A stretch of DNA of 64,000 nt from Pragia fontium DSM 5563 = ATCC 49100 (lineage in GTDB: Bacteria > Pseudomonadota > Gammaproteobacteria > Enterobacterales > Enterobacteriaceae). The first letter of the stretch is position 1, and every line of letters begins with the position of its first letter. A program made the position numbers and the translations under genes. The stretch covers positions 186,001-250,000 of the forward strand of contig NZ_FOLW01000001.1 of assembly GCF_900112475.1 (NCBI RefSeq). The letters run 5' to 3'. This document shows positions 1-64,000 of the stretch, piece by piece. The notes beneath the pieces were generated by a model. It had not been told where the DNA came from. It searched no databases and was given only the letters and a program-made list of their open reading frames with translations.

Positions 1-276
1 ATGGGGGGCTTCCACCAAATAGTTTCGATTCATATGTGCGACGCAAGGCATGCGACTAGTGATAACGACACCTAACAGGTGCGAGGACATCACCCACAGC
101 CGAAACAAAACGTATAGTGCTTTATGCACTATGCCATGCTTAAATAATTAATAAGCGCGTTACGTTGCATATACATGAAGTGAAATTTTTCGGGTTGCCA
201 ATGTCCAGGCAAATGTTCACAACATTTAATGCAACACGTGGTCAAAACTATGCGAAAAAACGCCAGAGGAAGAGTT
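1..276. other. Left window edge, upstream region of flgM
   Basis: No gene is recognised here. Frame +1 is open from the edge to a TAA at 74-76, which could be the tail of a gene lying to the left, but the 24 residues do not resemble FlgA, the gene expected in front of flgM. A perfect 7-bp inverted repeat (ATAGTGC / GCACTAT, 114-120 and 126-132, 5-nt loop) lacks a U tract, so it is either an operator-like palindrome or a weak hairpin. The flgM promoter should lie between this repeat and 276, but no clear sigma-28 or sigma-54 site was found. Confidence 0.4.
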
Positions 277-555
277 ATGAAAATCACCCATACTCAAATG
301 AATCACCAGCATTTGACAACAGCGCAAAATCAAAAGGCTCAGCCGACCGCAGAAACGGCTCAGAAACGCAATGTGGCATCACAGGCTAACGAAGCGTTAT
401 CGGAAACCGTTAAGGTAGCTCAAAAAGAGCTGGCCAGTATGCCAGAAGTTGATTTGCAGAAAGTTGCCGAGATCAAAGCCGCTATTCAGGATGGCAAAAT
501 CAATATTGACGCGGATGAACTGGCTGCGGCAATACAAAAATATTATCGGGGATAA
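277..555 (+). CDS. flgM: Anti-sigma-28 factor FlgM, lateral flagellar system
   Basis: A 92-residue protein that should hold the flagellar sigma factor (FliA/LafS) inactive until it is exported through the finished hook-basal body. The polar, disordered N-terminal half (Gln/Thr/Ala-rich) and the helical C-terminal half, with a VDLQKVAEIKAAIQDGKINID stretch near residues 58-78, match the FlgM sigma-binding region. The reading frame is open back to 229, but ATG 277 is preceded by a good ribosome site (AGAGGAAG), whereas the upstream ATG is not. It is followed 5 bp later by flgN, the usual order flgA-flgM-flgN. flgA itself was not found in the window. I assign it to the lateral (lfgM) set because the rest of the locus is of that type. 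Confidence 0.85.
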   Translation: MKITHTQMNHQHLTTAQNQKAQPTAETAQKRNVASQANEALSETVKVAQKELASMPEVDLQKVAEIKAAIQDGKINIDADELAAAIQKYYRG

Positions 556-560
556 CCTAA

Positions 561-989
561 GTGAAAACATTACAGGAGCAGGTGAAAGAGCTACTGTCCG
601 AGATCCAAAGCGATCGGAAGTACTATATCAAGCTTATTCACCTGCTTAAGCAGCAACATACGATGATCATCGAACGCAAAACGGATGCGATCGACGAGCT
701 GAATCAGCATATGACCACGATTTATAACCTGCTTGCTGAATCAACTAAAAAACGTATGGCCACTTTAAAAAACCTGTGCATCCCGCCTCATGCGGAAGGA
801 ATGCGCTTTTTGTTTTCTCGTCTACCGGCCACCCATCATATTCAAGCCAAAGCGCTGTGGGATGATTTGGAGCTACGAGTACGAGAATGTAAAGAGCTAA
901 ACGAGCGCAATGCCCATATCCTGACAATGCAACAGGATATTGTGAATACCATTTTAGGTCATGAACCAGATCCGATTTATCAGCGCTAA
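561..989 (+). CDS. flgN: Flagellar export chaperone FlgN (lateral system), GTG start
   Basis: A 142-residue, strongly helical, charged protein in the position and size of FlgN, the cytoplasmic chaperone that keeps the hook-associated proteins FlgK and FlgL soluble and hands them to the export gate. It begins with GTG, 5 bp after the flgM stop, so the two genes are co-transcribed and probably translationally coupled. Long heptad-like helices run through residues 1-80 and 105-140. Sequence conservation in this family is low, so the call rests on length, helical composition and position after flgM. Confidence 0.75.
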   Translation: MKTLQEQVKELLSEIQSDRKYYIKLIHLLKQQHTMIIERKTDAIDELNQHMTTIYNLLAESTKKRMATLKNLCIPPHAEGMRFLFSRLPATHHIQAKALWDDLELRVRECKELNERNAHILTMQQDIVNTILGHEPDPIYQR

Positions 990-1053
990 TCTGATGAGGG
1001 AAAAATAGTTTCCCGATTGATAGGTCATTAAACATGTTTACCGCTACATGGCT

Positions 1054-1094
1054 AAAAAAGCTTATCGTCATTTTACTAACGATGACATAAGCTT
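1054..1094 (-). terminator. Rho-independent terminator of the fidL-like gene
   Basis: An inverted repeat AAGCTTATCGTCAT / ATGACATAAGCTT (1058-1094, one bulged base) is followed on the minus strand by six T residues. It lies between the convergent flgN and fidL-like genes. The U tract serves the minus-strand operon; the hairpin may also slow plus-strand transcription. Confidence 0.75.
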
Positions 1095-1133
1095 ATTTAC
1101 CGCCTCCGCCGTTCATATCTATCAGTCATCTGC

Positions 1134-1601
1134 TTAGGATTTCGCACAGTAATAGTTCGGTATGTTATTACTTTCAAAAATATAATCGCCCGTTTTAAGT
1201 CGATGGATCTTTATCTTATACCCCGTATCTTTTCGCAAGAAGAAATCCAGTACTAAAGGCCTTAATAGCTCAACCAACCGGGGATTATTATCAAACGATT
1301 CTTTTGACGAAAAGGTAAAAACGTTATTTTCATGTTGATATGAAAAATTAATTTTCCGATTAATATTGGCAGCGACCTTCCCAGACTCAGATAAATTTCC
1401 CGTCACTTCTAATTCCCCATCCCCTCCCTCGAAAGAGTAATGCAAAACAACATTCAATAAATTATTTTTATACAGCACTTGGAGGTTACTTTCGCAAGAG
1501 AAATGGTCGTTCTGATACCAATAATATGCTTTAGGTAACAACGGTGATAACACCAGCATTATCACCAGAATGAGAGTAAGAGCCTGCCGTTTAGTTATCA
1601 T
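1134..1601 (-). CDS. FidL-like inner-membrane protein, partner of a ToxR-type regulator
   Basis: A 155-residue protein with one N-terminal membrane anchor (about residues 7-27) and a periplasmic domain of about 125 residues containing two cysteines (near residues 36 and 152) that could form a disulfide. Size, topology and position directly behind a ToxR/CadC-type gene match the FidL family, which accompanies MarT in Salmonella much as ToxS accompanies ToxR. The start overlaps the end of the regulator gene by 11 bp, indicating translational coupling. By analogy it would stabilise or sense through the regulator's periplasmic domain; that is inference. A hairpin terminator follows. Confidence 0.7.
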   Translation of the reverse strand: MITKRQALTLILVIMLVLSPLLPKAYYWYQNDHFSCESNLQVLYKNNLLNVVLHYSFEGGDGELEVTGNLSESGKVAANINRKINFSYQHENNVFTFSSKESFDNNPRLVELLRPLVLDFFLRKDTGYKIKIHRLKTGDYIFESNNIPNYYCAKS

Positions 1602-2367
1602 CTTCTGCCTTCATATAATATTTAGACTCGCAATAGACCCCGTGAGTAGAGATAGCTTTGTCACAAGTTATCACCGATACTCTTGGCGCAGTCCGATATA
1701 TTGTCAGATAAGAAAAGTGGCCAGGGGGGCAGGTTACCTTATTCTCTTGAATAAACGTGATGTAATTATTGGTGTTTTTCCCCCGGGCATAGAAAGTACA
1801 ATCGCCTATCTTATCCAGATATTGATAATCGGAAAAATATTCACCCTCACCGATATAGCTTGAGTACGACCACCAAGATAACCCGAAAAAGATGAATACC
1901 GCACAACACGTTAATAACCAAAGAAATCGCCGGCCAACAATCATATTGCTCTGAGGCAACATCGGTGATGAAACTACAGACTCTACAGTTGAAACAGGCT
2001 CAGCGACATGCGTATCATGACTGCCTTCATACGCAACGACTGAGACAGATTTTGATAGCGTAAGCCCTATTTTTGGTACGGTTTTTATCAATTCCTCCTG
2101 CAATCCGACTGCCTTTAACCCCTTCCTCAATATTGAAATATTCTGGTAAAAGGTATTGGCTGTGACATAGCTACCGTGGTTTTCCCATACTTCTTTAAAG
2201 AACTCTCGCTGCGTCACCACCCCATTTTGACGTTCAATCAATAACAAAAAACACATGCTGGCAGGCATATTGAGTGTCACAGCAGAACTGCTGTCATCAC
2301 GCGAAACCAGTAATGAACGTTCTGGATAGAACAGGATTGTATTATTAATTAGATAAGATTTTTCCAT
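1591..2367 (-). CDS. Membrane-bound ToxR/CadC/MarT-type transcriptional regulator
   Basis: A 258-residue one-component regulator. Residues 1-105 form an OmpR/PhoB-type winged helix; the segment around NTFYQNISILRKGLK and IKTVPKIGL is the recognition helix and wing typical of the CadC/ToxR family. A variable linker (105-145) leads to a single transmembrane helix (about 148-168, with a Trp/Phe-rich core) and a periplasmic domain with four cysteines (around 191, 215, 232, 245). Such proteins bind DNA while anchored in the inner membrane and sense periplasmic conditions. The next gene on the same strand is a FidL-like partner. The likely target is the autotransporter gene at 3713, as MarT activates misL in Salmonella; this is inferred from arrangement only. 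Confidence 0.85.
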   Translation of the reverse strand: MEKSYLINNTILFYPERSLLVSRDDSSSAVTLNMPASMCFLLLIERQNGVVTQREFFKEVWENHGSYVTANTFYQNISILRKGLKAVGLQEELIKTVPKIGLTLSKSVSVVAYEGSHDTHVAEPVSTVESVVSSPMLPQSNMIVGRRFLWLLTCCAVFIFFGLSWWSYSSYIGEGEYFSDYQYLDKIGDCTFYARGKNTNNYITFIQENKVTCPPGHFSYLTIYRTAPRVSVITCDKAISTHGVYCESKYYMKAEDDN

Positions 2368-3099
2368 TTAACAGCCACTTACGTAAAAACAATTTTACGA
2401 TTAAGATTCAGTTAAGATATTTAAGTCTAGATCAATAATGTCATTAAGACACAGTGGATAGGTTATTTTATCTTATTAAGATTTTTTCAGCGGCGATAAA
2501 CATACGCCATTCTACTTACCTCTTACTCTGCATTAATATTATCCCTCAGCCCGCCACTCTTTTTATTCCTTACTTAAGCAAAGTTCACTACCCAGAAGCG
2601 CACTGGCAGCTTAATCTTATTGCATCCCGACAGGCAGTAAGCAGTTTGTCAGTCAGGTCGGGGAAGATGCAAATAACGCATACTCCCCCTCTTACTTCTC
2701 TTCGTCAGCATAAATGATGTTGATAATGAAGAAAGCAAGAAAATACACATATAACTGTTTACTAGTCATAGCATTAGAACAGAAAACAGCCAAACAAGTT
2801 AAATATGGAGCTAAAGAATGATGACTATATAGATTTATACTCTTTCATAAGTAAAAGTTTAGCGTTTAATTCTTATTTATTTTGTAGTGAAAACACAGCC
2901 ACACCAGAAAGGAGCCTAAGTATCTTATTGAATGTTTACTCTCAATAATTTTTATATACAAAATTAAATATCAAGCAGGAAATAAAAACACATTTTTATG
3001 TTTATGTTTTTGCATGTTTGATAGTTTTTATATACATGTGTAAATTAGCGATGAATCTTCATAAGAATATTTAGCCCTGAAGTCATCTAAAATAAATAA
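2368..3099. other. AT-rich intergenic region between two divergent regulator genes
   Basis: About 730 bp with no convincing gene. An 87-codon open frame at 2454-2717 has no recognisable family features and no ribosome site. Base composition is markedly AT-rich, particularly 2720-3099. This fits a silencer (H-NS type) target and the promoters of the two divergent regulators, but no specific box could be assigned. Confidence 0.5.
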
Positions 3100-3513
3100 A
3101 TGGTTTATACGGATAAAATGGAAAAGAAAGCCTCCGGTTATTATATCGGGAAAGATGTACTTTTAGATATTCATCATAACATTTTAATGAACTTAACCGC
3201 CTCTCATAACGAAAGGTTAATCAGGACAGTTAAATTAAAAGGCACCATGATGAGACTATTGGTTTACTTGCTGGAGAATGCCGATAACAAACTGATATCA
3301 AACAATGATATTTTAGTCAACGTTTGGGATAACTTTAATCTAAAGTCTTCTTCACCACGGTTATGGCAGGTAATTAATCTATTGAAACTTAAGCTAATTA
3401 CAACAGGAGTACCTTATGACTTCATTACCAAGTCTGGCAATAAAGGTTACACCATAAGGGCTGAGCTTATCATGCCAATATATTACAACGAAAAGATTCA
3501 ATGTAATACATAG
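3100..3513 (+). CDS. Small soluble winged-helix (OmpR/CadC-type) DNA-binding protein
   Basis: A 137-residue protein that is essentially only a winged-helix domain. LLVYLLENADNKLISNNDIL (residues 51-70) and the helix around SSSPRLWQVINLLKLKL, followed by FITKSGNKGYTI, correspond to the trans_reg_C fold. There is no receiver domain, no membrane helix and no periplasmic part, unlike the ToxR-type protein at 1591-2367. ATG 3100 and ATG 3118 are both possible starts and neither has a strong ribosome site. It lies 199 bp upstream of and co-directional with the autotransporter gene, so a role in controlling that gene is plausible but unproven. It could also be a truncated relative of the neighbouring regulator. 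Confidence 0.65.
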   Translation: MVYTDKMEKKASGYYIGKDVLLDIHHNILMNLTASHNERLIRTVKLKGTMMRLLVYLLENADNKLISNNDILVNVWDNFNLKSSSPRLWQVINLLKLKLITTGVPYDFITKSGNKGYTIRAELIMPIYYNEKIQCNT

Positions 3514-3712
3514 CCTCAAGCCAATATAAATAAATTTCAAATAAATAGGTTAATTCAAATTAATCTAAAACAGAATTATTTCATCATGATTTATCCAGAG
3601 GATTTAAAATTATGATTTAAAAATTCCAAACAAATAAAAAAGCTTATTTGTTACCAAACCAAACAGAAACAACTTTTCTATATTTTTTATTTTTATTTAA
3701 GGTAGTTAAAGT

Positions 3713-6640
3713 ATGAACAAGATATATTCATTAGTCTGGAACACCACGTTGCAATCTTGGATCGCTGTATCTGAACTGACAAGATCCGGAAAAAAATCAG
3801 TACAATCAAATGGTATGATAACGGCCGCATTATTATTAATGCTGCCTTTTACTGCCAGCGCCGCCACCAATACCTGTACCGGTACCGGCCCCGTTACCGT
3901 GAGTGCAGGTAACAGCTGTACGATTGAATCAGTAACCGTTACGTCTTCTGGTATAGCATCGACAAACTCTGCGCTACAGGCTAGCGGAGCCAATACCATT
4001 ATGAACGCTACCAACGTATCGGCAACCAGTAACGGTAGTTCTGCCGGATACGCCAGCGCTGGTGGTGCAATAAATATCATTGGTGGTCTCTACCAGAGTT
4101 CGGGCACCAACAGACATGCCGTTGTCGCATCAGGGGATCAGAGTCAAGTTAATGTCAATGGCGCAAAGCTAATCGCGACAGGCGCATCTGCTGCTGGTGC
4201 ACAAGCCGTATATGCTGGTGCTACGGTAAATATCACCAACAGTGAAATCGAAAGCACGGGAACCTCAGCATATGGTGTATACGCTGTCAGCCAGGGACAA
4301 CTGAATATCACTGATAGTACCATCAAAACATCGGGGATCGGGTTAGCTAGCCTATATGCTGGTTCTCAGATCGTCGCTGGTAATACCAAAATTGAAGCCC
4401 AAGTTGGTGCTCAGGCCACCACAGGTACAACCATATCTATTAATGGCGGTTCAATGCTCACAAACGGGTATGGCCTCTACGCTAGCGGGACTAACGGCCG
4501 GGTTGATCTTTCTGACACCTCTACGACACAGATTATAACCATGAATGCTGATGGTACAGGTGCATACGCTCGCAGTGGTCATATCGCTCTCGACAATGAT
4601 GCAATATATACTCTGGGCACAGCCGCTTATGGGCTCTCCGCCGACACTAACGGTACCATCCATGCGAACAAAAGCAGCATCAATACCTCTGGCGTTAGCG
4701 CTTATGGCGTTTATGCCCTCAATGGTGCAAATATAGACTTACAGCAGAGTAACATTTCCACCGACTGTGAGCTTGCCCATGGTTTGGTCGTTAAGAATGC
4801 CCTGCCGATGACGCTAACAGGAAGTAAAATTACTACTCACGGTGCGGAAGCAACAGGATTTGTCTTAATGGGTCCCAATAGCGGCAATACTGGAGCAACC
4901 AAATACCAGCTATCACTGCTTGACGACAGTCATATCATTTCTAACAACGGTATTGGCGCAATTATAGACGGTGAAGCAGATATTGATGTTCGCAATGCCA
5001 GTTCGTTAGTTGGCGTAAGTGAGAGCGGTCTTGCACTGGATATTTTGTCAAACAGCAAGTTAAATATTCTATTTGAAAATGGCAGCCAGCTAAATGGTTC
5101 GGTACGCACTGCTGCGGATGGTACCAGCAATGTGACGCTACTGGATGGTTCTTTATGGATGCTAGCCGGTGACTCCAACATCAGCAATTTAAATAACTCG
5201 CGCAGTTCTATTATGTTTACCGGTTTGGATAATACGTTTAATACATTAACTGTTAATGGTGATTATCTGTCAGATAATGGCACCCTAAGAATCAGAACTC
5301 AGTTAAGCAGCGATGACTCATTGACTGATAAAGTGATCGTTAACGGCAACACATCTGGTCATACTTACCTACAGGTCAATAACAACGGCGGTACCGGTGA
5401 CTTCACCCATAATGACGGCATTCAGGTCATTCAAGTGAATGGCGCTTCTGATGGTGTATTCTCACTCGCTGAGCGTGTAGTCGCAGGTACTAATGAGTAC
5501 CTGTTATTTCAGGGTGGAAAAAGTACGGCAAATGATGGTAACTGGTACCTGCGTTCTGAAGTGCCTGCACCGGTTATCGTCCCACCGAAGCCTACCGAGC
5601 CTGAAAAACCGGAGACTGGCGAAACTGAAATACCTGGGTCCGTGGTACCGGAAAAAGTACGCCCGCCGGTGCGACCATCCAGCCTTTACCGTCCAGAGAT
5701 CGGCGCTTACCTGGGTAACCAGCTTGCAGCGACCAATATGTTCCGTCATACCCTGCATCAGCGTTTAGGTGAGCTGGATTTCAGTGAAGCACAGCGTACT
5801 TCAGAAGGTACCCCGGGCTCAGTCTGGTTGCGCGTACAGCGTAATGACTTCACCGCGGATACCGGCTCAAAACAGATCGATGTCGATACCACCACCGATA
5901 TTCTGCAGTTGGGCGGTGATCTGGCGCGCTGGAGCAACGGTGATAGCCGCTACCATTTAGGTGTGATGGCGGGTATCGGCCACGCAAAAACCGACGTTAA
6001 CTCTAACGTACTGAGCTACAAAGCCAAAGGTGACGTGGATGGTTATAGTGCCGGACTCTACGGTACTTGGTATCAGAGCGCCAGCCAACCTACCGGTGCC
6101 TATATTGATACCTGGCTACAATTTGGCCGCTATAACAACAGTGTGAAAGGTGATGGGCTGGCAACAGAGGAGTATGACAGCAAAACCTTCAGCGCTTCCG
6201 TTGAGGCTGGCTATGCCTTCGAAGCGGCTCGTGGCGAAAATTACGCTTGGTTTATCGAACCTCAGGCTCAAGTTATCTACACCAGCTTTGACGCTGATAA
6301 ACACCGTGAAAAGAACGGCACCCTAGTCACAACTAAAGATTCACAGGATGTCACTACCCGTTTGGGTGCGCGTACCTACATACGCCCAGTGACTCAATCT
6401 ACAGTTAGCATTCAGCCATTTGTGGAAACTAACTGGTGGCATCAGGCAGGTGATAATAGTATTGCCTTTAACAACAGTACGATGAAACTCAATAGTGCCA
6501 AGAACGTCTATGAGGCAAAAGTGGGTGCTGAAGTTGCGCTAAATAAAGGCTTCGGTATCTGGGGTAACGTAGGTAAACAGTTTTCCGCTGGCGAGCAGCG
6601 TGATGTATCAGGCCAGATTGGCGTGAAATACAGCTGGTAA
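3713..6640 (+). CDS. Type Va autotransporter (AIDA/pertactin-like adhesin) with extended signal peptide
   Basis: A 975-residue classical autotransporter. The N-terminus (MNKIYSLVWN, Trp16) is the extended ESPR signal found in type V secretion proteins, followed by a hydrophobic signal segment (about 34-50) ending in ASAA. The passenger (about 51-615) is rich in Gly, Ser, Thr and Asn and repeats motifs such as AYGVYA, as expected for a right-handed beta-helix. A Pro/Glu-rich linker (about 617-655) leads to a pertactin-type beta-barrel (about 659-975) ending in the aromatic residue Trp. It probably acts as a surface adhesin or in aggregation. A start site with weak SD (AAGG) precedes ATG 3713, and a strong terminator follows. 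It lies inside the flagellar locus with two regulators, an arrangement recalling marT-fidL-misL. Confidence 0.9.
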   Translation: MNKIYSLVWNTTLQSWIAVSELTRSGKKSVQSNGMITAALLLMLPFTASAATNTCTGTGPVTVSAGNSCTIESVTVTSSGIASTNSALQASGANTIMNATNVSATSNGSSAGYASAGGAINIIGGLYQSSGTNRHAVVASGDQSQVNVNGAKLIATGASAAGAQAVYAGATVNITNSEIESTGTSAYGVYAVSQGQLNITDSTIKTSGIGLASLYAGSQIVAGNTKIEAQVGAQATTGTTISINGGSMLTNGYGLYASGTNGRVDLSDTSTTQIITMNADGTGAYARSGHIALDNDAIYTLGTAAYGLSADTNGTIHANKSSINTSGVSAYGVYALNGANIDLQQSNISTDCELAHGLVVKNALPMTLTGSKITTHGAEATGFVLMGPNSGNTGATKYQLSLLDDSHIISNNGIGAIIDGEADIDVRNASSLVGVSESGLALDILSNSKLNILFENGSQLNGSVRTAADGTSNVTLLDGSLWMLAGDSNISNLNNSRSSIMFTGLDNTFNTLTVNGDYLSDNGTLRIRTQLSSDDSLTDKVIVNGNTSGHTYLQVNNNGGTGDFTHNDGIQVIQVNGASDGVFSLAERVVAGTNEYLLFQGGKSTANDGNWYLRSEVPAPVIVPPKPTEPEKPETGETEIPGSVVPEKVRPPVRPSSLYRPEIGAYLGNQLAATNMFRHTLHQRLGELDFSEAQRTSEGTPGSVWLRVQRNDFTADTGSKQIDVDTTTDILQLGGDLARWSNGDSRYHLGVMAGIGHAKTDVNSNVLSYKAKGDVDGYSAGLYGTWYQSASQPTGAYIDTWLQFGRYNNSVKGDGLATEEYDSKTFSASVEAGYAFEAARGENYAWFIEPQAQVIYTSFDADKHREKNGTLVTTKDSQDVTTRLGARTYIRPVTQSTVSIQPFVETNWWHQAGDNSIAFNNSTMKLNSAKNVYEAKVGAEVALNKGFGIWGNVGKQFSAGEQRDVSGQIGVKYSW

Positions 6641-6664
6641 CCCCAACTTATCGCAATCAACCAA

Positions 6665-6697
6665 CAACGCTCAGCTTATGCTGAGCGTTGTTTTTTT
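6665..6697 (+). terminator. Rho-independent terminator of the autotransporter gene
   Basis: A perfect 11-bp stem CAACGCTCAGC / GCTGAGCGTTG with loop TTAT is followed by seven T residues. It isolates the autotransporter from the convergent fliJ gene. Confidence 0.95.
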
Positions 6698-6783
6698 ATA
6701 TGGTAAATAAATATATCTCTGGCAAAACCAGTAGAAAAGATCATCACTCGGCAACATCGAGTGACTTGGAGAATATGAAGCAG

Positions 6784-7209
6784 TTAACGTCCGCGCAGCC
6801 AACACTGTGCCGATAGTGCATCAGTCACTTTCTGCTGTTTACGATCTTCTTCCAGTGCAATATCCGATTTTTGCTCATCCAACACCAGCTCAACGGTTTT
6901 CTCACGGCAGGCTTCTTTAACCAAATTTTCCTGTAAAACTTTGGCCTGATTATCCGCCATGGCAAATTCCTGCTGCTGCCAGTTAATCAAATAACGCAGA
7001 TGATTTTTATAGTGGGATTGATTATTCATCAGTATCGGTGAATCGCCCGGCTTAACCTGGGTATCGTCATTCAGGGAAGTCAGGGCATCAATATTGTTCT
7101 GATAACGCTGACAAAGCTGCTTTTGTTGGGAAAGCTGGCCGGTCAATTCCGACACCGCTCGACTACGTAGTTGCTTTAGCAGTTGCAGCGTTTTGATGGT
7201 TTGATCCAT
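6784..7209 (-). CDS. lfiJ: Flagellar export protein FliJ, lateral system
   Basis: A 141-residue coiled-coil protein at the end of the fliEFGHIJ operon. FliJ links the FliI ATPase hexamer to FlhA and helps recycle export chaperones in the cytoplasm. Nearly the whole sequence is predicted helical with many Gln, Lys and Glu residues, and length fits the family (about 140-150). It starts 73 bp after the fliI stop. Similarity is low in this family, so position immediately behind fliI is the main evidence. Confidence 0.8.
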   Translation of the reverse strand: MDQTIKTLQLLKQLRSRAVSELTGQLSQQKQLCQRYQNNIDALTSLNDDTQVKPGDSPILMNNQSHYKNHLRYLINWQQQEFAMADNQAKVLQENLVKEACREKTVELVLDEQKSDIALEEDRKQQKVTDALSAQCWLRGR

Positions 7210-7282
7210 GATGCAAGGTTTCCTAATTTAATACCGCATAAATTTCAGACGCTGAGTAAAAAGAGCAAAACCAAAAACAGGA

Positions 7283-8602
7283 TTATCCCCGACTAATATT
7301 CCCCAACTGTTCCACCACACTCCCCAGCGGCGCAGCTTCATCAGTTTCCTGACACAGAAAACGACTGATCGCCGGATGCAGGTTTACTGCGCGATCCGCG
7401 TCAGGATCGGCACCAGGCACATAGCCTCCCAGTGGGATAAGTGGTTTAATGCCCATATAGGTGGCATACAGTTGCTTCATGGTCCGGGCTGATTTCTGAT
7501 GATCTTTATCGGTAATCTGGCTCATACAACGGCTAATCGACTGACCAATATCAATCGCTGGATAGTGCCCGGATTCAGCCAGTTTACGCGACAGAACAAT
7601 ATGTCCATCCAGTACCGCACGGGCGCAGTCAACAATCGGATCCTGCTGATCGTCACCCTCGGCCAATACCGTATAGATCGCGGTCATTGAACCGTTACTG
7701 GCACTGTTACCCGCACTCTCCACTAGCTTAGGAATAATACCAAATGCTGAAGGCGGATAACCTTTGGTGGCTGGAGGTTCCCCCAAGGAAAGGGCAATCT
7801 CCCGCTGAGCCATGGCATAGCGGGTCAGGGAATCTACCAACAACAAAACATCCTTACCTTTGTCACGAAAATAAGCAGCAATCGTGTGGCAAAGCTCAGT
7901 TGCTTTGATACGCATCAGCGGAGACTCATCCGCTGGGGCGGCAATAACAATGGATTTAGCCATGCCCTCAGCTTTCAGGGAGTGCTCAATAAATTCTCTG
8001 ACTTCTCGGCCACGCTCACCAATTAAGCCAACAATAACCACTTCAGCCTGAGTCTGCCGAGTAATCATACCCAGCAACACGCTTTTTCCGACGCCACTAC
8101 CCGCCATCAAGCCAACGCGCTGACCTTTACCAATGGTCAGCAAACCATTGATCGCTTTAACTCCCACGTCTAACGGTTCAATGACTGGTTGGCGGGTCAA
8201 CGGATGAATTTGCGTCGGTTGAGGAGACAGAGGGGTATCACCGCTGAGTTTACCTTTGTTATCCATCGGTTCCCCCAGTCCATTGACCACCCTACCCAAC
8301 CAGCTATCGCCAATCTGGATATCCTGCTCTTTTTCACAGGGAAAAACCCGTGCTCCGGCAATTAAACCCATCGGCGATTTAAACGGCATTAAAAAGGTAA
8401 CGTCTCGGTCAAAACCAACGACCTGCGCATCGATTAACGTATGATCTGCCCCTTCAATACGGCAACGCTGGCCAATAGCCAGCCGACATCCTACACATTC
8501 CAGCAGAATGCCGTTTACCCGTACCAGACGCCCGGCCACCCGAGCCAGATTAATACTCTCAATTGACTTGAGCGCCTTATCCAAAGAGGAGAAATCAGTC
8601 AT
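7283..8602 (-). CDS. lfiI: Flagellar export ATPase FliI, lateral system
   Basis: A 439-residue F1-beta-like ATPase that energises early steps of flagellar type III export at the cytoplasmic face of the basal body. The Walker A motif is MAGSGVGKSVLL, Walker B is DVLLLVDSLTRYA, and the catalytic-region GERGREVREF follows the P-loop as in all FliI/SctN ATPases. ATG 8602 is preferred over an upstream ATG at 8632 because it matches the family N-terminus (MTDFSSL). It overlaps the fliH stop by 8 bp, a sign of coupled translation. FliH binds FliI as a negative regulator and docking partner. Confidence 0.95.
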   Translation of the reverse strand: MTDFSSLDKALKSIESINLARVAGRLVRVNGILLECVGCRLAIGQRCRIEGADHTLIDAQVVGFDRDVTFLMPFKSPMGLIAGARVFPCEKEQDIQIGDSWLGRVVNGLGEPMDNKGKLSGDTPLSPQPTQIHPLTRQPVIEPLDVGVKAINGLLTIGKGQRVGLMAGSGVGKSVLLGMITRQTQAEVVIVGLIGERGREVREFIEHSLKAEGMAKSIVIAAPADESPLMRIKATELCHTIAAYFRDKGKDVLLLVDSLTRYAMAQREIALSLGEPPATKGYPPSAFGIIPKLVESAGNSASNGSMTAIYTVLAEGDDQQDPIVDCARAVLDGHIVLSRKLAESGHYPAIDIGQSISRCMSQITDKDHQKSARTMKQLYATYMGIKPLIPLGGYVPGADPDADRAVNLHPAISRFLCQETDEAAPLGSVVEQLGNISRG

Positions 8603-9359
8603 CGATCGTTCCCGTTCCCGTTTCGCGTTCAACTTCCGGCGGCAACAAATTCTCTTTTAACACATCAATGCATTGATCCAACCGATGCTGACAGCCCACA
8701 TCAATTTCCGTGGTATCGGTCGCTACTCGGCATTCGCCGTGCTCCATATTGGCATCTGGCGTGAGTCCCCATTCGCGGACTTTCTCCGGTTCGGCATCGT
8801 TCAAGCGGGAAAACTCTTCCGGGTTAACGTGTACCCGAATTTGTTTCGGTTGTTCTGGTAGCCCTGCCAGCGCTTCTTCAACCAACGCTAACAGCTGCGT
8901 TGGTTGTAACGCCAGTTCACAGCGAATAACCTGCCGAGTGACTTTATCCACCAACTGTAGCAGTTCTGTACGGCGCTGAACTTCATAGTTATCCAGAAAT
9001 GTCTGAAACTGCTGAACCATACCATCCAGAGGATCGGCTGCTCGCTCAAACATTGCCCGGCCTTCGAGAGAGCCTTCTTTGTTGCCTTTTTTCAGCCCTT
9101 CTTCAAAGCCAAGGCGTAATCCTTCCTGATAGCCTTCTTCTTTACCCTGATTAACACCCTGTTCAAATCCTTTATCCAATCCTTCCTGAAAACCGTTCAT
9201 CAGCTGTTGCTGATATTCAGCCGGTTCCAACGTTTGGGACTCATTAAGAGAAACTTCCCAACGCTTACGCAGAGGTGGAAACTGATGCACGCGGTACTTT
9301 CCCGCATTACGGCTATTTTTCTGGGTTAATAAATTGAGCTTTTCGCGACCGTCACTCAT
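8595..9359 (-). CDS. lfiH: Flagellar assembly protein FliH, lateral system
   Basis: A 254-residue stator-like protein that binds FliI and anchors it at the FliN/FlhA platform. The diagnostic feature is a long run of GxxxG-type repeats (residues about 75-120, units such as GLDKGFEQG and GLRLGFEEG), followed by a helical C-terminal FliI-binding domain with MVQQFQTFLDNYEVQRRTEL and the V/T-type E. coli FliH tail. The open frame extends to 9461, but the first 34 codons overlap fliG, and ATG 9359, 4 bp after the fliG stop, is the natural start (MSDGREKL). It overlaps fliI by 8 bp. Confidence 0.9.
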   Translation of the reverse strand: MSDGREKLNLLTQKNSRNAGKYRVHQFPPLRKRWEVSLNESQTLEPAEYQQQLMNGFQEGLDKGFEQGVNQGKEEGYQEGLRLGFEEGLKKGNKEGSLEGRAMFERAADPLDGMVQQFQTFLDNYEVQRRTELLQLVDKVTRQVIRCELALQPTQLLALVEEALAGLPEQPKQIRVHVNPEEFSRLNDAEPEKVREWGLTPDANMEHGECRVATDTTEIDVGCQHRLDQCIDVLKENLLPPEVERETGTGTIDD

Positions 9360-9363
9360 CACA

Positions 9364-10410
9364 TCACTCCATGGTCTGTTCCGAGAACAGCTGAATTTGA
9401 ATCTCACCATCCTCAGCCAATTCACGTACCGTCGCCATAATATCTTTACGCACCTGATCAATACGGCTGACCGGTACCGGACCCAAACGGGTGGTACTCA
9501 GCTGTAATTGCTGAACCTGACGCTTTGGCATTACGTTGTAGATGGATTGGCGCAGTACCGGCTCAGTGCCTTTCAATGCCACCGCCCAATCTTCCATTGG
9601 AATTTCATCTAACAACCGCTGAATGGTGGCTTCGGTCTGACGACTGAGAATAAAGAATTCATACATTTCATCCTTCAATTCATCCACTACCGCTTCATCA
9701 CGCTCACGTAGTTGATCCAATAGCTGCTGCTGATTATTCGGAATACGGTTAACGATATTCGCTGCCTGTTTAATCCCTTTGACTTTAGAACCATGTTCAG
9801 AAAGCACGGCAACGCCGCGTTCAATCAAACGATCCAGTTCGTCCACCACATCACGGTTAACATCATCCAGTTTGGCAATGCGATACAGGATCTCATCCTG
9901 ACGTTCCGCTTCAATGAACGACAGCACAGTCGCAGCCACATCCGGCGGTAAGAATGCCAGGAATACCGCCTGAAGCTGTAAATGTTCCTGATCGATAAGT
10001 GCCGCTAGTTGGCGAGTATCAACCCACTGTAAGCGTGCCATACGATGGCGAATTTCATCGCCATAAATGCCGTTAATCACGCTGGTAGCGATTTCGCCCC
10101 CCAGCGCTTTATCCAGAATACTTTGTAAATAGGAACGTGAGGCACCATTGATACCACTCTGTTCTCTGTAGTCCTGGAAAAAGCTATTCATCGCCTGTCT
10201 GGCCTGAGTGATCTTGATACCGTGCAGTCTGGCCATGGTTTCACTCAGTCGAATAACTTCCTCACGAGTCAGTTTTTTCATTACCGTAGCAGCAGCTTCT
10301 TCTCCCACGCTCAACAGCAGAATTGCCGCCTGTTCCAGACGATTACGCGAGTTGTTGGCGCTGCTGGCAGACTTACTGCTCTTGCTTGGCGTTTGTGTTG
10401 CTTCGGTCAT
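9364..10410 (-). CDS. lfiG: Flagellar motor switch protein FliG, lateral system
   Basis: A 348-residue rotor protein that couples stator force to the MS ring and takes part in direction switching. The N-terminal domain (about 25-105) binds FliF, the middle domain carries EHGSKVKGIKQAANIVNRIP, and the C-terminal domain (about 235-330) contains the charged torque helix region DDVNRDVVDELDRL / RQVQQLQ. The C-terminal half is well conserved. The first 20 residues (Thr/Ser/Ala-rich) are an extension relative to E. coli FliG. It overlaps the fliF end by 38 bp; a downstream start would shorten the extension but has no better ribosome site. Confidence 0.9.
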   Translation of the reverse strand: MTEATQTPSKSSKSASSANNSRNRLEQAAILLLSVGEEAAATVMKKLTREEVIRLSETMARLHGIKITQARQAMNSFFQDYREQSGINGASRSYLQSILDKALGGEIATSVINGIYGDEIRHRMARLQWVDTRQLAALIDQEHLQLQAVFLAFLPPDVAATVLSFIEAERQDEILYRIAKLDDVNRDVVDELDRLIERGVAVLSEHGSKVKGIKQAANIVNRIPNNQQQLLDQLRERDEAVVDELKDEMYEFFILSRQTEATIQRLLDEIPMEDWAVALKGTEPVLRQSIYNVMPKRQVQQLQLSTTRLGPVPVSRIDQVRKDIMATVRELAEDGEIQIQLFSEQTME

Positions 10411-12001
10411 TACTGTTTATCCACTGTTTAATTACTTCCGCTACGCGGTCCGTTTCGCTCTGCGCTAACAGCTGTAAGTATTCAACTTTTGTTTCCAGGC
10501 CAGAACTCAGCGGTGGGAGATTATCCTCACCCTGGAAGCTTGCGCGCGGTAGCTCAAGCCCTTTGCCGCTTTCTGACTCATCATCTTCTTCTTCGCCGTC
10601 TTCACCTGTTCGGCGAACGGCTAACGCCGGGACATTCTCTTCTTTTCTGGTTAACCGTTTAATTAACGGATTCATACCAAAGAACAGGAACAGCAGAGAT
10701 AGCAAACCAATGCCGCCCATCTCAGCCCAACGAATAATGCTTGGATCCTGCCACCACGGCAACGCCACATCATCGATTGGCGATGGCGCTGTAAATGCCA
10801 TCATACTCAGGGTTAACGAGTCACCGCGTTGACGATCGATACCTGCTGCATCGTCCACCAGCTTATTGAGCTTAGCAATCTGTTCATCATTCCAACCGGC
10901 AACGGCTGGCGCATCCTTATTCAGGATGATGGCGACCGTCATTTTCTCCAGCTTAAAGCCCGGATGATTGATGCTGCGAATATCACGATCGTAAGCATAT
11001 TTACGCTGCGACTGGCTACGTATTGAAGTAGAGGCAGTAGCATTATTATTCGCTTGATTAGCCGGTCGATTACTCAATGCGCCAGGAATTCCCTGTGCCG
11101 CATCATCAGACGCATTTTCCTGATTAACATTTTCATCGCTAACCCGAGGATCACCAATATAACGCTCTTGAGTTTCATTTATTTTACTCAAATCAAGCTG
11201 CGGCATAACGCTAACCCGATAATTGCCGGTGCCAACCAACGGCCCCAAAATATGGGCAACGTTTTTCTCAATTTCCGCCTGCAAACGGCCTGAAATATCG
11301 GAGCGGCTCTTCATACTGGCCAGCCCCGGATTATTGGACTGATAGCTTCCCGACAGCAGTTCGCCGTCCTGATCAATCACCTGTACATTACTCGGGTTCA
11401 AGCCCGGTACGCTGCCAGAAACTAAATGAATAATCGCACCAATCTGTTCTTCATTCAGATGCTGACCATATCGTAAACGCACGATAACCGAAGCACTATT
11501 CTCCGGTTTATTATTAATCACAAAGGAACTGGCTTCGCTAATGCCCAAATGCACTCTGGCCTGAGAAATGGAATCCAGCGCCATAATACTCTGAGCTAGC
11601 TCTCCCTCCAGACTCCGTTTATAGCGTACGTTCTGAATAAACTGGCTGCTGCCAAGCAGTGCCTCTTTATCCATCAGCTCATAGCCGGATGGCACCATCA
11701 CGGTGATTCCTTTAGCGGCTAATGCCATACGCGCTTTCGCCAAACTATTTTCAGGAACCAAAATCTGACCGCCGTTCGGATCGATGCGGTAACTAATCGA
11801 CTCGCCGCCCAAGACTTCTACGACCTGAGAAACTGGAATATTTTCCTGAGCGCCAAATAAAGCCACATAGCCTTGCGTGCTGCGCCATAGTGAGAAAACG
11901 ATAATTCCGGTAATCAGAGCCGCGGTGGCAATGCCAATCATCATGCCCTGATTCTTACTGAGCCTTAATGAGGTAATTTTCTGTTTAAATTGTTCTAGCA
12001 C
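10373..12001 (-). CDS. lfiF: Flagellar MS-ring protein FliF, lateral system
   Basis: A 542-residue inner-membrane ring protein, the base on which rotor and export gate assemble. Two membrane helices flank a large periplasmic part: one near residues 20-40 (TAALITGIIVFSLW) and one near 432-450 (GIGLLSLLFLFFG). Between them are the ring-building motifs, including YRIDPNGGQILVPE and the LVSGSVPGLNPSNVQVIDQDG secretin-like region. The acidic C-terminal tail (about 470-542) binds FliG. It lies 10 bp downstream of fliE and overlaps fliG. Confidence 0.95.
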   Translation of the reverse strand: MLEQFKQKITSLRLSKNQGMMIGIATAALITGIIVFSLWRSTQGYVALFGAQENIPVSQVVEVLGGESISYRIDPNGGQILVPENSLAKARMALAAKGITVMVPSGYELMDKEALLGSSQFIQNVRYKRSLEGELAQSIMALDSISQARVHLGISEASSFVINNKPENSASVIVRLRYGQHLNEEQIGAIIHLVSGSVPGLNPSNVQVIDQDGELLSGSYQSNNPGLASMKSRSDISGRLQAEIEKNVAHILGPLVGTGNYRVSVMPQLDLSKINETQERYIGDPRVSDENVNQENASDDAAQGIPGALSNRPANQANNNATASTSIRSQSQRKYAYDRDIRSINHPGFKLEKMTVAIILNKDAPAVAGWNDEQIAKLNKLVDDAAGIDRQRGDSLTLSMMAFTAPSPIDDVALPWWQDPSIIRWAEMGGIGLLSLLFLFFGMNPLIKRLTRKEENVPALAVRRTGEDGEEEDDESESGKGLELPRASFQGEDNLPPLSSGLETKVEYLQLLAQSETDRVAEVIKQWINSNDRSNTNAKQEQ

Positions 12002-12011
12002 TTTGATGGCC

Positions 12012-12365
12012 TTACAACGAGATATTCATCACTTGATCAAGTGCATGGGTTAACTTATTGCGAACTTCCATCATCGCGGAAAAAGCAATCCCGGCTTTCT
12101 GACTTTCAACCATGGTTTCCATCAGATTATCGCTGGTACCCATGTCAATGGCAGTCTGCATTTCACTGGCTTTATGCTGCATACCATCAACATGATTGAT
12201 GGCACCGTTAAACACCTGGGAAAACGCCACACCCTGAGTCTGACTGGCGCTACCGACATTCGCAGCCGGCAGAATTTCGGCACCGGACATGGCCGACATG
12301 CGCTGCATTTCCTGCATCATATTTAACTGGGAGCGTTGGATACCCACTGAATCTATTTTATCCAT
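12012..12365 (-). CDS. lfiE: Flagellar hook-basal body protein FliE, lateral system
   Basis: A 117-residue periplasmic adaptor that joins the MS ring and export gate to the proximal rod. The C-terminal half holds the family signature around KASEMQTAIDMGTSDNLMETM and the conserved ending NKLTHALDQVMNISL. ATG 12365 is preceded by AAAGGAAATAA, a good ribosome site. It is the first gene of the fliEFGHIJ operon, 73 bp after lafK, which is consistent with a separate promoter controlled by LafK. Confidence 0.95.
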   Translation of the reverse strand: MDKIDSVGIQRSQLNMMQEMQRMSAMSGAEILPAANVGSASQTQGVAFSQVFNGAINHVDGMQHKASEMQTAIDMGTSDNLMETMVESQKAGIAFSAMMEVRNKLTHALDQVMNISL

Positions 12366-12393
12366 TTCTGGTTATTTCCTTTGTGAAATATAA

Positions 12394-12409
12394 AGCAAAT
12401 CTTTGGCGC
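12394..12409 (-). promoter_or_regulatory. Possible sigma-54 promoter of the fliEFGHIJ operon
   Basis: On the minus strand GCGCCAAAGATTTGCT matches the sigma-54 pattern in the -12 element (TTTGC) and partly in the -24 element (GC instead of the GG dinucleotide at the correct distance). A sigma-54 activator gene (lafK) lies just upstream, so a site here is expected, but the imperfect -24 box makes this tentative. Confidence 0.25.
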
Positions 12410-12438
12410 TTTAATCAACGCCGGTAGTAAAACTGATT

Positions 12439-13461
12439 TTATGAAAAGCATTCCACATCGATGCCCTGTTCACGCATAGACGCCAAACGATAGCGCAGCG
12501 CTCGTGGCGTAATGCCCAGAAACTGTGCCGTCTTTGATTTGTTGCCCTTATGTCGTTTCAATAAATCAACAATGTATTGGTACTCTGCAATGCGACCGCG
12601 CACTTTAAGATGTCTGGCCGGTTCGTTCAGTTGGGTCACGATGACTTGAGGAGCTGCATCACTTTCTATTGGCATTTCCTCATTGATCTTCAATCCCAGA
12701 TCGGTGACCTGAATAACGCTGTCATTACTCATAATGATGCCGCGTTGGATCACATTCTCCAGCTCACGTACGTTTCCCGGCCATTCATAACGCTGTAGCT
12801 GGTGCTGTGCCTCTTCGGATAAATGAATACCACCCGCAGAGAACATGCCATATTTACGAATAAAACGATTAGCCAGAGGCAGGATATCTTCACTGCGTTC
12901 ACGTAACGGCGTGATATGGATGGGAACAACGGATAAGCGATAAAAGAGATCCTGCCGGAAACGACCTTCCTCGATTTCAGTTTCCAAACTCTTATTGGTT
13001 GAAGCAATTAAACGAATATTCAGCGGGATTCTTTTATGGCTACCTAAGCGTTCTACTTCTTGTTCCTGTAATACACGTAATAGCTTAGCCTGTAGAGAAA
13101 GTGGCATATCACCAATTTCATCCAGTAATAAGGTACCGCCATTCGCCTGTTCAAATTTACCGGCTACGCTATTCACTGCACCGGTAAATGCGCCTTTTTC
13201 ATAACCAAATAACATGGCCTCCAGCATACTTTCTGGAATAGCTGCACAGTTAACACCAATATAAGGTGCTGCATTATCTTTAAAAGCGTGGTGATGAATA
13301 TATTTAGCAATACACTCTTTACCCGTTCCTGTCTCACCAGTAATTAAAACCGGGACATTGTACTTTGCAACTTTTTTGGCAAGAGAAAACAGACTAATCG
13401 TTGAAGGTGCGCTCGCAACAAAAGTTGTCTCATTAACTGAGATAGCTGATTTTAGATGCAT
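12439..13461 (-). CDS. lafK: LafK, sigma-54-dependent activator of lateral flagellar genes
   Basis: A 340-residue bacterial enhancer-binding protein. The AAA+ domain starts almost at the N-terminus (about residues 20-245) with Walker A GETGTGKE, the sigma-54 contact loop GAFTGA and Walker B LLLDEIGD. A C-terminal Fis-type helix-turn-helix follows (about 300-335, NKSKTAQFLGITPRALRYRL). There is no receiver or GAF domain in front, so activity is probably set by abundance rather than phosphorylation. LafK in Vibrio parahaemolyticus and Aeromonas activates early lateral flagellar operons with RpoN. It is transcribed away from lfiM and towards fliE. Confidence 0.93.
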   Translation of the reverse strand: MHLKSAISVNETTFVASAPSTISLFSLAKKVAKYNVPVLITGETGTGKECIAKYIHHHAFKDNAAPYIGVNCAAIPESMLEAMLFGYEKGAFTGAVNSVAGKFEQANGGTLLLDEIGDMPLSLQAKLLRVLQEQEVERLGSHKRIPLNIRLIASTNKSLETEIEEGRFRQDLFYRLSVVPIHITPLRERSEDILPLANRFIRKYGMFSAGGIHLSEEAQHQLQRYEWPGNVRELENVIQRGIIMSNDSVIQVTDLGLKINEEMPIESDAAPQVIVTQLNEPARHLKVRGRIAEYQYIVDLLKRHKGNKSKTAQFLGITPRALRYRLASMREQGIDVECFS

Positions 13462-14037
13462 AATTTATTTCACCCGACTCAAATCAATTCCGTTTGTAAT
13501 CCAAATTACTTAGCTCTAGGCAACAACAATAAATAGAATATATATAAATATTTTCTATTTAACTAAAAGTAAATATTTTAAAAAAAACTTTTGATGCCAG
13601 TTAAGCCAATCAATATTCACATAATTGACAGAATTATAACCATAGTATTCAAATTTTATTCAATTAATTAAATATTAAATAATAAGTCATTGAATATTAT
13701 ATGATTAATATTTTTTTAATGGTTATTTCGCGAGGATTAATAATAGATTAATAAGTCCCATGCTATTGATCGGGGACTTAATAGAGAGTTTAATATCGGG
13801 CGTTACGCAGGAATGTAATAAAAGAGAAGGAATCTGCATTCACTACCGCCGTTAAATATTGATAACGACACAGTGTGGTGAAAACTTAAATATTCTTCTA
13901 TCTTTTATTTAAAAATATCTAAAAATAACGCTTAAAGTGCAGCAGACACCTTTCTCAGTCTGTTTTCGCTGTTTAAAAATTCAGGAAGAAATGAGAAGAA
14001 CGCAAACAATATATTGCAACCCTTATTGGATAAAACG
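13462..14037. other. AT-rich divergent promoter region between lafK and lfiM
   Basis: About 570 bp of very AT-rich DNA that must contain the promoters of the lafK and the lfiMNPQR-lfhBA operons. I found no clear sigma-54 or sigma-28 element. A short frame with a good ribosome site (AGGAAG, ATG at 13991) begins inside it and overlaps the lfiM start; see findings. Confidence 0.5.
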
Positions 14038-14916
14038 ATGTTACGCAAACGGCAAAAGAGTAGAATTTTTCACATTCATGACTTGCCTCAGATAATGAAG
14101 TTGGAAGTTAATAAATTAGGACGACCGTATCATAAGGTTCCTAAAATATTCACCAACAACTTCGATATATTAGATGCAAAAATTAGCACGTACTTTTTGA
14201 AAAAGTATCGTGTCAATGTCGCGCTTGATGATATTACTTTTCATATGGATTCAGAGCATAAATATGCTCAAATCTTTTCTACTCCGTTTGGTAATATCGC
14301 TTTTGATATTGATCGGATGTTATTACTTAACATTCTTAATGACTATTATGGATTAGGTAAAGACAATGTGCAGATCCACCCCGATCTGCAAACACCGATC
14401 ACTAAAACTGAAGAACGCCTTAAAAACAAGCTGGGGCTTGAGCTGTCATCATTGGTATTACACCCCGGTATTTTTGGTGATGAGCTGGAAATCAAAAACG
14501 ATTACTCCACCATTATCAATAAATGGTCCTACAAAATTACCTTTTCGCTGGAAGGGTACGATCAGGGGCAGTTCCATATTCTGTTGGATAATCAGCACGT
14601 CGATCGCTTGCTGGCTACCTTACGCCGCCCTAATGAACAAGATCGTAAAGAGAGCGAAAACCTCTCTAACGAGCAGCTTGAACGCATGATTAATTGTTTA
14701 CCGGTACGCCTTGTTGGTCGACTGTCATGCTCACAGCTCACCGTGGCGGAATTAATGACGCTAACGGCCGGGGATATTATCCCGGTTTCATTACCTAACC
14801 GTTTCCCTCTGTTAATCGGAAAAGAACAGCTATTTAACGCCGTGATAGCCGAAGATCGGGGCAAATTATACTTTTCTGAGTTTAACGACAATAGCAACGA
14901 GACAAAACATGATTGA
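14038..14916 (+). CDS. lfiM: Flagellar switch protein FliM, lateral type (LfiM)
   Basis: A 292-residue switch-complex protein forming the C-ring wall with FliG and FliN. The middle domain (about 40-215) is FliM-like but divergent, and the C-terminal 65 residues are a SpoA/FliN-type domain (LPVRLVGRLSCSQLTVAELM... to LYFSEF). The canonical N-terminal CheY-binding peptide (LSQxEIDALL in E. coli) is absent; the protein begins MLRKRQKSRIFH. The frame can be extended to a TTG at 14014, but ATG 14038 has a better, if weak, ribosome site (GGA). It overlaps lfiN by 8 bp. Confidence 0.85.
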   Translation: MLRKRQKSRIFHIHDLPQIMKLEVNKLGRPYHKVPKIFTNNFDILDAKISTYFLKKYRVNVALDDITFHMDSEHKYAQIFSTPFGNIAFDIDRMLLLNILNDYYGLGKDNVQIHPDLQTPITKTEERLKNKLGLELSSLVLHPGIFGDELEIKNDYSTIINKWSYKITFSLEGYDQGQFHILLDNQHVDRLLATLRRPNEQDRKESENLSNEQLERMINCLPVRLVGRLSCSQLTVAELMTLTAGDIIPVSLPNRFPLLIGKEQLFNAVIAEDRGKLYFSEFNDNSNETKHD

Positions 14917-15301
14917 TAACAACGACGATCACAACGATTTAGATTTTAACTTTAATCTGGACGATGACATGCTGTCCCCCGACAGTGACGCGCTGTTAGC
15001 CACCGCAGGACAATCGGCAGAAGAGCTGGCGCAGGCGGAGAAAAAACGCAACATGTCACTGTTCAGTCGTATTCCGGTCACCATGACGCTGGAAGTGGCT
15101 TCGGTCGAAATCTCATTGGCTGAACTGATGTCTATCACCGGTGACTCCGTTATCGAACTGGATAAACTCGCGGGAGAGCCGTTGGATATTAAAGTTAACG
15201 GTATTCAGTTTGGTAAAGCCGAAGTGGTGGTACTAAATGATAAATACGGTTTGCGCATCATTGAGTTTAACAATAAGAATTTAGGTGATCTGTCATTATG
15301 A
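14909..15301 (+). CDS. lfiN: Flagellar switch protein FliN, lateral type (LfiN)
   Basis: A 130-residue C-ring protein. The N-terminal 45 residues are acidic (many Asp) and poorly conserved; the SpoA domain follows (about 48-130) with IPVTMTLEVASVEISLAELM, the usual FliN core, and ends in LRIIEFNNKNLGDLSL. It overlaps lfiM by 8 bp and its stop shares ATGA with the start of lfiP, so the three are translated together. Confidence 0.92.
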   Translation: MIDNNDDHNDLDFNFNLDDDMLSPDSDALLATAGQSAEELAQAEKKRNMSLFSRIPVTMTLEVASVEISLAELMSITGDSVIELDKLAGEPLDIKVNGIQFGKAEVVVLNDKYGLRIIEFNNKNLGDLSL

Positions 15302-16107
15302 TAGCGCTCTCTTCTGGCACGCTCGCCGGTGTGAATAGGAAAAACACGCTATTATCAGGCCGGTTTCGTACCGGGCTGCTGTTACTGCTTTTACTGGCGG
15401 CTGCGCTATTTTCTGGCAAAATCTTTGCTGCCGGAGGCGATCTAACGCTATTTAGCAGTAACACCACGGCCAACGGTCAGGAATATAGCGTAAAGATTCA
15501 GGTTTTGATTTTAATGACCCTGCTAGGTCTGTTGCCTATCATGTTGTTAATGATGACCTGCTTTACCCGTTTTATTATTGTGCTGGCCATCTTACGTCAG
15601 GCGCTGGGATTACAACAAAGCCCGCCGAATAAAATTCTAACCGGTATTGCTCTGGCATTAACCCTGCTGATTATGCGTCCGGTTTGGGATCAGGTGTATA
15701 CCACTGCGGTTGAGCCATTTCAGAACGATCAAATCACCCTGAATCAAGCGCTGAGCAATGCCGAATCCCCACTGAAGACCTTTATGCTGGCTCAAACCAG
15801 TAAAAAAGCCTTAAGCCAAATCATGGATATTGCCAAAGTTACCGGCGAACCAAAGGATCAGAGCCTGTCGGTTATCATTCCCGCTTTTGTTCTCAGTGAG
15901 CTAAAAACCGCTTTCCAGATTGGGTTTATGATTTATATCCCATTTTTGGTTATCGACATGATTGTGGCCAGCGTTTTGATGGCCATGGGTATGATGATGC
16001 TATCACCGCTGATTGTCTCATTACCGTTTAAGCTAATGCTGTTTGTGCTCTGTGACGGCTGGGCATTAACGGTAGGCACTCTCACCGCCAGCATACAGGC
16101 GACTTAG
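15298..16107 (+). CDS. lfiP: Flagellar export gate protein FliP, lateral system
   Basis: A 269-residue inner-membrane protein, main component of the FliP5-FliQ4-FliR1 export pore. It has an N-terminal signal segment (about 24-45, Leu/Ala-rich, ending FAAGG), as FliP is one of the few gate proteins with a cleaved signal, then four membrane helices including the signature around MMTCFTRFIIVLAILRQALGLQ and a C-terminal pair (DMIVASVLMAMGMMMLSPL). ATG overlaps the lfiN stop by 4 bp. No separate fliO gene is present between lfiN and lfiP, as is usual for lateral loci. Confidence 0.95.
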   Translation: MIALSSGTLAGVNRKNTLLSGRFRTGLLLLLLLAAALFSGKIFAAGGDLTLFSSNTTANGQEYSVKIQVLILMTLLGLLPIMLLMMTCFTRFIIVLAILRQALGLQQSPPNKILTGIALALTLLIMRPVWDQVYTTAVEPFQNDQITLNQALSNAESPLKTFMLAQTSKKALSQIMDIAKVTGEPKDQSLSVIIPAFVLSELKTAFQIGFMIYIPFLVIDMIVASVLMAMGMMMLSPLIVSLPFKLMLFVLCDGWALTVGTLTASIQAT

Positions 16108-16109
16108 CT

Positions 16110-16382
16110 ATGATGACGATCGATCTGGCTTCCGATATCGTTTCTCGCGGTATTTATCTGATCTTAATTGTTTGTGCGGTGGCGATTATCCCCAGCCTGC
16201 TTATTGGCCTGTGCGTCAGTATTTTTCAGGCGGTCACGCAAATCAATGAGCAGACGCTCAGCTTTTTGCCGCGTCTGGTCATGACGTTGGTGGTATTGAT
16301 CATTGGTGGAAAATGGATGTTGCTGAAGCTCAGCGACTTCACCATTGAAATGTTTCATCAAGCCGCGCAGTATGTCGGGTAA
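16110..16382 (+). CDS. lfiQ: Flagellar export gate protein FliQ, lateral system
   Basis: A 90-residue protein with two transmembrane helices (about 12-38 and 50-75), the right size for FliQ. Conserved signature VSIFQAVTQINEQTLSFLPR lies between them. It starts 2 bp after lfiP and is followed 8 bp later by lfiR. Confidence 0.95.
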   Translation: MMTIDLASDIVSRGIYLILIVCAVAIIPSLLIGLCVSIFQAVTQINEQTLSFLPRLVMTLVVLIIGGKWMLLKLSDFTIEMFHQAAQYVG

Positions 16383-16390
16383 CACGAAAA

Positions 16391-17170
16391 ATGGGCATTG
16401 ATATTAATACGCTGATCACACCAATGTTAGCCATCTGGCTACCATTTGTGCGTATCTTGGCGTTTTTCCATTTCTGTCCAATTTTCGATCAACGATCGTT
16501 TCCGCTTAAGGCTAAAGTGGCCCTATCGCTGGTATTAGCGATTGTCATGACGCCAATGATAGCCAGTAACGTAGTGCTCAACGATTTACTCACCGTGCGC
16601 AGTTTAGTCTTAATTGGCGAACAGATTATCTGGGGCTTTATTTTCGGCACGCTGCTACAGTTTGTCTTCGTCGCTCTGCAAACCGCTGGCCATATTCTGT
16701 CTTTCAATATGGGTTTGGGTATGGCGATCATGAACGACCCAAACAGCGGCGCATCAACCACCGTTATCTCTCAGATTATTTTTATTTTTTCCGCCCTGCT
16801 GTTCCTCTCGATGGATGGGCACCTGCTATTTATCACGATTCTGTTTAAAGGCTTCACCTATTGGCCAATTGGCCAGGCAATCAACGACCTTTCACTACAC
16901 ACTTTAGTGTTGGGTCTGAGTTGGGTCATTTCCTCCGCCGTATTGCTGTCTCTGCCCACCACCCTGATTATGCTGGTGGTTCAGGGGGTATTTGGCCTGC
17001 TTAATCGCGTCTCACCAACCTTGAACCTGTTTTCGCTGGGTTTTCCCATCAGCATGTTATTTGGCCTGTTTTGCCTGATGTTGCTGGCCGGTAATATTCC
17101 GGACCACTATCTCAACCTAACCAATATGGTGCTCGACCAATTGGATAAGCTAAGGATTAATCATGGCTGA
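16391..17170 (+). CDS. lfiR: Flagellar export gate protein FliR, lateral system
   Basis: A 259-residue inner-membrane protein with about six membrane helices that completes the export pore. The motif FARPLK-like region is represented by FHFCPIFDQRSFPLKAKVAL near residue 27, and the second half has the MLVVQGVFGLLNRVSPTLN stretch typical of FliR. The stop overlaps the lfhB start by 8 bp. Confidence 0.95.
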   Translation: MGIDINTLITPMLAIWLPFVRILAFFHFCPIFDQRSFPLKAKVALSLVLAIVMTPMIASNVVLNDLLTVRSLVLIGEQIIWGFIFGTLLQFVFVALQTAGHILSFNMGLGMAIMNDPNSGASTTVISQIIFIFSALLFLSMDGHLLFITILFKGFTYWPIGQAINDLSLHTLVLGLSWVISSAVLLSLPTTLIMLVVQGVFGLLNRVSPTLNLFSLGFPISMLFGLFCLMLLAGNIPDHYLNLTNMVLDQLDKLRINHG

Positions 17171-18293
17171 GCAAAGCAGCGGCGAAAAGTCGGAAAAACC
17201 TACCGCAGGAAAACTGCGTAAGGCCAGAGAAAAAGGGGAAATCCCCCGCTCAAAAGACGTGACGATGGCGGCTGGCTTGGTGGCATCACTGTTCACCATC
17301 ACCAGCTTTTTCCCTTATTACGGTAAATTGATTGAAGAGTCATTTCATACCATTGCCAAAATGGCCGGTAAGCTGGATGACACCGAGGCCATGGCCCAGT
17401 TTTTGATGGCCAATGTGATGATCATTATTAAATTTATTGCCACATTGCTGCCTATCCCGGCGACCTGTTTTGTTGCTTCGCTGGTTCCCGGCGGCTGGCT
17501 CTTTACCCCCAACAAGCTGATTCCTGATTTTAAGAAACTCAGTCCAATCAGCGGCGTTAAGCGCCTGTTCTCCGCTAGTCATCTGACTGACGTGATTAAG
17601 ATGCTACTGAAATGTGGCATTTTGATTTATCTGCTGTACGTCATGGTACAAAGCTCGATTGGCGACATGATGCAGCTACAGGGACTGTTTCTGAATGATG
17701 CTATTAAGAAAGGATTTCAGGAATACTACAGCATCATGATCTACTTTGTGATTACTATCGCGCTGTTTGCCTTTATTGATATTCCATTGAGTAAGCATCT
17801 GTTTACCAAAAAAATGAAAATGACCAAGCAGGAAATCAAAGACGAATATAAAAACAGTGAAGGTAAACCTGAAGTTAAAAACCGCATTCGTCAGCTACAG
17901 CGCCAGTTTGCTATGGGACAAATCAATAAAACCGTGCCCAAAGCCGATGTCATTATTACTAACCCCACTCACTTCGCCGTGGCATTAAAATATGAACCGG
18001 AGAAAGCCAGTGCGCCCTACGTCGTTGCCAAAGGTATTGATGAGGTCGCTTTATATATTCGTGAAGTGGCCCGAACCAACCAAATTGAAATTGTTGAGTT
18101 ACCCCCGCTGGCCCGCGCGATTTATCACACCACCCGCGTGAATCAACAGGTTCCCGCACAGTTGTATCGCGCTATCGCCTACATATTGACTTACGTTTTG
18201 CAATTAAAGTCATGGCGAGCCGGCAAAGCTGATAAACCCAAACTGAACACTGGGATCTCCATTCCTAACGAGGTATTGAAGCAGTATGAGTAA
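17163..18293 (+). CDS. lfhB: Flagellar export switch protein FlhB, lateral system
   Basis: A 376-residue inner-membrane protein that sets export specificity. Four membrane helices lie in the first 210 residues. The cytoplasmic domain carries the self-cleavage motif NPTH (in IITNPTHFAVALKY, about residues 263-276), intact, so hook-to-filament switching should work. The N-terminus GEKSEKPTAGKLRKAREKG is standard for FlhB. It overlaps lfiR and lfhA by 8 bp each. Confidence 0.95.
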   Translation: MAEQSSGEKSEKPTAGKLRKAREKGEIPRSKDVTMAAGLVASLFTITSFFPYYGKLIEESFHTIAKMAGKLDDTEAMAQFLMANVMIIIKFIATLLPIPATCFVASLVPGGWLFTPNKLIPDFKKLSPISGVKRLFSASHLTDVIKMLLKCGILIYLLYVMVQSSIGDMMQLQGLFLNDAIKKGFQEYYSIMIYFVITIALFAFIDIPLSKHLFTKKMKMTKQEIKDEYKNSEGKPEVKNRIRQLQRQFAMGQINKTVPKADVIITNPTHFAVALKYEPEKASAPYVVAKGIDEVALYIREVARTNQIEIVELPPLARAIYHTTRVNQQVPAQLYRAIAYILTYVLQLKSWRAGKADKPKLNTGISIPNEVLKQYE

Positions 18294-20382
18294 GTTTTCA
18301 TTAAAAGGAATATTTGCCGCATTAAGGCATGGGCACATAGGGGTGCCAATTCTGCTATTGTGCGTACTGGCGATGGTTATTCTGCCGCTTCCGCCTATCG
18401 TGCTGGACGTCCTGTTCACCTTTAATATTGTGCTGGCCATTTTGGTTCTGCTGGTGAGCGTGAACAGTAAACGTCCGCTGGATTTTGCCATTTTCCCTAC
18501 CATTTTGCTGATTACCACGCTGATGCGCCTGACCCTGAACGTCGCATCAACCCGTGTGGTACTACTCAATGGTCATGAAGGGGTTGGTGCCGCGGGTAAG
18601 GTGATTGAAGCCTTCGGTCAGGTGGTGATCGGCGGCAACTTCGTGGTTGGTTTCGTGGTGTTCGTGATTCTGATGATCATCAACTTTGTGGTGGTGACCA
18701 AAGGTGCCGAGCGAATTTCTGAAGTTTCTGCACGCTTTACACTGGATGCCCTGCCCGGTAAACAGATGGCGATTGACGCAGACCTGAACGCAGGCTTGAT
18801 CAATCAAGAGCAGGCCAGAGCACGGCGTAAAGATGTGTCCAATGAGGCCGACTTCTACGGGGCAATGGACGGCGCCTCCAAATTTGTGCGCGGTGATGCC
18901 ATTGCCGGGATCATGATCCTGGTAATTAACGTCATCGGCGGTATCTTAATTGGTATTTTCAAACATAATCTGGATGCTGGCACCGCATTTGAACAGTATG
19001 TGCTGTTAACCATCGGTGATGGCTTGGTCGGCCAGATCCCATCATTGCTGCTATCAACGGCGGCAGCGATCATCGTTACTCGCGTAAGTGACAGCGGTGA
19101 TATGTCCGATGAGATTAAAACTCAACTGCTGGCATCACCATCGCTGTTATATACCGCTGCGGGAGTCATGTTTATTCTGGCGATTGTGCCGGGCATGCCA
19201 CATATGGCTTTCTTAACGTTTACTGGCGTATTGCTGTTTGTCGCCTGGAAACGCAGTAAAGCCATAGAAAAACCCGCCCCGGTTGAAGATCTTGTCGCGA
19301 TTACCAATGCCATGACCGAGGACACCGCGCAAACGGTCAGTTGGGATACCATTCCCATTGTTGAGCCGATTGGTCTGAATCTGGGTTATAAACTGGTGAC
19401 GCTGGTGGATCAATCCAAGGGTGATCCACTCACTCAGCGAATTCGCGGGGTACGTCAGGTCATTTCAGAAACCTGCGGAGTGTTATTACCCGAAGTAAGA
19501 ATTCGCGAAAATTTCCGGCTCAAACCCGCGCAATATGCCATTCATATCAATGGCGTAAAAGTGGCTACCGGTGAGGTTCATGCCGACAAGATGATGGCTA
19601 TTCCATCAACGGAAACTTACGGTGAAATCGATGGTGTACTGGATAACGATCCGGCTTACGGTATGCCCGTTACGTGGATTACGCCAGAACAAAAACCCAA
19701 AGCCCTGAACCTCGGTTATCAGGTGGTAGATTGCGCCAGCGTCGTGGCTACTCATGTTAATAAAGTGGCACGTCAATGCCTGCCGGACCTGTTTAACTAC
19801 GATGACATTACTCATTTGCATGAGCGTCTATCTTCCATCGCACCCAAATTGGCAGAAGACTTATCCGCTGCGCTAAATTTCAGTCAGCAGTTACGAATCT
19901 ATCGCCAGTTGCTGGTCGAACAGGTTTCCCTGAAAGATATTGTGACCATTAGTTCAACCCTGTTGGAGAGTTCTACCGTCACCAAAGATCCGATTCTGTT
20001 AGCATCGGATGTGCGTTATGCCTTACGTCGCGCTATCGTCTATGGACTGAATCAGGATCGCAAAAAACTGGCGACCTATACCATCGATAATGCACTGGAA
20101 AATATGTTATTGAGTTCGTTAAATCAGGCGCAGCAATCCGGTAAAGTCGCATTGGACAGTTTCCCGGTCGATCCGAATATTCTGACTCAATTACAAACCA
20201 ATATGCCGGTGATTAAAGAGCAAATGAAAGCCCAGGGATGTGAACCTATTTTACTGGTAACGCCACAGCTCAGGCCAATATTGGCACGCTATGCCCGGTT
20301 GTTTGCTCCCGGTTTACACGTTTTATCTTACAATGAAGTCCCGGATGAGAGTGAACTGAGTATTGTCGGCTCACTAGCCTGA
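18286..20382 (+). CDS. lfhA: Flagellar export gate protein FlhA, lateral system
   Basis: A 698-residue protein with about eight membrane helices in the first 330 residues and a large cytoplasmic C-terminal domain that receives chaperone-substrate complexes. The FHIPEP signature region is present (RPLDFAIFPTILLITTLMRL, then the loop GKQMAIDADLNAGLI). Length matches FlhA (about 690-700). It is the last gene of the lfiM-lfhA operon; the remaining lateral genes (hook, filament, motor) are not in the window, so they must lie beyond the left edge or elsewhere. Confidence 0.97.
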   Translation: MSKFSLKGIFAALRHGHIGVPILLLCVLAMVILPLPPIVLDVLFTFNIVLAILVLLVSVNSKRPLDFAIFPTILLITTLMRLTLNVASTRVVLLNGHEGVGAAGKVIEAFGQVVIGGNFVVGFVVFVILMIINFVVVTKGAERISEVSARFTLDALPGKQMAIDADLNAGLINQEQARARRKDVSNEADFYGAMDGASKFVRGDAIAGIMILVINVIGGILIGIFKHNLDAGTAFEQYVLLTIGDGLVGQIPSLLLSTAAAIIVTRVSDSGDMSDEIKTQLLASPSLLYTAAGVMFILAIVPGMPHMAFLTFTGVLLFVAWKRSKAIEKPAPVEDLVAITNAMTEDTAQTVSWDTIPIVEPIGLNLGYKLVTLVDQSKGDPLTQRIRGVRQVISETCGVLLPEVRIRENFRLKPAQYAIHINGVKVATGEVHADKMMAIPSTETYGEIDGVLDNDPAYGMPVTWITPEQKPKALNLGYQVVDCASVVATHVNKVARQCLPDLFNYDDITHLHERLSSIAPKLAEDLSAALNFSQQLRIYRQLLVEQVSLKDIVTISSTLLESSTVTKDPILLASDVRYALRRAIVYGLNQDRKKLATYTIDNALENMLLSSLNQAQQSGKVALDSFPVDPNILTQLQTNMPVIKEQMKAQGCEPILLVTPQLRPILARYARLFAPGLHVLSYNEVPDESELSIVGSLA

Positions 20383-20410
20383 TAGGAATTTAACGGTAAA
20401 AATTCATCAT

Positions 20411-20438
20411 AAAAAAACAGAGGGAATTCCCTCTGTTT
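20411..20438. terminator. Bidirectional terminator between lfhA and the microcin-like gene
   Basis: A perfect palindrome AAACAGAGGGAATTCCCTCTGTTT (20415-20438) lies between convergent genes. On the minus strand it is followed by a run of seven T residues, on the plus strand by three, so it is strongest for the minus-strand peptide genes. Confidence 0.85.
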
Positions 20439-20467
20439 GAATATCTGCATACGATTAATCAATACAA

Positions 20468-20794
20468 TTAGATAATTGATTGTCCGCTAGCCTTGCCTCT
20501 GCCGATATTTTCACGGTAGTGGGCTAAGGTGTTTTTCACTTCATCTTTACCAAACGCCAGACCGGCTAAACCACCGAAAATGCCACCCACGATTGGGCCA
20601 ACAAATAAACCACCTACGGCTTGAGCAAGAGTACCAAAGCCTAAACCGCCAGAAGCTGTTGCAGTACCACCGAGAGCAATACCGGTTGTTACACCATCAC
20701 CAACTCCCCAAAGAAAACCTTCGATAGAATCAGTAATACCAGATGTCCAGGCGCCGCTTACCATTTCTACTTCGTTGTTCTGTAATTCACGCAT
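20468..20794 (-). CDS. Microcin/class II bacteriocin-like peptide A with double-glycine leader
   Basis: A 108-residue peptide. The first 15 residues (MRELQNNEVEMVSGA) form a double-glycine-type leader like those of colicin V and related class II microcins, normally cut by a C39 peptidase-ABC exporter after Gly-Ala or Gly-Gly. The predicted mature part (about 93 residues) is rich in Gly, Ala and Thr with many GxxxG spacings and is strongly hydrophobic, suggesting membrane insertion, then a charged tail KDEVKNTLAHYRENI. A good ribosome site (AGGGATAA) precedes ATG 20794. It is a close paralogue of the next upstream gene. No exporter is visible in the window. It might alternatively be another leader-bearing secreted peptide without killing activity. 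Confidence 0.75.
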   Translation of the reverse strand: MRELQNNEVEMVSGAWTSGITDSIEGFLWGVGDGVTTGIALGGTATASGGLGFGTLAQAVGGLFVGPIVGGIFGGLAGLAFGKDEVKNTLAHYRENIGRGKASGQSII

Positions 20795-20896
20795 TGTTAT
20801 TATCCCTAATGAATAAACAAATCATCAAATCCGGATAAACACGTTTATCCGGATCCTGAAAACAAAATGCCTATTGGCAAATACACCAACAGTTAA

Positions 20897-21196
20897 TTAA
20901 CCGTGGATATTTTCACGATAGTGAGCCAGAGTGGCTTTCACTTCATCTTTACCAAAGATCGCACCAGCCAGCGTACCAAAAATACCGCCAACAAGAGGAC
21001 CAACTAACAGACCACCAACGGCTTGAGCAAGAGTACCAAAACCTAAACCGCCAGAAGAAGTTGCAGTTCCACCAATAGCGATACCGGTAGTCAGGCCGTC
21101 ACCTAAGCCCCAAGCAGCACCTTCGATAGTGTCATTAACGCTAGCAGTCCAACCACCGCTGATCATTTCAACTTCATTGTTTTGTAATTCACGCAT
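20897..21196 (-). CDS. Microcin/class II bacteriocin-like peptide B with double-glycine leader
   Basis: A 99-residue paralogue of the downstream peptide, with almost the same leader (MRELQNNEVEMISGG, here a true Gly-Gly) and the same core block TTGIA.GGTAT.SGGLGFGTLAQAVGGL and charged tail KDEVKATLAHYRENI. The open frame extends 12 codons upstream, but ATG 21196 is preceded by GAAGGGA and matches the start of the paralogue. The two genes are 102 bp apart on one strand and probably one transcript, ending at the terminator at 20411-20438. Two related peptides in tandem are typical of two-component bacteriocins, which is only an inference here. Confidence 0.75.
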   Translation of the reverse strand: MRELQNNEVEMISGGWTASVNDTIEGAAWGLGDGLTTGIAIGGTATSSGGLGFGTLAQAVGGLLVGPLVGGIFGTLAGAIFGKDEVKATLAHYRENIHG

Positions 21197-21433
21197 ATTA
21201 AAATCCCTTCTCAAATATATATAATTAGACATCTGTTATAGGACGACTTAATAACAAGACCGACCAATTTCTATTTTTACCATATAAAATTATTTTGTTT
21301 TATTAGAATTTATTTTATTTATTTAAATAACAAGAATAATTAAGCATTCGTTTTAGCTTCAGCATAAAGTCATTTATCAAAAAAACGAATTTACTTATCA
21401 AAACATAAGGGAATTAAACAAAAACCTTAAAAA

Positions 21434-21649
21434 TCAAAAGAAAGAAATTAACAACGATAAAACAATAATGCTAAAAATTCGCATCAAATCCATTTTACCA
21501 ACAATAAGGAAAAATAATAAACCCGAAAAACAAAAGGGTAAATAAAAATAAGTATTAAAATTTAAATGGTGAAAGAAATCATTATTTTCAATTACCATGG
21601 AAAAACAATAATTAAATAAAAATATAACCATAACAATGTATATACACAA
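21434..21649 (-). CDS. Possible small membrane protein upstream of the bacteriocin-like genes (immunity candidate)
   Basis: An open frame of 71 residues, nearly all hydrophobic, with about three membrane-spanning segments (residues 2-18, 34-52, 54-71). The first codon is TTG with AGGA 4 bp upstream; ATG at 21631 is an alternative. It lies on the same strand, about 240 bp upstream of the twin peptide genes, in AT-rich DNA. Small three-helix membrane proteins often give immunity to class II bacteriocins. The AT-rich setting means an accidental hydrophobic frame cannot be excluded. Confidence 0.35.
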   Translation of the reverse strand: MCIYIVMVIFLFNYCFSMVIENNDFFHHLNFNTYFYLPFCFSGLLFFLIVGKMDLMRIFSIIVLSLLISFF

Positions 21650-21906
21650 ATAATCCTATGCCAATAGTTTTTTATTTATCGCATTAAACAAAAACCTCAC
21701 CATATTACGATATAAATCCCTGGCCTAAACGGAGTATCATTTCTTCTCTTTACAACCCAACATCGCGCATTTCGCTATGGTCGACCATATAGATATCGTC
21801 AGCGATAAAAACAAACGATTGTCGAGCACGATGATACCATCACCTGACTTAACAACAGCATCTAACAAGGCAAGGTGAGCACCTTCAACCAATTTAAGGA
21901 GAATAA

Positions 21907-22623
21907 ATGACAGGTCCGTTACTAAATAGCGCCGCCGTCTTTATCGGTGGCGGGCTTGGCTTGCTATTAGCCCCGGTGATACCCCAACGTTTAAGAGATG
22001 GCCTACCTGCCGCTTTTGCCATGATATCCATCGCCATGGGGGTGGTGATGACGATTAAGGTGCAACAATTACCCGCCGTCGCTCTGGCGCTAATACTCGG
22101 TTTAGCTATTGGTGAACTGTGTTTTATGGAAAAAGGCGTTCAACGATTTGGCAGCTTTATTCAACGCGTGTTGGCTCGAATTCTGCCGGTGCGCAATCAT
22201 AATATGACGCCTGAACTTTATAGCCAAAACTTTACCGCTCTGATCGTGCTGTTTTGTGCCGGAGGAACCGGCGTGGTTGGTGCATTAACCGAAGGGATGA
22301 CCGGTAACTATCAGCTCTTGCTGGTCAAATCATTGCTGGATATCTTTACCGCCATGATTTTCGCTACCACGCTGGGTGCCGCTGTGATGTCAATCGCCTT
22401 CCCCCAGTTACTCATCCAAAGCCTGCTCTACTTCTCCGCCCGTCTTATCATGCCCTATATGAACGAGATCACGCTGGGAGACTTTTCAGCCTGCGGTGGC
22501 ATTATTATGATTGCCGTTGGCTTGCGCATCGCCCAAATTAAGACCTTCGCCGTGGTTAACTTTTTGCCAGCATTGCTGATTATTATTCCCATATCTCTGT
22601 ATTGGCATAGATTTATGGGATGA
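21907..22623 (+). CDS. yqgA: DUF554 family inner-membrane protein (YqgA-like)
   Basis: A 238-residue protein with about seven hydrophobic segments and glycine-rich starts such as GGGLGLLLAP, matching the DUF554/YqgA family in length (E. coli YqgA 235) and pattern (FCAGGTGVVGALTEGM, DIFTAMIFATTLGAAVM). The family's function is not established; a transport role has been suggested by its topology. AAGGAGAATAA gives a strong ribosome site for ATG 21907. It stands alone, convergent with the next gene. Confidence 0.85.
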   Translation: MTGPLLNSAAVFIGGGLGLLLAPVIPQRLRDGLPAAFAMISIAMGVVMTIKVQQLPAVALALILGLAIGELCFMEKGVQRFGSFIQRVLARILPVRNHNMTPELYSQNFTALIVLFCAGGTGVVGALTEGMTGNYQLLLVKSLLDIFTAMIFATTLGAAVMSIAFPQLLIQSLLYFSARLIMPYMNEITLGDFSACGGIIMIAVGLRIAQIKTFAVVNFLPALLIIIPISLYWHRFMG

Positions 22624-22651
22624 CATAACAAGAGAGTTCTCTTTCCCCGAC

Positions 22652-23347
22652 TTAAGGTTGAATCAGTTTAGCGGCAACCTTTTTAGCTATCTGCTCACGC
22701 TGCTGCTGAAAAGAACAGGTTAAATCCCTAACCTGAGCCACTAACTCTGGTTCTGCTTTAGCCGGCGAACCGCCAATAAACGGTGGAGCCGGGTCATATT
22801 CCATCCTGAGCTGCGCCAACTTAGCCCGTTCAGTACCAAACACTTCCGCCATTAGTGACAAAGCAAAATCAATGCCCGACGTTACCCCAGCCCCCGTCAC
22901 CCGATTACCATCGATAACCACCCGCTGATTAACCGGCTCAACGTTAAAAAAAGCCAGCTGATTCAGAGAAAGCCAATGACAAGTCGCACGATAGCCGGTA
23001 AGTAATCCGGCCGCCGCCAGAATCAGTGAACCGGTACACACTGAAGTGACATACAGTGCCGTTTGCGCCTGGCCTCGTAAGAAAGTTAGTACTTCCTCAT
23101 CCTCCATCAGTGGCAACTGACCAGCCCCTCCCGGGACAAACAAAATATCCGCCTGCGGACACTGCGCCATACTCACCGTGGGCAAAATCGCCAAACCGTT
23201 AACATCCCTGACCGGTGCCATATCCTTCCACACCAAATGAATCTGTAACTCTTTAAAACTGGAAAACACCTCAAATGGGCCCGTTAAATCCAATTGCGTC
23301 ATATTAGGATAAATCAGCATTACAACATTGAGAGTGGCTTTATTCAT
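22652..23347 (-). CDS. DJ-1/PfpI family protein, isonitrile hydratase-like
   Basis: A 231-residue protein of the class I glutamine amidotransferase-like fold. The nucleophile elbow is intact (VTSVCTGSLILAAAGLL, Cys about 105) and the GYRATCHW block with its His follows. These features and length resemble cyclohexyl-isocyanide (isonitrile) hydratase InhA, which converts isonitriles to N-formamides. Other DJ-1/PfpI members act on glyoxal or are regulators, so the substrate is uncertain. ATG 23347 is chosen over GTG 23350; AGGAAAACC precedes both. Confidence 0.75.
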   Translation of the reverse strand: MNKATLNVVMLIYPNMTQLDLTGPFEVFSSFKELQIHLVWKDMAPVRDVNGLAILPTVSMAQCPQADILFVPGGAGQLPLMEDEEVLTFLRGQAQTALYVTSVCTGSLILAAAGLLTGYRATCHWLSLNQLAFFNVEPVNQRVVIDGNRVTGAGVTSGIDFALSLMAEVFGTERAKLAQLRMEYDPAPPFIGGSPAKAEPELVAQVRDLTCSFQQQREQIAKKVAAKLIQP

Positions 23348-23493
23348 CACGGTTTTCCTACTTACTCAGAAGACGGGCGTTTCCCTCTAAATAACACTAA
23401 TCTGTATCAAATAACAATCCGTCCTATGTCAGTATTCACTCACCGTCATAATATCCTTTCACCTAACCTCAAGAGTCTCTACAATAGCCCCTT

Positions 23494-23595
23494 CTCAACG
23501 GGGTGCTTGTTAAAGCTGAGAATGCATTTGGGCTGATAAATCCTGAACCATACCCGTAGAACCTGATCCGGTTAATACCGGCGGAGGGATTTGAG
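23494..23595 (+). promoter_or_regulatory. TPP (THI-box) riboswitch upstream of thiBPQ
   Basis: All conserved elements are present in order: CGGGGTGC, the GCTGAGA motif, ACCCGTAGAACCTGAT and CCGGCGGAGGGA. The closing helix P1 is CTCAA (23494-23498) with TTGAG (23591-23595). Binding of thiamine pyrophosphate would switch off thiamine uptake. In the expression platform, CTCAA at 23637-23641 can pair with the same TTGAG strand (with GGTT against AACC), giving a competing structure, and an imperfect hairpin AACC-CATTCA / TGAATGGTT (23596-23630) lies between. Confidence 0.97.
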
Positions 23596-23686
23596 AACCC
23601 ATTCATCATCCGCGCTACCCTTGAATGGTTTCCTCGCTCAAAGACCTTTGTTCCTGACCCATTATTTTGCTGTATAGGAGCACAAC

Positions 23687-24694
23687 GTGTTGAAGAAACT
23701 GATTGCTGCAACCCTGCTGTTAATCACCACACAGGTATGGGCGAATGCCGAGCAAAGCAAACCCACGCTGACGGTCTATACCTACGATTCGTTTGCTTCG
23801 GATTGGGGCCCGGGACCTAAAATCAAAGAGATATTTGAACAACAGTGCCAGTGCAATCTGAAGTTTGTTGCTTTGGCCGATGGCGTTTCGCTACTTAACC
23901 GACTCAGAATGGAAGGGAAAAATAGCCCGGCTGACGTGGTACTAGGGTTGGATAACAACTTACTCACTGCGGCAAAACAATCCGGCCTGTTTGCTCCACA
24001 TCAGCAGAATGTGAATACCCACTCACTGACCCTGCCCGGCGGCTGGCAAGATGATACGTTCATTCCCTATGATTACGGTTACTTCGCTTTTGTTTATAAC
24101 CAGCAAACTCTGAAAAATCCACCTAAAAGCCTGCATGAGTTAATTGAAAGCCCGGAAAAGTGGCGAGTAATTTATCAGGATCCGCGCACCAGTACCCCCG
24201 GCCAGGGTTTACTGCTGTGGATACAAAAAGTTTATGGCGATCAAGCGCCACAAGCCTGGCAGCAACTGGCTAAAAAAACGGTCACGGTAACCAAAGGCTG
24301 GAGCGACGCCTATGGCCTGTTTTTAAAAGGAGAAGCCGATCTGGTGCTCAGTTATACCACTTCTCCTGCTTATCATGTGATTGAAGAAAAAGATCATCGT
24401 TATGTCGCTGCACCATTCAGTGAAGGCCATTACTTGCAAGTTGAGATTGCCGGACAGCTGGCCAGCAGCAAACAACCTAAACTGGCTGCCGAATTTATGG
24501 CATTTATCACTACGCCTGCATTCCAAAGCCAAATTCCCACCACCAATTGGATGTATCCGGTGATTGATATCCCATTACCAGAAGCATTTATTGAGACGCC
24601 CAAACCCGTCACTACGCTGGAATTTAGCCCTCAAGAAGTGGCTCAGTCTCGTCGCTCATGGATTCAGGTATGGCAGAACGCCGTCAGCCGTTAA
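23687..24694 (+). CDS. thiB: Thiamine/TPP ABC transporter, periplasmic binding protein ThiB
   Basis: A 335-residue periplasmic protein (also called TbpA) that binds thiamine, thiamine monophosphate and TPP and delivers them to ThiPQ. The signal peptide ends about residue 20 (QVWANA). The mature start TLTVYTYDSFASDWGPGP is standard for the family. The start is GTG, with AGGAG 6 bp upstream. It lies behind the TPP riboswitch and overlaps thiP by about 25 bp, so the three genes form one operon thiBPQ. Confidence 0.97.
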   Translation: MLKKLIAATLLLITTQVWANAEQSKPTLTVYTYDSFASDWGPGPKIKEIFEQQCQCNLKFVALADGVSLLNRLRMEGKNSPADVVLGLDNNLLTAAKQSGLFAPHQQNVNTHSLTLPGGWQDDTFIPYDYGYFAFVYNQQTLKNPPKSLHELIESPEKWRVIYQDPRTSTPGQGLLLWIQKVYGDQAPQAWQQLAKKTVTVTKGWSDAYGLFLKGEADLVLSYTTSPAYHVIEEKDHRYVAAPFSEGHYLQVEIAGQLASSKQPKLAAEFMAFITTPAFQSQIPTTNWMYPVIDIPLPEAFIETPKPVTTLEFSPQEVAQSRRSWIQVWQNAVSR

Positions 24695-26277
24695 TCGCAC
24701 CTTGGCTATGGCCTGGCCTGATTGCTGCGATGCTGATTCTTGGCATCGCGCTCTCGGCGTTTATCGCGCTCTGGGTTTATTCTCCTCCGGGTAATGTCGG
24801 CCAACTGTTGAATGACCGCTATTTATGGCACGTCATTCGTTTTACCTTTTGGCAAGCGTTTTTATCCGCGATGATTTCCTTGATTCCGGCGATATTTATT
24901 GCCGGAGCGTTGTATCGCCGCCGCTTTATGGGCAGAGCCATCTTGCTACGCTTGTGCGCTATGACGTTGGTTCTGCCAGTATTGGTGGCCGTTTTTGGGT
25001 TGTTAAGCGTTTATGGCCGTCAAGGCTGGTTGGCGCAGCTATGTCATTTTATTGGCCTTGATTACCAATTCTCACCCTATGGGCTACAGGGCATTTTATT
25101 AGCCCACGCGTTCTTTAATTTGCCGCTGGCTACCCGTCTACTTCTTCAATCACTGGAAACCATTGCCGTTGAACAACGACAATTAGCCGCACAGTTAGGC
25201 ATGAATACATGGCAGCGTTTTCGTTTTGTGGAATGGCCAGCATTACGGCGACAGATTCTACCTACCGGTGCCTTAATCTTTATGCTGTGCTTTGCCAGCT
25301 TCGCTACCGTACTTTCTCTGGGCGGTGGGCCGCAAGCGACCACTATTGAATTGGCTATCTATCAATCATTACATTATGATTTTGATCCGCAACGGGCAGC
25401 ACTGCTCGGTCTGATTCAATTAACCTTTTGTCTGGGAATCGTGTTGCTTAGTCAACGTCTGAATCCTTCACTGCCAGTGGGAACCACCTATGGTCAAAAG
25501 TGGCGAGATCCTCAGGACTCTGCAATGGGAAAAATCATTGATAGTCTGCTGATTGCCTTTACCCTGTGTTTATTAATGCCGCCTTTATTAGCGGTCATTA
25601 TCGATGGCATCAACAGTACCATCGGTAACGTACTCAGCCAGCCCGCTCTTTGGCAAGCATTAGCTACGTCATTACGCATTGCTGCCGGTTCCGGGGTACT
25701 TAGCCTGATATTAACCATGATGCTGTTATGGAGCAGTCGTGAACTAAAACTGCGCCATAACCCTTGGGGCGCCAGACTGGAAATTAGTGGCATGGCTATT
25801 TTAGCAATGCCCGCGATTGTATTAGCCACTGGCTTCTTTCTTCTGCTCAATAATAGCGTTGGCTTGCCTGAATCCGCCGATGGCATTGTGATATTCACCA
25901 ACGCCCTGATGGCTATTCCTTACGCATTAAAAGTATTAGAAAACCCAATGCGCGATTTGGCTGAACGCTATACTTTACTTAGTCAGTCTCTTGGCCTCAG
26001 CGGCTGGAACCGTTTGCGCTGGATAGAATTAAAAGCCCTGAAACGCCCCATTGCTCAGGCTCTTGCCTTTGCCAGCGTGTTATCAATTGGGGATTTTGGG
26101 GTTATTGCCCTATTCGGCAATGAACAATTCCGTACATTACCCTATTATCTTTATCAGCAGTTGGGCAACTATCGTAGCGAATCAGGCGCAGTGACTGCGC
26201 TAATTTTGCTGATACTGTGCTTTTTGCTGTTTACTCTGATTGAACGATTACCCGGACGCCATGATCACACTGAATAA
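24670..26277 (+). CDS. thiP: Thiamine/TPP ABC transporter permease ThiP
   Basis: A 535-residue inner-membrane permease formed by two fused BPD-type permease halves with about twelve helices. Each half contains the coupling EAA-like loop ([17 protein letters not shown] and [17 protein letters not shown]). The segment from MAERRQPL onward aligns with E. coli ThiP, so ATG 24670 is preferred over ATG 24658. It overlaps the thiB end and its own end overlaps thiQ by 17 bp. Confidence 0.97.
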
Positions 26278-26962
26278 ACTAAGTTATCTTTATCCCCCAC
26301 TGGCGATGTGCTTCGACCTTAAGGTGAGCGCTGGTGAACGGGTGGCGATTCTGGGCCCTAGCGGGGCAGGAAAAAGCACCCTTCTTCATCTGATCGCCGG
26401 CTTTGTCATGGCTGAAAGTGGAACCCTGCTGTTGAATAATCAGGATCATAGCCATACTCCGCCGTCACTACGCCCGGTATCGATGCTGTTTCAAGAGAAC
26501 AATCTGTTTGCTCATCTTACCGTTGAGCAAAATATTGGGCTGGGGTTAGACCCCGGTCTAAGGCTCAGCGCTGAACAACAGCAAAAGCGTCTGGCGATCT
26601 GCCAACGCATTGGCTTAATTGACTACCTCGATCGCTTACCTTCCCAACTTTCTGGCGGACAAAGGCAAAGAGCAGCACTGGCTCGTTGTTTAGTGCGTGA
26701 TAAACCGATTTTACTGCTGGATGAGCCTTTCTCAGCCCTCGATCCAGCTTTGCGTTACGATATGTTGTCACTGTTGGAGGAGGTCTGTGACGAACAATTA
26801 TTGACGCTTCTGATGGTGTCACATAATCTGGAGGACGCAACACGAATTGCCGCCAGAACCCTATTGGTTGTGGATGGAAATATTGCCTATGACGGCTCAA
26901 CCACAGATTTACTGGCAGGAAAAGCCGATGCAGCCAGAATTTTAGGCGTATTGCAGCAATAG
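26261..26962 (+). CDS. thiQ: Thiamine/TPP ABC transporter ATPase ThiQ
   Basis: A 233-residue ATPase with Walker [11 protein letters not shown]-loop MLFQENNLF, signature LSGGQRQR, Walker [14 protein letters not shown] and the switch His in MVSH. It is the energising subunit of the ThiBPQ importer. The open frame extends upstream to 26240, but ATG 26261 matches the family N-terminus. Confidence 0.97.
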
Positions 26963-27044
26963 AATCGTTTCCGGTATAGGCCAGAAGCAGCAATGTTCAG
27001 CCTACCCATCACATACCTGTTTGATACATTGATAAGGAAAGACA

Positions 27045-27485
27045 ATGAACGTAAAAACGTTGGCTAAATTAACCGTACTGCCTTTAGTATTCGCCTTTAG
27101 TGCAGGTCACGCCAGTGCCGCAGGTAACGATTGTGCGGCGAAACGCGCAGAAATAGAAAACCAAATTGTTCAGGCAAAAGCACATAACAATAGCCATCGT
27201 GTTGCCGGCCTGGAAACGGCATTAGCGCAGTTAGGCGCCAACTGCACTACCGAAGGTTTAATTAAGAGTGCACAGGAAAAAGCCACTAAATTAGAACAGA
27301 AGATTGCTGAAAAACAGCAAGATATCGCTAAGATTGAAGCCGACAAGCAACAAGCGCAATCAGCAGGCAATAGCAAGAAAGTCGCTAAATACGACAAAAA
27401 AATTGCGCAGAAAAAAGGTGATATCACTGAACTGGAAGCCGAACTCACCGAAGCACGCGCGGAGTTAGCCGGGTTAAAAGGATAA
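27045..27485 (+). CDS. yqjC: DUF1090 periplasmic protein (YqjC-like)
   Basis: A 146-residue secreted protein with a signal peptide ending at about residue 25 (HASA). The mature part has two cysteines (29 and 71) around a helix, then a long Lys/Glu/Gln-rich coiled coil to the C-terminus. This is the DUF1090 layout of E. coli YqjC, whose function is unknown. A ribosome site AAGGAAAG precedes ATG 27045. It stands alone, downstream of thiQ. Confidence 0.85.
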   Translation: MNVKTLAKLTVLPLVFAFSAGHASAAGNDCAAKRAEIENQIVQAKAHNNSHRVAGLETALAQLGANCTTEGLIKSAQEKATKLEQKIAEKQQDIAKIEADKQQAQSAGNSKKVAKYDKKIAQKKGDITELEAELTEARAELAGLKG

Positions 27486-27798
27486 TTTGTCAGCGTTGAC
27501 TGTTGATGGCGTCTTTACCCCCGCCATCCCAGCACGCGTAGCCGCAGGAGTAGCAAATATTCACCGAGTGAATGGCTTCCCCTGAAAAATAAGCATGAAT
27601 TTCTGACGATTATTTATATTGTCATTCCCGCATTTATACCGTCATCCCTGCGAAAGCGGGGACCTCGTTCTTCAGCCCAGTGTGGATATTAAGCTAAAAA
27701 CTGGATTTCGGTTTTCACCGAAATAACGTAATAATGGCATGCCAGAATGGCAACCGTTCAAATTCACTCAAGCCCTACTCACAATCAGACTGTCGCCC
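27486..27798. repeat. Intergenic region with hairpin-forming repeat-like sequence
   Basis: No gene in 313 bp between convergent genes. Two similar units GTCATTCCCGC (27621) and GTCATCCCTGCGAAAGCGGGGA (27641-27662) are of the type found dispersed in intergenic DNA of many proteobacteria, the second able to fold as CCCTGC / GCGGGG. A further perfect hairpin ATTTCGG-TTTTCA-CCGAAAT lies at 27705-27724, without a U tract. Confidence 0.45.
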
Positions 27799-28506
27799 TT
27801 AACTTTTACATTCGCCATCGGAGCACGACGGTCCATGACCATAATGCTGACTCTCCACCTCTGACAAGCGTTGCGCCTCTTCCTGAACTTTTACCAACAC
27901 TTCACTAAAGGCACTTACTGGCTGCGCGCCTGATAACGCATATTTATTATCAAACACGAAAAAAGGGACCGAGGTAATTTTTAGCTGACGAGCCAAGGAC
28001 TCATCTTCCCGAACCTTGTCCGCATAGCGGTCTGAATTCAGCACGTTTGTGACTTCGCTCCCATCCAAACCAGCCTGCACCGCTAAATTCACCAGCGTTT
28101 CACGATCGGCTAAATTAGCCGAGTCGGTAAACAGCGCCTTAAATAGCATTTCACCGATCGCCTCCATTGCACCCTGCTCGGCCGCATAATGTAGTAGCCG
28201 ATGGGCATCAAAGGTATTGGTAGGAACCAAGGTATCAAAATGAAAATCCAGCCCAGCCTGTTTACCCTGTTGGCTAATATGCTGCGTCATCTCTCTGGCT
28301 TCCTGCACGCTCATGTCATATTTTTCCGACAGGTTGGTATATATATTATTCTGGCTCTGCTTTGGCGCATCGGGATCGAGTTCAAAACTGCGTAGAACCA
28401 CCTCAACCCCCTCTTTCCCGGCAAAAGACGCCATCGCTTTATTAAGATGGTGCTTACCGATATAGCAAAACGGACAGGAAAAATCGGACCATATTTGTAT
28501 TTTCAT
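27799..28506 (-). CDS. DsbA family oxidoreductase, FrnE-like
   Basis: A 235-residue cytoplasmic thioredoxin-fold protein with a helical insert, of the DsbA/FrnE/2-hydroxychromene-2-carboxylate isomerase group. The active site is CPFC at about residues 11-14 (DFSCPFCYIGKHHL), and cis-Pro is in ITSVPFFVF. There is no signal peptide, so it acts in the cytosol. The frame is open to 28566 but ATG 28506 is preceded by GGAATAGAGA and matches the family start MKIQIWSDFSCPFC. The C-terminal tail HGPSCSDGECKS carries extra cysteines. Likely a protein disulfide or stress-related oxidoreductase; substrate unknown. Confidence 0.85.
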   Translation of the reverse strand: MKIQIWSDFSCPFCYIGKHHLNKAMASFAGKEGVEVVLRSFELDPDAPKQSQNNIYTNLSEKYDMSVQEAREMTQHISQQGKQAGLDFHFDTLVPTNTFDAHRLLHYAAEQGAMEAIGEMLFKALFTDSANLADRETLVNLAVQAGLDGSEVTNVLNSDRYADKVREDESLARQLKITSVPFFVFDNKYALSGAQPVSAFSEVLVKVQEEAQRLSEVESQHYGHGPSCSDGECKS

Positions 28507-29075
28507 AATATCTCTATTCCTTACAACAGATCGGTAAATCGCGGATCCAGAAAATTCTCCGATCAATTAACGAGCGGATAAAAACACAGTTTGGCGCTTT
28601 TATGCTGAAGTTATTGAGTCGTTCGGATTAAAAGCCTTAATCCGATTGATATATCTATAAAAACTGATTTTAAGGAAATGCGCATAGGATACAATGGCGA
28701 TGAACAAACACATCTCTACTTTTTAAAGATAGAACAAAAACACGCCACACCCCAAATAATGACCCAATATTGCTGAGAACCTTGACTAAGGTAAAATTAT
28801 TAAAAAAAAAGCCATGAAAACTGATACCAGCCGGCGCCTCAATCACCCGTTATCTGATTCATCTTTTCATCATCAGGCTGTCACCGGCTAAGCCACACAT
28901 TTTTCTCTATTATTCTTGGCTGAAAATCACCAAACGCCATTTATGGATAAAACCGCTAACACCTGTATGGATACACAGTCTATAATAGACCCCATATTAT
29001 TTCGCAGAATATCAGCGTCATCATTGGATAATCCGCGTCCTTACAGGTAAGCGATCCAATAACCCCAACATTTCA
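28507..29075. other. Intergenic region between frnE-like gene and polB
   Basis: No gene was found in these 570 bp. The only assigned element is the LexA box just upstream of polB. Confidence 0.5.
28963..28978 (+). promoter_or_regulatory. LexA (SOS) box in front of polB
   Basis: CTGTATGGATACACAG fits the LexA operator CTGT-N8-ACAG with the usual AT-rich, partly TATA-like centre. It lies about 100 bp upstream of polB, which is SOS-induced in E. coli (dinA), and is followed by TATAATAG, a -10-like element at 28980-28987. Confidence 0.85.
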
Positions 29076-31472
29076 TTGAGCATAACCAACGCAGGTAAAC
29101 ATACGGTGACGGTGATACAACAAGGTTTTATCCTGACTCGACACTGGCGCGATACCCCTTCCGGCATTGAGATCGACTATTGGCTGGCAACGGACAATGG
29201 CCCACAGCGTATTCGTTTACCTTTACAGCAAGCCGTTGCTTTCACCCCTTCGGCCAGCCAATCCCGAATCCGCTCACTGCTCACCAGCGAACGCGGCTGG
29301 AATCTGCGATCGCTGGACATGCAGGACTTTCGCTGCCAATCCATTGACGGACTGTATTGTCGACAATATCGCCAGCTGCAACGCATAGAGAAAAACTTAA
29401 ACGAAGCGGGAATCACCGTATACGAAGCGGATATTCGACCACCGGAACGTTATTTAATGGAGCGGTTTATTACCGCCCCAATCTGGTTTCAGGGTGAGCC
29501 TGGGCCTAACGGCAGCCTAATCAATGCGCGGATAAAACCGGCACCGGACTATCGTCCTACTTTGCGTTTTGTATCGCTGGATATTGAAACCACTGAACAC
29601 GGTGAACTCTACTCCATTGGCCTACACGGCTGTGGCCAGAATCAGGTGTATATGTTGGGGCCAGAAAATGGCACGCCACAGCACGGTGATTTTCAGTTGG
29701 AATACGTTGCCAGCCGTCCATTAATGTTGCAAAAACTTAACCAGTGGATAGCAGAACACGACCCCGATGCAATTATCGGCTGGAATCTGGTGCAGTTTGA
29801 CCTGCGGGTGCTGCAAAAGCACGCCGAACGCTATCAAACACCGCTGACGTTCGGTCGAGACGGTAGTGCGCTGGAGTGGCGAGAACACGGTTTTAAGCAA
29901 GGTCACTTTTTTGCCGCCGCCAGCGGTCGATTAATTATTGATGGCATTGAAGCGCTGAAAAGTGCCACCTGGAATTTTGCTTCGTTCAGTCTTGAAAATG
30001 TTGCCAGAGAGCTATTGAATGAGGGAAAAGCCATTGATAACCCTTATCAGCGGATGGATGAAATCAATCGCATGTTCCGTGAAGATAAGCCGGCTCTGGC
30101 ACATTACAACCTGATGGACTGTATACTGGTTGCCAAAATTTTTGCCAAAACTCAGCTGATGCCTTTTCTACTGGAGAGAGCCACCGTAACCGGGCTGGCA
30201 GCAGACCGTAGCGGCGGTTCCGTGGCTGCTTTCACCCATCTCTATTTGCCTCGAATGCACCGTATTGGTTATGTTGCCCCCAATCTTGGCACCTTACCGG
30301 AAGAACACAGCCCCGGCGGCTATGTGATGTCATCTACGCCTGGTTTATATGACTCCGTGCTGGTGTTGGATTATAAAAGCCTGTATCCCGCCATTATCCG
30401 CACCTTCCTTATCGATCCAGTCGGGCTGATTGAAGGCTCGTTAAAAGATAAAGAGCAAGATTCTGTCGCCGGTTTTCGTCAGGCTCGATTCTCACGTACC
30501 GTCCACTGCTTGCCGGATATCGTGGCGCAAATTTGGCAGGGTCGTGAGCAGGCCAAGCGAACCGCTAACAAGCCGCTGTCTCAGGCATTAAAGATTATTA
30601 TGAATGCCTTTTATGGGGTATTAGGCTCCAGCGGATGCCGTTTTTTCGATCCCCGTTTGGCGTCTTCCATTACCCTGCGCGGCCATGAAATTATGCTGCA
30701 AACCAAATCGCTGATAGAACAACAGGGCTATCAGGTTATTTATGGCGATACCGACTCAACCTTTGTTTGGTTGAAACAAGCCCACACCAATGAACAGGCT
30801 AGCCAAATAGGCCGGGCATTGGTCAATCACGTTAATCAGTGGTGGCGACAAACCTTAAAGCAGGATATGGGGCTGGAATCGGCTCTGGAGCTGGAGTTTG
30901 AAACCCATTTCAACCGTTTTCTGATGCCCACTATTCGCGGAGCCGAACAAGGAAGCAAAAAGCGTTATGCCGGCTTAATCCTTAGTGATGACGGTGGTGA
31001 TGAGATGATTTATAAAGGAATGGAAACGGTACGCACCGACTGGACACCGCTAGCACAACAGTTTCAGCAACAGCTTTATCAACGAATATTCCATAATCAG
31101 CCTTATCAGGACTTTATTCGTGATTATGTTGCCAAAACCCTGAATGGCGAATTCGACGATCTCTTAATTTATAGTAAACGCTTACGTCGTCGTTTATCCG
31201 AATATCAGCGTAATATTCCACCACACGCCAGAGCAGCCAAGCTGGCTGATGAATATAATCACGCCCACGGCAGGCCGTTACAGTACCAAAATGGCGGCAC
31301 TATTCGTTATCTAATTACCTTGCAGGGCCCGCAGCCACTGGAGAACTTACAATCTGCTATTGATTACCAGCACTATATTTCCCGCCAATTAGAGCCGATA
31401 GCGGATGCAATTTTGCCATTTATGCACGATAATTTTGATTCGTTGATTACTGGTCAGATGGGGTTGTTTTAA
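29076..31472 (+). CDS. polB: DNA polymerase II (family B)
   Basis: A protein of up to 798 residues with 3'-5' exonuclease motifs ([29 protein letters not shown]) followed by the polymerase motifs [22 protein letters not shown] and [10 protein letters not shown]. The C-terminus ends in QMGLF, the beta-clamp binding tail, as in E. coli. It takes part in SOS repair and replication restart past lesions, matching the LexA box upstream. The start is uncertain: the frame opens at TTG 29076, but similarity to E. coli PolB begins near [15 protein letters not shown], where GTG 29106 or 29112 could serve; no ATG is available. Confidence 0.95.
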
Positions 31473-31611
31473 CTGCCGCCGATCATTACCATATCGCCCT
31501 TATTCCACATCCCTGAAAAACATAACCATAAAACTATTGTGTCGTAACGCCGTTACCACGATTTATGATTGTTATGGTAAACATTAATTAAAAAAAGAAG
31601 CCGATAAACAT

Positions 31612-34518
31612 ATGCCCTTTACTCTAGGCCAACGCTGGATTAGTGACACTGAAAGTGATTTAGGACTGGGAACAGTCGTTGCAACGGATGCACGTACCGT
31701 AACTTTATTATTTCCTGCTATTGGCGAAAATCGCCTGTATGCCAAGCAAGATTCTCCTATCACTCGCGTCATGTTTAACCCTGGCGATACGGTAACCAGT
31801 CATGAAGGCTGGCAACTTTTGGTTGAAGAAGTTAAAGAGAAAGACGGAGTTCTATCTTATGTCGGTCATCGATTAGATACCGATGAAGCCAATGTCACCC
31901 TGCGTGAAGTGATGTTGGATAGTAAACTAACCTTCAGCAAACCACAGGATCGCCTGTTTGCCGGCCAGCTCGATCGTATGGATCGCTACTGCCTGCGCTA
32001 TCGCGCCAGAAAATATCAGAGCGAACAATATCGTATGCCGTGGAGTGGCCTGACTGGCGTACGCGCCAGTTTAATTCCGCACCAGCTACACATTGCCAAT
32101 GAAGTCGGCCATCGCCATGCACCTCGGGTGTTATTAGCCGATGAAGTGGGTTTGGGTAAAACCATTGAAGCCGGCATGATCATTTATCAGCAGTTGCTGG
32201 CCGGTCGTGTTGACCGTGTTTTAATCGTGGTGCCGGAAACCCTACAACATCAGTGGCTGGTGGAAATGCTGCGCCGCTTTAATCTGCATTTCTCCCTGTT
32301 TGATGAAGAACGCTATGCCGAAGCGCGCCTCGATTTCAGCAACCCGTTTGAAACCGAGCAATTAGTGATCTGTTCGCTGAATTTTGTCTGTCAAAGTAAG
32401 CAACGCCTGAGCGATTTGGTTGAAGCGGACTGGGATCTGCTGGTAGTCGATGAAGCCCATCATCTGGTCTGGAGCGAAGAAGCGCCGAGCCGTAACTATT
32501 TGGCTATTGAGCAACTCGCTGAAAACACTCCCGGCGTATTACTGTTAACCGCGACCCCAGAGCAACTAGGTCAGGAAAGCCACTTTGCCCGTTTGCGCCT
32601 GCTGGATCCCAACCGTTTCCATGATTATCACGAATTTGTTGAAGAACAGCAGAAATATCGTCCGGTTGCCGATGCCGTCAGTTTATTGGTCAGCGGAGAC
32701 AAGCTGGATGACAACGCGCTAAATTCGTTGGGCGATCTCATTAATGAACAAGATATTGAACCGCTGCTTAAAGCGGTCAATTTAGACGGTGAAGAGAGCG
32801 AGTCCGCCCGTAACGAGCTGGTGAATATGTTGATGGATCGCCACGGTACCAGCCGCGTGCTGTTCCGTAACACCCGCCAAGGGGTTAAAGGCTTCCCGAT
32901 GCGCTATCTGCATCAGATTAAGCTACCGCTGCCATCACAGTATCAAACCGCCTTTAAAGTGGCGAAGTTAATGAATGACAAAAAGTCATTCAGCGTACGC
33001 GCCCATGACATGCTTTATCCAGAGCAAATTTTCCAAACGTTTGAGGGCGATAGCGTCAGTTGGCTGAACTTTGATCCCCGCGTTGAATGGCTAATGGAGT
33101 ACCTCAAGCAAAATCGCGATGAGAAAGTCTTGGTCATTTGCGCTCAGGCTGCCACCGCATTGCAACTGGAGCAAACCCTGCGCGAGCGGGAAGCTATCCA
33201 TGCAGCGGTATTCCACGAAGGTTTATCCATTATTGAACGCGATCGCGCTGCCGCCTATTTTGCCGCAGAAGAAAACGGCGCTCAGGTACTGCTCTGTTCG
33301 GAAATCGGTTCTGAAGGCCGTAACTTCCAGTTTGCCAGCCGTCTGATTATGTTCGATCTGCCATTTAACCCAGATTTACTGGAACAGCGCATCGGTCGTT
33401 TGGATCGTATTGGCCAAAGCCATGATATCCAAATCATCGTACCGTATCTGGAAAATACCGCTCAGGCGATTCTGATCCGTTGGTTCCACGAAGGGTTGGA
33501 TGCTTTTGAACACACCTGCCCTACCGGACGTCCGGTGTATGATGCGCTACATGATGAGTTAATGACCTATTTGGCAGAACCCTCAGAGCAGAGCGGGCTC
33601 GACGACTTTATCCATCGTAGTCGTACTATGCATAACGCGCTGAAAGCGCAGTTAGAGAACGGTCGTGACCGACTACTGGAAATGAACTCTAACGGTGGGG
33701 AGCCAGCACAAAAGCTGGTAGCGACTATCGCCGAACAGGATAACAACGTTGATCTGATCGGTTTTACCATCAACCTGTTTGATATTATCGGTATCAATCA
33801 GGAAGATGATACTGATAACCTGATGATTCTGACCCCGTCCGATCATATGCTGGTACCTGATTTCCCGGGAATTCCTCAGGATGGCTGTACCATTACGTTT
33901 GACCGCGATAAAGCCCTGTCACGAGAAGATGCCCAGTTTATCAGTTGGGAACATCCAATTGTGCGCAATGGTCTGGATCTGATTTTGTCCGGCGATACCG
34001 GTAGCTGTAACGTTTCCCTGCTAAAAAATAAAGCATTACCCGTTGGCACCATGCTAATGGAGCTGATTTATGTGGTTGAAGCTCAGGCACCGAAAAACTT
34101 ACAGCTTACCCGTTTCTTGCCACCTACCCCGATCAGATTGTTACTGGATCGTAAAGGTACCAATCTGGCCGCTCAGGTTGAGTTTGAAAGCTTTAATCGT
34201 CAGCTCAATGCGTTAAATCGCCATACCGGCAGCAAGCTGGTTAATGCGGTACAGAAAGACATCCATGAAGTACTGCAAATGTCTGAAGCTGAGATTGCTA
34301 AACAAGCGCAAACAATCATCGATGCCGCCAAGCAGGAAGCGGATGATACGCTAACGCTGGAGCTCAATCGCCTGAATGCGCTGAAAGCGATTAATCCAAC
34401 CATTCGCGATGATGAGGTAGAAGCTATCGAAGATAACCGACAGCAGATCCTCGCCTGTTTGCAACAGGCAAGCTGGAGACTGGACGCGCTACGAATGATT
34501 GTGGTTAGTCACCAATAA
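31612..34518 (+). CDS. rapA: RNA polymerase-associated ATPase RapA (HepA)
   Basis: A 968-residue SWI2/SNF2-type translocase that recycles stalled RNA polymerase after transcription. N-terminal Tudor-like domains (about 1-110) precede helicase lobe 1 with [14 protein letters not shown] (Walker A) and the DEAH box (VVDEAHHL), then lobe 2 with [13 protein letters not shown] and [11 protein letters not shown]. Length equals that of E. coli RapA. ATG 31612 has an AAGAAG site upstream. Confidence 0.98.
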
Positions 34519-34529
34519 TGATGATTCAG

Positions 34530-34562
34530 GATGCCAATCATTGTCTGACGATGATTGGCATC
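34530..34562 (+). other. Perfect 12-bp hairpin between rapA and rluA
   Basis: GATGCCAATCAT / ATGATTGGCATC with a 9-nt loop begins 11 bp after the rapA stop. No U tract follows, so it is more likely a 3' end stabiliser or attenuator than a classical terminator. Confidence 0.6.
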
Positions 34563-34602
34563 AATACTGACTCAAACCTGAACATCACCGGAGAAAACCC
34601 CC

Positions 34603-35259
34603 ATGATGGAAGCCTATAATCCCCCAACCGATCCTTGGCTATATATCCTTTATCAGGATGAACACATTATGGTGGTCAACAAACCCAGTGGATTACTTTC
34701 CGTTCCGGGTAAAGCACCAGAACACCATGACAGCATTATGGCGCGCGTTCAGCGTGATTTTCCCAGCGCAGAATCGGTGCATCGATTGGATATGGCCACC
34801 AGCGGTGTGATGGTCGTTGCGCTAACGAAAGCGGCGGAACGCGAGCTAAAACGCCAGTTTCGTGAACGTGAGCCGAAGAAATCCTATATCGCCCGAGTGT
34901 GGGGGCATCTGGAGAAGGATGAGGGATTAATCGATTTACCGTTGATTTGCGACTGGCCAAATCGGCCTAAACAAAAAGTATGCTATGACACCGGTAAAAG
35001 TGCTCAAACGGAGTATCAGGTTATTCAGCGTGATGAGGATGGTTCCACTCGCGTTAAGCTTATGCCGATTACCGGGCGATCCCATCAGTTACGCGTACAT
35101 ATGCTGGCAATGGATCACCCGATTTTAGGCGATCGTTTTTATGCCCATCCGGAAGCGAAAGCGATGGCTTCCCGGCTCCAGCTTCATGCTCAAGAGCTTT
35201 GTATTACTCATCCGGCTTTTGGCACACCGATGCACTTTCGTTGTGAACCGGATTTCTAA
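34603..35259 (+). CDS. rluA: Dual-specificity pseudouridine synthase RluA (23S rRNA / tRNA)
   Basis: A 218-residue enzyme that isomerises U746 of 23S rRNA and U32 of several tRNAs. The catalytic Asp lies in the family motif VHRLDMATSGV (about residues 61-71). RRxEP-like REREPKKSYIARVWG and the GRSHQLRVHM motif are also present. Length is that of E. coli RluA (219). It follows rapA by 84 bp, the E. coli order. Confidence 0.97.
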   Translation: MMEAYNPPTDPWLYILYQDEHIMVVNKPSGLLSVPGKAPEHHDSIMARVQRDFPSAESVHRLDMATSGVMVVALTKAAERELKRQFREREPKKSYIARVWGHLEKDEGLIDLPLICDWPNRPKQKVCYDTGKSAQTEYQVIQRDEDGSTRVKLMPITGRSHQLRVHMLAMDHPILGDRFYAHPEAKAMASRLQLHAQELCITHPAFGTPMHFRCEPDF

Positions 35260-35301
35260 AATCTGGTTTTTCAGCCATAAAATCATCAGCTTTAGTGTGA
35301 A

Positions 35302-35808
35302 TTACTCGCAGACATGAATATGAGCCAGTAGCTCATCAACACAGCAGGCAATCTCTTTACCTGCGGTATCAATCACTATTCTTGCTCGTTGCCACGGCTG
35401 ATACTCTTTGCTCATAATCGCTGCCCAGTCGGGCAATGTGAGCTCGGGAACATCCACTTTTCGGGTTTCAACCCGTTGGCGGTGCTCGACTAAATCAGAG
35501 CAAACGATCTCCACTTCTAACCCCGGCACCTCAGCTTCAGTGGCAACACGCATCCAGGCATCCCGCGACCAACTCACCGGATTAACGCAGTCAGCGATCA
35601 CCGTTTGCCCCAGCAATAGGTTATCTTTCGCTAAAGCATAGCAGGCAGCGTATCCTGAAATCCCAATATCATCCCTTAGCACCTTGGCACTGCGAATCGC
35701 CTGCTCAACGGAATCAATGCGCAAATAAATGGCCGAGGTCTTTTTTGCCAGCGCTTTAGCAAGGGTACTTTTACCCACGCCAGGTAATCCACTGAATACA
35801 ATTAACAT
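35302..35808 (-). CDS. P-loop ATPase/kinase of unknown substrate
   Basis: A 168-residue AAA_33-type P-loop protein, about the size of small-molecule or nucleotide kinases. The Walker A is GLPGVGKST at residues 7-15; a Lid-like stretch follows around EHRQRVETRKVD. A shared acceptor type cannot be deduced: chloramphenicol phosphotransferase-like, shikimate-kinase-like and gluconate-kinase-like proteins share this plan. It sits with the next gene as an insert between rluA and djlA, on the opposite strand from rluA, which in E. coli is absent. Confidence 0.65.
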   Translation of the reverse strand: MLIVFSGLPGVGKSTLAKALAKKTSAIYLRIDSVEQAIRSAKVLRDDIGISGYAACYALAKDNLLLGQTVIADCVNPVSWSRDAWMRVATEAEVPGLEVEIVCSDLVEHRQRVETRKVDVPELTLPDWAAIMSKEYQPWQRARIVIDTAGKEIACCVDELLAHIHVCE

Positions 35809-35834
35809 TATGTCTCCGTTTACTTATTCCAGTA

Positions 35835-36917
35835 TTACGGCAGTAAAATTGTGATCGGCAAGGTTTTTCCCTGTGATATCCAGCTTCCCTGATACTCTCC
35901 CTCTTTTAAGGTCAGTTCAATACGTTCAGCTGCGGTATCTCCGGAGGAGGTGGTCATTACTACCGATTGAGCATTAGCACTCAGGCAAGAACCGTTCAGC
36001 TCAATAGGTTGACCATATTTAGTATAAAAATAAGCGCCATTAACCGACTTGGATAAGCAATTAGCGTTGATCGCAATAGACGTTTTATTGCCAATCGTGC
36101 CGTATAACATCCGATTAAATAGCTGAGCCGGCGGTGATATCACCCCATCCTTTTTTCCAGATAACAGACTGCGGCCATAAGGCGTTAAAAGATCGGCTAT
36201 TTTGCTCACTGAGATTTTAGTGGTAAATTCCCCTAACTCATCCAAAGCGCGGTTGGCATGGTTACTGCAACGGTCATTGAAAAATACCAGTTTGCCTTTT
36301 TCCAACGAAAAACTATTGGTGAAACGAATGTCGTCTTCATCCCTCATTACCCAGCAATCACCATAAAATGCCTGATAATCAACATAGTCTTCGTCTTGTT
36401 TTTCAACTGGCGTTGGGGATTTATTTTGCCGCTTAATCAAAGCATCAATTTCCCCCCGAATATTAGCCTTTATCATATCGTTGATTGAACTTAACGCTTC
36501 AGGGCGAATGATATCGGTGAGTAAAATGCCGGTACCGTGTTTGAGATCAAAACTAAATTGGCTGGTATCGCTTTCGCAATAAGCACCGCAGAACTCAGTA
36601 AAGATGGCCAGAGTAATAAAGTTGTCGTTACTCTCAACTAAACCATAATCCAGACTGGCGACACCATCAATGCCCTGCTTCACCGCATTATTCAGGGTTA
36701 ATTGGGGATCATTGCCAGGAAGATACGCCACAGAGCGGCTAAAAATAGCGTCATTAATTCGTTGTGCTGACTGAGGATTATCTGACTGAGTCACCCAAGG
36801 TAAACGGTACTTGTTATAGCTGTCGGTTTGATAAACCAATTCACTGACCTTCACCGACTGCGCTGAAGCCAATGAACAACACAACAGCGCACTGATACCG
36901 ACCAATAACCGTTTCAT
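35835..36917 (-). CDS. Secreted protein of unknown function
   Basis: A 360-residue protein with a clear signal peptide (about 1-19, ending SLASAQ) and strong ribosome site (AAGGAG) at ATG 36917. Six or more cysteines (for example the CGAYC pair near 109, DCW near 187, RCSN near 217, NCLS and SCLS near 285 and 310) suggest disulfides in the periplasm or outside. The N-terminal half resembles the folds of DUF3298/DUF4163-type domains in pattern (YDLKHGTGILLTDII-like segment), but I do not recognise a family with confidence. It lies 26 bp upstream of the P-loop gene on the same strand, so the two may be co-transcribed. Confidence 0.6.
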   Translation of the reverse strand: MKRLLVGISALLCCSLASAQSVKVSELVYQTDSYNKYRLPWVTQSDNPQSAQRINDAIFSRSVAYLPGNDPQLTLNNAVKQGIDGVASLDYGLVESNDNFITLAIFTEFCGAYCESDTSQFSFDLKHGTGILLTDIIRPEALSSINDMIKANIRGEIDALIKRQNKSPTPVEKQDEDYVDYQAFYGDCWVMRDEDDIRFTNSFSLEKGKLVFFNDRCSNHANRALDELGEFTTKISVSKIADLLTPYGRSLLSGKKDGVISPPAQLFNRMLYGTIGNKTSIAINANCLSKSVNGAYFYTKYGQPIELNGSCLSANAQSVVMTTSSGDTAAERIELTLKEGEYQGSWISQGKTLPITILLP

Positions 36918-36977
36918 TTGAACACTCCTTATTGAGCAATGGTTCCCTGTTCACTGATTGATTAACTGAAAGTAGGC

Positions 36978-37793
36978 CTACTTAAATCCTTTTTCTCGCT
37001 TAATCAAATCATAGGCACCCTGAATTTCCTGCGCTTTCTGTTTAGCGATTTCCATCATTTCCTGTGGTAATCCTTTTGCCACCAACTTGTCCGGATGATG
37101 TTCAGTCATCAACTTACGGTAAGCGCGCTTAATCGTAGCCACCTCATCATCCGGCTTGACACCTAAAACTTTACAGGCATCCGCTAAGGTAGGCCCTGAT
37201 GCCGGGCGATATCCTTGCTGCTGTCCTTGCCATCCACCGGACTGGCCAAACTGTCTGCCACCGTCAATCATGCTGAGCAGTTGATCTAACTGAGCGCGGG
37301 AAATCCCCAACTCTTCACCAATAATGTACAATACCTGCCGTTCATTAGGGTGTAACACCCCATCGGCAAACGCCGCCTGAAGCTGAATTTCCAGAAACAT
37401 ACGGATCAGATCGGCACGGCCAAAACAAATTGTTCTCAGTTCACGCAGTTTTTCACGCAGCGGATATCCACTCTGTTTACCTTCGCGAAAGGCCTGTTGC
37501 GCATCTTCTCTGCGCGTACCGTGAATACGCATACGATCCATAATCATAGACGCATTCTGAATATCTACCTCCGTTACCCGACCTTTCGATTTGGTTAAGT
37601 GCCCCATCACCTGAAAAGTGGTACGGAAAAAAAGATCCTGACGAGCCTGCTGATTGGCAAAAAAACCACCCCGACGAGCATTTCTTACATTATCAACCAT
37701 ATGGCCAACGAATAGCCCCAAAAGTATCGCCCAGAAGCCTCCGCCGGATACTACACCTAAAATAACGCCAAGGATTTTTCCCCAATACTGCAT
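36978..37793 (-). CDS. djlA: Co-chaperone DjlA (membrane-anchored DnaJ-like)
   Basis: A 271-residue protein with an N-terminal membrane helix (about 6-30) that also mediates dimerisation, a TerB-like central region (about 55-160) and a C-terminal J-domain (about 205-271) with HPD in TEHHPDKL. It stimulates DnaK at the inner membrane and influences the Rcs system. The frame opens at TTG 37811, but ATG 37793 has GAGGA before it and matches the E. coli start MQYWGKI. The order is djlA divergent from lptD, as in E. coli. Confidence 0.97.
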
Positions 37794-37972
37794 ATGATCC
37801 TCAATTGACAATGCCGTTAGCCGTAAATTGCATTATCATACCCGTCAAATATTGAACCACCTAACGGTGATGGTAAGATTTAACGCTGGTGTAACCGAGA
37901 TGAGTGATATAATCTCAACATATTTACTTCTGCATAAATCGCCGCAACTGACGGAATACCAAGAATAACCGA

Positions 37973-40345
37973 ATGAAAAAACGTTATCCCACACTGCTTG
38001 CCACCACCATCTGGATGGCGTTATACAGCCAAAGTGCACTGGCTAACCCTTTAGCGGAACAATGTCGACTCGGCATTCCAATGTATGAACGTCCATTAGT
38101 TTCGGGCGATCCGAACTCGTTACCGGTTAACATTCAATCGGATGACAGTGAAGTCAATTACCCTGCCAGTGCCATATTTAAAGGCAACGTTATCATAGAG
38201 CAAGGTAATCGTTTGCTGGTCTCTGATGAAGCCGAGGTCACCCAAACACCTCAAGAAGGTCAAACCGATCCACTGCGTACCGTGACTGCAACCGGTAACG
38301 TTAAGTATGATGATGATATGATCAAGCTTAGCGGTCCTAAAGCCTGGTCAAACCTGAATAGCAAAGATACTGACTTGTATCAGGGAACCTATCAGATGGT
38401 AGGCCGTCAAGGCCGTGGTGAAGCCGATCAGATGAAACTGCGTGAAGATAACCGCTATGCGATTCTGGAAAACGGTACCTTTACCTCCTGTTTACCCGGC
38501 GATAGCAGTTGGAGTATCGTGGGTTCCGAAATTATTCACGATAATGAAGAAGAGCTGGCTGAGATTTGGAATGCCCGCTTTAAAATCGGCCCCGTACCGG
38601 TTTTCTATAGCCCCTATTTACAGATGCCGACCGGTAATAAACGCCGCTCCGGTTTCCTACTGCCTAACGCTAAATACAGTAATAACAGCGGCTTCGAGTT
38701 TATGCTGCCGTATTACTGGAATATTGCCCCTAACTTCGATGCTACGCTGACGCCACACTATATCAGTGAGCGCGGCACACAGTTTCAGAACGAGTTCCGT
38801 TATTTACTGGCACCGGGTGCCGGTATTATGGAATTTGATTGGTTAAAAAGCGACGACCAATACGCTTCCGATTTCCCTAACGCCAGCAATACCGACCGCT
38901 GGCTGTTCTACTGGAATCACAATGGGGTCATGGATAAGTTTTGGCGCTTTAATATTGACTACACCAAGTTAAGTGATGGCCGTTACTTAAGCGATTTTGA
39001 CAGCGATTACGGCTCCAGCACCGATGGTTATGCCACCCAGAAATATAGCGTAGGCTACGCCAACCAAAACTGGGACGCGACCGTGGCGATGAAAAAGTTT
39101 CAGATTATCGCCGGTTTTGGTAACGCTAATGCCTATCGCGCCGAACCACAAATCGATATTAATAACTACCAAAACAATATCTTCGGTTTTGATCTGCATA
39201 CCTATGGTCAACTCGCCAAGTTTTCCAGTGAAAATCCAAGTAATCCAACGGCGGTTCGTGCCCATCTTGAGCCCACGCTAAACTACCCTATCGCCAACCG
39301 CTGGGGTAGTCTGGATACCGAAGTAAAGCTGATGGCCACTCACTATGAGCAGGATTTTTCGGATAATTTTTACAAATATTACGGTACTCTAGCTCCTCAT
39401 CTACAAGACTCCGTTAACCGGGTGTTACCACAATATAAAATATCAGGCAAAGTCATTTTCGATCGCCCGATGGATATGTGGCAGGACTATACACAAACGC
39501 TGGAACCTCGCGTGCAATATCTCTACGTACCTTATAAAGATCAGAGCGATATTTATGTTTATGACTCAACGCTACTGCAAAGCGATTACACCGGATTATT
39601 CCGCGATCGCACCTATGGTGGATTAGATCGTATTGCTTCAGCTAACCAGTTCACTACCGGTTTGACAACCCGAGTATATGATGAACGCCAAAACGAGCGG
39701 TTTAATGCCTCGCTCGGTCAGATTTATTTCTTTGAAAAATCTCGTACTGGCAATGAAGATTTTTACACCAACAAGATCGAGAAAAGCAGAGACACCGGTA
39801 GCGTTGTCTGGGCCGGGGACAGTTACTGGAAAATTGACTCCAATTTTGGCCTGCGCGGCGGTGTGCAATATGATGCCCGTCTGGATACGATAGCGGTTGG
39901 TAACGCAGTAGCAGAATACCGCAAAGACAGCGAGCGAGTGCTACAATTGAGCTACCGTTACGCCAGTAAAGAGTATGTCTCAGCCATGACCACCAACATA
40001 TCTAATGGTAGAACATCCTATAATCAGGATATTTCACAGGTTGGTAGTATTGCAACCTGGCCAATTGCAGACAGATGGTCTGTTACTGGCGCATATTTCT
40101 ATGATACGAAACTAAATCAGACTGCCGATAGTCTAATAGGCGTTCAGTACAATACCTGCTGTTGGGCTGTCGGTGTCGGATACGAACGTAAAATTGTTGG
40201 TTGGAACTCCAAAGGCAACTTCCAGAGCGATTATGACAACAAAGTATCCTTTAACGTTGAGCTGCGTGGTTTAAGTAGTAACCACAGCCTGGGCGGAAGC
40301 AAAATGTTACGCTCCGGTATTCTGCCGTATCAGCAAGCTTTCTAA
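37973..40345 (+). CDS. lptD: LPS-assembly outer-membrane protein LptD
   Basis: A 790-residue outer-membrane barrel that, with LptE, places lipopolysaccharide in the outer leaflet. A signal peptide (about 1-24, ALAN) precedes the periplasmic OstA/LptA-like beta-jellyroll (about 30-200) and the large barrel. Cysteines in the expected pattern (AEQCRLGIP near residue 31, SCLPGD near 167, and the CC pair in [12 protein letters not shown] near 728) provide the two nonconsecutive disulfides. Length matches E. coli LptD (784). Confidence 0.97.
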
Positions 40346-40406
40346 TGCTAATCGTTTAAACGTTAGTAAAATTTTTACCCTAAACCGCCAAAAGCGGATG
40401 GACTAT

Positions 40407-41756
40407 ATGAAAAAAGTAATGAAAAACTGGAGATCGCTGACCGCAAGTTTAGCGATCTGCGCATCGCTCGCATCAATGTCTTTAGCATCGCATACCGCTC
40501 TTGCTGCACCTCAAGGGCAACATGTTGATAGCGTCGCCGCTATCGTCAACAATGGCGTGGTATTGGAAAGCGACGTCAATAATTTGATGTCTTCGGTTAA
40601 AAGCAATGCCCGTCGGGCAGGACAGCAGTTGCCGGATGACAAAACCCTGCGCACCCAGATTACTGAACGACTGATAATGGACAGCATTATCAGTCAGTTA
40701 GGCACATCAATGGGTATTAAAATTGATGAAGCGCAGCTTGACCGAGGCATTGCTGATATCGCTCAACAAAACCGCATGAGCGTTGCCCAGCTTAAAAGTC
40801 GCCTTGCTACTGAAGGTATCAACTACAACCGCTATCGTGAGCAAATCCGTAAAGAGATGCTGTTAAGCGAAGTGCGTAGTAATGAAGTACGCCGTCGCGT
40901 CACGGTGTTACCTCAGGAAGTCGACACGCTGGCTAACCAAATCTCTAATCAGCTTAGCGGCAGTGCTGAACTTAACTTAAGCCATATCCTGATTCCTCTG
41001 CCAGAAAACCCAACGCAGGATCAGATGAATAAGGCTGGCGAGTTAGCCACGGGTTTAGTTGAGCAGCTGAAAGCTGGCGCCGACTTCGGCAAGATGGCGG
41101 TAACCTATTCAGCCGATCCTCAGGCGCTGCAAGGCGGCAAGATGGGCTGGGGTAAAATGCAGGAACTACCATCCATTTTTGCCAATGAACTACAAACCTC
41201 GAAAAAAGGCAGCATTGTTGGGCCTATTCGCTCCAACGTCGGCTTCCATATTTTGAAAGTTAACGATATTCGCGGTGAGCAAAAAGCCATTTCCGTAATG
41301 GAAGTCAACGCCCGTCATATTCTGATTAAGCCATCGATTGTCCTGACGGATGATCAGGCCAGAGCCAAAATAGAATCTATTGCCGCCGATATCCGCAGTG
41401 GTAAAGCTGATTTTAAAGAAATGGCGCGTAAATACTCTGAAGATCCAGGTTCAGCCCAACAAGGCGGCGACTTGGGTTGGTCATCACCTGAAGCTTACGA
41501 TCCCGCTTTCCGCGATGCTTTAATGCGTTTGCAGAAAAATGAAACCAGCGCGCCGGTACACTCTTCCTTTGGCTGGCATCTGATTCAGTTGCTGGATACC
41601 CGTCAGGTTGATAAAACTGATGTGGCCCAGAAAGATCGCGCTTACCGCATGATTTTCAACCGTAAGTTCTCTGAAGAAGTGCCAAGCTGGATGCAAGAAA
41701 TTCGCGCCAGTGCTTACGTTAAGATTATGAATAACAGCGGCAATGATGGTCAGTAA
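40407..41756 (+). CDS. surA: Periplasmic chaperone and peptidyl-prolyl isomerase SurA
   Basis: A protein of about 449 residues that escorts outer-membrane beta-barrels, LptD included, across the periplasm. A signal peptide ends near TALAA. The N-terminal chaperone domain ([15 protein letters not shown]...) is followed by two parvulin domains ([31 protein letters not shown]) and a C-terminal helix ([22 protein letters not shown]). Three in-frame ATGs (40398, 40407, 40419) could start it; 40407 has GGA 5 bp upstream. It lies in the lptD-surA-pdxA-rsmA-apaG-apaH cluster. Confidence 0.95.
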
Positions 41757-42741
41757 TCCCCAGCGGGTCGTTATCACACCGGGTGAACCGGCTGGTATCG
41801 GCCCCGATTTAACGGTTCAGTTAGCTCAGCAGGCTTGGCCGGTTGAGTTAGTGACCTGTGCAGATCCTGACTTACTACAGCAAAGAGCAGCCCTACTTGG
41901 GCTGCCTTTACAATTGCGCAGCTACGATCCCTTACAGCCGCCGCGCGCTCAGGAAAAAGGCTCACTCACTATTCTTCCCGTTCCTGTAAAAGCACCGGTC
42001 AAACCGGGTCAGCTTGAAATAAAAAACGGGCAATATGTGATAGAGACTCTGGCTCGCGCCTGCGACGGTTGTTTAAACGGTGAATTCGCCGCATTGATAA
42101 CCGGTCCGGTGCATAAAGGTATTATTAATGATGCCGGCCATACATTTAGCGGTCATACCGAATTTTTTGCCGAAAGAAGCCAGCGACCACGTGTGGTTAT
42201 GATGCTGGCGACGGAAGAGTTACGGGTTGCGCTGGTGACCACCCATTTGCCGTTATCACAAGTTTCCGCTGCGATTACGCCACAGAGCCTGACGGAAACC
42301 ATCACTATTTTACATCATGACCTGCAAACCAAGTTTGGTATCCACCAACCACAAATTTATGTTTGCGGACTTAACCCTCATGCTGGCGAAGGCGGGCATA
42401 TGGGACATGAGGAGATAGACACTATCTCCCCTACGCTGGAGAAATTACGTCAGCAAGGGATCCACTTAGTTGGTCCATTGCCTGCCGATACCCTATTCCA
42501 GCCCAAATACTTACAGCATGCTGATGCAGTATTAGCCATGTATCACGATCAGGGATTACCGGTATTGAAATATCAAGGGTTTGGCCGAGCGGTGAATATC
42601 ACGCTGGGGCTGCCTTTTATCCGGACCTCTGTCGACCATGGTACGGCGCTGGACCTTGCTGCTACAGGAAACGCCGATGTGGGCAGTTTTACCGTAGCGC
42701 TCAATCTTGCTATTAAAATGATAAATAATCGTAATGAATAA
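41746..42741 (+). CDS. pdxA: 4-hydroxythreonine-4-phosphate dehydrogenase PdxA
   Basis: A 331-residue NAD-dependent enzyme of vitamin B6 biosynthesis, oxidising 4-phosphohydroxy-threonine. The family start [16 protein letters not shown] is present, with metal-binding His in GHTEFF and the conserved [14 protein letters not shown] and [16 protein letters not shown] motifs. It overlaps the surA end by 11 bp (ATG 41743 is equally possible) and rsmA by 8 bp. Confidence 0.97.
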
Positions 42742-43543
42742 TCGTGTTCACCAAGGCCACTTCGCCCGTAAGCGTTTTGGGCAAAACTTTTTAAGCGATC
42801 CCTATGTGATCGACAGTATCGTATCCGCCATTCACCCTCAGCCGGGTCAGGCAATGCTGGAGATTGGCCCAGGTTTAGCCGCGTTAACCGAACCCGTAGC
42901 TGAGCGCTTGGATCATATGACGGTAATTGAACTGGATCGGGATTTGGCCGCCCGTCTGGAAGTAAACCCGAAGCTGAAAGATAAGCTAACGATTTACCAG
43001 CAAGATGCAATGACCTTTGATTTCGCTGCGCTGGCCAAAGAAATCGGCCAGCCGTTAAGAGTGTTTGGCAACCTGCCTTATAACATCTCAACGCCGCTGA
43101 TGTTCCACCTTTTCAGCTATACTAATGCTATCAGCGATATGCATTTTATGTTGCAGAAAGAAGTGGTTAACCGACTGGTTGCCGGGCCTAACAGCAAGGC
43201 TTATGGCCGATTAAGCGTGATGGCGCAATATTATTGCCGAGTGATTCCAGTGCTGGAAGTGCCGCCAACGGCATTCCGCCCGGCACCAAAAGTTGATTCG
43301 GCAGTCGTACGGCTGATTCCACACGATAATATTCCTTATCCTGTGGAAGACATCCGCATCTTAAGCCGTCTGACCACTGAGGCATTTAACCAACGGCGAA
43401 AAACTATCCGCAATAGCCTGGGTCATCTGTTCACCGCTGAACAGCTTACTGACTTAGGTTTAGATTTGAACATGCGGGCAGAAAATATCTCCGTTGAGCT
43501 ATATTGTAAAATGGCGAATTGGTTATCAACCAAGGGTATATAA
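42734..43543 (+). CDS. rsmA: 16S rRNA dimethyladenosine transferase RsmA (KsgA)
   Basis: A 269-residue SAM-dependent enzyme that dimethylates A1518 and A1519 of 16S rRNA in the small subunit. The SAM site is in [19 protein letters not shown], with the acceptor motif [12 protein letters not shown], and the C-terminal lid carries [16 protein letters not shown]. It overlaps pdxA by 8 bp. Confidence 0.98.
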
Positions 43544-43620
43544 ACTAAGTCATTCAAGATACGTTCAGGCAGCTTGAAAGATAAAGTGTATAAGACCGGA
43601 GGCTGAACAGGAGTTGTACC

Positions 43621-43998
43621 ATGATCAACAAACCCCGGATTTTTATTCAGGCACAAAGTTTCTATGTTGAAACCCAATCTTTGCCGGATGAAGAGCGCTT
43701 TGTCTTTGCTTATACCATGACAGTACGCAATCTGGGGCGAGAACAGGTTCAACTGCTGGGACGTTATTGGTTAATTACCAATGCAAATGGTAAACATACT
43801 GAAGTTCAGGGCGAAGGCGTAATCGGTGAACAACCGATTATTGCCGCCGGCAGTGAATATCAGTACACCAGCGGTGCTATTCTGGAAACACCGCTGGGGA
43901 CAATGGAAGGCCACTACAATATGATCGATCATTTGGGGCAGCCATTCCAAATTGTGATTCCAGTGTTTCGTCTGGCGATTCCATCGCTGATTCACTGA
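43621..43998 (+). CDS. apaG: ApaG protein (Co2+/Mg2+ efflux family)
   Basis: A 125-residue beta-sandwich protein (fibronectin type III-like DUF525). The segment [31 protein letters not shown] and the ending [14 protein letters not shown] are family hallmarks. Its biochemical role is not settled. ACAGGAG gives a good ribosome site for ATG 43621. It lies between rsmA and apaH as in other enterobacteria. Confidence 0.95.
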
Positions 43999-44033
43999 TC
44001 AATATTGAATAATAAAAAGGCTAGTTCCTGTCT

Positions 44034-44867
44034 ATGGCTACACTTTTAGTTGGTGATGTTCACGGCTGCTTTAACGAATTACAGGCCCTTCTGGCTCAGG
44101 CCGATTTTAACCCCACCGTCGATACCCTCTGGTTGACCGGCGATTTAGTTGCTCGCGGGCCTGACTCACTACAAGTCCTGCGCTATGTGCGTTCATTAGG
44201 GGACTCCGCTCGTCTTGTACTGGGCAATCATGACCTTCACCTGCTGGCCATTTACGCCGGTATCAGTCGCAATAAACCAAAAGATAACCTAACGCCGTTA
44301 CTTGAAGCCCCTGACTGTGACGAATTAATTAACTGGCTACGCCGTCAGCCAGTCCTTCAGGTTGATGAAGAAAAAGCGCTGGTGATGGGACATGCCGGAA
44401 TCAGCCCACAGTGGACAATTGAAACCGCTAAACGCTGTGCTCGGGAGGTGGAGTCCATTCTCTCCAGCGATAGTTATCCACTGTTTCTTGATTCAATGTA
44501 CGGTGATTTACCCAACTGCTGGAACGATGAGCTGTCAGGGCTGCCGAGATTACGCTATGCCACTAATGCCCTAACCAGAATGCGCTTTTGCTATCCCAAC
44601 GGCTGTCTGGATATGATTTGCAAAGACGTTCCCAAGAAAGCACCGGCACCGTTAAAACCCTGGTTTGATTTACCGGGTTCAGTAACAGAGCACTATTCCA
44701 TTGCCTTCGGTCACTGGGCGTCACTGGAAGGCCAAGGAACTCCAGAAGGTATTTATGCATTGGATACCGGATGCTGCTGGGGAGGTAAACTGACTATGCT
44801 GAGATGGGAAGATAAGCGCTACTTTCAGCAAGATTCATTAGCTCAAATAGCCGAACTGGATAACTAA
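44034..44867 (+). CDS. apaH: Bis(5'-nucleosyl)-tetraphosphatase, symmetrical (ApaH)
   Basis: A 277-residue metallophosphatase that splits Ap4A into two ADP and also removes Np4 caps from RNA. Motifs of the calcineurin-like fold are intact: [21 protein letters not shown] and GNHDLHLL, then [10 protein letters not shown] and the later FGHWASLEG. Start 44034 lies 35 bp after apaG. Confidence 0.97.
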
Positions 44868-44919
44868 CTGCCGATGCGACCCGGTATCTATCCATGATAA
44901 ATACCGGATTTATTGGCTC

Positions 44920-45402
44920 TTACGAACGCTGCAAAATCTCAAACCGATAATCATACTGATTACGTTCATCGGCAGGATGTTGCTGAGAAAATGTTTGACG
45001 CCATGCGTATTGCTGATAGTCAGGAAAATGGGTATCCCCCTGCAATTCGGCATCAATGTGGGTTAGATACAGTCGGTCAGCACAAGATAAAGCCTGCTGA
45101 TAAACCCGTCCACCGCCAATAATCATCACTTCATCAACCTGACCAGCGGCTTCAATCGCCTGTTCTAACGAAGTCACCCAAGTAACCCGCTCATCGGTTT
45201 GCGGCTGACGGCTAATCACAATATTCAATCTGCCGGGTAACGGCCGCCCTATCGATTCATAGGTATTGCGTCCCATAATAATCGGCTTATTTAAAGTATT
45301 TTGCTTAAACCAAGCCAGATCGGCGGGAAGATGCCATGGCATAGCGTTATCAGCACCAATCACCCGGTTGGCCGCCATGGCGGCAATTAAACTAATTATC
45401 AT
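44920..45402 (-). CDS. folA: Dihydrofolate reductase (trimethoprim target)
   Basis: A 160-residue chromosomal [37 protein letters not shown], the NADPH site [15 protein letters not shown] and the ending FEILQRS align with the E. coli enzyme. The catalytic Asp is in [11 protein letters not shown] 45402 (AGGAT upstream) is preferred over TTG 45405. It is convergent with apaH, as in E. coli. Confidence 0.98.
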
Positions 45403-45427
45403 CAAATTATCCTGCTAAACGTTGCCA

Positions 45428-45892
45428 TTACACGCTGGGTCTGCGGCGATAGAGCCAAAGTGCGGGCAAAGACAGCCCAATCGATAAAGCACCAACAATA
45501 AACGATGCCCGAAGAAAATAGGTAATCAGGGTTTCCAACAGTTCCGGAGAGTAACCCTTATGCGAAATCTCAACCAGCGCGATCATTGCCTTATAGGCAA
45601 AAACGCCGGGAAACATCGGAATAACGGCGGCAACGGTAAACACTTTAGGGTGTGCCAAAAAACGACGCGACCAGCTAATACCAATGCTGCCAATCAAAAT
45701 AGTGGTGAGTAATGTACTCCATTCCAGAGGAAACTGGTAATACATCAGAATGGTTCTTGTGCCGTAACCAATTGCCCCCAGCAAAGCACAATACTTTAAG
45801 GCCTTAACCGGTACATTAAATACCAACGCAAAGCCAACTGCCGGTATTGCAGCCAGACACATCTTGCCGACTAGCATCATGATAAAACTCAT
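45428..45892 (-). CDS. yjjB: Threonine/serine exporter small subunit (YjjB-like)
   Basis: A 154-residue membrane protein with four to five helices, the C-terminal half of a split ThrE-type exporter (DUF3815). Core motif is [15 protein letters not shown]. With its partner it is thought to export succinate or threonine/serine. ATG 45892 has AGGAG upstream and overlaps the yjjP stop (ATGA), so the two are coupled. Confidence 0.88.
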
Positions 45893-46668
45893 AGCCAGCT
45901 CCTGAAACCCCAAATGGCCATCGCCACCACTACACCAATACAGGTCGATAGCGTTAACAGGCTGGCCATCACCCAGCGGGCAATCCCCATATTTATATGG
46001 CCTTTAAACATATCCGAGACGGAATTAATTAGCGGGAAACCGGGAACTAACAGTAGTACGCTGGAGGCCATTGCAACGGAGGCGCTCGGAATATTCATCC
46101 AGTTCACCAGCCAGCCGGCGACCGTGGTCGCCACAAACGCGGTGGCAAAAAAGTTAATTAATGGATTCATCTGTAGTGAGGTTAGAATCTGGCGGACGTA
46201 CATTGCCAGACCGCTGGCCAATAAGGTTACCAGCACCGCATCCCAGTCACCACCAGCCAGTTTACAGAAACTGGCACAGGATAACCCGACCATCAGTACC
46301 ATTAACCAACGCGGATAGCGCAACGGCTTAATATTATTGAGTCGTTTCTGAACGTCATCGATGTCTAATAAACGGTGCTCGGTCAGAATAACAATACGCT
46401 GAACTTCCGTCACAACATGCATATTTATGCCGCGATCGATATTTTTACGGGTAGAGGTAACGCAGTGGCCTTTATAGATAGTGCTCAACACAATTGCATT
46501 AGCCGACAGCGAACTTTCCACCTCATCCACCCCGAGCGCTTTACCGAGCCGTTGAGCGAGTTGCTCCACCAACATGCTCTCTGCTCCGTGCTGTAACAGT
46601 AGCAAAGCACATTGGATACACAAGCGAGTAATTTCTCGCTGGCGCTGATGAATTTTATCAGATTCCAC
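45889..46668 (-). CDS. yjjP: Threonine/serine exporter large subunit (YjjP-like, DUF1212), GTG start
   Basis: A 259-residue protein. The N-terminal cytoplasmic helical region (about 1-115, [32 protein letters not shown]) is typical for the DUF1212 family, followed by about five membrane helices ([28 protein letters not shown]). It starts with GTG. Its gene and yjjB lie between folA and carB, a placement not found in E. coli. Confidence 0.85.
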
Positions 46669-46831
46669 GTTATTTTTACCTGAGCGAATCAGAGAAAGGG
46701 GACAACGGTCAGAACCCTACCGTCAACCACGATATTACAAAACGCCGACTAGAATAACACTTAATTTTAACCCGCTTCAAATGCCCGCTATTGAGGATTA
46801 GGGTTTTATTGATGCTGGTCAGGAAAAGGAA

Positions 46832-46863
46832 AAACCCACAAATAAAAAACCATTTGTGGGTTT
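46832..46863 (-). terminator. Rho-independent terminator of carAB
   Basis: A 12-bp stem AAACCCACAAAT / ATTTGTGGGTTT with an 8-nt loop, followed on the minus strand by a T-rich run (GGGTTTTTCC), lies 25 bp after the carB stop. Confidence 0.85.
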
Positions 46864-46887
46864 AAGCAGTGACAACACCAATCCTTA

Positions 46888-49800
46888 TCACTTCAACATT
46901 TGATGCATTTCCTGTACTGAAATCACCTTCTCTGTGGCATCCGCGTTCATTGCCATGGTGGTGGCAAAGCCGCCGTTCAAGGTGGTGTCATAGTGCACTT
47001 TGTACTGTAGCGCACTGCGGCGAATCAGTTTGGAGTCTTCAATCGCTTGACGGCCTTCAGTGGTATTAACGATATAGTTATACTCACCGTTTTTAATGCG
47101 ATCCTGAATATGCGGACGACCTTCATGCACCTTGTTAACCAAGCGTGGATTAATACCCGCCTCCCCCAGCACAATCGCTGTACCGTGGGTAGCATCCAGT
47201 TCGAAACCCTGCTTCAGCAGTTTAGCCGCCAGATCCACCACTCTGGATTTATCGCCTTCACGCACCGACAGTAATGCGCGTCCACGGGGAATACGATTCG
47301 GGCTGCTGCCTAACATCGCTTTGGCAAAGGCTTCAGCGAAACTACGACCCACTCCCATCACTTCACCGGTGGAGCGCATTTCTGGCCCCAGAATCGGGTC
47401 TACTCCCTGAAATTTATTAAACGGTAGCACCACTTCTTTTACCGAGTAGTAAGGCGGGATCACTTCTTTAGTTATTCCCTGCTCCGCCAGAGATTTACCG
47501 GCCATCACCCGTGCGGCGACTTTCGCCAACTGCACTCCGGTGGCTTTAGAGACGAAAGGCACGGTACGCGCTGCTCTCGGGTTAACCTCAATCAGATAAA
47601 CGTCATTCTGTTTTACTGCAAACTGGACGTTCATTAATCCTCTAACGCACAGCTCAAAAGCCAGCTTCTCAACCTGGCGGCGCATTTCATCCTGAATCTC
47701 TTGACTCAGAGTATAAGCAGGCAGAGAACAAGCGGAGTCACCGGAATGCACGCCAGCTTGTTCGATATGCTCCATAATGCCGCCAATCAGAACTCTTTCA
47801 CCATCACAGATGGCGTCAACGTCCACTTCAATGGCATCATCCAGAAAATGGTCCAACAATACCGGTGCATCGTTAGACACGCTTACCGCGTTTTGGAAGT
47901 AACGGCGCAAATCCATCTCATCATAGACAATTTCCATCGCCCTGCCCCCTAACACGTAGGAAGGGCGTACCACCAGCGGATAACCGATACCAACCGCTTT
48001 ATCCACCGCCATTTCAATGGTTGATACCGTGGCGTTAGCCGGTTGTTTTAGTCCTAGTCGGTGCACCGCCTGCTGGAAACGTTCACGGTCTTCAGCCCGG
48101 TCAATCGCGTCCGGAGAGGTGCCAATAATCGGTACACCAGCCGCTTCCAATGCGCGAGCCAGCTTCAGTGGCGTCTGCCCGCCGTATTGCACGATAACGC
48201 CGGTAGGCTGTTCTAATCGCACAATCTCCAGCACATCTTCCAGAGTCACCGGTTCAAAGTAGAGACGGTCGGAGGTGTCATAGTCGGTGGAAACCGTTTC
48301 AGGGTTACAGTTCACCATAATGGTTTGGTAGCCATCTTCACGCAGCGCCAGCGAAGCATGTACGCAGCAGTAGTCAAACTCAATCCCTTGACCAATACGG
48401 TTCGGGCCTCCGCCCAGCACCATAATTTTTGGCCGATCGTTGGTCGGGTTAGCCTCACACTCATCTTCATACGTTGAGTACATGTAGGCGGTATCCGTAG
48501 CAAATTCAGCCGCACAGGTATCCACTCGCTTATACACCGGATGCAGATTGTACTTATGACGCAGTTTACGCACTTCCGCTTCAGAGAAGCCAACCAGCTC
48601 AGCCAGCCGGGCATCGGCAAACCCTTTACGTTTTAGCAAGCGCATAAAATCAGCATCCAGACCGGTAATGCCGCGTTCGGCCACCTTTTCTTCCAGGCGT
48701 ACCAGTTCCTCAATCTGTACCAGAAACCAGCGATCAACGTTAGTCAGATTAAACACACCGTCAACGGACATGCCAGCCCGAAAAGCATCGGCAATGTACC
48801 AAATACGCTCAGCGCCGGCTTCTTTCAGTTCACGGCGAATGCGGGTCAGTGCATCCGGATCGTCCAGATTCACTTTAGGATCGAAGCCATTCGCGCCAAC
48901 CTCCAGACCGCGTAACGCTTTTTGCAACGATTCCTGCTGAGTGCGACCAATGGCCATCACTTCCCCCACCGACTTCATTTGCGTGGTTAAGCGGTCGTTG
49001 GCTCCGGCAAACTTCTCAAAATTAAAGCGCGGAATTTTAGTCACAACATAGTCAATGGAAGGTTCAAACGAGGCCGGCGTTCTACCACCGGTAATATCAT
49101 TCATCAGTTCATCGAGGGTGTAGCCTACCGCTAGTTTGGCGGCTATTTTGGCTATCGGGAAACCTGTCGCCTTCGATGCCAGCGCCGAAGATCGGGACAC
49201 CCGAGGGTTCATCTCGATAACAATCAGGCGGCCATTTTTCGGATTGACAGAAAACTGCACGTTAGAACCACCGGTTTCCACCCCAATTTCACGCAGTACC
49301 GCCATCGAGGCATTACGCATGATTTGATACTCTTTATCGGTCAGGGTTTGTGCCGGAGCGACCGTAATCGAGTCGCCGGTATGAATTCCCATGGCATCGA
49401 AGTTTTCAATCGAACAAACGATAATGCAGTTATCATTTTTGTCCCGCACCACTTCCATTTCATACTCTTTCCAACCGATGAGCGACTCATCAATCAGCAA
49501 TTCTTTGGTGGGTGACAGATCCAAGCCGCGCTCACAGATTTCTTCAAACTCTTCGCGGTTATAGGCGATCCCGCCGCCGGTTCCGCCCATGGTGAATGAA
49601 GGTCGGATAATACAGGGGAAGCCAACGTCCGCCGCAACGGCGTAAGCTTCCTCCATATTATGGGCGATACCGGAACGTGCAGTATCCAGCCCAATCTTTT
49701 TCATTGCCTTGTCAAAACGCTGGCGGTCTTCTGCTTTATCAATCGCATCCGCGGTGGCTCCAATCATGGTCACGCCAAATTCAGCCAGCACGCCCTGACG

Positions 49801-50109
49801 TTCCAGTTCAAGGGCACAGTTAAGGGCAGTTTGTCCGCCCATGGTTGGCAGCACCGCATCCGGACGCTCTTTTTCGATAATCTTGCGCACCACTTCCCAG
49901 TGAATGGGCTCAATATAGGTGGCATCGGCCATTTCAGGGTCAGTCATGATGGTGGCCGGATTGGAGTTAACCAGAATCACTCGGTACCCTTCTTCCCGCA
50001 GCGCTTTACACGCCTGAGCACCGGAATAGTCAAACTCACAGGCCTGGCCGATCACAATAGGGCCAGCACCAAGAATCAGGATGCTTTTAATATCAGTACG
50101 TTTTGGCAT
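46888..50109 (-). CDS. carB: Carbamoyl-phosphate synthase large subunit CarB
   Basis: A 1073-residue enzyme making carbamoyl phosphate from bicarbonate, ammonia and two ATP for arginine and pyrimidine synthesis. Two homologous ATP-grasp halves are seen ([23 protein letters not shown] at the start; [20 protein letters not shown] near residue 562) plus an MGS allosteric domain at the C-terminus. Length equals that of E. coli CarB. It follows carA by 18 bp. Confidence 0.99.
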
Positions 50110-50127
50110 GGTTTATGGGCTCCTGAT

Positions 50128-51276
50128 TTATTTAGCGGTAGAACGATAAGATTCAATCAGTTCGATAAAATGATCGAACAGCGGTGCCGCATCATGCGGG
50201 CCAGGGCTAGCTTCCGGGTGCCCTTGAAAACTGAATGCTGCTTTATCGGTGCGATGAATACCCTGTAAAGAGCCGTCAAACAATGATTTATGCGTAGGAC
50301 GTAGATTCGCTGGCAGCGTGGTTTCATCCACGGCGAAACCATGATTTTGTGCGGTGATCATCACACAGTTACCATCCAGGTCTTTCACCGGATGGTTACC
50401 GCCGTGGTGGCCAAACTTCATCTTGATGGTTTGTGCACCAGAGGCCAGCGCCAATAGTTGGTGCCCCAGACAGATACCGAACACCGGAATATTCGTGTCT
50501 AAAAGCTGTTTAATGGCCTGAATAGCATAGTCGCAAGGTGCCGGATCTCCCGGGCCGTTTGACAGAAAAACACCGTCAGGATTGAGCTTCAATACGTCTT
50601 CAGCCGGCGTCTGCGCCGGAACAACCGTTAAGCGACAGCCGCGATCCACCAGCATTCTTAAAATATTACGCTTCACTCCATAGTCATAGGCCACCACATG
50701 ATAAGGTAGCTCGCTATTATCGGTTACTGCGGGTAGATCACCCTCTAGTGTCCAGCTTCCCTGAGCCCAGTGATATGCTTCTTTTGTTGTGACTTCTTTT
50801 GCCAGATCCATTCCCTTTAAACCCGGGAAAGCGCGGGCTTTCTCCAGCGCCAGTTGGGCATCAACCACATCACCAACGATGATGCAGCCATTCTGAGCCC
50901 CCTTTTCGCGTAATAAACGGGTCAGCTTACGCGTATCGATATCAGCGATAGCGACAATATTATGACGTTTAAGGTATTCGGACAGTCCTTCCTGATTGCG
51001 GAAGTTGCTGGCAATTAACGGAAGATCGCGGATAACCAACCCCTGAGCGTGAACCATGGTGGATTCTTCGTCTGAAGTATTGGTGCCGACATTGCCGATA
51101 TGAGGGTAGGTAAGCGTTACGATTTGGCGGGAATAAGATGGGTCAGTGAGGATTTCTTGATAACCGGTCATTGAGGTATTAAAAACAACTTCCCCAATTG
51201 CCGTTCCGTTGGCCCCAATGGCCCGACCGTGAAATTGGGTTCCGTCTTCAAGAACCAGTAGCGCTGTCTTACTCAA
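50128..51276 (-). CDS. carA: Carbamoyl-phosphate synthase small subunit CarA, TTG start
   Basis: A 382-residue glutamine amidotransferase that feeds ammonia to CarB. The class I amidotransferase triad sits in [15 protein letters not shown] (Cys about 269) and the later His-Glu of [11 protein letters not shown]. The start codon is TTG at 51276; the in-frame triplet immediately after the strong site AGGAGGGCG supports it, and no in-frame ATG exists nearby upstream. A rare start in a key enzyme gene fits the known low-efficiency start of carA in relatives. Confidence 0.97.
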
Positions 51277-51287
51277 AACGCCCTCCT

Positions 51288-51322
51288 AGAATAAAAAGTC
51301 ACATTACATGCATATTAATTCA
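51288..51322 (-). promoter_or_regulatory. Tandem ARG boxes (ArgR operator) upstream of carAB
   Basis: Two 14-bp cores, AGAAT-AAAA-AGTCA (51288-51301) and TGCAT-ATTA-ATTCA (51309-51322), resemble the ArgR box TGAAT-N4-ATTCA and are exactly 21 bp apart, the two-box spacing of E. coli arg operators. They lie 12-46 bp upstream of carA, so repression by arginine is likely. The first box is the weaker match. Confidence 0.75.
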
Positions 51323-51699
51323 CAACTATACCTTGATAAAAAGCACAAAAAAAGTCTTATTGACATATTTTGGGCAAATTGGGCGCATTTTAATGATCGA
51401 ATAGTCCGTTGTCTATAAAAATACACATTTTTATTACAATTTTAACCATCCAGCATGAAAATTGAGACTTAACACCCAAAAAGACAAGTAAAACTCAATT
51501 AGAAAACGATTACTAAGAGACATAATAGAAATTTATGCTATATAGGGCAAAAAGGAGAGAGGTGGAGATGAAAATGAGACTAAAAGACAAAAAAAACGAT
51601 TAAAAACCAAAAAAACACCAATAAAATTCAAAAAATAAACCGAAGTAATTAAAACAAATAAATCCAACAACAAATTCATTTAAAATCAAATGAATAATT

Positions 51700-51744
51700 A
51701 AATAAAAATAAAGGCTAACTCAATTAGAAAATCAAGTTAACCTT
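51700..51744 (-). terminator. Probable terminator of dapB
   Basis: AAGGCTAACT (51711-51720) pairs with AGTTAACCTT (51735-51744) with one G-U pair. On the minus strand the stem is followed by TATTTTTATTT. It begins 18 bp after the dapB stop. Confidence 0.65.
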
Positions 51745-51761
51745 AAGATAACTAAAATTAA

Positions 51762-52622
<861 letters not shown>

Positions 52623-52813
52623 TTACGTATCAGGGTAGCGTTCACCTTCAATTCTGACAAATTTATTTACTTATAATCATTCATGATAAAACAGCAAAGC
52701 TAATCAAAATCCGCCAATGTATTTGCTACTGCAATATCTGTAACAATGCTCTGAACCAGACAGGAACAGATAAAAAGAGCAGTCGCTAAGATAGAGTTTT
52801 ATCACCAAAATAT

Positions 52814-52838
52814 AATGGGCCGAATAAATCGGCCCATT
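52814..52838 (-). terminator. Terminator downstream of ispH
   Basis: AATGGGCCGA / TCGGCCCATT, a perfect 10-bp stem with ATAAA loop, 30 bp after the ispH stop. On the minus strand the sequence ATATTTTGG follows, an imperfect U tract. Confidence 0.7.
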
Positions 52839-52868
52839 AAAAAGAATTGGATATAAGGTCGCTGAATA

Positions 52869-53813
52869 TCAGTCAATCTGCTTAACGCGTAATTCCTTGG
52901 GAACTTCGAACACAATGCTCTCTTCACGGCCATGCATTTCTACCGCAGGCAAGCCACCCAATGAAATTAAACGAGCGATCACCGCCTGAACCAGCACATC
53001 GGGAGCAGAAGCACCGGCTGTGACACCAACAGAGTTAAGACCTTTAACCCACTCTTCCTGAATATCTTCAGCAGTATCGATTAGATAAGCCGGCTTACCG
53101 ATTCGCTGCGCTAATTCAGCTAGCCGATTAGAGTTGGAGGAGTTTTTGGAACCAACCACTAATACTAAATCCGCTTCTAAAGCCAGATTACGTACGGCTT
53201 CCTGACGATTGGTAGTGGCATAGCAGATATCATCTTTGCGAGGGCCGATAATATCCGGGAAACGCTTACGCAGCGCATCAATAACATCGGAGGTATCATC
53301 AACGGATAAGGTTGTCTGAGTCATAAAGCACAGGTTTTTTTCATTCTTAACCTGTAGATCCCAGACGTCTTCCGGTGACTCGACCAGATACATACCGCCT
53401 TCCTGATTACTGTACTGCCCCATTGTCCCTTCAACTTCAGGATGTCCGGCATGACCGATCAGAATAGCCTCACGGCCTTTACGGCTGGCGCGAGCCACTT
53501 CCATATGCACTTTAGTCACTAGCGGGCAGGTTGCATCAAATACCGTTAGATCGCGGGCTTTAGCCTCGGCTCGAACCGCTTGTGAAACACCGTGAGCGGA
53601 GAAAATCAGTATCGCGCCATCCGGCACTTCCGTTAGCTGCTCAATAAATACTGCCCCACGCTCACGTAGGCTATCCACCACATAGCGGTTATGAACCACT
53701 TCATGACGCACATAAATTGGCGCACCATAAATTTCCAGCGCTCGCTCAACAATGCTGATGGCCCGGTCTACCCCGGCGCAAAAACCGCGTGGATTGGCCA
53801 ACAATATCTGCAT
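52869..53813 (-). CDS. ispH: 4-hydroxy-3-methylbut-2-enyl diphosphate reductase IspH
   Basis: A 314-residue iron-sulfur enzyme making IPP and DMAPP in the last step of the MEP isoprenoid pathway. The three cluster Cys lie in [23 protein letters not shown] and [10 protein letters not shown]. The frame opens at 53837, but ATG 53813 (GGAGAG upstream) matches the family start [14 protein letters not shown]. It lies directly behind lspA with a 73-bp gap. Confidence 0.98.
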
Positions 53814-53886
53814 GTTTACTCTCCAAATGGTACTCATGTCTGTTCGGGCTCATGCCGAACAGACTGATAAAGCGTTTACGTGACGA

Positions 53887-54378
53887 TTAGGATTCAGGCT
53901 TCTCTTTCTTTTTCGAGAAGATAAAGCCTTCCAATACCACCATCACCGCACCGATACAAATAGCGCAATCAGCAACGTTGAAGGTTGGGTAGTGCCAGTC
54001 ACCAATGAAAAAATCAAAAAAGTCGACGACAAATCCATGATAAAGGCGATCGAACAGGTTACCCAATGCGCCACCAATAATTAACGCAAAAGCAATATTA
54101 CTCCATCTGTCCTTAGCCACAGTTCGATACATCATTACCATTAGCACAATGCTAATGGTAATTGCCACCGCGGCCAACGCCCAGCGCTGTCCCATAAAAG
54201 AGCTAAATGCCGCACCGTAATTTCGCGCATAGTAAAAATTAAAGAAAGGCAGTAAATCTACCGATTCACCCAATCTGAAATTCTTAATGACCCAAAACTT
54301 ACTCAGCAAATCAATAACCAGAACAACAACCGCTAGCCAAAGCCAGCGGAGTCCTGTCGAACCAATAGATTTACTCAT
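53887..54378 (-). CDS. lspA: Lipoprotein signal peptidase LspA
   Basis: A 163-residue aspartyl protease with four membrane helices that removes signal peptides of lipoproteins in the inner membrane. The catalytic Asp residues are in [17 protein letters not shown] and [14 protein letters not shown] 54378 matches MSQSICSTGLRW of E. coli LspA and overlaps the ileS stop (TGATG). Confidence 0.97.
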
Positions 54379-57194
54379 CATGCAAACTTACGCTCTTCGC
54401 CATGACCGGCAACGTTAGTCACACAACGACCACAGAGTTCAGGGTGTTCGGCGTTCTGACCAACGTCCTGAGTATAATGCCAGCAGCGTGGACACTTAGT
54501 CCCCTGAGCCTTCGCCAGACCAATTTTCAGGCCTTTAATCATTTCGCTCTGCTGTGCTTCTGCACTAGCCTGAGCAATTGGCTCAACCTTGGCACCAGAC
54601 GTCAACAACACGAAACGCAACTCGTTTTGCAGCGCATTCAACTTATCGGAAAGTCCCTGATCGGCATACAGCGTAACAGCCGCTTCTAATGCACCGCCCA
54701 GTAGTTTGTCATTACGCGCCTGCTCCAACACCTTATTAACTTCACCGCGCACTTTCAGCAGTTCATCCCAATAGGCATCATTCATGCTTTCGCCTTCGGC
54801 CAGACCAAACAGCCCCTGATACCATTCTCCGGTAAACACGAACTGATCACGCTCTCCCGGTAAATAGTTCCAGATTTCATCGGCGGTAAACGACATCACC
54901 GGTGCCATCCAACGAACCAAAGCCTCGGCAATATGATAAAGCGCTGTCTGACAGCTGCGACGCGCCAGGCTATCGCCTTTAGCGGTGTATTGACGGTCTT
55001 TGATGATATCCAGATAGAAGGAACCCATCTCAACGGAGCAGAACTGCATCAGACGCTGGGTGACCAAATGGAAGTCATAGTTATCATAGCTGGCAGCAAT
55101 TTCGTTTTGCGCCGCTAAAGCACGACCTACCGCCCAACGATCCAGCAGCACCATCTCTTCCGGCTTCACCATATCCTTAAGCGGATCGAAACCGTTTAAG
55201 TTAGCCAGTAAGAAGCGAGCGGTGTTACGAATACGACGATAAGCATCGGCGGAACGCTTCAGAATTTCGTCAGATACCGCGATTTCACCGGTATAATCCG
55301 TTGAAGCCACCCACAAACGCAGGATGTCACCCCCCAGTTTGTTCATCACATCCTGAGGGCTGATGGTATTACCGATCGACTTAGACATCTTACGTCCTTG
55401 ACCATCAACGGTGAAACCGTGGGTCAGAACTTGACGATAAGGCGCTTTACCTTTCATCGCCGTTGAAATCATCAACGATGACATAAACCAGCCGCGATGC
55501 TGATCGGAACCTTCCAAATACATATCCGCGCTGTGACCGTGGAATTCAGGGCGTACATCAACCACTGAGGCATGAGTTGAACCCGAGTCAAACCACACAT
55601 CCAGCGTATCAGGCACTTTAACGTAGTCGGCAGCTTCTTCACCCAACACATCTTTAGGATCCAAATCCCACCATGCCTGAATACCGTGTTGCTCAACACG
55701 TTGCGCCACCTGCTCCATAATCTCTAATGCGCGAGGATGCAGCTCATCGGTATCTTTATGCACAAACAGAGACATTGGCATACCCCAGGTACGCTGACGG
55801 GAAATACACCAGTCAGGGCGATTCGCTACCATGGTCTCAATACGTGCCTGACCCCAGTCAGGGATCCAGCGAACATCTTTAATTTCTTCCAGCGATTTTT
55901 TACGCAGGCCATTTTGATCCATGCTGATAAACCACTGCGGTGTCGCACGGAAAATAATCGGTGACTTGTGACGCCAGCAGCACGGATAGCTATGCTGCAT
56001 TTTTTCCACATGCAATAAAGCACCGTGGTCACGTAAAATCTCGACAATCACGTCATTGGCTTTAAATACGTTTAAGCCATCAAGACCGGCACCGGTTCCC
56101 GGCAGATAGCAGCCGTCTGGGCCAACCGGGTTAGCCACTTCTAACTGATACTTCTGACCGATCACATAGTCATCAGGACCATGACCTGGCGCGGTGTGTA
56201 CTGCACCAGTACCGGCATCCAGAGTCACGTGCTCACCCAGAATAATCGGCACATCAAAATTCAGGAACGGATGTTTAAAACGCATCAGTTCAAGATCGCT
56301 ACCTTTGGCACTGCCCAATACGCTCCAGCTTTCAACGCCGGCACGCTTCATCACGCTATCAACCAAATCGGCAGCCAGAATCAGCGACTCATTGCCAACC
56401 TGAACTAATTGGTATTCAAATTCAGGATGCAAAGAAATCGCGCGGTTTGCTGGTAAAGTCCACGGAGTGGTGGTCCAGATAACTGAATAAACCGGCCCCT
56501 TGATATCACTCACGCCAAATTTGGCCGCTACCGCAGCCGGATCAACGGCCGCAAAGCGCACATCAATCGATGGTGACGTTTTATCGTAATATTCCACCTC
56601 GGCCTCAGCCAGAGAAGAACGACAGTCAATACACCAGTGAACCGGCTTAGCGCCTTTATGCAAATGACCGTTACCGATAATTTTTGCCAGAGAACGAATG
56701 ATATTGGCTTCAGTTTTAAACTCCATCGTCAGATAAGGATGATCCCAGTCACCCAATACCCCTAAACGGATAAAATCTTTTTTCTGACCTTCAACTTGCT
56801 CTGCCGCATAATCACGGCAAGCTTTGCGGAATTCCGCCGCACTGATTTTTTCGCCAGGTTTACCCACCAACTGCTCAACTTTCAGCTCAATCGGTAAACC
56901 ATGACAGTCCCAACCAGGAATATAAGGCGCATCGTAGCCAGCCAAGGTTTTTGACTTAATGATAATGTCTTTGAGAATTTTATTAACCGCATGACCAATG
57001 TGAAGGCTGCCGTTGGCATATGGAGGGCCATCGTGAAGAATAAAGGTTTTCTTCCCGGTTTTAGCCTGACGAATCGCACCGTAAAGATCGGATTCGTACC
57101 AATGTTTCAACATATCCGGTTCGCGCTTGGCTAAATCGCCACGCATCGGAAACCCGGTTTCCGGCAAGTTCAACGTATTCTTATAGTCAGTCAT
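54378..57194 (-). CDS. ileS: Isoleucyl-tRNA synthetase IleS
   Basis: A 938-residue class I aminoacyl-tRNA synthetase. The HIGH motif is in [13 protein letters not shown] (about 58-70), the KMSKS motif in [12 protein letters not shown] (about 601-612), and a C-terminal zinc-binding segment [10 protein letters not shown]...LCGRC ends the protein. The long editing (CP1) domain lies between. Length equals E. coli IleS (938). Operon order ribF-ileS-lspA is conserved. Confidence 0.99.
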
Positions 57195-57225
57195 TCGATT
57201 CTCTGTTCCATATCTCGGCTAGAAA

Positions 57226-58164
57226 TTAAGTTCGTACCGTTTGTCCAAAATATTGGCGGGCGGACACGACATCATTTTCAATCTGCTGTTTTAAAGCGTC
57301 CAGCGATGTAAAACGCTGCTCACTACGTATTTTTTTTCTAATTACTACATCAATATGGCGACCATACAGGTCCATATCAACGTCTAATAAATGCACTTCA
57401 AGCTGTTGGCGAACCCCTGAAACCGTTGGGCGAGTTCCAATATTGGCTACGCCGGGCAATGGTTTATCGTTCAGTCCCAACACTTCAACGGCGTAAACCC
57501 CTTTAACCGGAGTCACTAAACGTTTCATCGGTATATTCGCCGTTGGAAAACCAATGGTTCGTCCCAACGCATCGCCATGAACGACGCGTCCACAAATACT
57601 GTATGGACGCCCCAATAAAGACTCGACCAATGTGAGTTCATCGTCGTGCAGAGCACGGCGAATCATAGTGCTGCTGATGCGTTTACCTGATTCACAGAAA
57701 CTCTCGCTATCAGCAACGGAAAAACCATATTTTTCGCCGGCTTTTTGCAGCAGTGAAAAATCCCCCTGCCGCTTAGCGCCAAAGCGAAAGTCATCGCCGA
57801 CCATCAAAAACTTAACACCCAACAAATCAACCAGCAACTGAGAAATAAAATCTTCTGCGCTGTTGGCCGCAAAATCAGCGTCAAAATTAACGCACAGCAG
57901 ATAATCAATACCCGCCTGCGCCAGATATCTACATTTATCACGCAACCGGGTCAACCGCGCCGGCGCCTGCTCTGGTGCAAATAGCTCTAAAGGCTGAGGT
58001 TCAAAAATCATCACCATGGTAGGAAGCCCCAATCGCTTTCCTTCCCGTTTCAACTGACGTAGCAGCGCCTGATGACCAAGATGAACTCCATCAAAGTTAC
58101 CGATTGTCAAAACGCATCCGTGATGACGAGGTCGGATATTGTGTATGCCGCGAATCAGCTCCAT
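57226..58164 (-). CDS. ribF: Bifunctional riboflavin kinase / FAD synthetase RibF
   Basis: A 312-residue enzyme that phosphorylates riboflavin to FMN and then adenylates it to FAD. The N-terminal nucleotidyltransferase domain has GNFDGVHLGHQALL, and the C-terminal kinase domain contains GRVVHGDALGRTIGFPTANI. It is 31 bp upstream of ileS in the same operon. Confidence 0.98.
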   Translation of the reverse strand: MELIRGIHNIRPRHHGCVLTIGNFDGVHLGHQALLRQLKREGKRLGLPTMVMIFEPQPLELFAPEQAPARLTRLRDKCRYLAQAGIDYLLCVNFDADFAANSAEDFISQLLVDLLGVKFLMVGDDFRFGAKRQGDFSLLQKAGEKYGFSVADSESFCESGKRISSTMIRRALHDDELTLVESLLGRPYSICGRVVHGDALGRTIGFPTANIPMKRLVTPVKGVYAVEVLGLNDKPLPGVANIGTRPTVSGVRQQLEVHLLDVDMDLYGRHIDVVIRKKIRSEQRFTSLDALKQQIENDVVSARQYFGQTVRT

Positions 58165-58550
58165 AACTCAGCTCTGGGATCTGTACTAGTGGAAGTCGCC
58201 GATTATAGCAACTGCGGCGGCTAAGGTTAACCAGCGATTACAAGATAAGCGAAAATCTTCCACTATTTTCTGATTCTCAGGCAAATTTGTTATGAATATT
58301 GCCGCTCAATAAGTGGTAACATAGCCCTCTTCAACGGATGCATTAAAGAAAACGCGTTAATTACTGTATTCCGTCAGGCAAAGCTGTTAGAATTCTGCGC
58401 CATCGATAACCGCGGTGTCGTCGCTTCTTTTTTGTAAAAAAATGGGAAATGGCGGCGCTAATTTGCACAAATCCGTTGACAAAAGAAGGTCGAAAGGGCA
58501 TATTCCTTCGCCTTTAGAATGTCCTCAAGAAACTATTTGGGAGTTGGACC
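58165..58550. other. Divergent promoter region between ribF and rpsT
   Basis: No gene in about 385 bp. It contains the rpsT promoter described separately and must hold the ribF promoter on the minus strand, which I could not assign. Confidence 0.5.
58476..58504 (+). promoter_or_regulatory. Sigma-70 promoter of rpsT
   Basis: TTGACA (58476-58481) is a perfect -35, with a 17-bp spacer to CATATT (58499-58504) as -10. It is 47 bp upstream of the rpsT start codon, agreeing with the proximal rpsT promoter of E. coli. Confidence 0.8.
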
Positions 58551-58814
58551 TTGGCTAATATCAAATCAGCTAAGAAACGCGCCATCCAGTCAGAAAAGCG
58601 CCGTAAGCATAATGCAAGCCGTCGCTCTATGATGCGTACCTTCATCAAGAAAGTACAAATGGCGATTGCAGCAGGTGACAAACCAGCCGCGCAAGCAGCA
58701 TTTAATGACATGCAACCTATTGTTGACCGTCAGGCAGCAAAAGGCTTAATTCATAAGAATAAAGCTGCGCGTCATAAGTCAAACCTGGTTGCACAAATCA
58801 ACGCTATGCAGTAA
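58551..58814 (+). CDS. rpsT: 30S ribosomal protein S20, TTG start
   Basis: An 87-residue basic protein ([20 protein letters not shown]) of the small subunit. It starts with TTG, behind TTGGGAGTTGG, as in E. coli, where the UUG start is part of S20 autoregulation. The gene stands alone and is followed by a strong terminator. Confidence 0.99.
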
Positions 58815-58830
58815 TCGTTGAGCGTTTCTA

Positions 58831-58858
58831 AAAAAAACCGGCTATGCCGGTTTTTTTT
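58831..58858 (+). terminator. Rho-independent terminator of rpsT
   Basis: AAAAACCGGC / GCCGGTTTTT with loop TAT, followed by eight T residues; 17 bp after the rpsT stop. Confidence 0.95.
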
Positions 58859-58905
58859 ATGCCTGCGATTTAGAACCTGTTTAGATATCAATTCCCTGCC
58901 ACAAT

Positions 58906-58942
58906 AAAAAACGCCTGACTAACCTTCACGTTAACCAGACGT
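58906..58942 (-). terminator. Rho-independent terminator of nhaA
   Basis: On the minus strand ACGTCTGGTTAAC pairs with GTTAGTCAGGCGT through 13 positions including three G-U pairs, loop GTGAAG, followed by six T residues. It lies 34 bp after the nhaA stop. Confidence 0.8.
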
Positions 58943-58975
58943 ATTGATGATACTTTTCGTTAAAACTTCGTGCTG

Positions 58976-60160
58976 TTACGCATCTTCTTCAACGATTCGG
59001 CGATTGCCTAACGATAGCTTTAACAAGAAGTAGCCCAAAATAGCCGCTACTGTTGAACCGATCAAAATACCTAAGCGCGAGTAGGTAATATATTCATCCG
59101 ACAACCCTTCAAACGCCAATGACGAAATAAATATCGACATGGTAAAACCAATACCACACAACACCGACACAGAAAAAATATGTTTCAGGTTGATAGATTC
59201 AGGCATACGAACCAAACCTGCTTTTAGCGCTAACCAGCAAAAACCGAAAATACCAATAGGTTTACCCACCACCAGACCCAGCATGATACCCAGCGGCAAT
59301 ATACCGCCCAGAGAGCTCAGCGTAACGCCGGTCAGAGCAACCCCTGCATTAGCAAAAGCAAACACCGGTAAAATAAAGTAGGTCACCCAGGGATGCAGTT
59401 GATGGATCAAACTATCCAGCGGTTTACTCTTTTCTGCTCCGTTTAATGGAATAAAGAACCCGGTAATCACTCCAGCCAGCGTTGCATGTATGCCAGACTT
59501 GAGCATAAATACCCATAGCACGGCACCAACGATGATATAAGCCAGTTTATTACCCACCCCACGCCAGTTCATCACTGCCATAACCACAATGGTCAGAGCG
59601 GCTCCTGCCAGCGCTACCATAGACAGCTCTTTGGTGTAAAACAGAGCGATAATAATAATGGCGCCTAAATCATCAATAATAGCTAACGCCATCAAGAAAG
59701 CTTTCAGGCTGGTCGGTACTCTGCTACCCAGCAATGCCATCACACCAAGGGCAAAAGCAATATCGGTCGCGGCCGGAATCGCCCATCCGGTACGAGTCAC
59801 CTGATCATTGAAATTAAACATCAGGTAAACCGCAGCGGGTAAAATCATCCCACCGACGGCGGCAACTACAGGAAATAACGCCTTATCCTTTCCGGCCAGA
59901 GAGCCTTCTATTAGCTCTTTTTTAACCTCAAGCCCAATCACCAAGAAAAAAATCGCCATTAGGCCATCATTAATCCAATGGGCCAGCGAATTACTTAAAT
60001 CCAGAGAAGCAAATTGAATCACCACCGGAAGATGCAAAAATCCTTCATAGGCGGTCTGTAAAGGCGAGTTAGCCATTCCCATGGCAATAAGTGCGGCAAT
60101 GATTAATAAAATACCGCCCGAGGCTTCTAATTTAAGAAATTGGCGTAGATAGTGAGTCAT
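58976..60160 (-). CDS. nhaA: Na+/H+ antiporter NhaA
   Basis: A 394-residue inner-membrane antiporter with about twelve helices that expels Na+ and Li+ in exchange for protons. The ion-binding Asp pair is in [37 protein letters not shown] and [16 protein letters not shown] are other family blocks. The frame opens at 60226, but ATG 60160 matches the E. coli start (388 residues). No nhaR regulator gene follows it. Confidence 0.97.
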
Positions 60161-60515
60161 AGTGATTACGGCTCCTTCAATACCTGAGATCAGGTACATG
60201 ACTGTTATTGTTTGATATAGAATCACGCAATAATACTATAAAATCTCAGTTAATTTATTAAAGTAAAGTAAAAAACTAAAAACCAAGTAAAACTCAGCAG
60301 TAAATCGCCAATAGACAGCGTGAATTCATGAACGAAATTTAAATTTTTTCTTAATAATCAATTAGTCATTTCAATAACATCAAAAAACACCCAACCAAAT
60401 AAAAAACGCCCTACAACTATAGAATAGCATTTGTTATCTATTGCGATCGCCAAGACAAAAAAATACCCAATCATTGATTGGGTATTTTTCAGTATATTGC
60501 GATTGCGTCTGGTCG
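60161..60515. other. Intergenic region between nhaA and dnaJ
   Basis: No gene in about 350 bp of AT-rich DNA. Contains the dnaJ terminator and, on the minus strand, the presumed nhaA promoter, which I cannot place. Confidence 0.5.
60457..60489 (-). terminator. Rho-independent terminator of dnaKJ
   Basis: AAAATACCCAATC / GATTGGGTATTTT forms a 13-bp stem, with A and T runs on both sides, so it can stop transcription from either strand. It ends 26 bp from the dnaJ stop. Confidence 0.9.
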
Positions 60516-61646
60516 TTAGCCTTTCAGGTCATCAAAGAATTTCTTCACGCCGTCCAGAAAGGATTTAGAACGCGGGCTATTCTTCGCGCCTTTATCTCCA
60601 CCGAGAGATTCCTCAAGCTCACGCAGCAACTGTTTTTGCTTGTCGTTTAGCTTAACTGGGGTCTCAACCACTACACGGCATAGCAGATCGCCTTGGCTTC
60701 CACCACGCACCGACTTCACACCTTTACCGCGCATACGGAATAGTTTGCCAGTTTGGGTCTCCGCAGGGACTTTCAGGTTAACCCGACCATCTAAGGTTGG
60801 GACTTCAATTTCGCCACCTAACGCCGCCATAGCAAAGTTAATCGGTACTTCACAGTAAAGATTATTGCCATCGCGTTCAAAAATTGGGTGCTGTTTAACC
60901 TGAACCTGAACGTATAAATCGCCCGCTGGTGCGCCGTTCTCACCCGCTTCACCTTCGCCGGATAAACGTACACGATCGCCCGTATCAACTCCGGCAGGAA
61001 TTTTAACCGATAGCGTTTTGGTCTTCTCTACCCGACCCTGACCATGACATTTGGTGCATGGATCTTTAATGATTTTGCCGCGTCCATGACAGGTAGGACA
61101 GGTTTGTTGAACCGCAAAGAACCCTTGGCGCATCTGCACTTGACCAGCACCATGACAGGTCGAACAGGTGGTTGAGGACGTTCCTGCCTTGGCACCGCTG
61201 CCATGACATACATCACACTCAGCCAGTGTCGGAATACGGATCTCTTTGGTTACGCCTCGGACAGCCTCTTCTAGCGTTAGCGCCATATTATATTGCAGGT
61301 CAGACCCTCTGCTTGCGCGCTGACGTCGACCGCCGAAAATGTCACCAAACACATCACCAAAGATATCGTTGAAATCACCGCCGCCGCCGCCGAAACCTCC
61401 GCCGCCACCCATGCCGCCTTGTTCAAAGGCTGCGTGACCATATTGGTCATAGGCTGCTTTTTTATTCGCATCGGTCAGAATTTCATAGGCTTCTTTGATT
61501 TCCTTGAATTTCTCTTCAGACTCTTTATCACCCTGATTTCTATCCGGGTGATGTTTCATCGCTAAACGCTTATACGCTTTTTTAATTTCACGCTCATCCG
61601 CGTCACGGCTTACGCCTAAAATTTCGTAATAGTCTTTCTTCGCCAT
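60516..61646 (-). CDS. dnaJ: Chaperone protein DnaJ (Hsp40)
   Basis: A 376-residue co-chaperone. The J-domain (1-70) has HPD in MKHHPDRN, a Gly/Phe-rich region (about 76-105) follows, then four CxxCxGxG zinc motifs (about 144-205, [37 protein letters not shown]) and a C-terminal substrate-binding region. It stimulates DnaK ATPase. It lies 116 bp after dnaK with an inverted repeat between. Confidence 0.99.
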
Positions 61647-61673
61647 CTGTGGACTTTACCCTATATATGCGTA

Positions 61674-61703
61674 CACGGGCGTAGAGTTTCCTCAACGCCC
61701 GTG
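61674..61703 (-). other. Hairpin between dnaK and dnaJ
   Basis: CACGGGCGT / ACGCCCGTG, a perfect 9-bp stem with a 12-nt loop. It has no U tract, so it is likely a partial attenuator or processing site that keeps DnaJ output below DnaK. Confidence 0.55.
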
Positions 61704-61762
61704 CCAAGTTCCGTTAACAATACCATATTTTCAGTATCATTACCGTGCCCGCTCAAGGGCGA

Positions 61763-63673
<1,911 letters not shown>

Positions 63674-63718
63674 CAGATGTTCTCCCCTTAAAAACTATAT
63701 TCGTTCACATACTCACCT

Positions 63719-63746
63719 ATATGGGGATGTAAAATAACTTTTCAAC
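63719..63746 (-). promoter_or_regulatory. Sigma-32 promoter P2 of dnaKJ
   Basis: On the minus strand GTTGAAA, then CCCCATAT, 13 bp after TTGAAA, matches the heat-shock consensus CTTGAAA-N11-16-CCCCATNT. It corresponds to the proximal heat-shock promoter of E. coli dnaK, which also has GTTGAAA. Confidence 0.88.
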
Positions 63747-63794
63747 TGCTGTTTTAAGTTATACATCCATAGGCCTGTTTTACCGTTGTACATA

Positions 63795-63822
63795 AGATGG
63801 GGGCGGCAAGTCTGGCATCAAG
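63795..63822 (-). promoter_or_regulatory. Sigma-32 promoter P1 of dnaKJ
   Basis: On the minus strand CTTGATG, then CCCCATCT, 13 bp after TTGATG, is a second heat-shock element, matching the distal promoter of E. coli dnaK (CTTGATG...CCCCATTT). Confidence 0.85.
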
Positions 63823-64000
63823 GGGGGAAATAAAAAAAATTTTACATTAATCCTGATCTAAACCATTGTCTCGGTGCCTCACCCTCATTATCATGCGCGG
63901 TCACTTGTAATACCAATAGACTATTTACAAGTGGTCATTGTCCGTGAAGATCGTTATTGGCGGATAAAATTTACTTATTAATCAAGCATCCCATGAGTAC

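Follow-up and report, generated by a model that had tools for sequence, protein, structure and literature searches.

The window, a 64,000-nucleotide stretch of the Pragia fontium DSM 5563 genome, carries two tandem genes for small peptides at 20468-21196, with gene A upstream of gene B on the minus strand (Table 1). Both products have a leader ending in GA or GG, then a glycine-rich core and a charged tail; open reading frames, leaders, GxxxG cores and tails are as the sequence-only reading had described them, including core lengths of 93 and 84 aa. The program-made list of open reading frames has an upstream ATG for the second frame at 21232; we re-placed the start of A at 21196 because of the AAGGGA motif ahead of it and its homology to B. 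The hairpin in the A-B spacer is possibly a partial terminator or a processing site, and the orthologous locus in G003, a genome of another genus, likewise has a hairpin similar to that found after B. No Rfam families were found within 20300-22000, and sigma-70 matches in the region showed no excess over shuffled sequence. The window also holds a flagellar cluster (1134-20382) running from FliI to FlhA with a LafK-type regulator and broken up by an autotransporter-like gene stretch (3713-6640); the only rod-type set found is on this contig too, immediately outside the window's left edge.

Both peptides matched the Pfam family DUF5862 (PF19180; E values of 1e-18 and 9e-20), with profile scores of 67.4 and 70.8 bits against a curated cut-off of 33.3 bits. 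Neither matched the Pfam MccV model, A matched Bacteriocin_IIc below its cut-off, and nothing in NCBIfam scored above any cut-off with A or B. The leaders comprise residues 1-15 and end in ISGG or VSGA, and presumably resemble that of microcin V (MccV). Cysteine is absent from both cores. Each core has two glycine zippers, and the proposed GxxxG spacing held up statistically: when each core was shuffled 20,000 times, the two runs arose jointly at a frequency of 0 for A and 5e-5 for B, such that the five- and six-glycine runs exceed chance (P about 5e-5 or less). Most relatives also have two long GxxxG runs. Within the zippers, the stretches G34-G42 and G70-G82 are unbroken, with D33 and P67 flanking them. 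Comparison of the family profile with solved structures gave no meaningful score, and an AlphaFold model built from the two window sequences was of low confidence (pLDDT 53, pTM 0.30) and was set aside.

Table 1. Features of the peptide locus in the window, and related loci elsewhere (locus handle given before the position)
Feature	Position	Strand	Basis or remark
Peptide gene A, 99 aa	20897..21196	-	DUF5862 double-glycine glycine-zipper precursor; ORF list, Pfam, shuffling
Double-glycine leader of A, MRELQNNEVEMISGG, predicted cleavage after GG	21152..21196	-	Sequence and leader pattern
Glycine zipper 1 of A, G26-G42 (five glycines; contains D33)	21071..21121	-	GxxxG scan
Glycine zipper 2 of A, G62-G82 (six glycines spaced GxxxG; contains P67)	20951..21013	-	
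Probable ribosome-binding site of A, AAGGGA	21204..21209	-	Sequence
Peptide gene B, 108 aa	20468..20794	-	Paralogue of A, 80% identical
Double-glycine leader of B, MRELQNNEVEMVSGA, predicted cleavage after GA	20750..20794	-	Sequence and leader pattern
Glycine zipper 1 of B, G26-G42	20669..20719	-	GxxxG scan
Glycine zipper 2 of B, G62-G82	20549..20611	-	GxxxG scan
Probable ribosome-binding site of B, AGGGA	20803..20807	-	Sequence
A-B spacer hairpin, 13 pairs, T run not clear	20827..20856	-	Sequence
Terminator-like hairpin after B, AAACAGAGGGAATTCCCTCTGTTT, then T run	20415..20438	-	Sequence
Doubtful 71-aa hydrophobic ORF, TTG start, in upstream AT-rich stretch	21434..21649	-	Sole adjacent immunity-gene candidate
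Further double-glycine peptides in the same genome	L081 8205-8741; L082 6789-7016; L083 7357-7545 and 7812-8030		Leader pattern
groEL-side cassette: fimbriae, tandem glycine-zipper peptides, HlyD, C39 exporter, YjeJ-family (PF15922)	L086 6001-11173; L058 4578-10836; L035 4646-10706		

No exporter gene lies near A and B in the window; the Cdz-like criteria look for CdzAB-type secretion genes within about 10 kb. The host genome (3.95 Mb, 29 contigs) does encode three clear C39 ABC exporters, all on other contigs and each next to an adaptor of the HlyD type. This agrees with the sequence-only reading, which had suggested that the exporter might be encoded elsewhere and had named the lack of any C39 exporter in the genome as a refuting result; with exporters found, it was not refuted. 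Sequence inspection identified the catalytic Cys, His and Asp motifs in all three. The exporter on contig C10 is accompanied by an HlyD-type adaptor and a TolC-like protein, while those on C6 and C11 have one adaptor alongside each. Identity between the C6 exporter and the one adjoining peptide arrays in the genomes G002 and G360 is 66%, and the C10-type set is also present in G003 (exporter 89%, adaptor 87% identity). The C10 set stands head to head with the gene for a large, repetitive adhesin-like protein and the latter's own type I secretion genes (L011 4256-19166), an arrangement kept in G003 (L084). The third C39 exporter and its adaptor (L013 887-4531) are closely preceded by a 47-aa cysteine-rich peptide that has a GG motif (MKEIELHHGKKAVGGCLIWK...) and may be this exporter's own substrate.

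The genome-wide check of the leader motif was also positive, with 7 matches at four places against 0 in the reversed control; five of these matches, on contigs C7, C11 and C17, mark further small double-glycine peptides. Together with the C39 results this gives the genome a set of scattered double-glycine peptides and a few exporters, and comparable scattering has been described in Serratia marcescens (PMC13101503). Judging from leaders and exporters, A and B are very probably exported by a remote C39 exporter.

Relatives were found by searching sampled genomes of the order, in which the family profile matched 9 of 394 (four strongly, the host genome included); two further member genomes were added from close relatives. 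The window peptides as query returned no relative in the public genome collection, plasmids or E. coli, and an orphan-array peptide from G360 returned none in plasmids. In G002 and G360 the peptide arrays directly adjoin CvaA/CvaB-like genes, and in G285 a member lies about 9 kb from the exporter of an exporter pair, in a stretch that has a TolC-like protein and a fimbrial operon as well. Klebsiella shares a groEL-side cassette with two other genomes. Genes in a Klebsiella pneumoniae record run as they do in G002 and G360: fimbriae, two peptides, HlyD, C39 exporter, YjeJ, DUF4156, groEL. By its position only, YjeJ is a candidate partner of the exporter-linked peptides. E. coli K-12 keeps yjeJ beside groEL, so there the gene may be a relic of an export cassette; the accessible parts of the literature yielded nothing relevant on YjeJ with groEL. 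The G003 locus is orthologous to that of the window, with a DUF554 gene 88% identical and a lafK-like regulator 76% identical; it has only one peptide, which shares about 50% identity with A and B, and lacks most flagellar genes between the flanks. G266 has a tandem pair with SAAAG leaders (L031 9541-10435) and no C39 exporter detected by search, possibly reflecting decay following exporter loss. A full C39 exporter is present in 5 of the 6 genomes with clear members, compared with 120 of 394 across the sampled order, a co-occurrence that is only suggestive given a small and related sample.

Among known systems, A and B match most of the criteria by which Cdz-like proteins were collected (PMC5380434), as judged from their sequences and with reservations over D33/P67 and the distant exporter. 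Lengths of 99 and 108 aa fall within the 60-151 residues of that collection, and ISGG and VSGA conform to its G[G/A/S] leader ending; one or two glycine zippers, a short charged or polar tail (KDEVKATLAHYRENIHG in A, a longer counterpart in B) and predicted C39 type I export are common to both, as are an elusive immunity gene, neighbouring adhesion genes in many cases and, in some genomes, copies in tandem. CdzAB-type genes lie within about 10 kb of the peptides in G002, G360 and the Klebsiella relatives, whereas the exporter for A and B would be remote. Cdz-like zippers are flanked, not interrupted, by proline or a charged residue, but the A and B runs contain both. CdzC and CdzD of Caulobacter crescentus kill by contact and are both needed (PMC5380434), whereas A and B are closely similar paralogues. 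With class II microcins (PMC9746304), A and B share the leader type and, by prediction, the export route: leaders and genomic C39 exporters with catalytic residues are both present, recognition of one by the other being predicted. The likeness to class IIa microcins (the MccV kind, with CvaA/CvaB/TolC) lies in the MR-L-E-V-S-G[GA] leader type, the glycine-rich core of 80-90 residues and the CvaA/CvaB-like exporters in the genome; however, apart from the doubtful 71-aa frame A and B have no adjacent immunity-gene candidate, their exporter is unclustered, they match DUF5862 instead of the MccV model and they are cysteine-free. The Klebsiella groEL-locus cassette carries related tandem glycine-zipper peptides of the same profile family as the G360 and G002 arrays, with an exporter that in its G002/G360 form resembles that on C6, but there the exporter is adjacent and the peptides belong to another subfamily, with an FVPW-type tail in place of YR.

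A search for immunity genes was unrewarding. A simple hydropathy scan over twelve loci found no small membrane-protein gene consistently beside the peptides, and the exporter-linked arrays likewise lacked a conserved one. The 71-aa hydrophobic frame upstream of A matches nothing in Pfam and lacks a counterpart in G003, and we give it little weight as an immunity gene. The lack of a conserved immunity gene is the main gap in a bacteriocin reading.

We suggest that A and B are two variants of one double-glycine, glycine-zipper DUF5862 peptide. A C39 peptidase-containing ABC exporter on contig C6 or C10 would cut the leader after GG or GA, and the 84-93-residue core would exit by way of the HlyD-type adaptor and a TolC-type channel. 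Analogy with CdzC/CdzD of Caulobacter and the class II microcins suggests that the two glycine-zipper helices would next, most probably, come together in a neighbouring bacterium's membrane, with damage as the result. The sequence-based part of this proposal comprises the leader, the zippers, the exporters with catalytic residues, the exporter-linked relatives and purifying selection, and from it we infer cleavage, secretion and killing by A and B. Counting against it are the lack of an exporter at the locus and of a conserved immunity gene, the G266 pair with no detected C39 exporter, D33 and P67 inside the glycine runs, and the low-confidence AlphaFold model. Taken as a whole, the evidence tips the balance slightly in favour of exported, membrane-acting antibacterial glycine-zipper peptides.

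The sequence-only reading had proposed a two-component microcin or bacteriocin; the microcin-like kind is borne out by leaders, zippers and the family's place beside C39 exporters elsewhere, but the two-component part is not. It had also taken near-identity as a sign of recent duplication, yet identity between A and B is 80% at the protein level and 78% at the DNA level, and a dS of about 0.95 (bootstrap 0.58-1.75) indicates that the duplication is not recent. Their dN/dS of about 0.15 indicates that both copies are kept by purifying selection. Either one compared with the G003 orthologue gives about 0.36-0.54, while neighbouring genes give 0.03-0.05, a rough figure as their dS is saturated; by this comparison the copies are held alike within the genome and change fast between genera, and gene conversion possibly keeps them alike. 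Such a pattern does not match a conserved alpha/beta pair. An obligate two-peptide bacteriocin, alpha plus beta, would account for adjacent genes, double-glycine leaders and GxxxG cores, features shared with the class IIb two-peptide bacteriocins of Gram-positive bacteria, as well as for the tandem pairs at other loci, and CdzC and CdzD do work as two proteins (PMC5380434). We nevertheless consider it improbable: no complementary pair of distinct peptides is maintained across species; same-locus tandem copies mostly cluster in the tree (G285a, G285b, G266, G360a, G360b) and not by position across genomes, the two window copies falling at an unresolved fork; copies per locus number 1, 2, 3 or 5, with one at the orthologous G003 locus; and sequences so alike under such constraint are not diverging into complementary halves. 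The cores are also much longer than those of class IIb. A and B look like paralogues with a shared or overlapping function, in dose or variety, and not like required halves of a toxin.

The main rival to an antibacterial role is a non-toxic one, in which the exported peptides would serve as an adhesive or as part of a matrix, assembling between cells or on the producer's exterior, perhaps together with fimbriae, and would require no immunity gene. This would explain why no conserved immunity gene was found and why tandem sets reach five similar copies; chaperone-usher fimbrial operons adjoin the groEL-side members (L035, L058, L086) as well as those of L059, a locus unrelated to it, and CdzC makes stable aggregates on the producer surface (PMC5380434). 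Set against this, the glycine-zipper double-glycine proteins whose function has been tested do kill (PMC5380434), fimbrial islands are common insertion places and the link may thus be incidental, no fimbrial operon lies at the window locus, and fast change between genera suits an arms race too. We regard the non-toxic role as possible, if unlikely; its extension to DUF5862 as a family, whose tandem sets would be exported without immunity genes and build or modify surface contacts alongside fimbriae instead of killing, seems to us rather unlikely. That A and B are a decaying remnant, left over after exporter and function were lost, would agree with the exporter-less locus and the SAAAG-leader pair of G266, but is very doubtful given two intact frames under purifying selection and a genome that still encodes seven peptides with the leader and three C39 exporters in which the catalytic motifs are present.

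New here, on the evidence of sequence comparison, are a probable link of DUF5862 to C39 export, an arrangement that is both remote and repeated, and evidence against the two-component reading. The incompletely covered literature contained no mention of the DUF5862 family by name, and Klebsiella members may already be among published Cdz-like or microcin predictions. Hitherto a family of unknown function, DUF5862 gains a testable candidate role, leader-tagged export by a C39 type I system. The lack of a conserved immunity gene poses the question of whether these are toxins or other zipper peptides carried by the C39 export route. Our results support the existence of orphan microcin-like peptides served by a remote exporter, peptides that exporter-adjacent surveys will miss.
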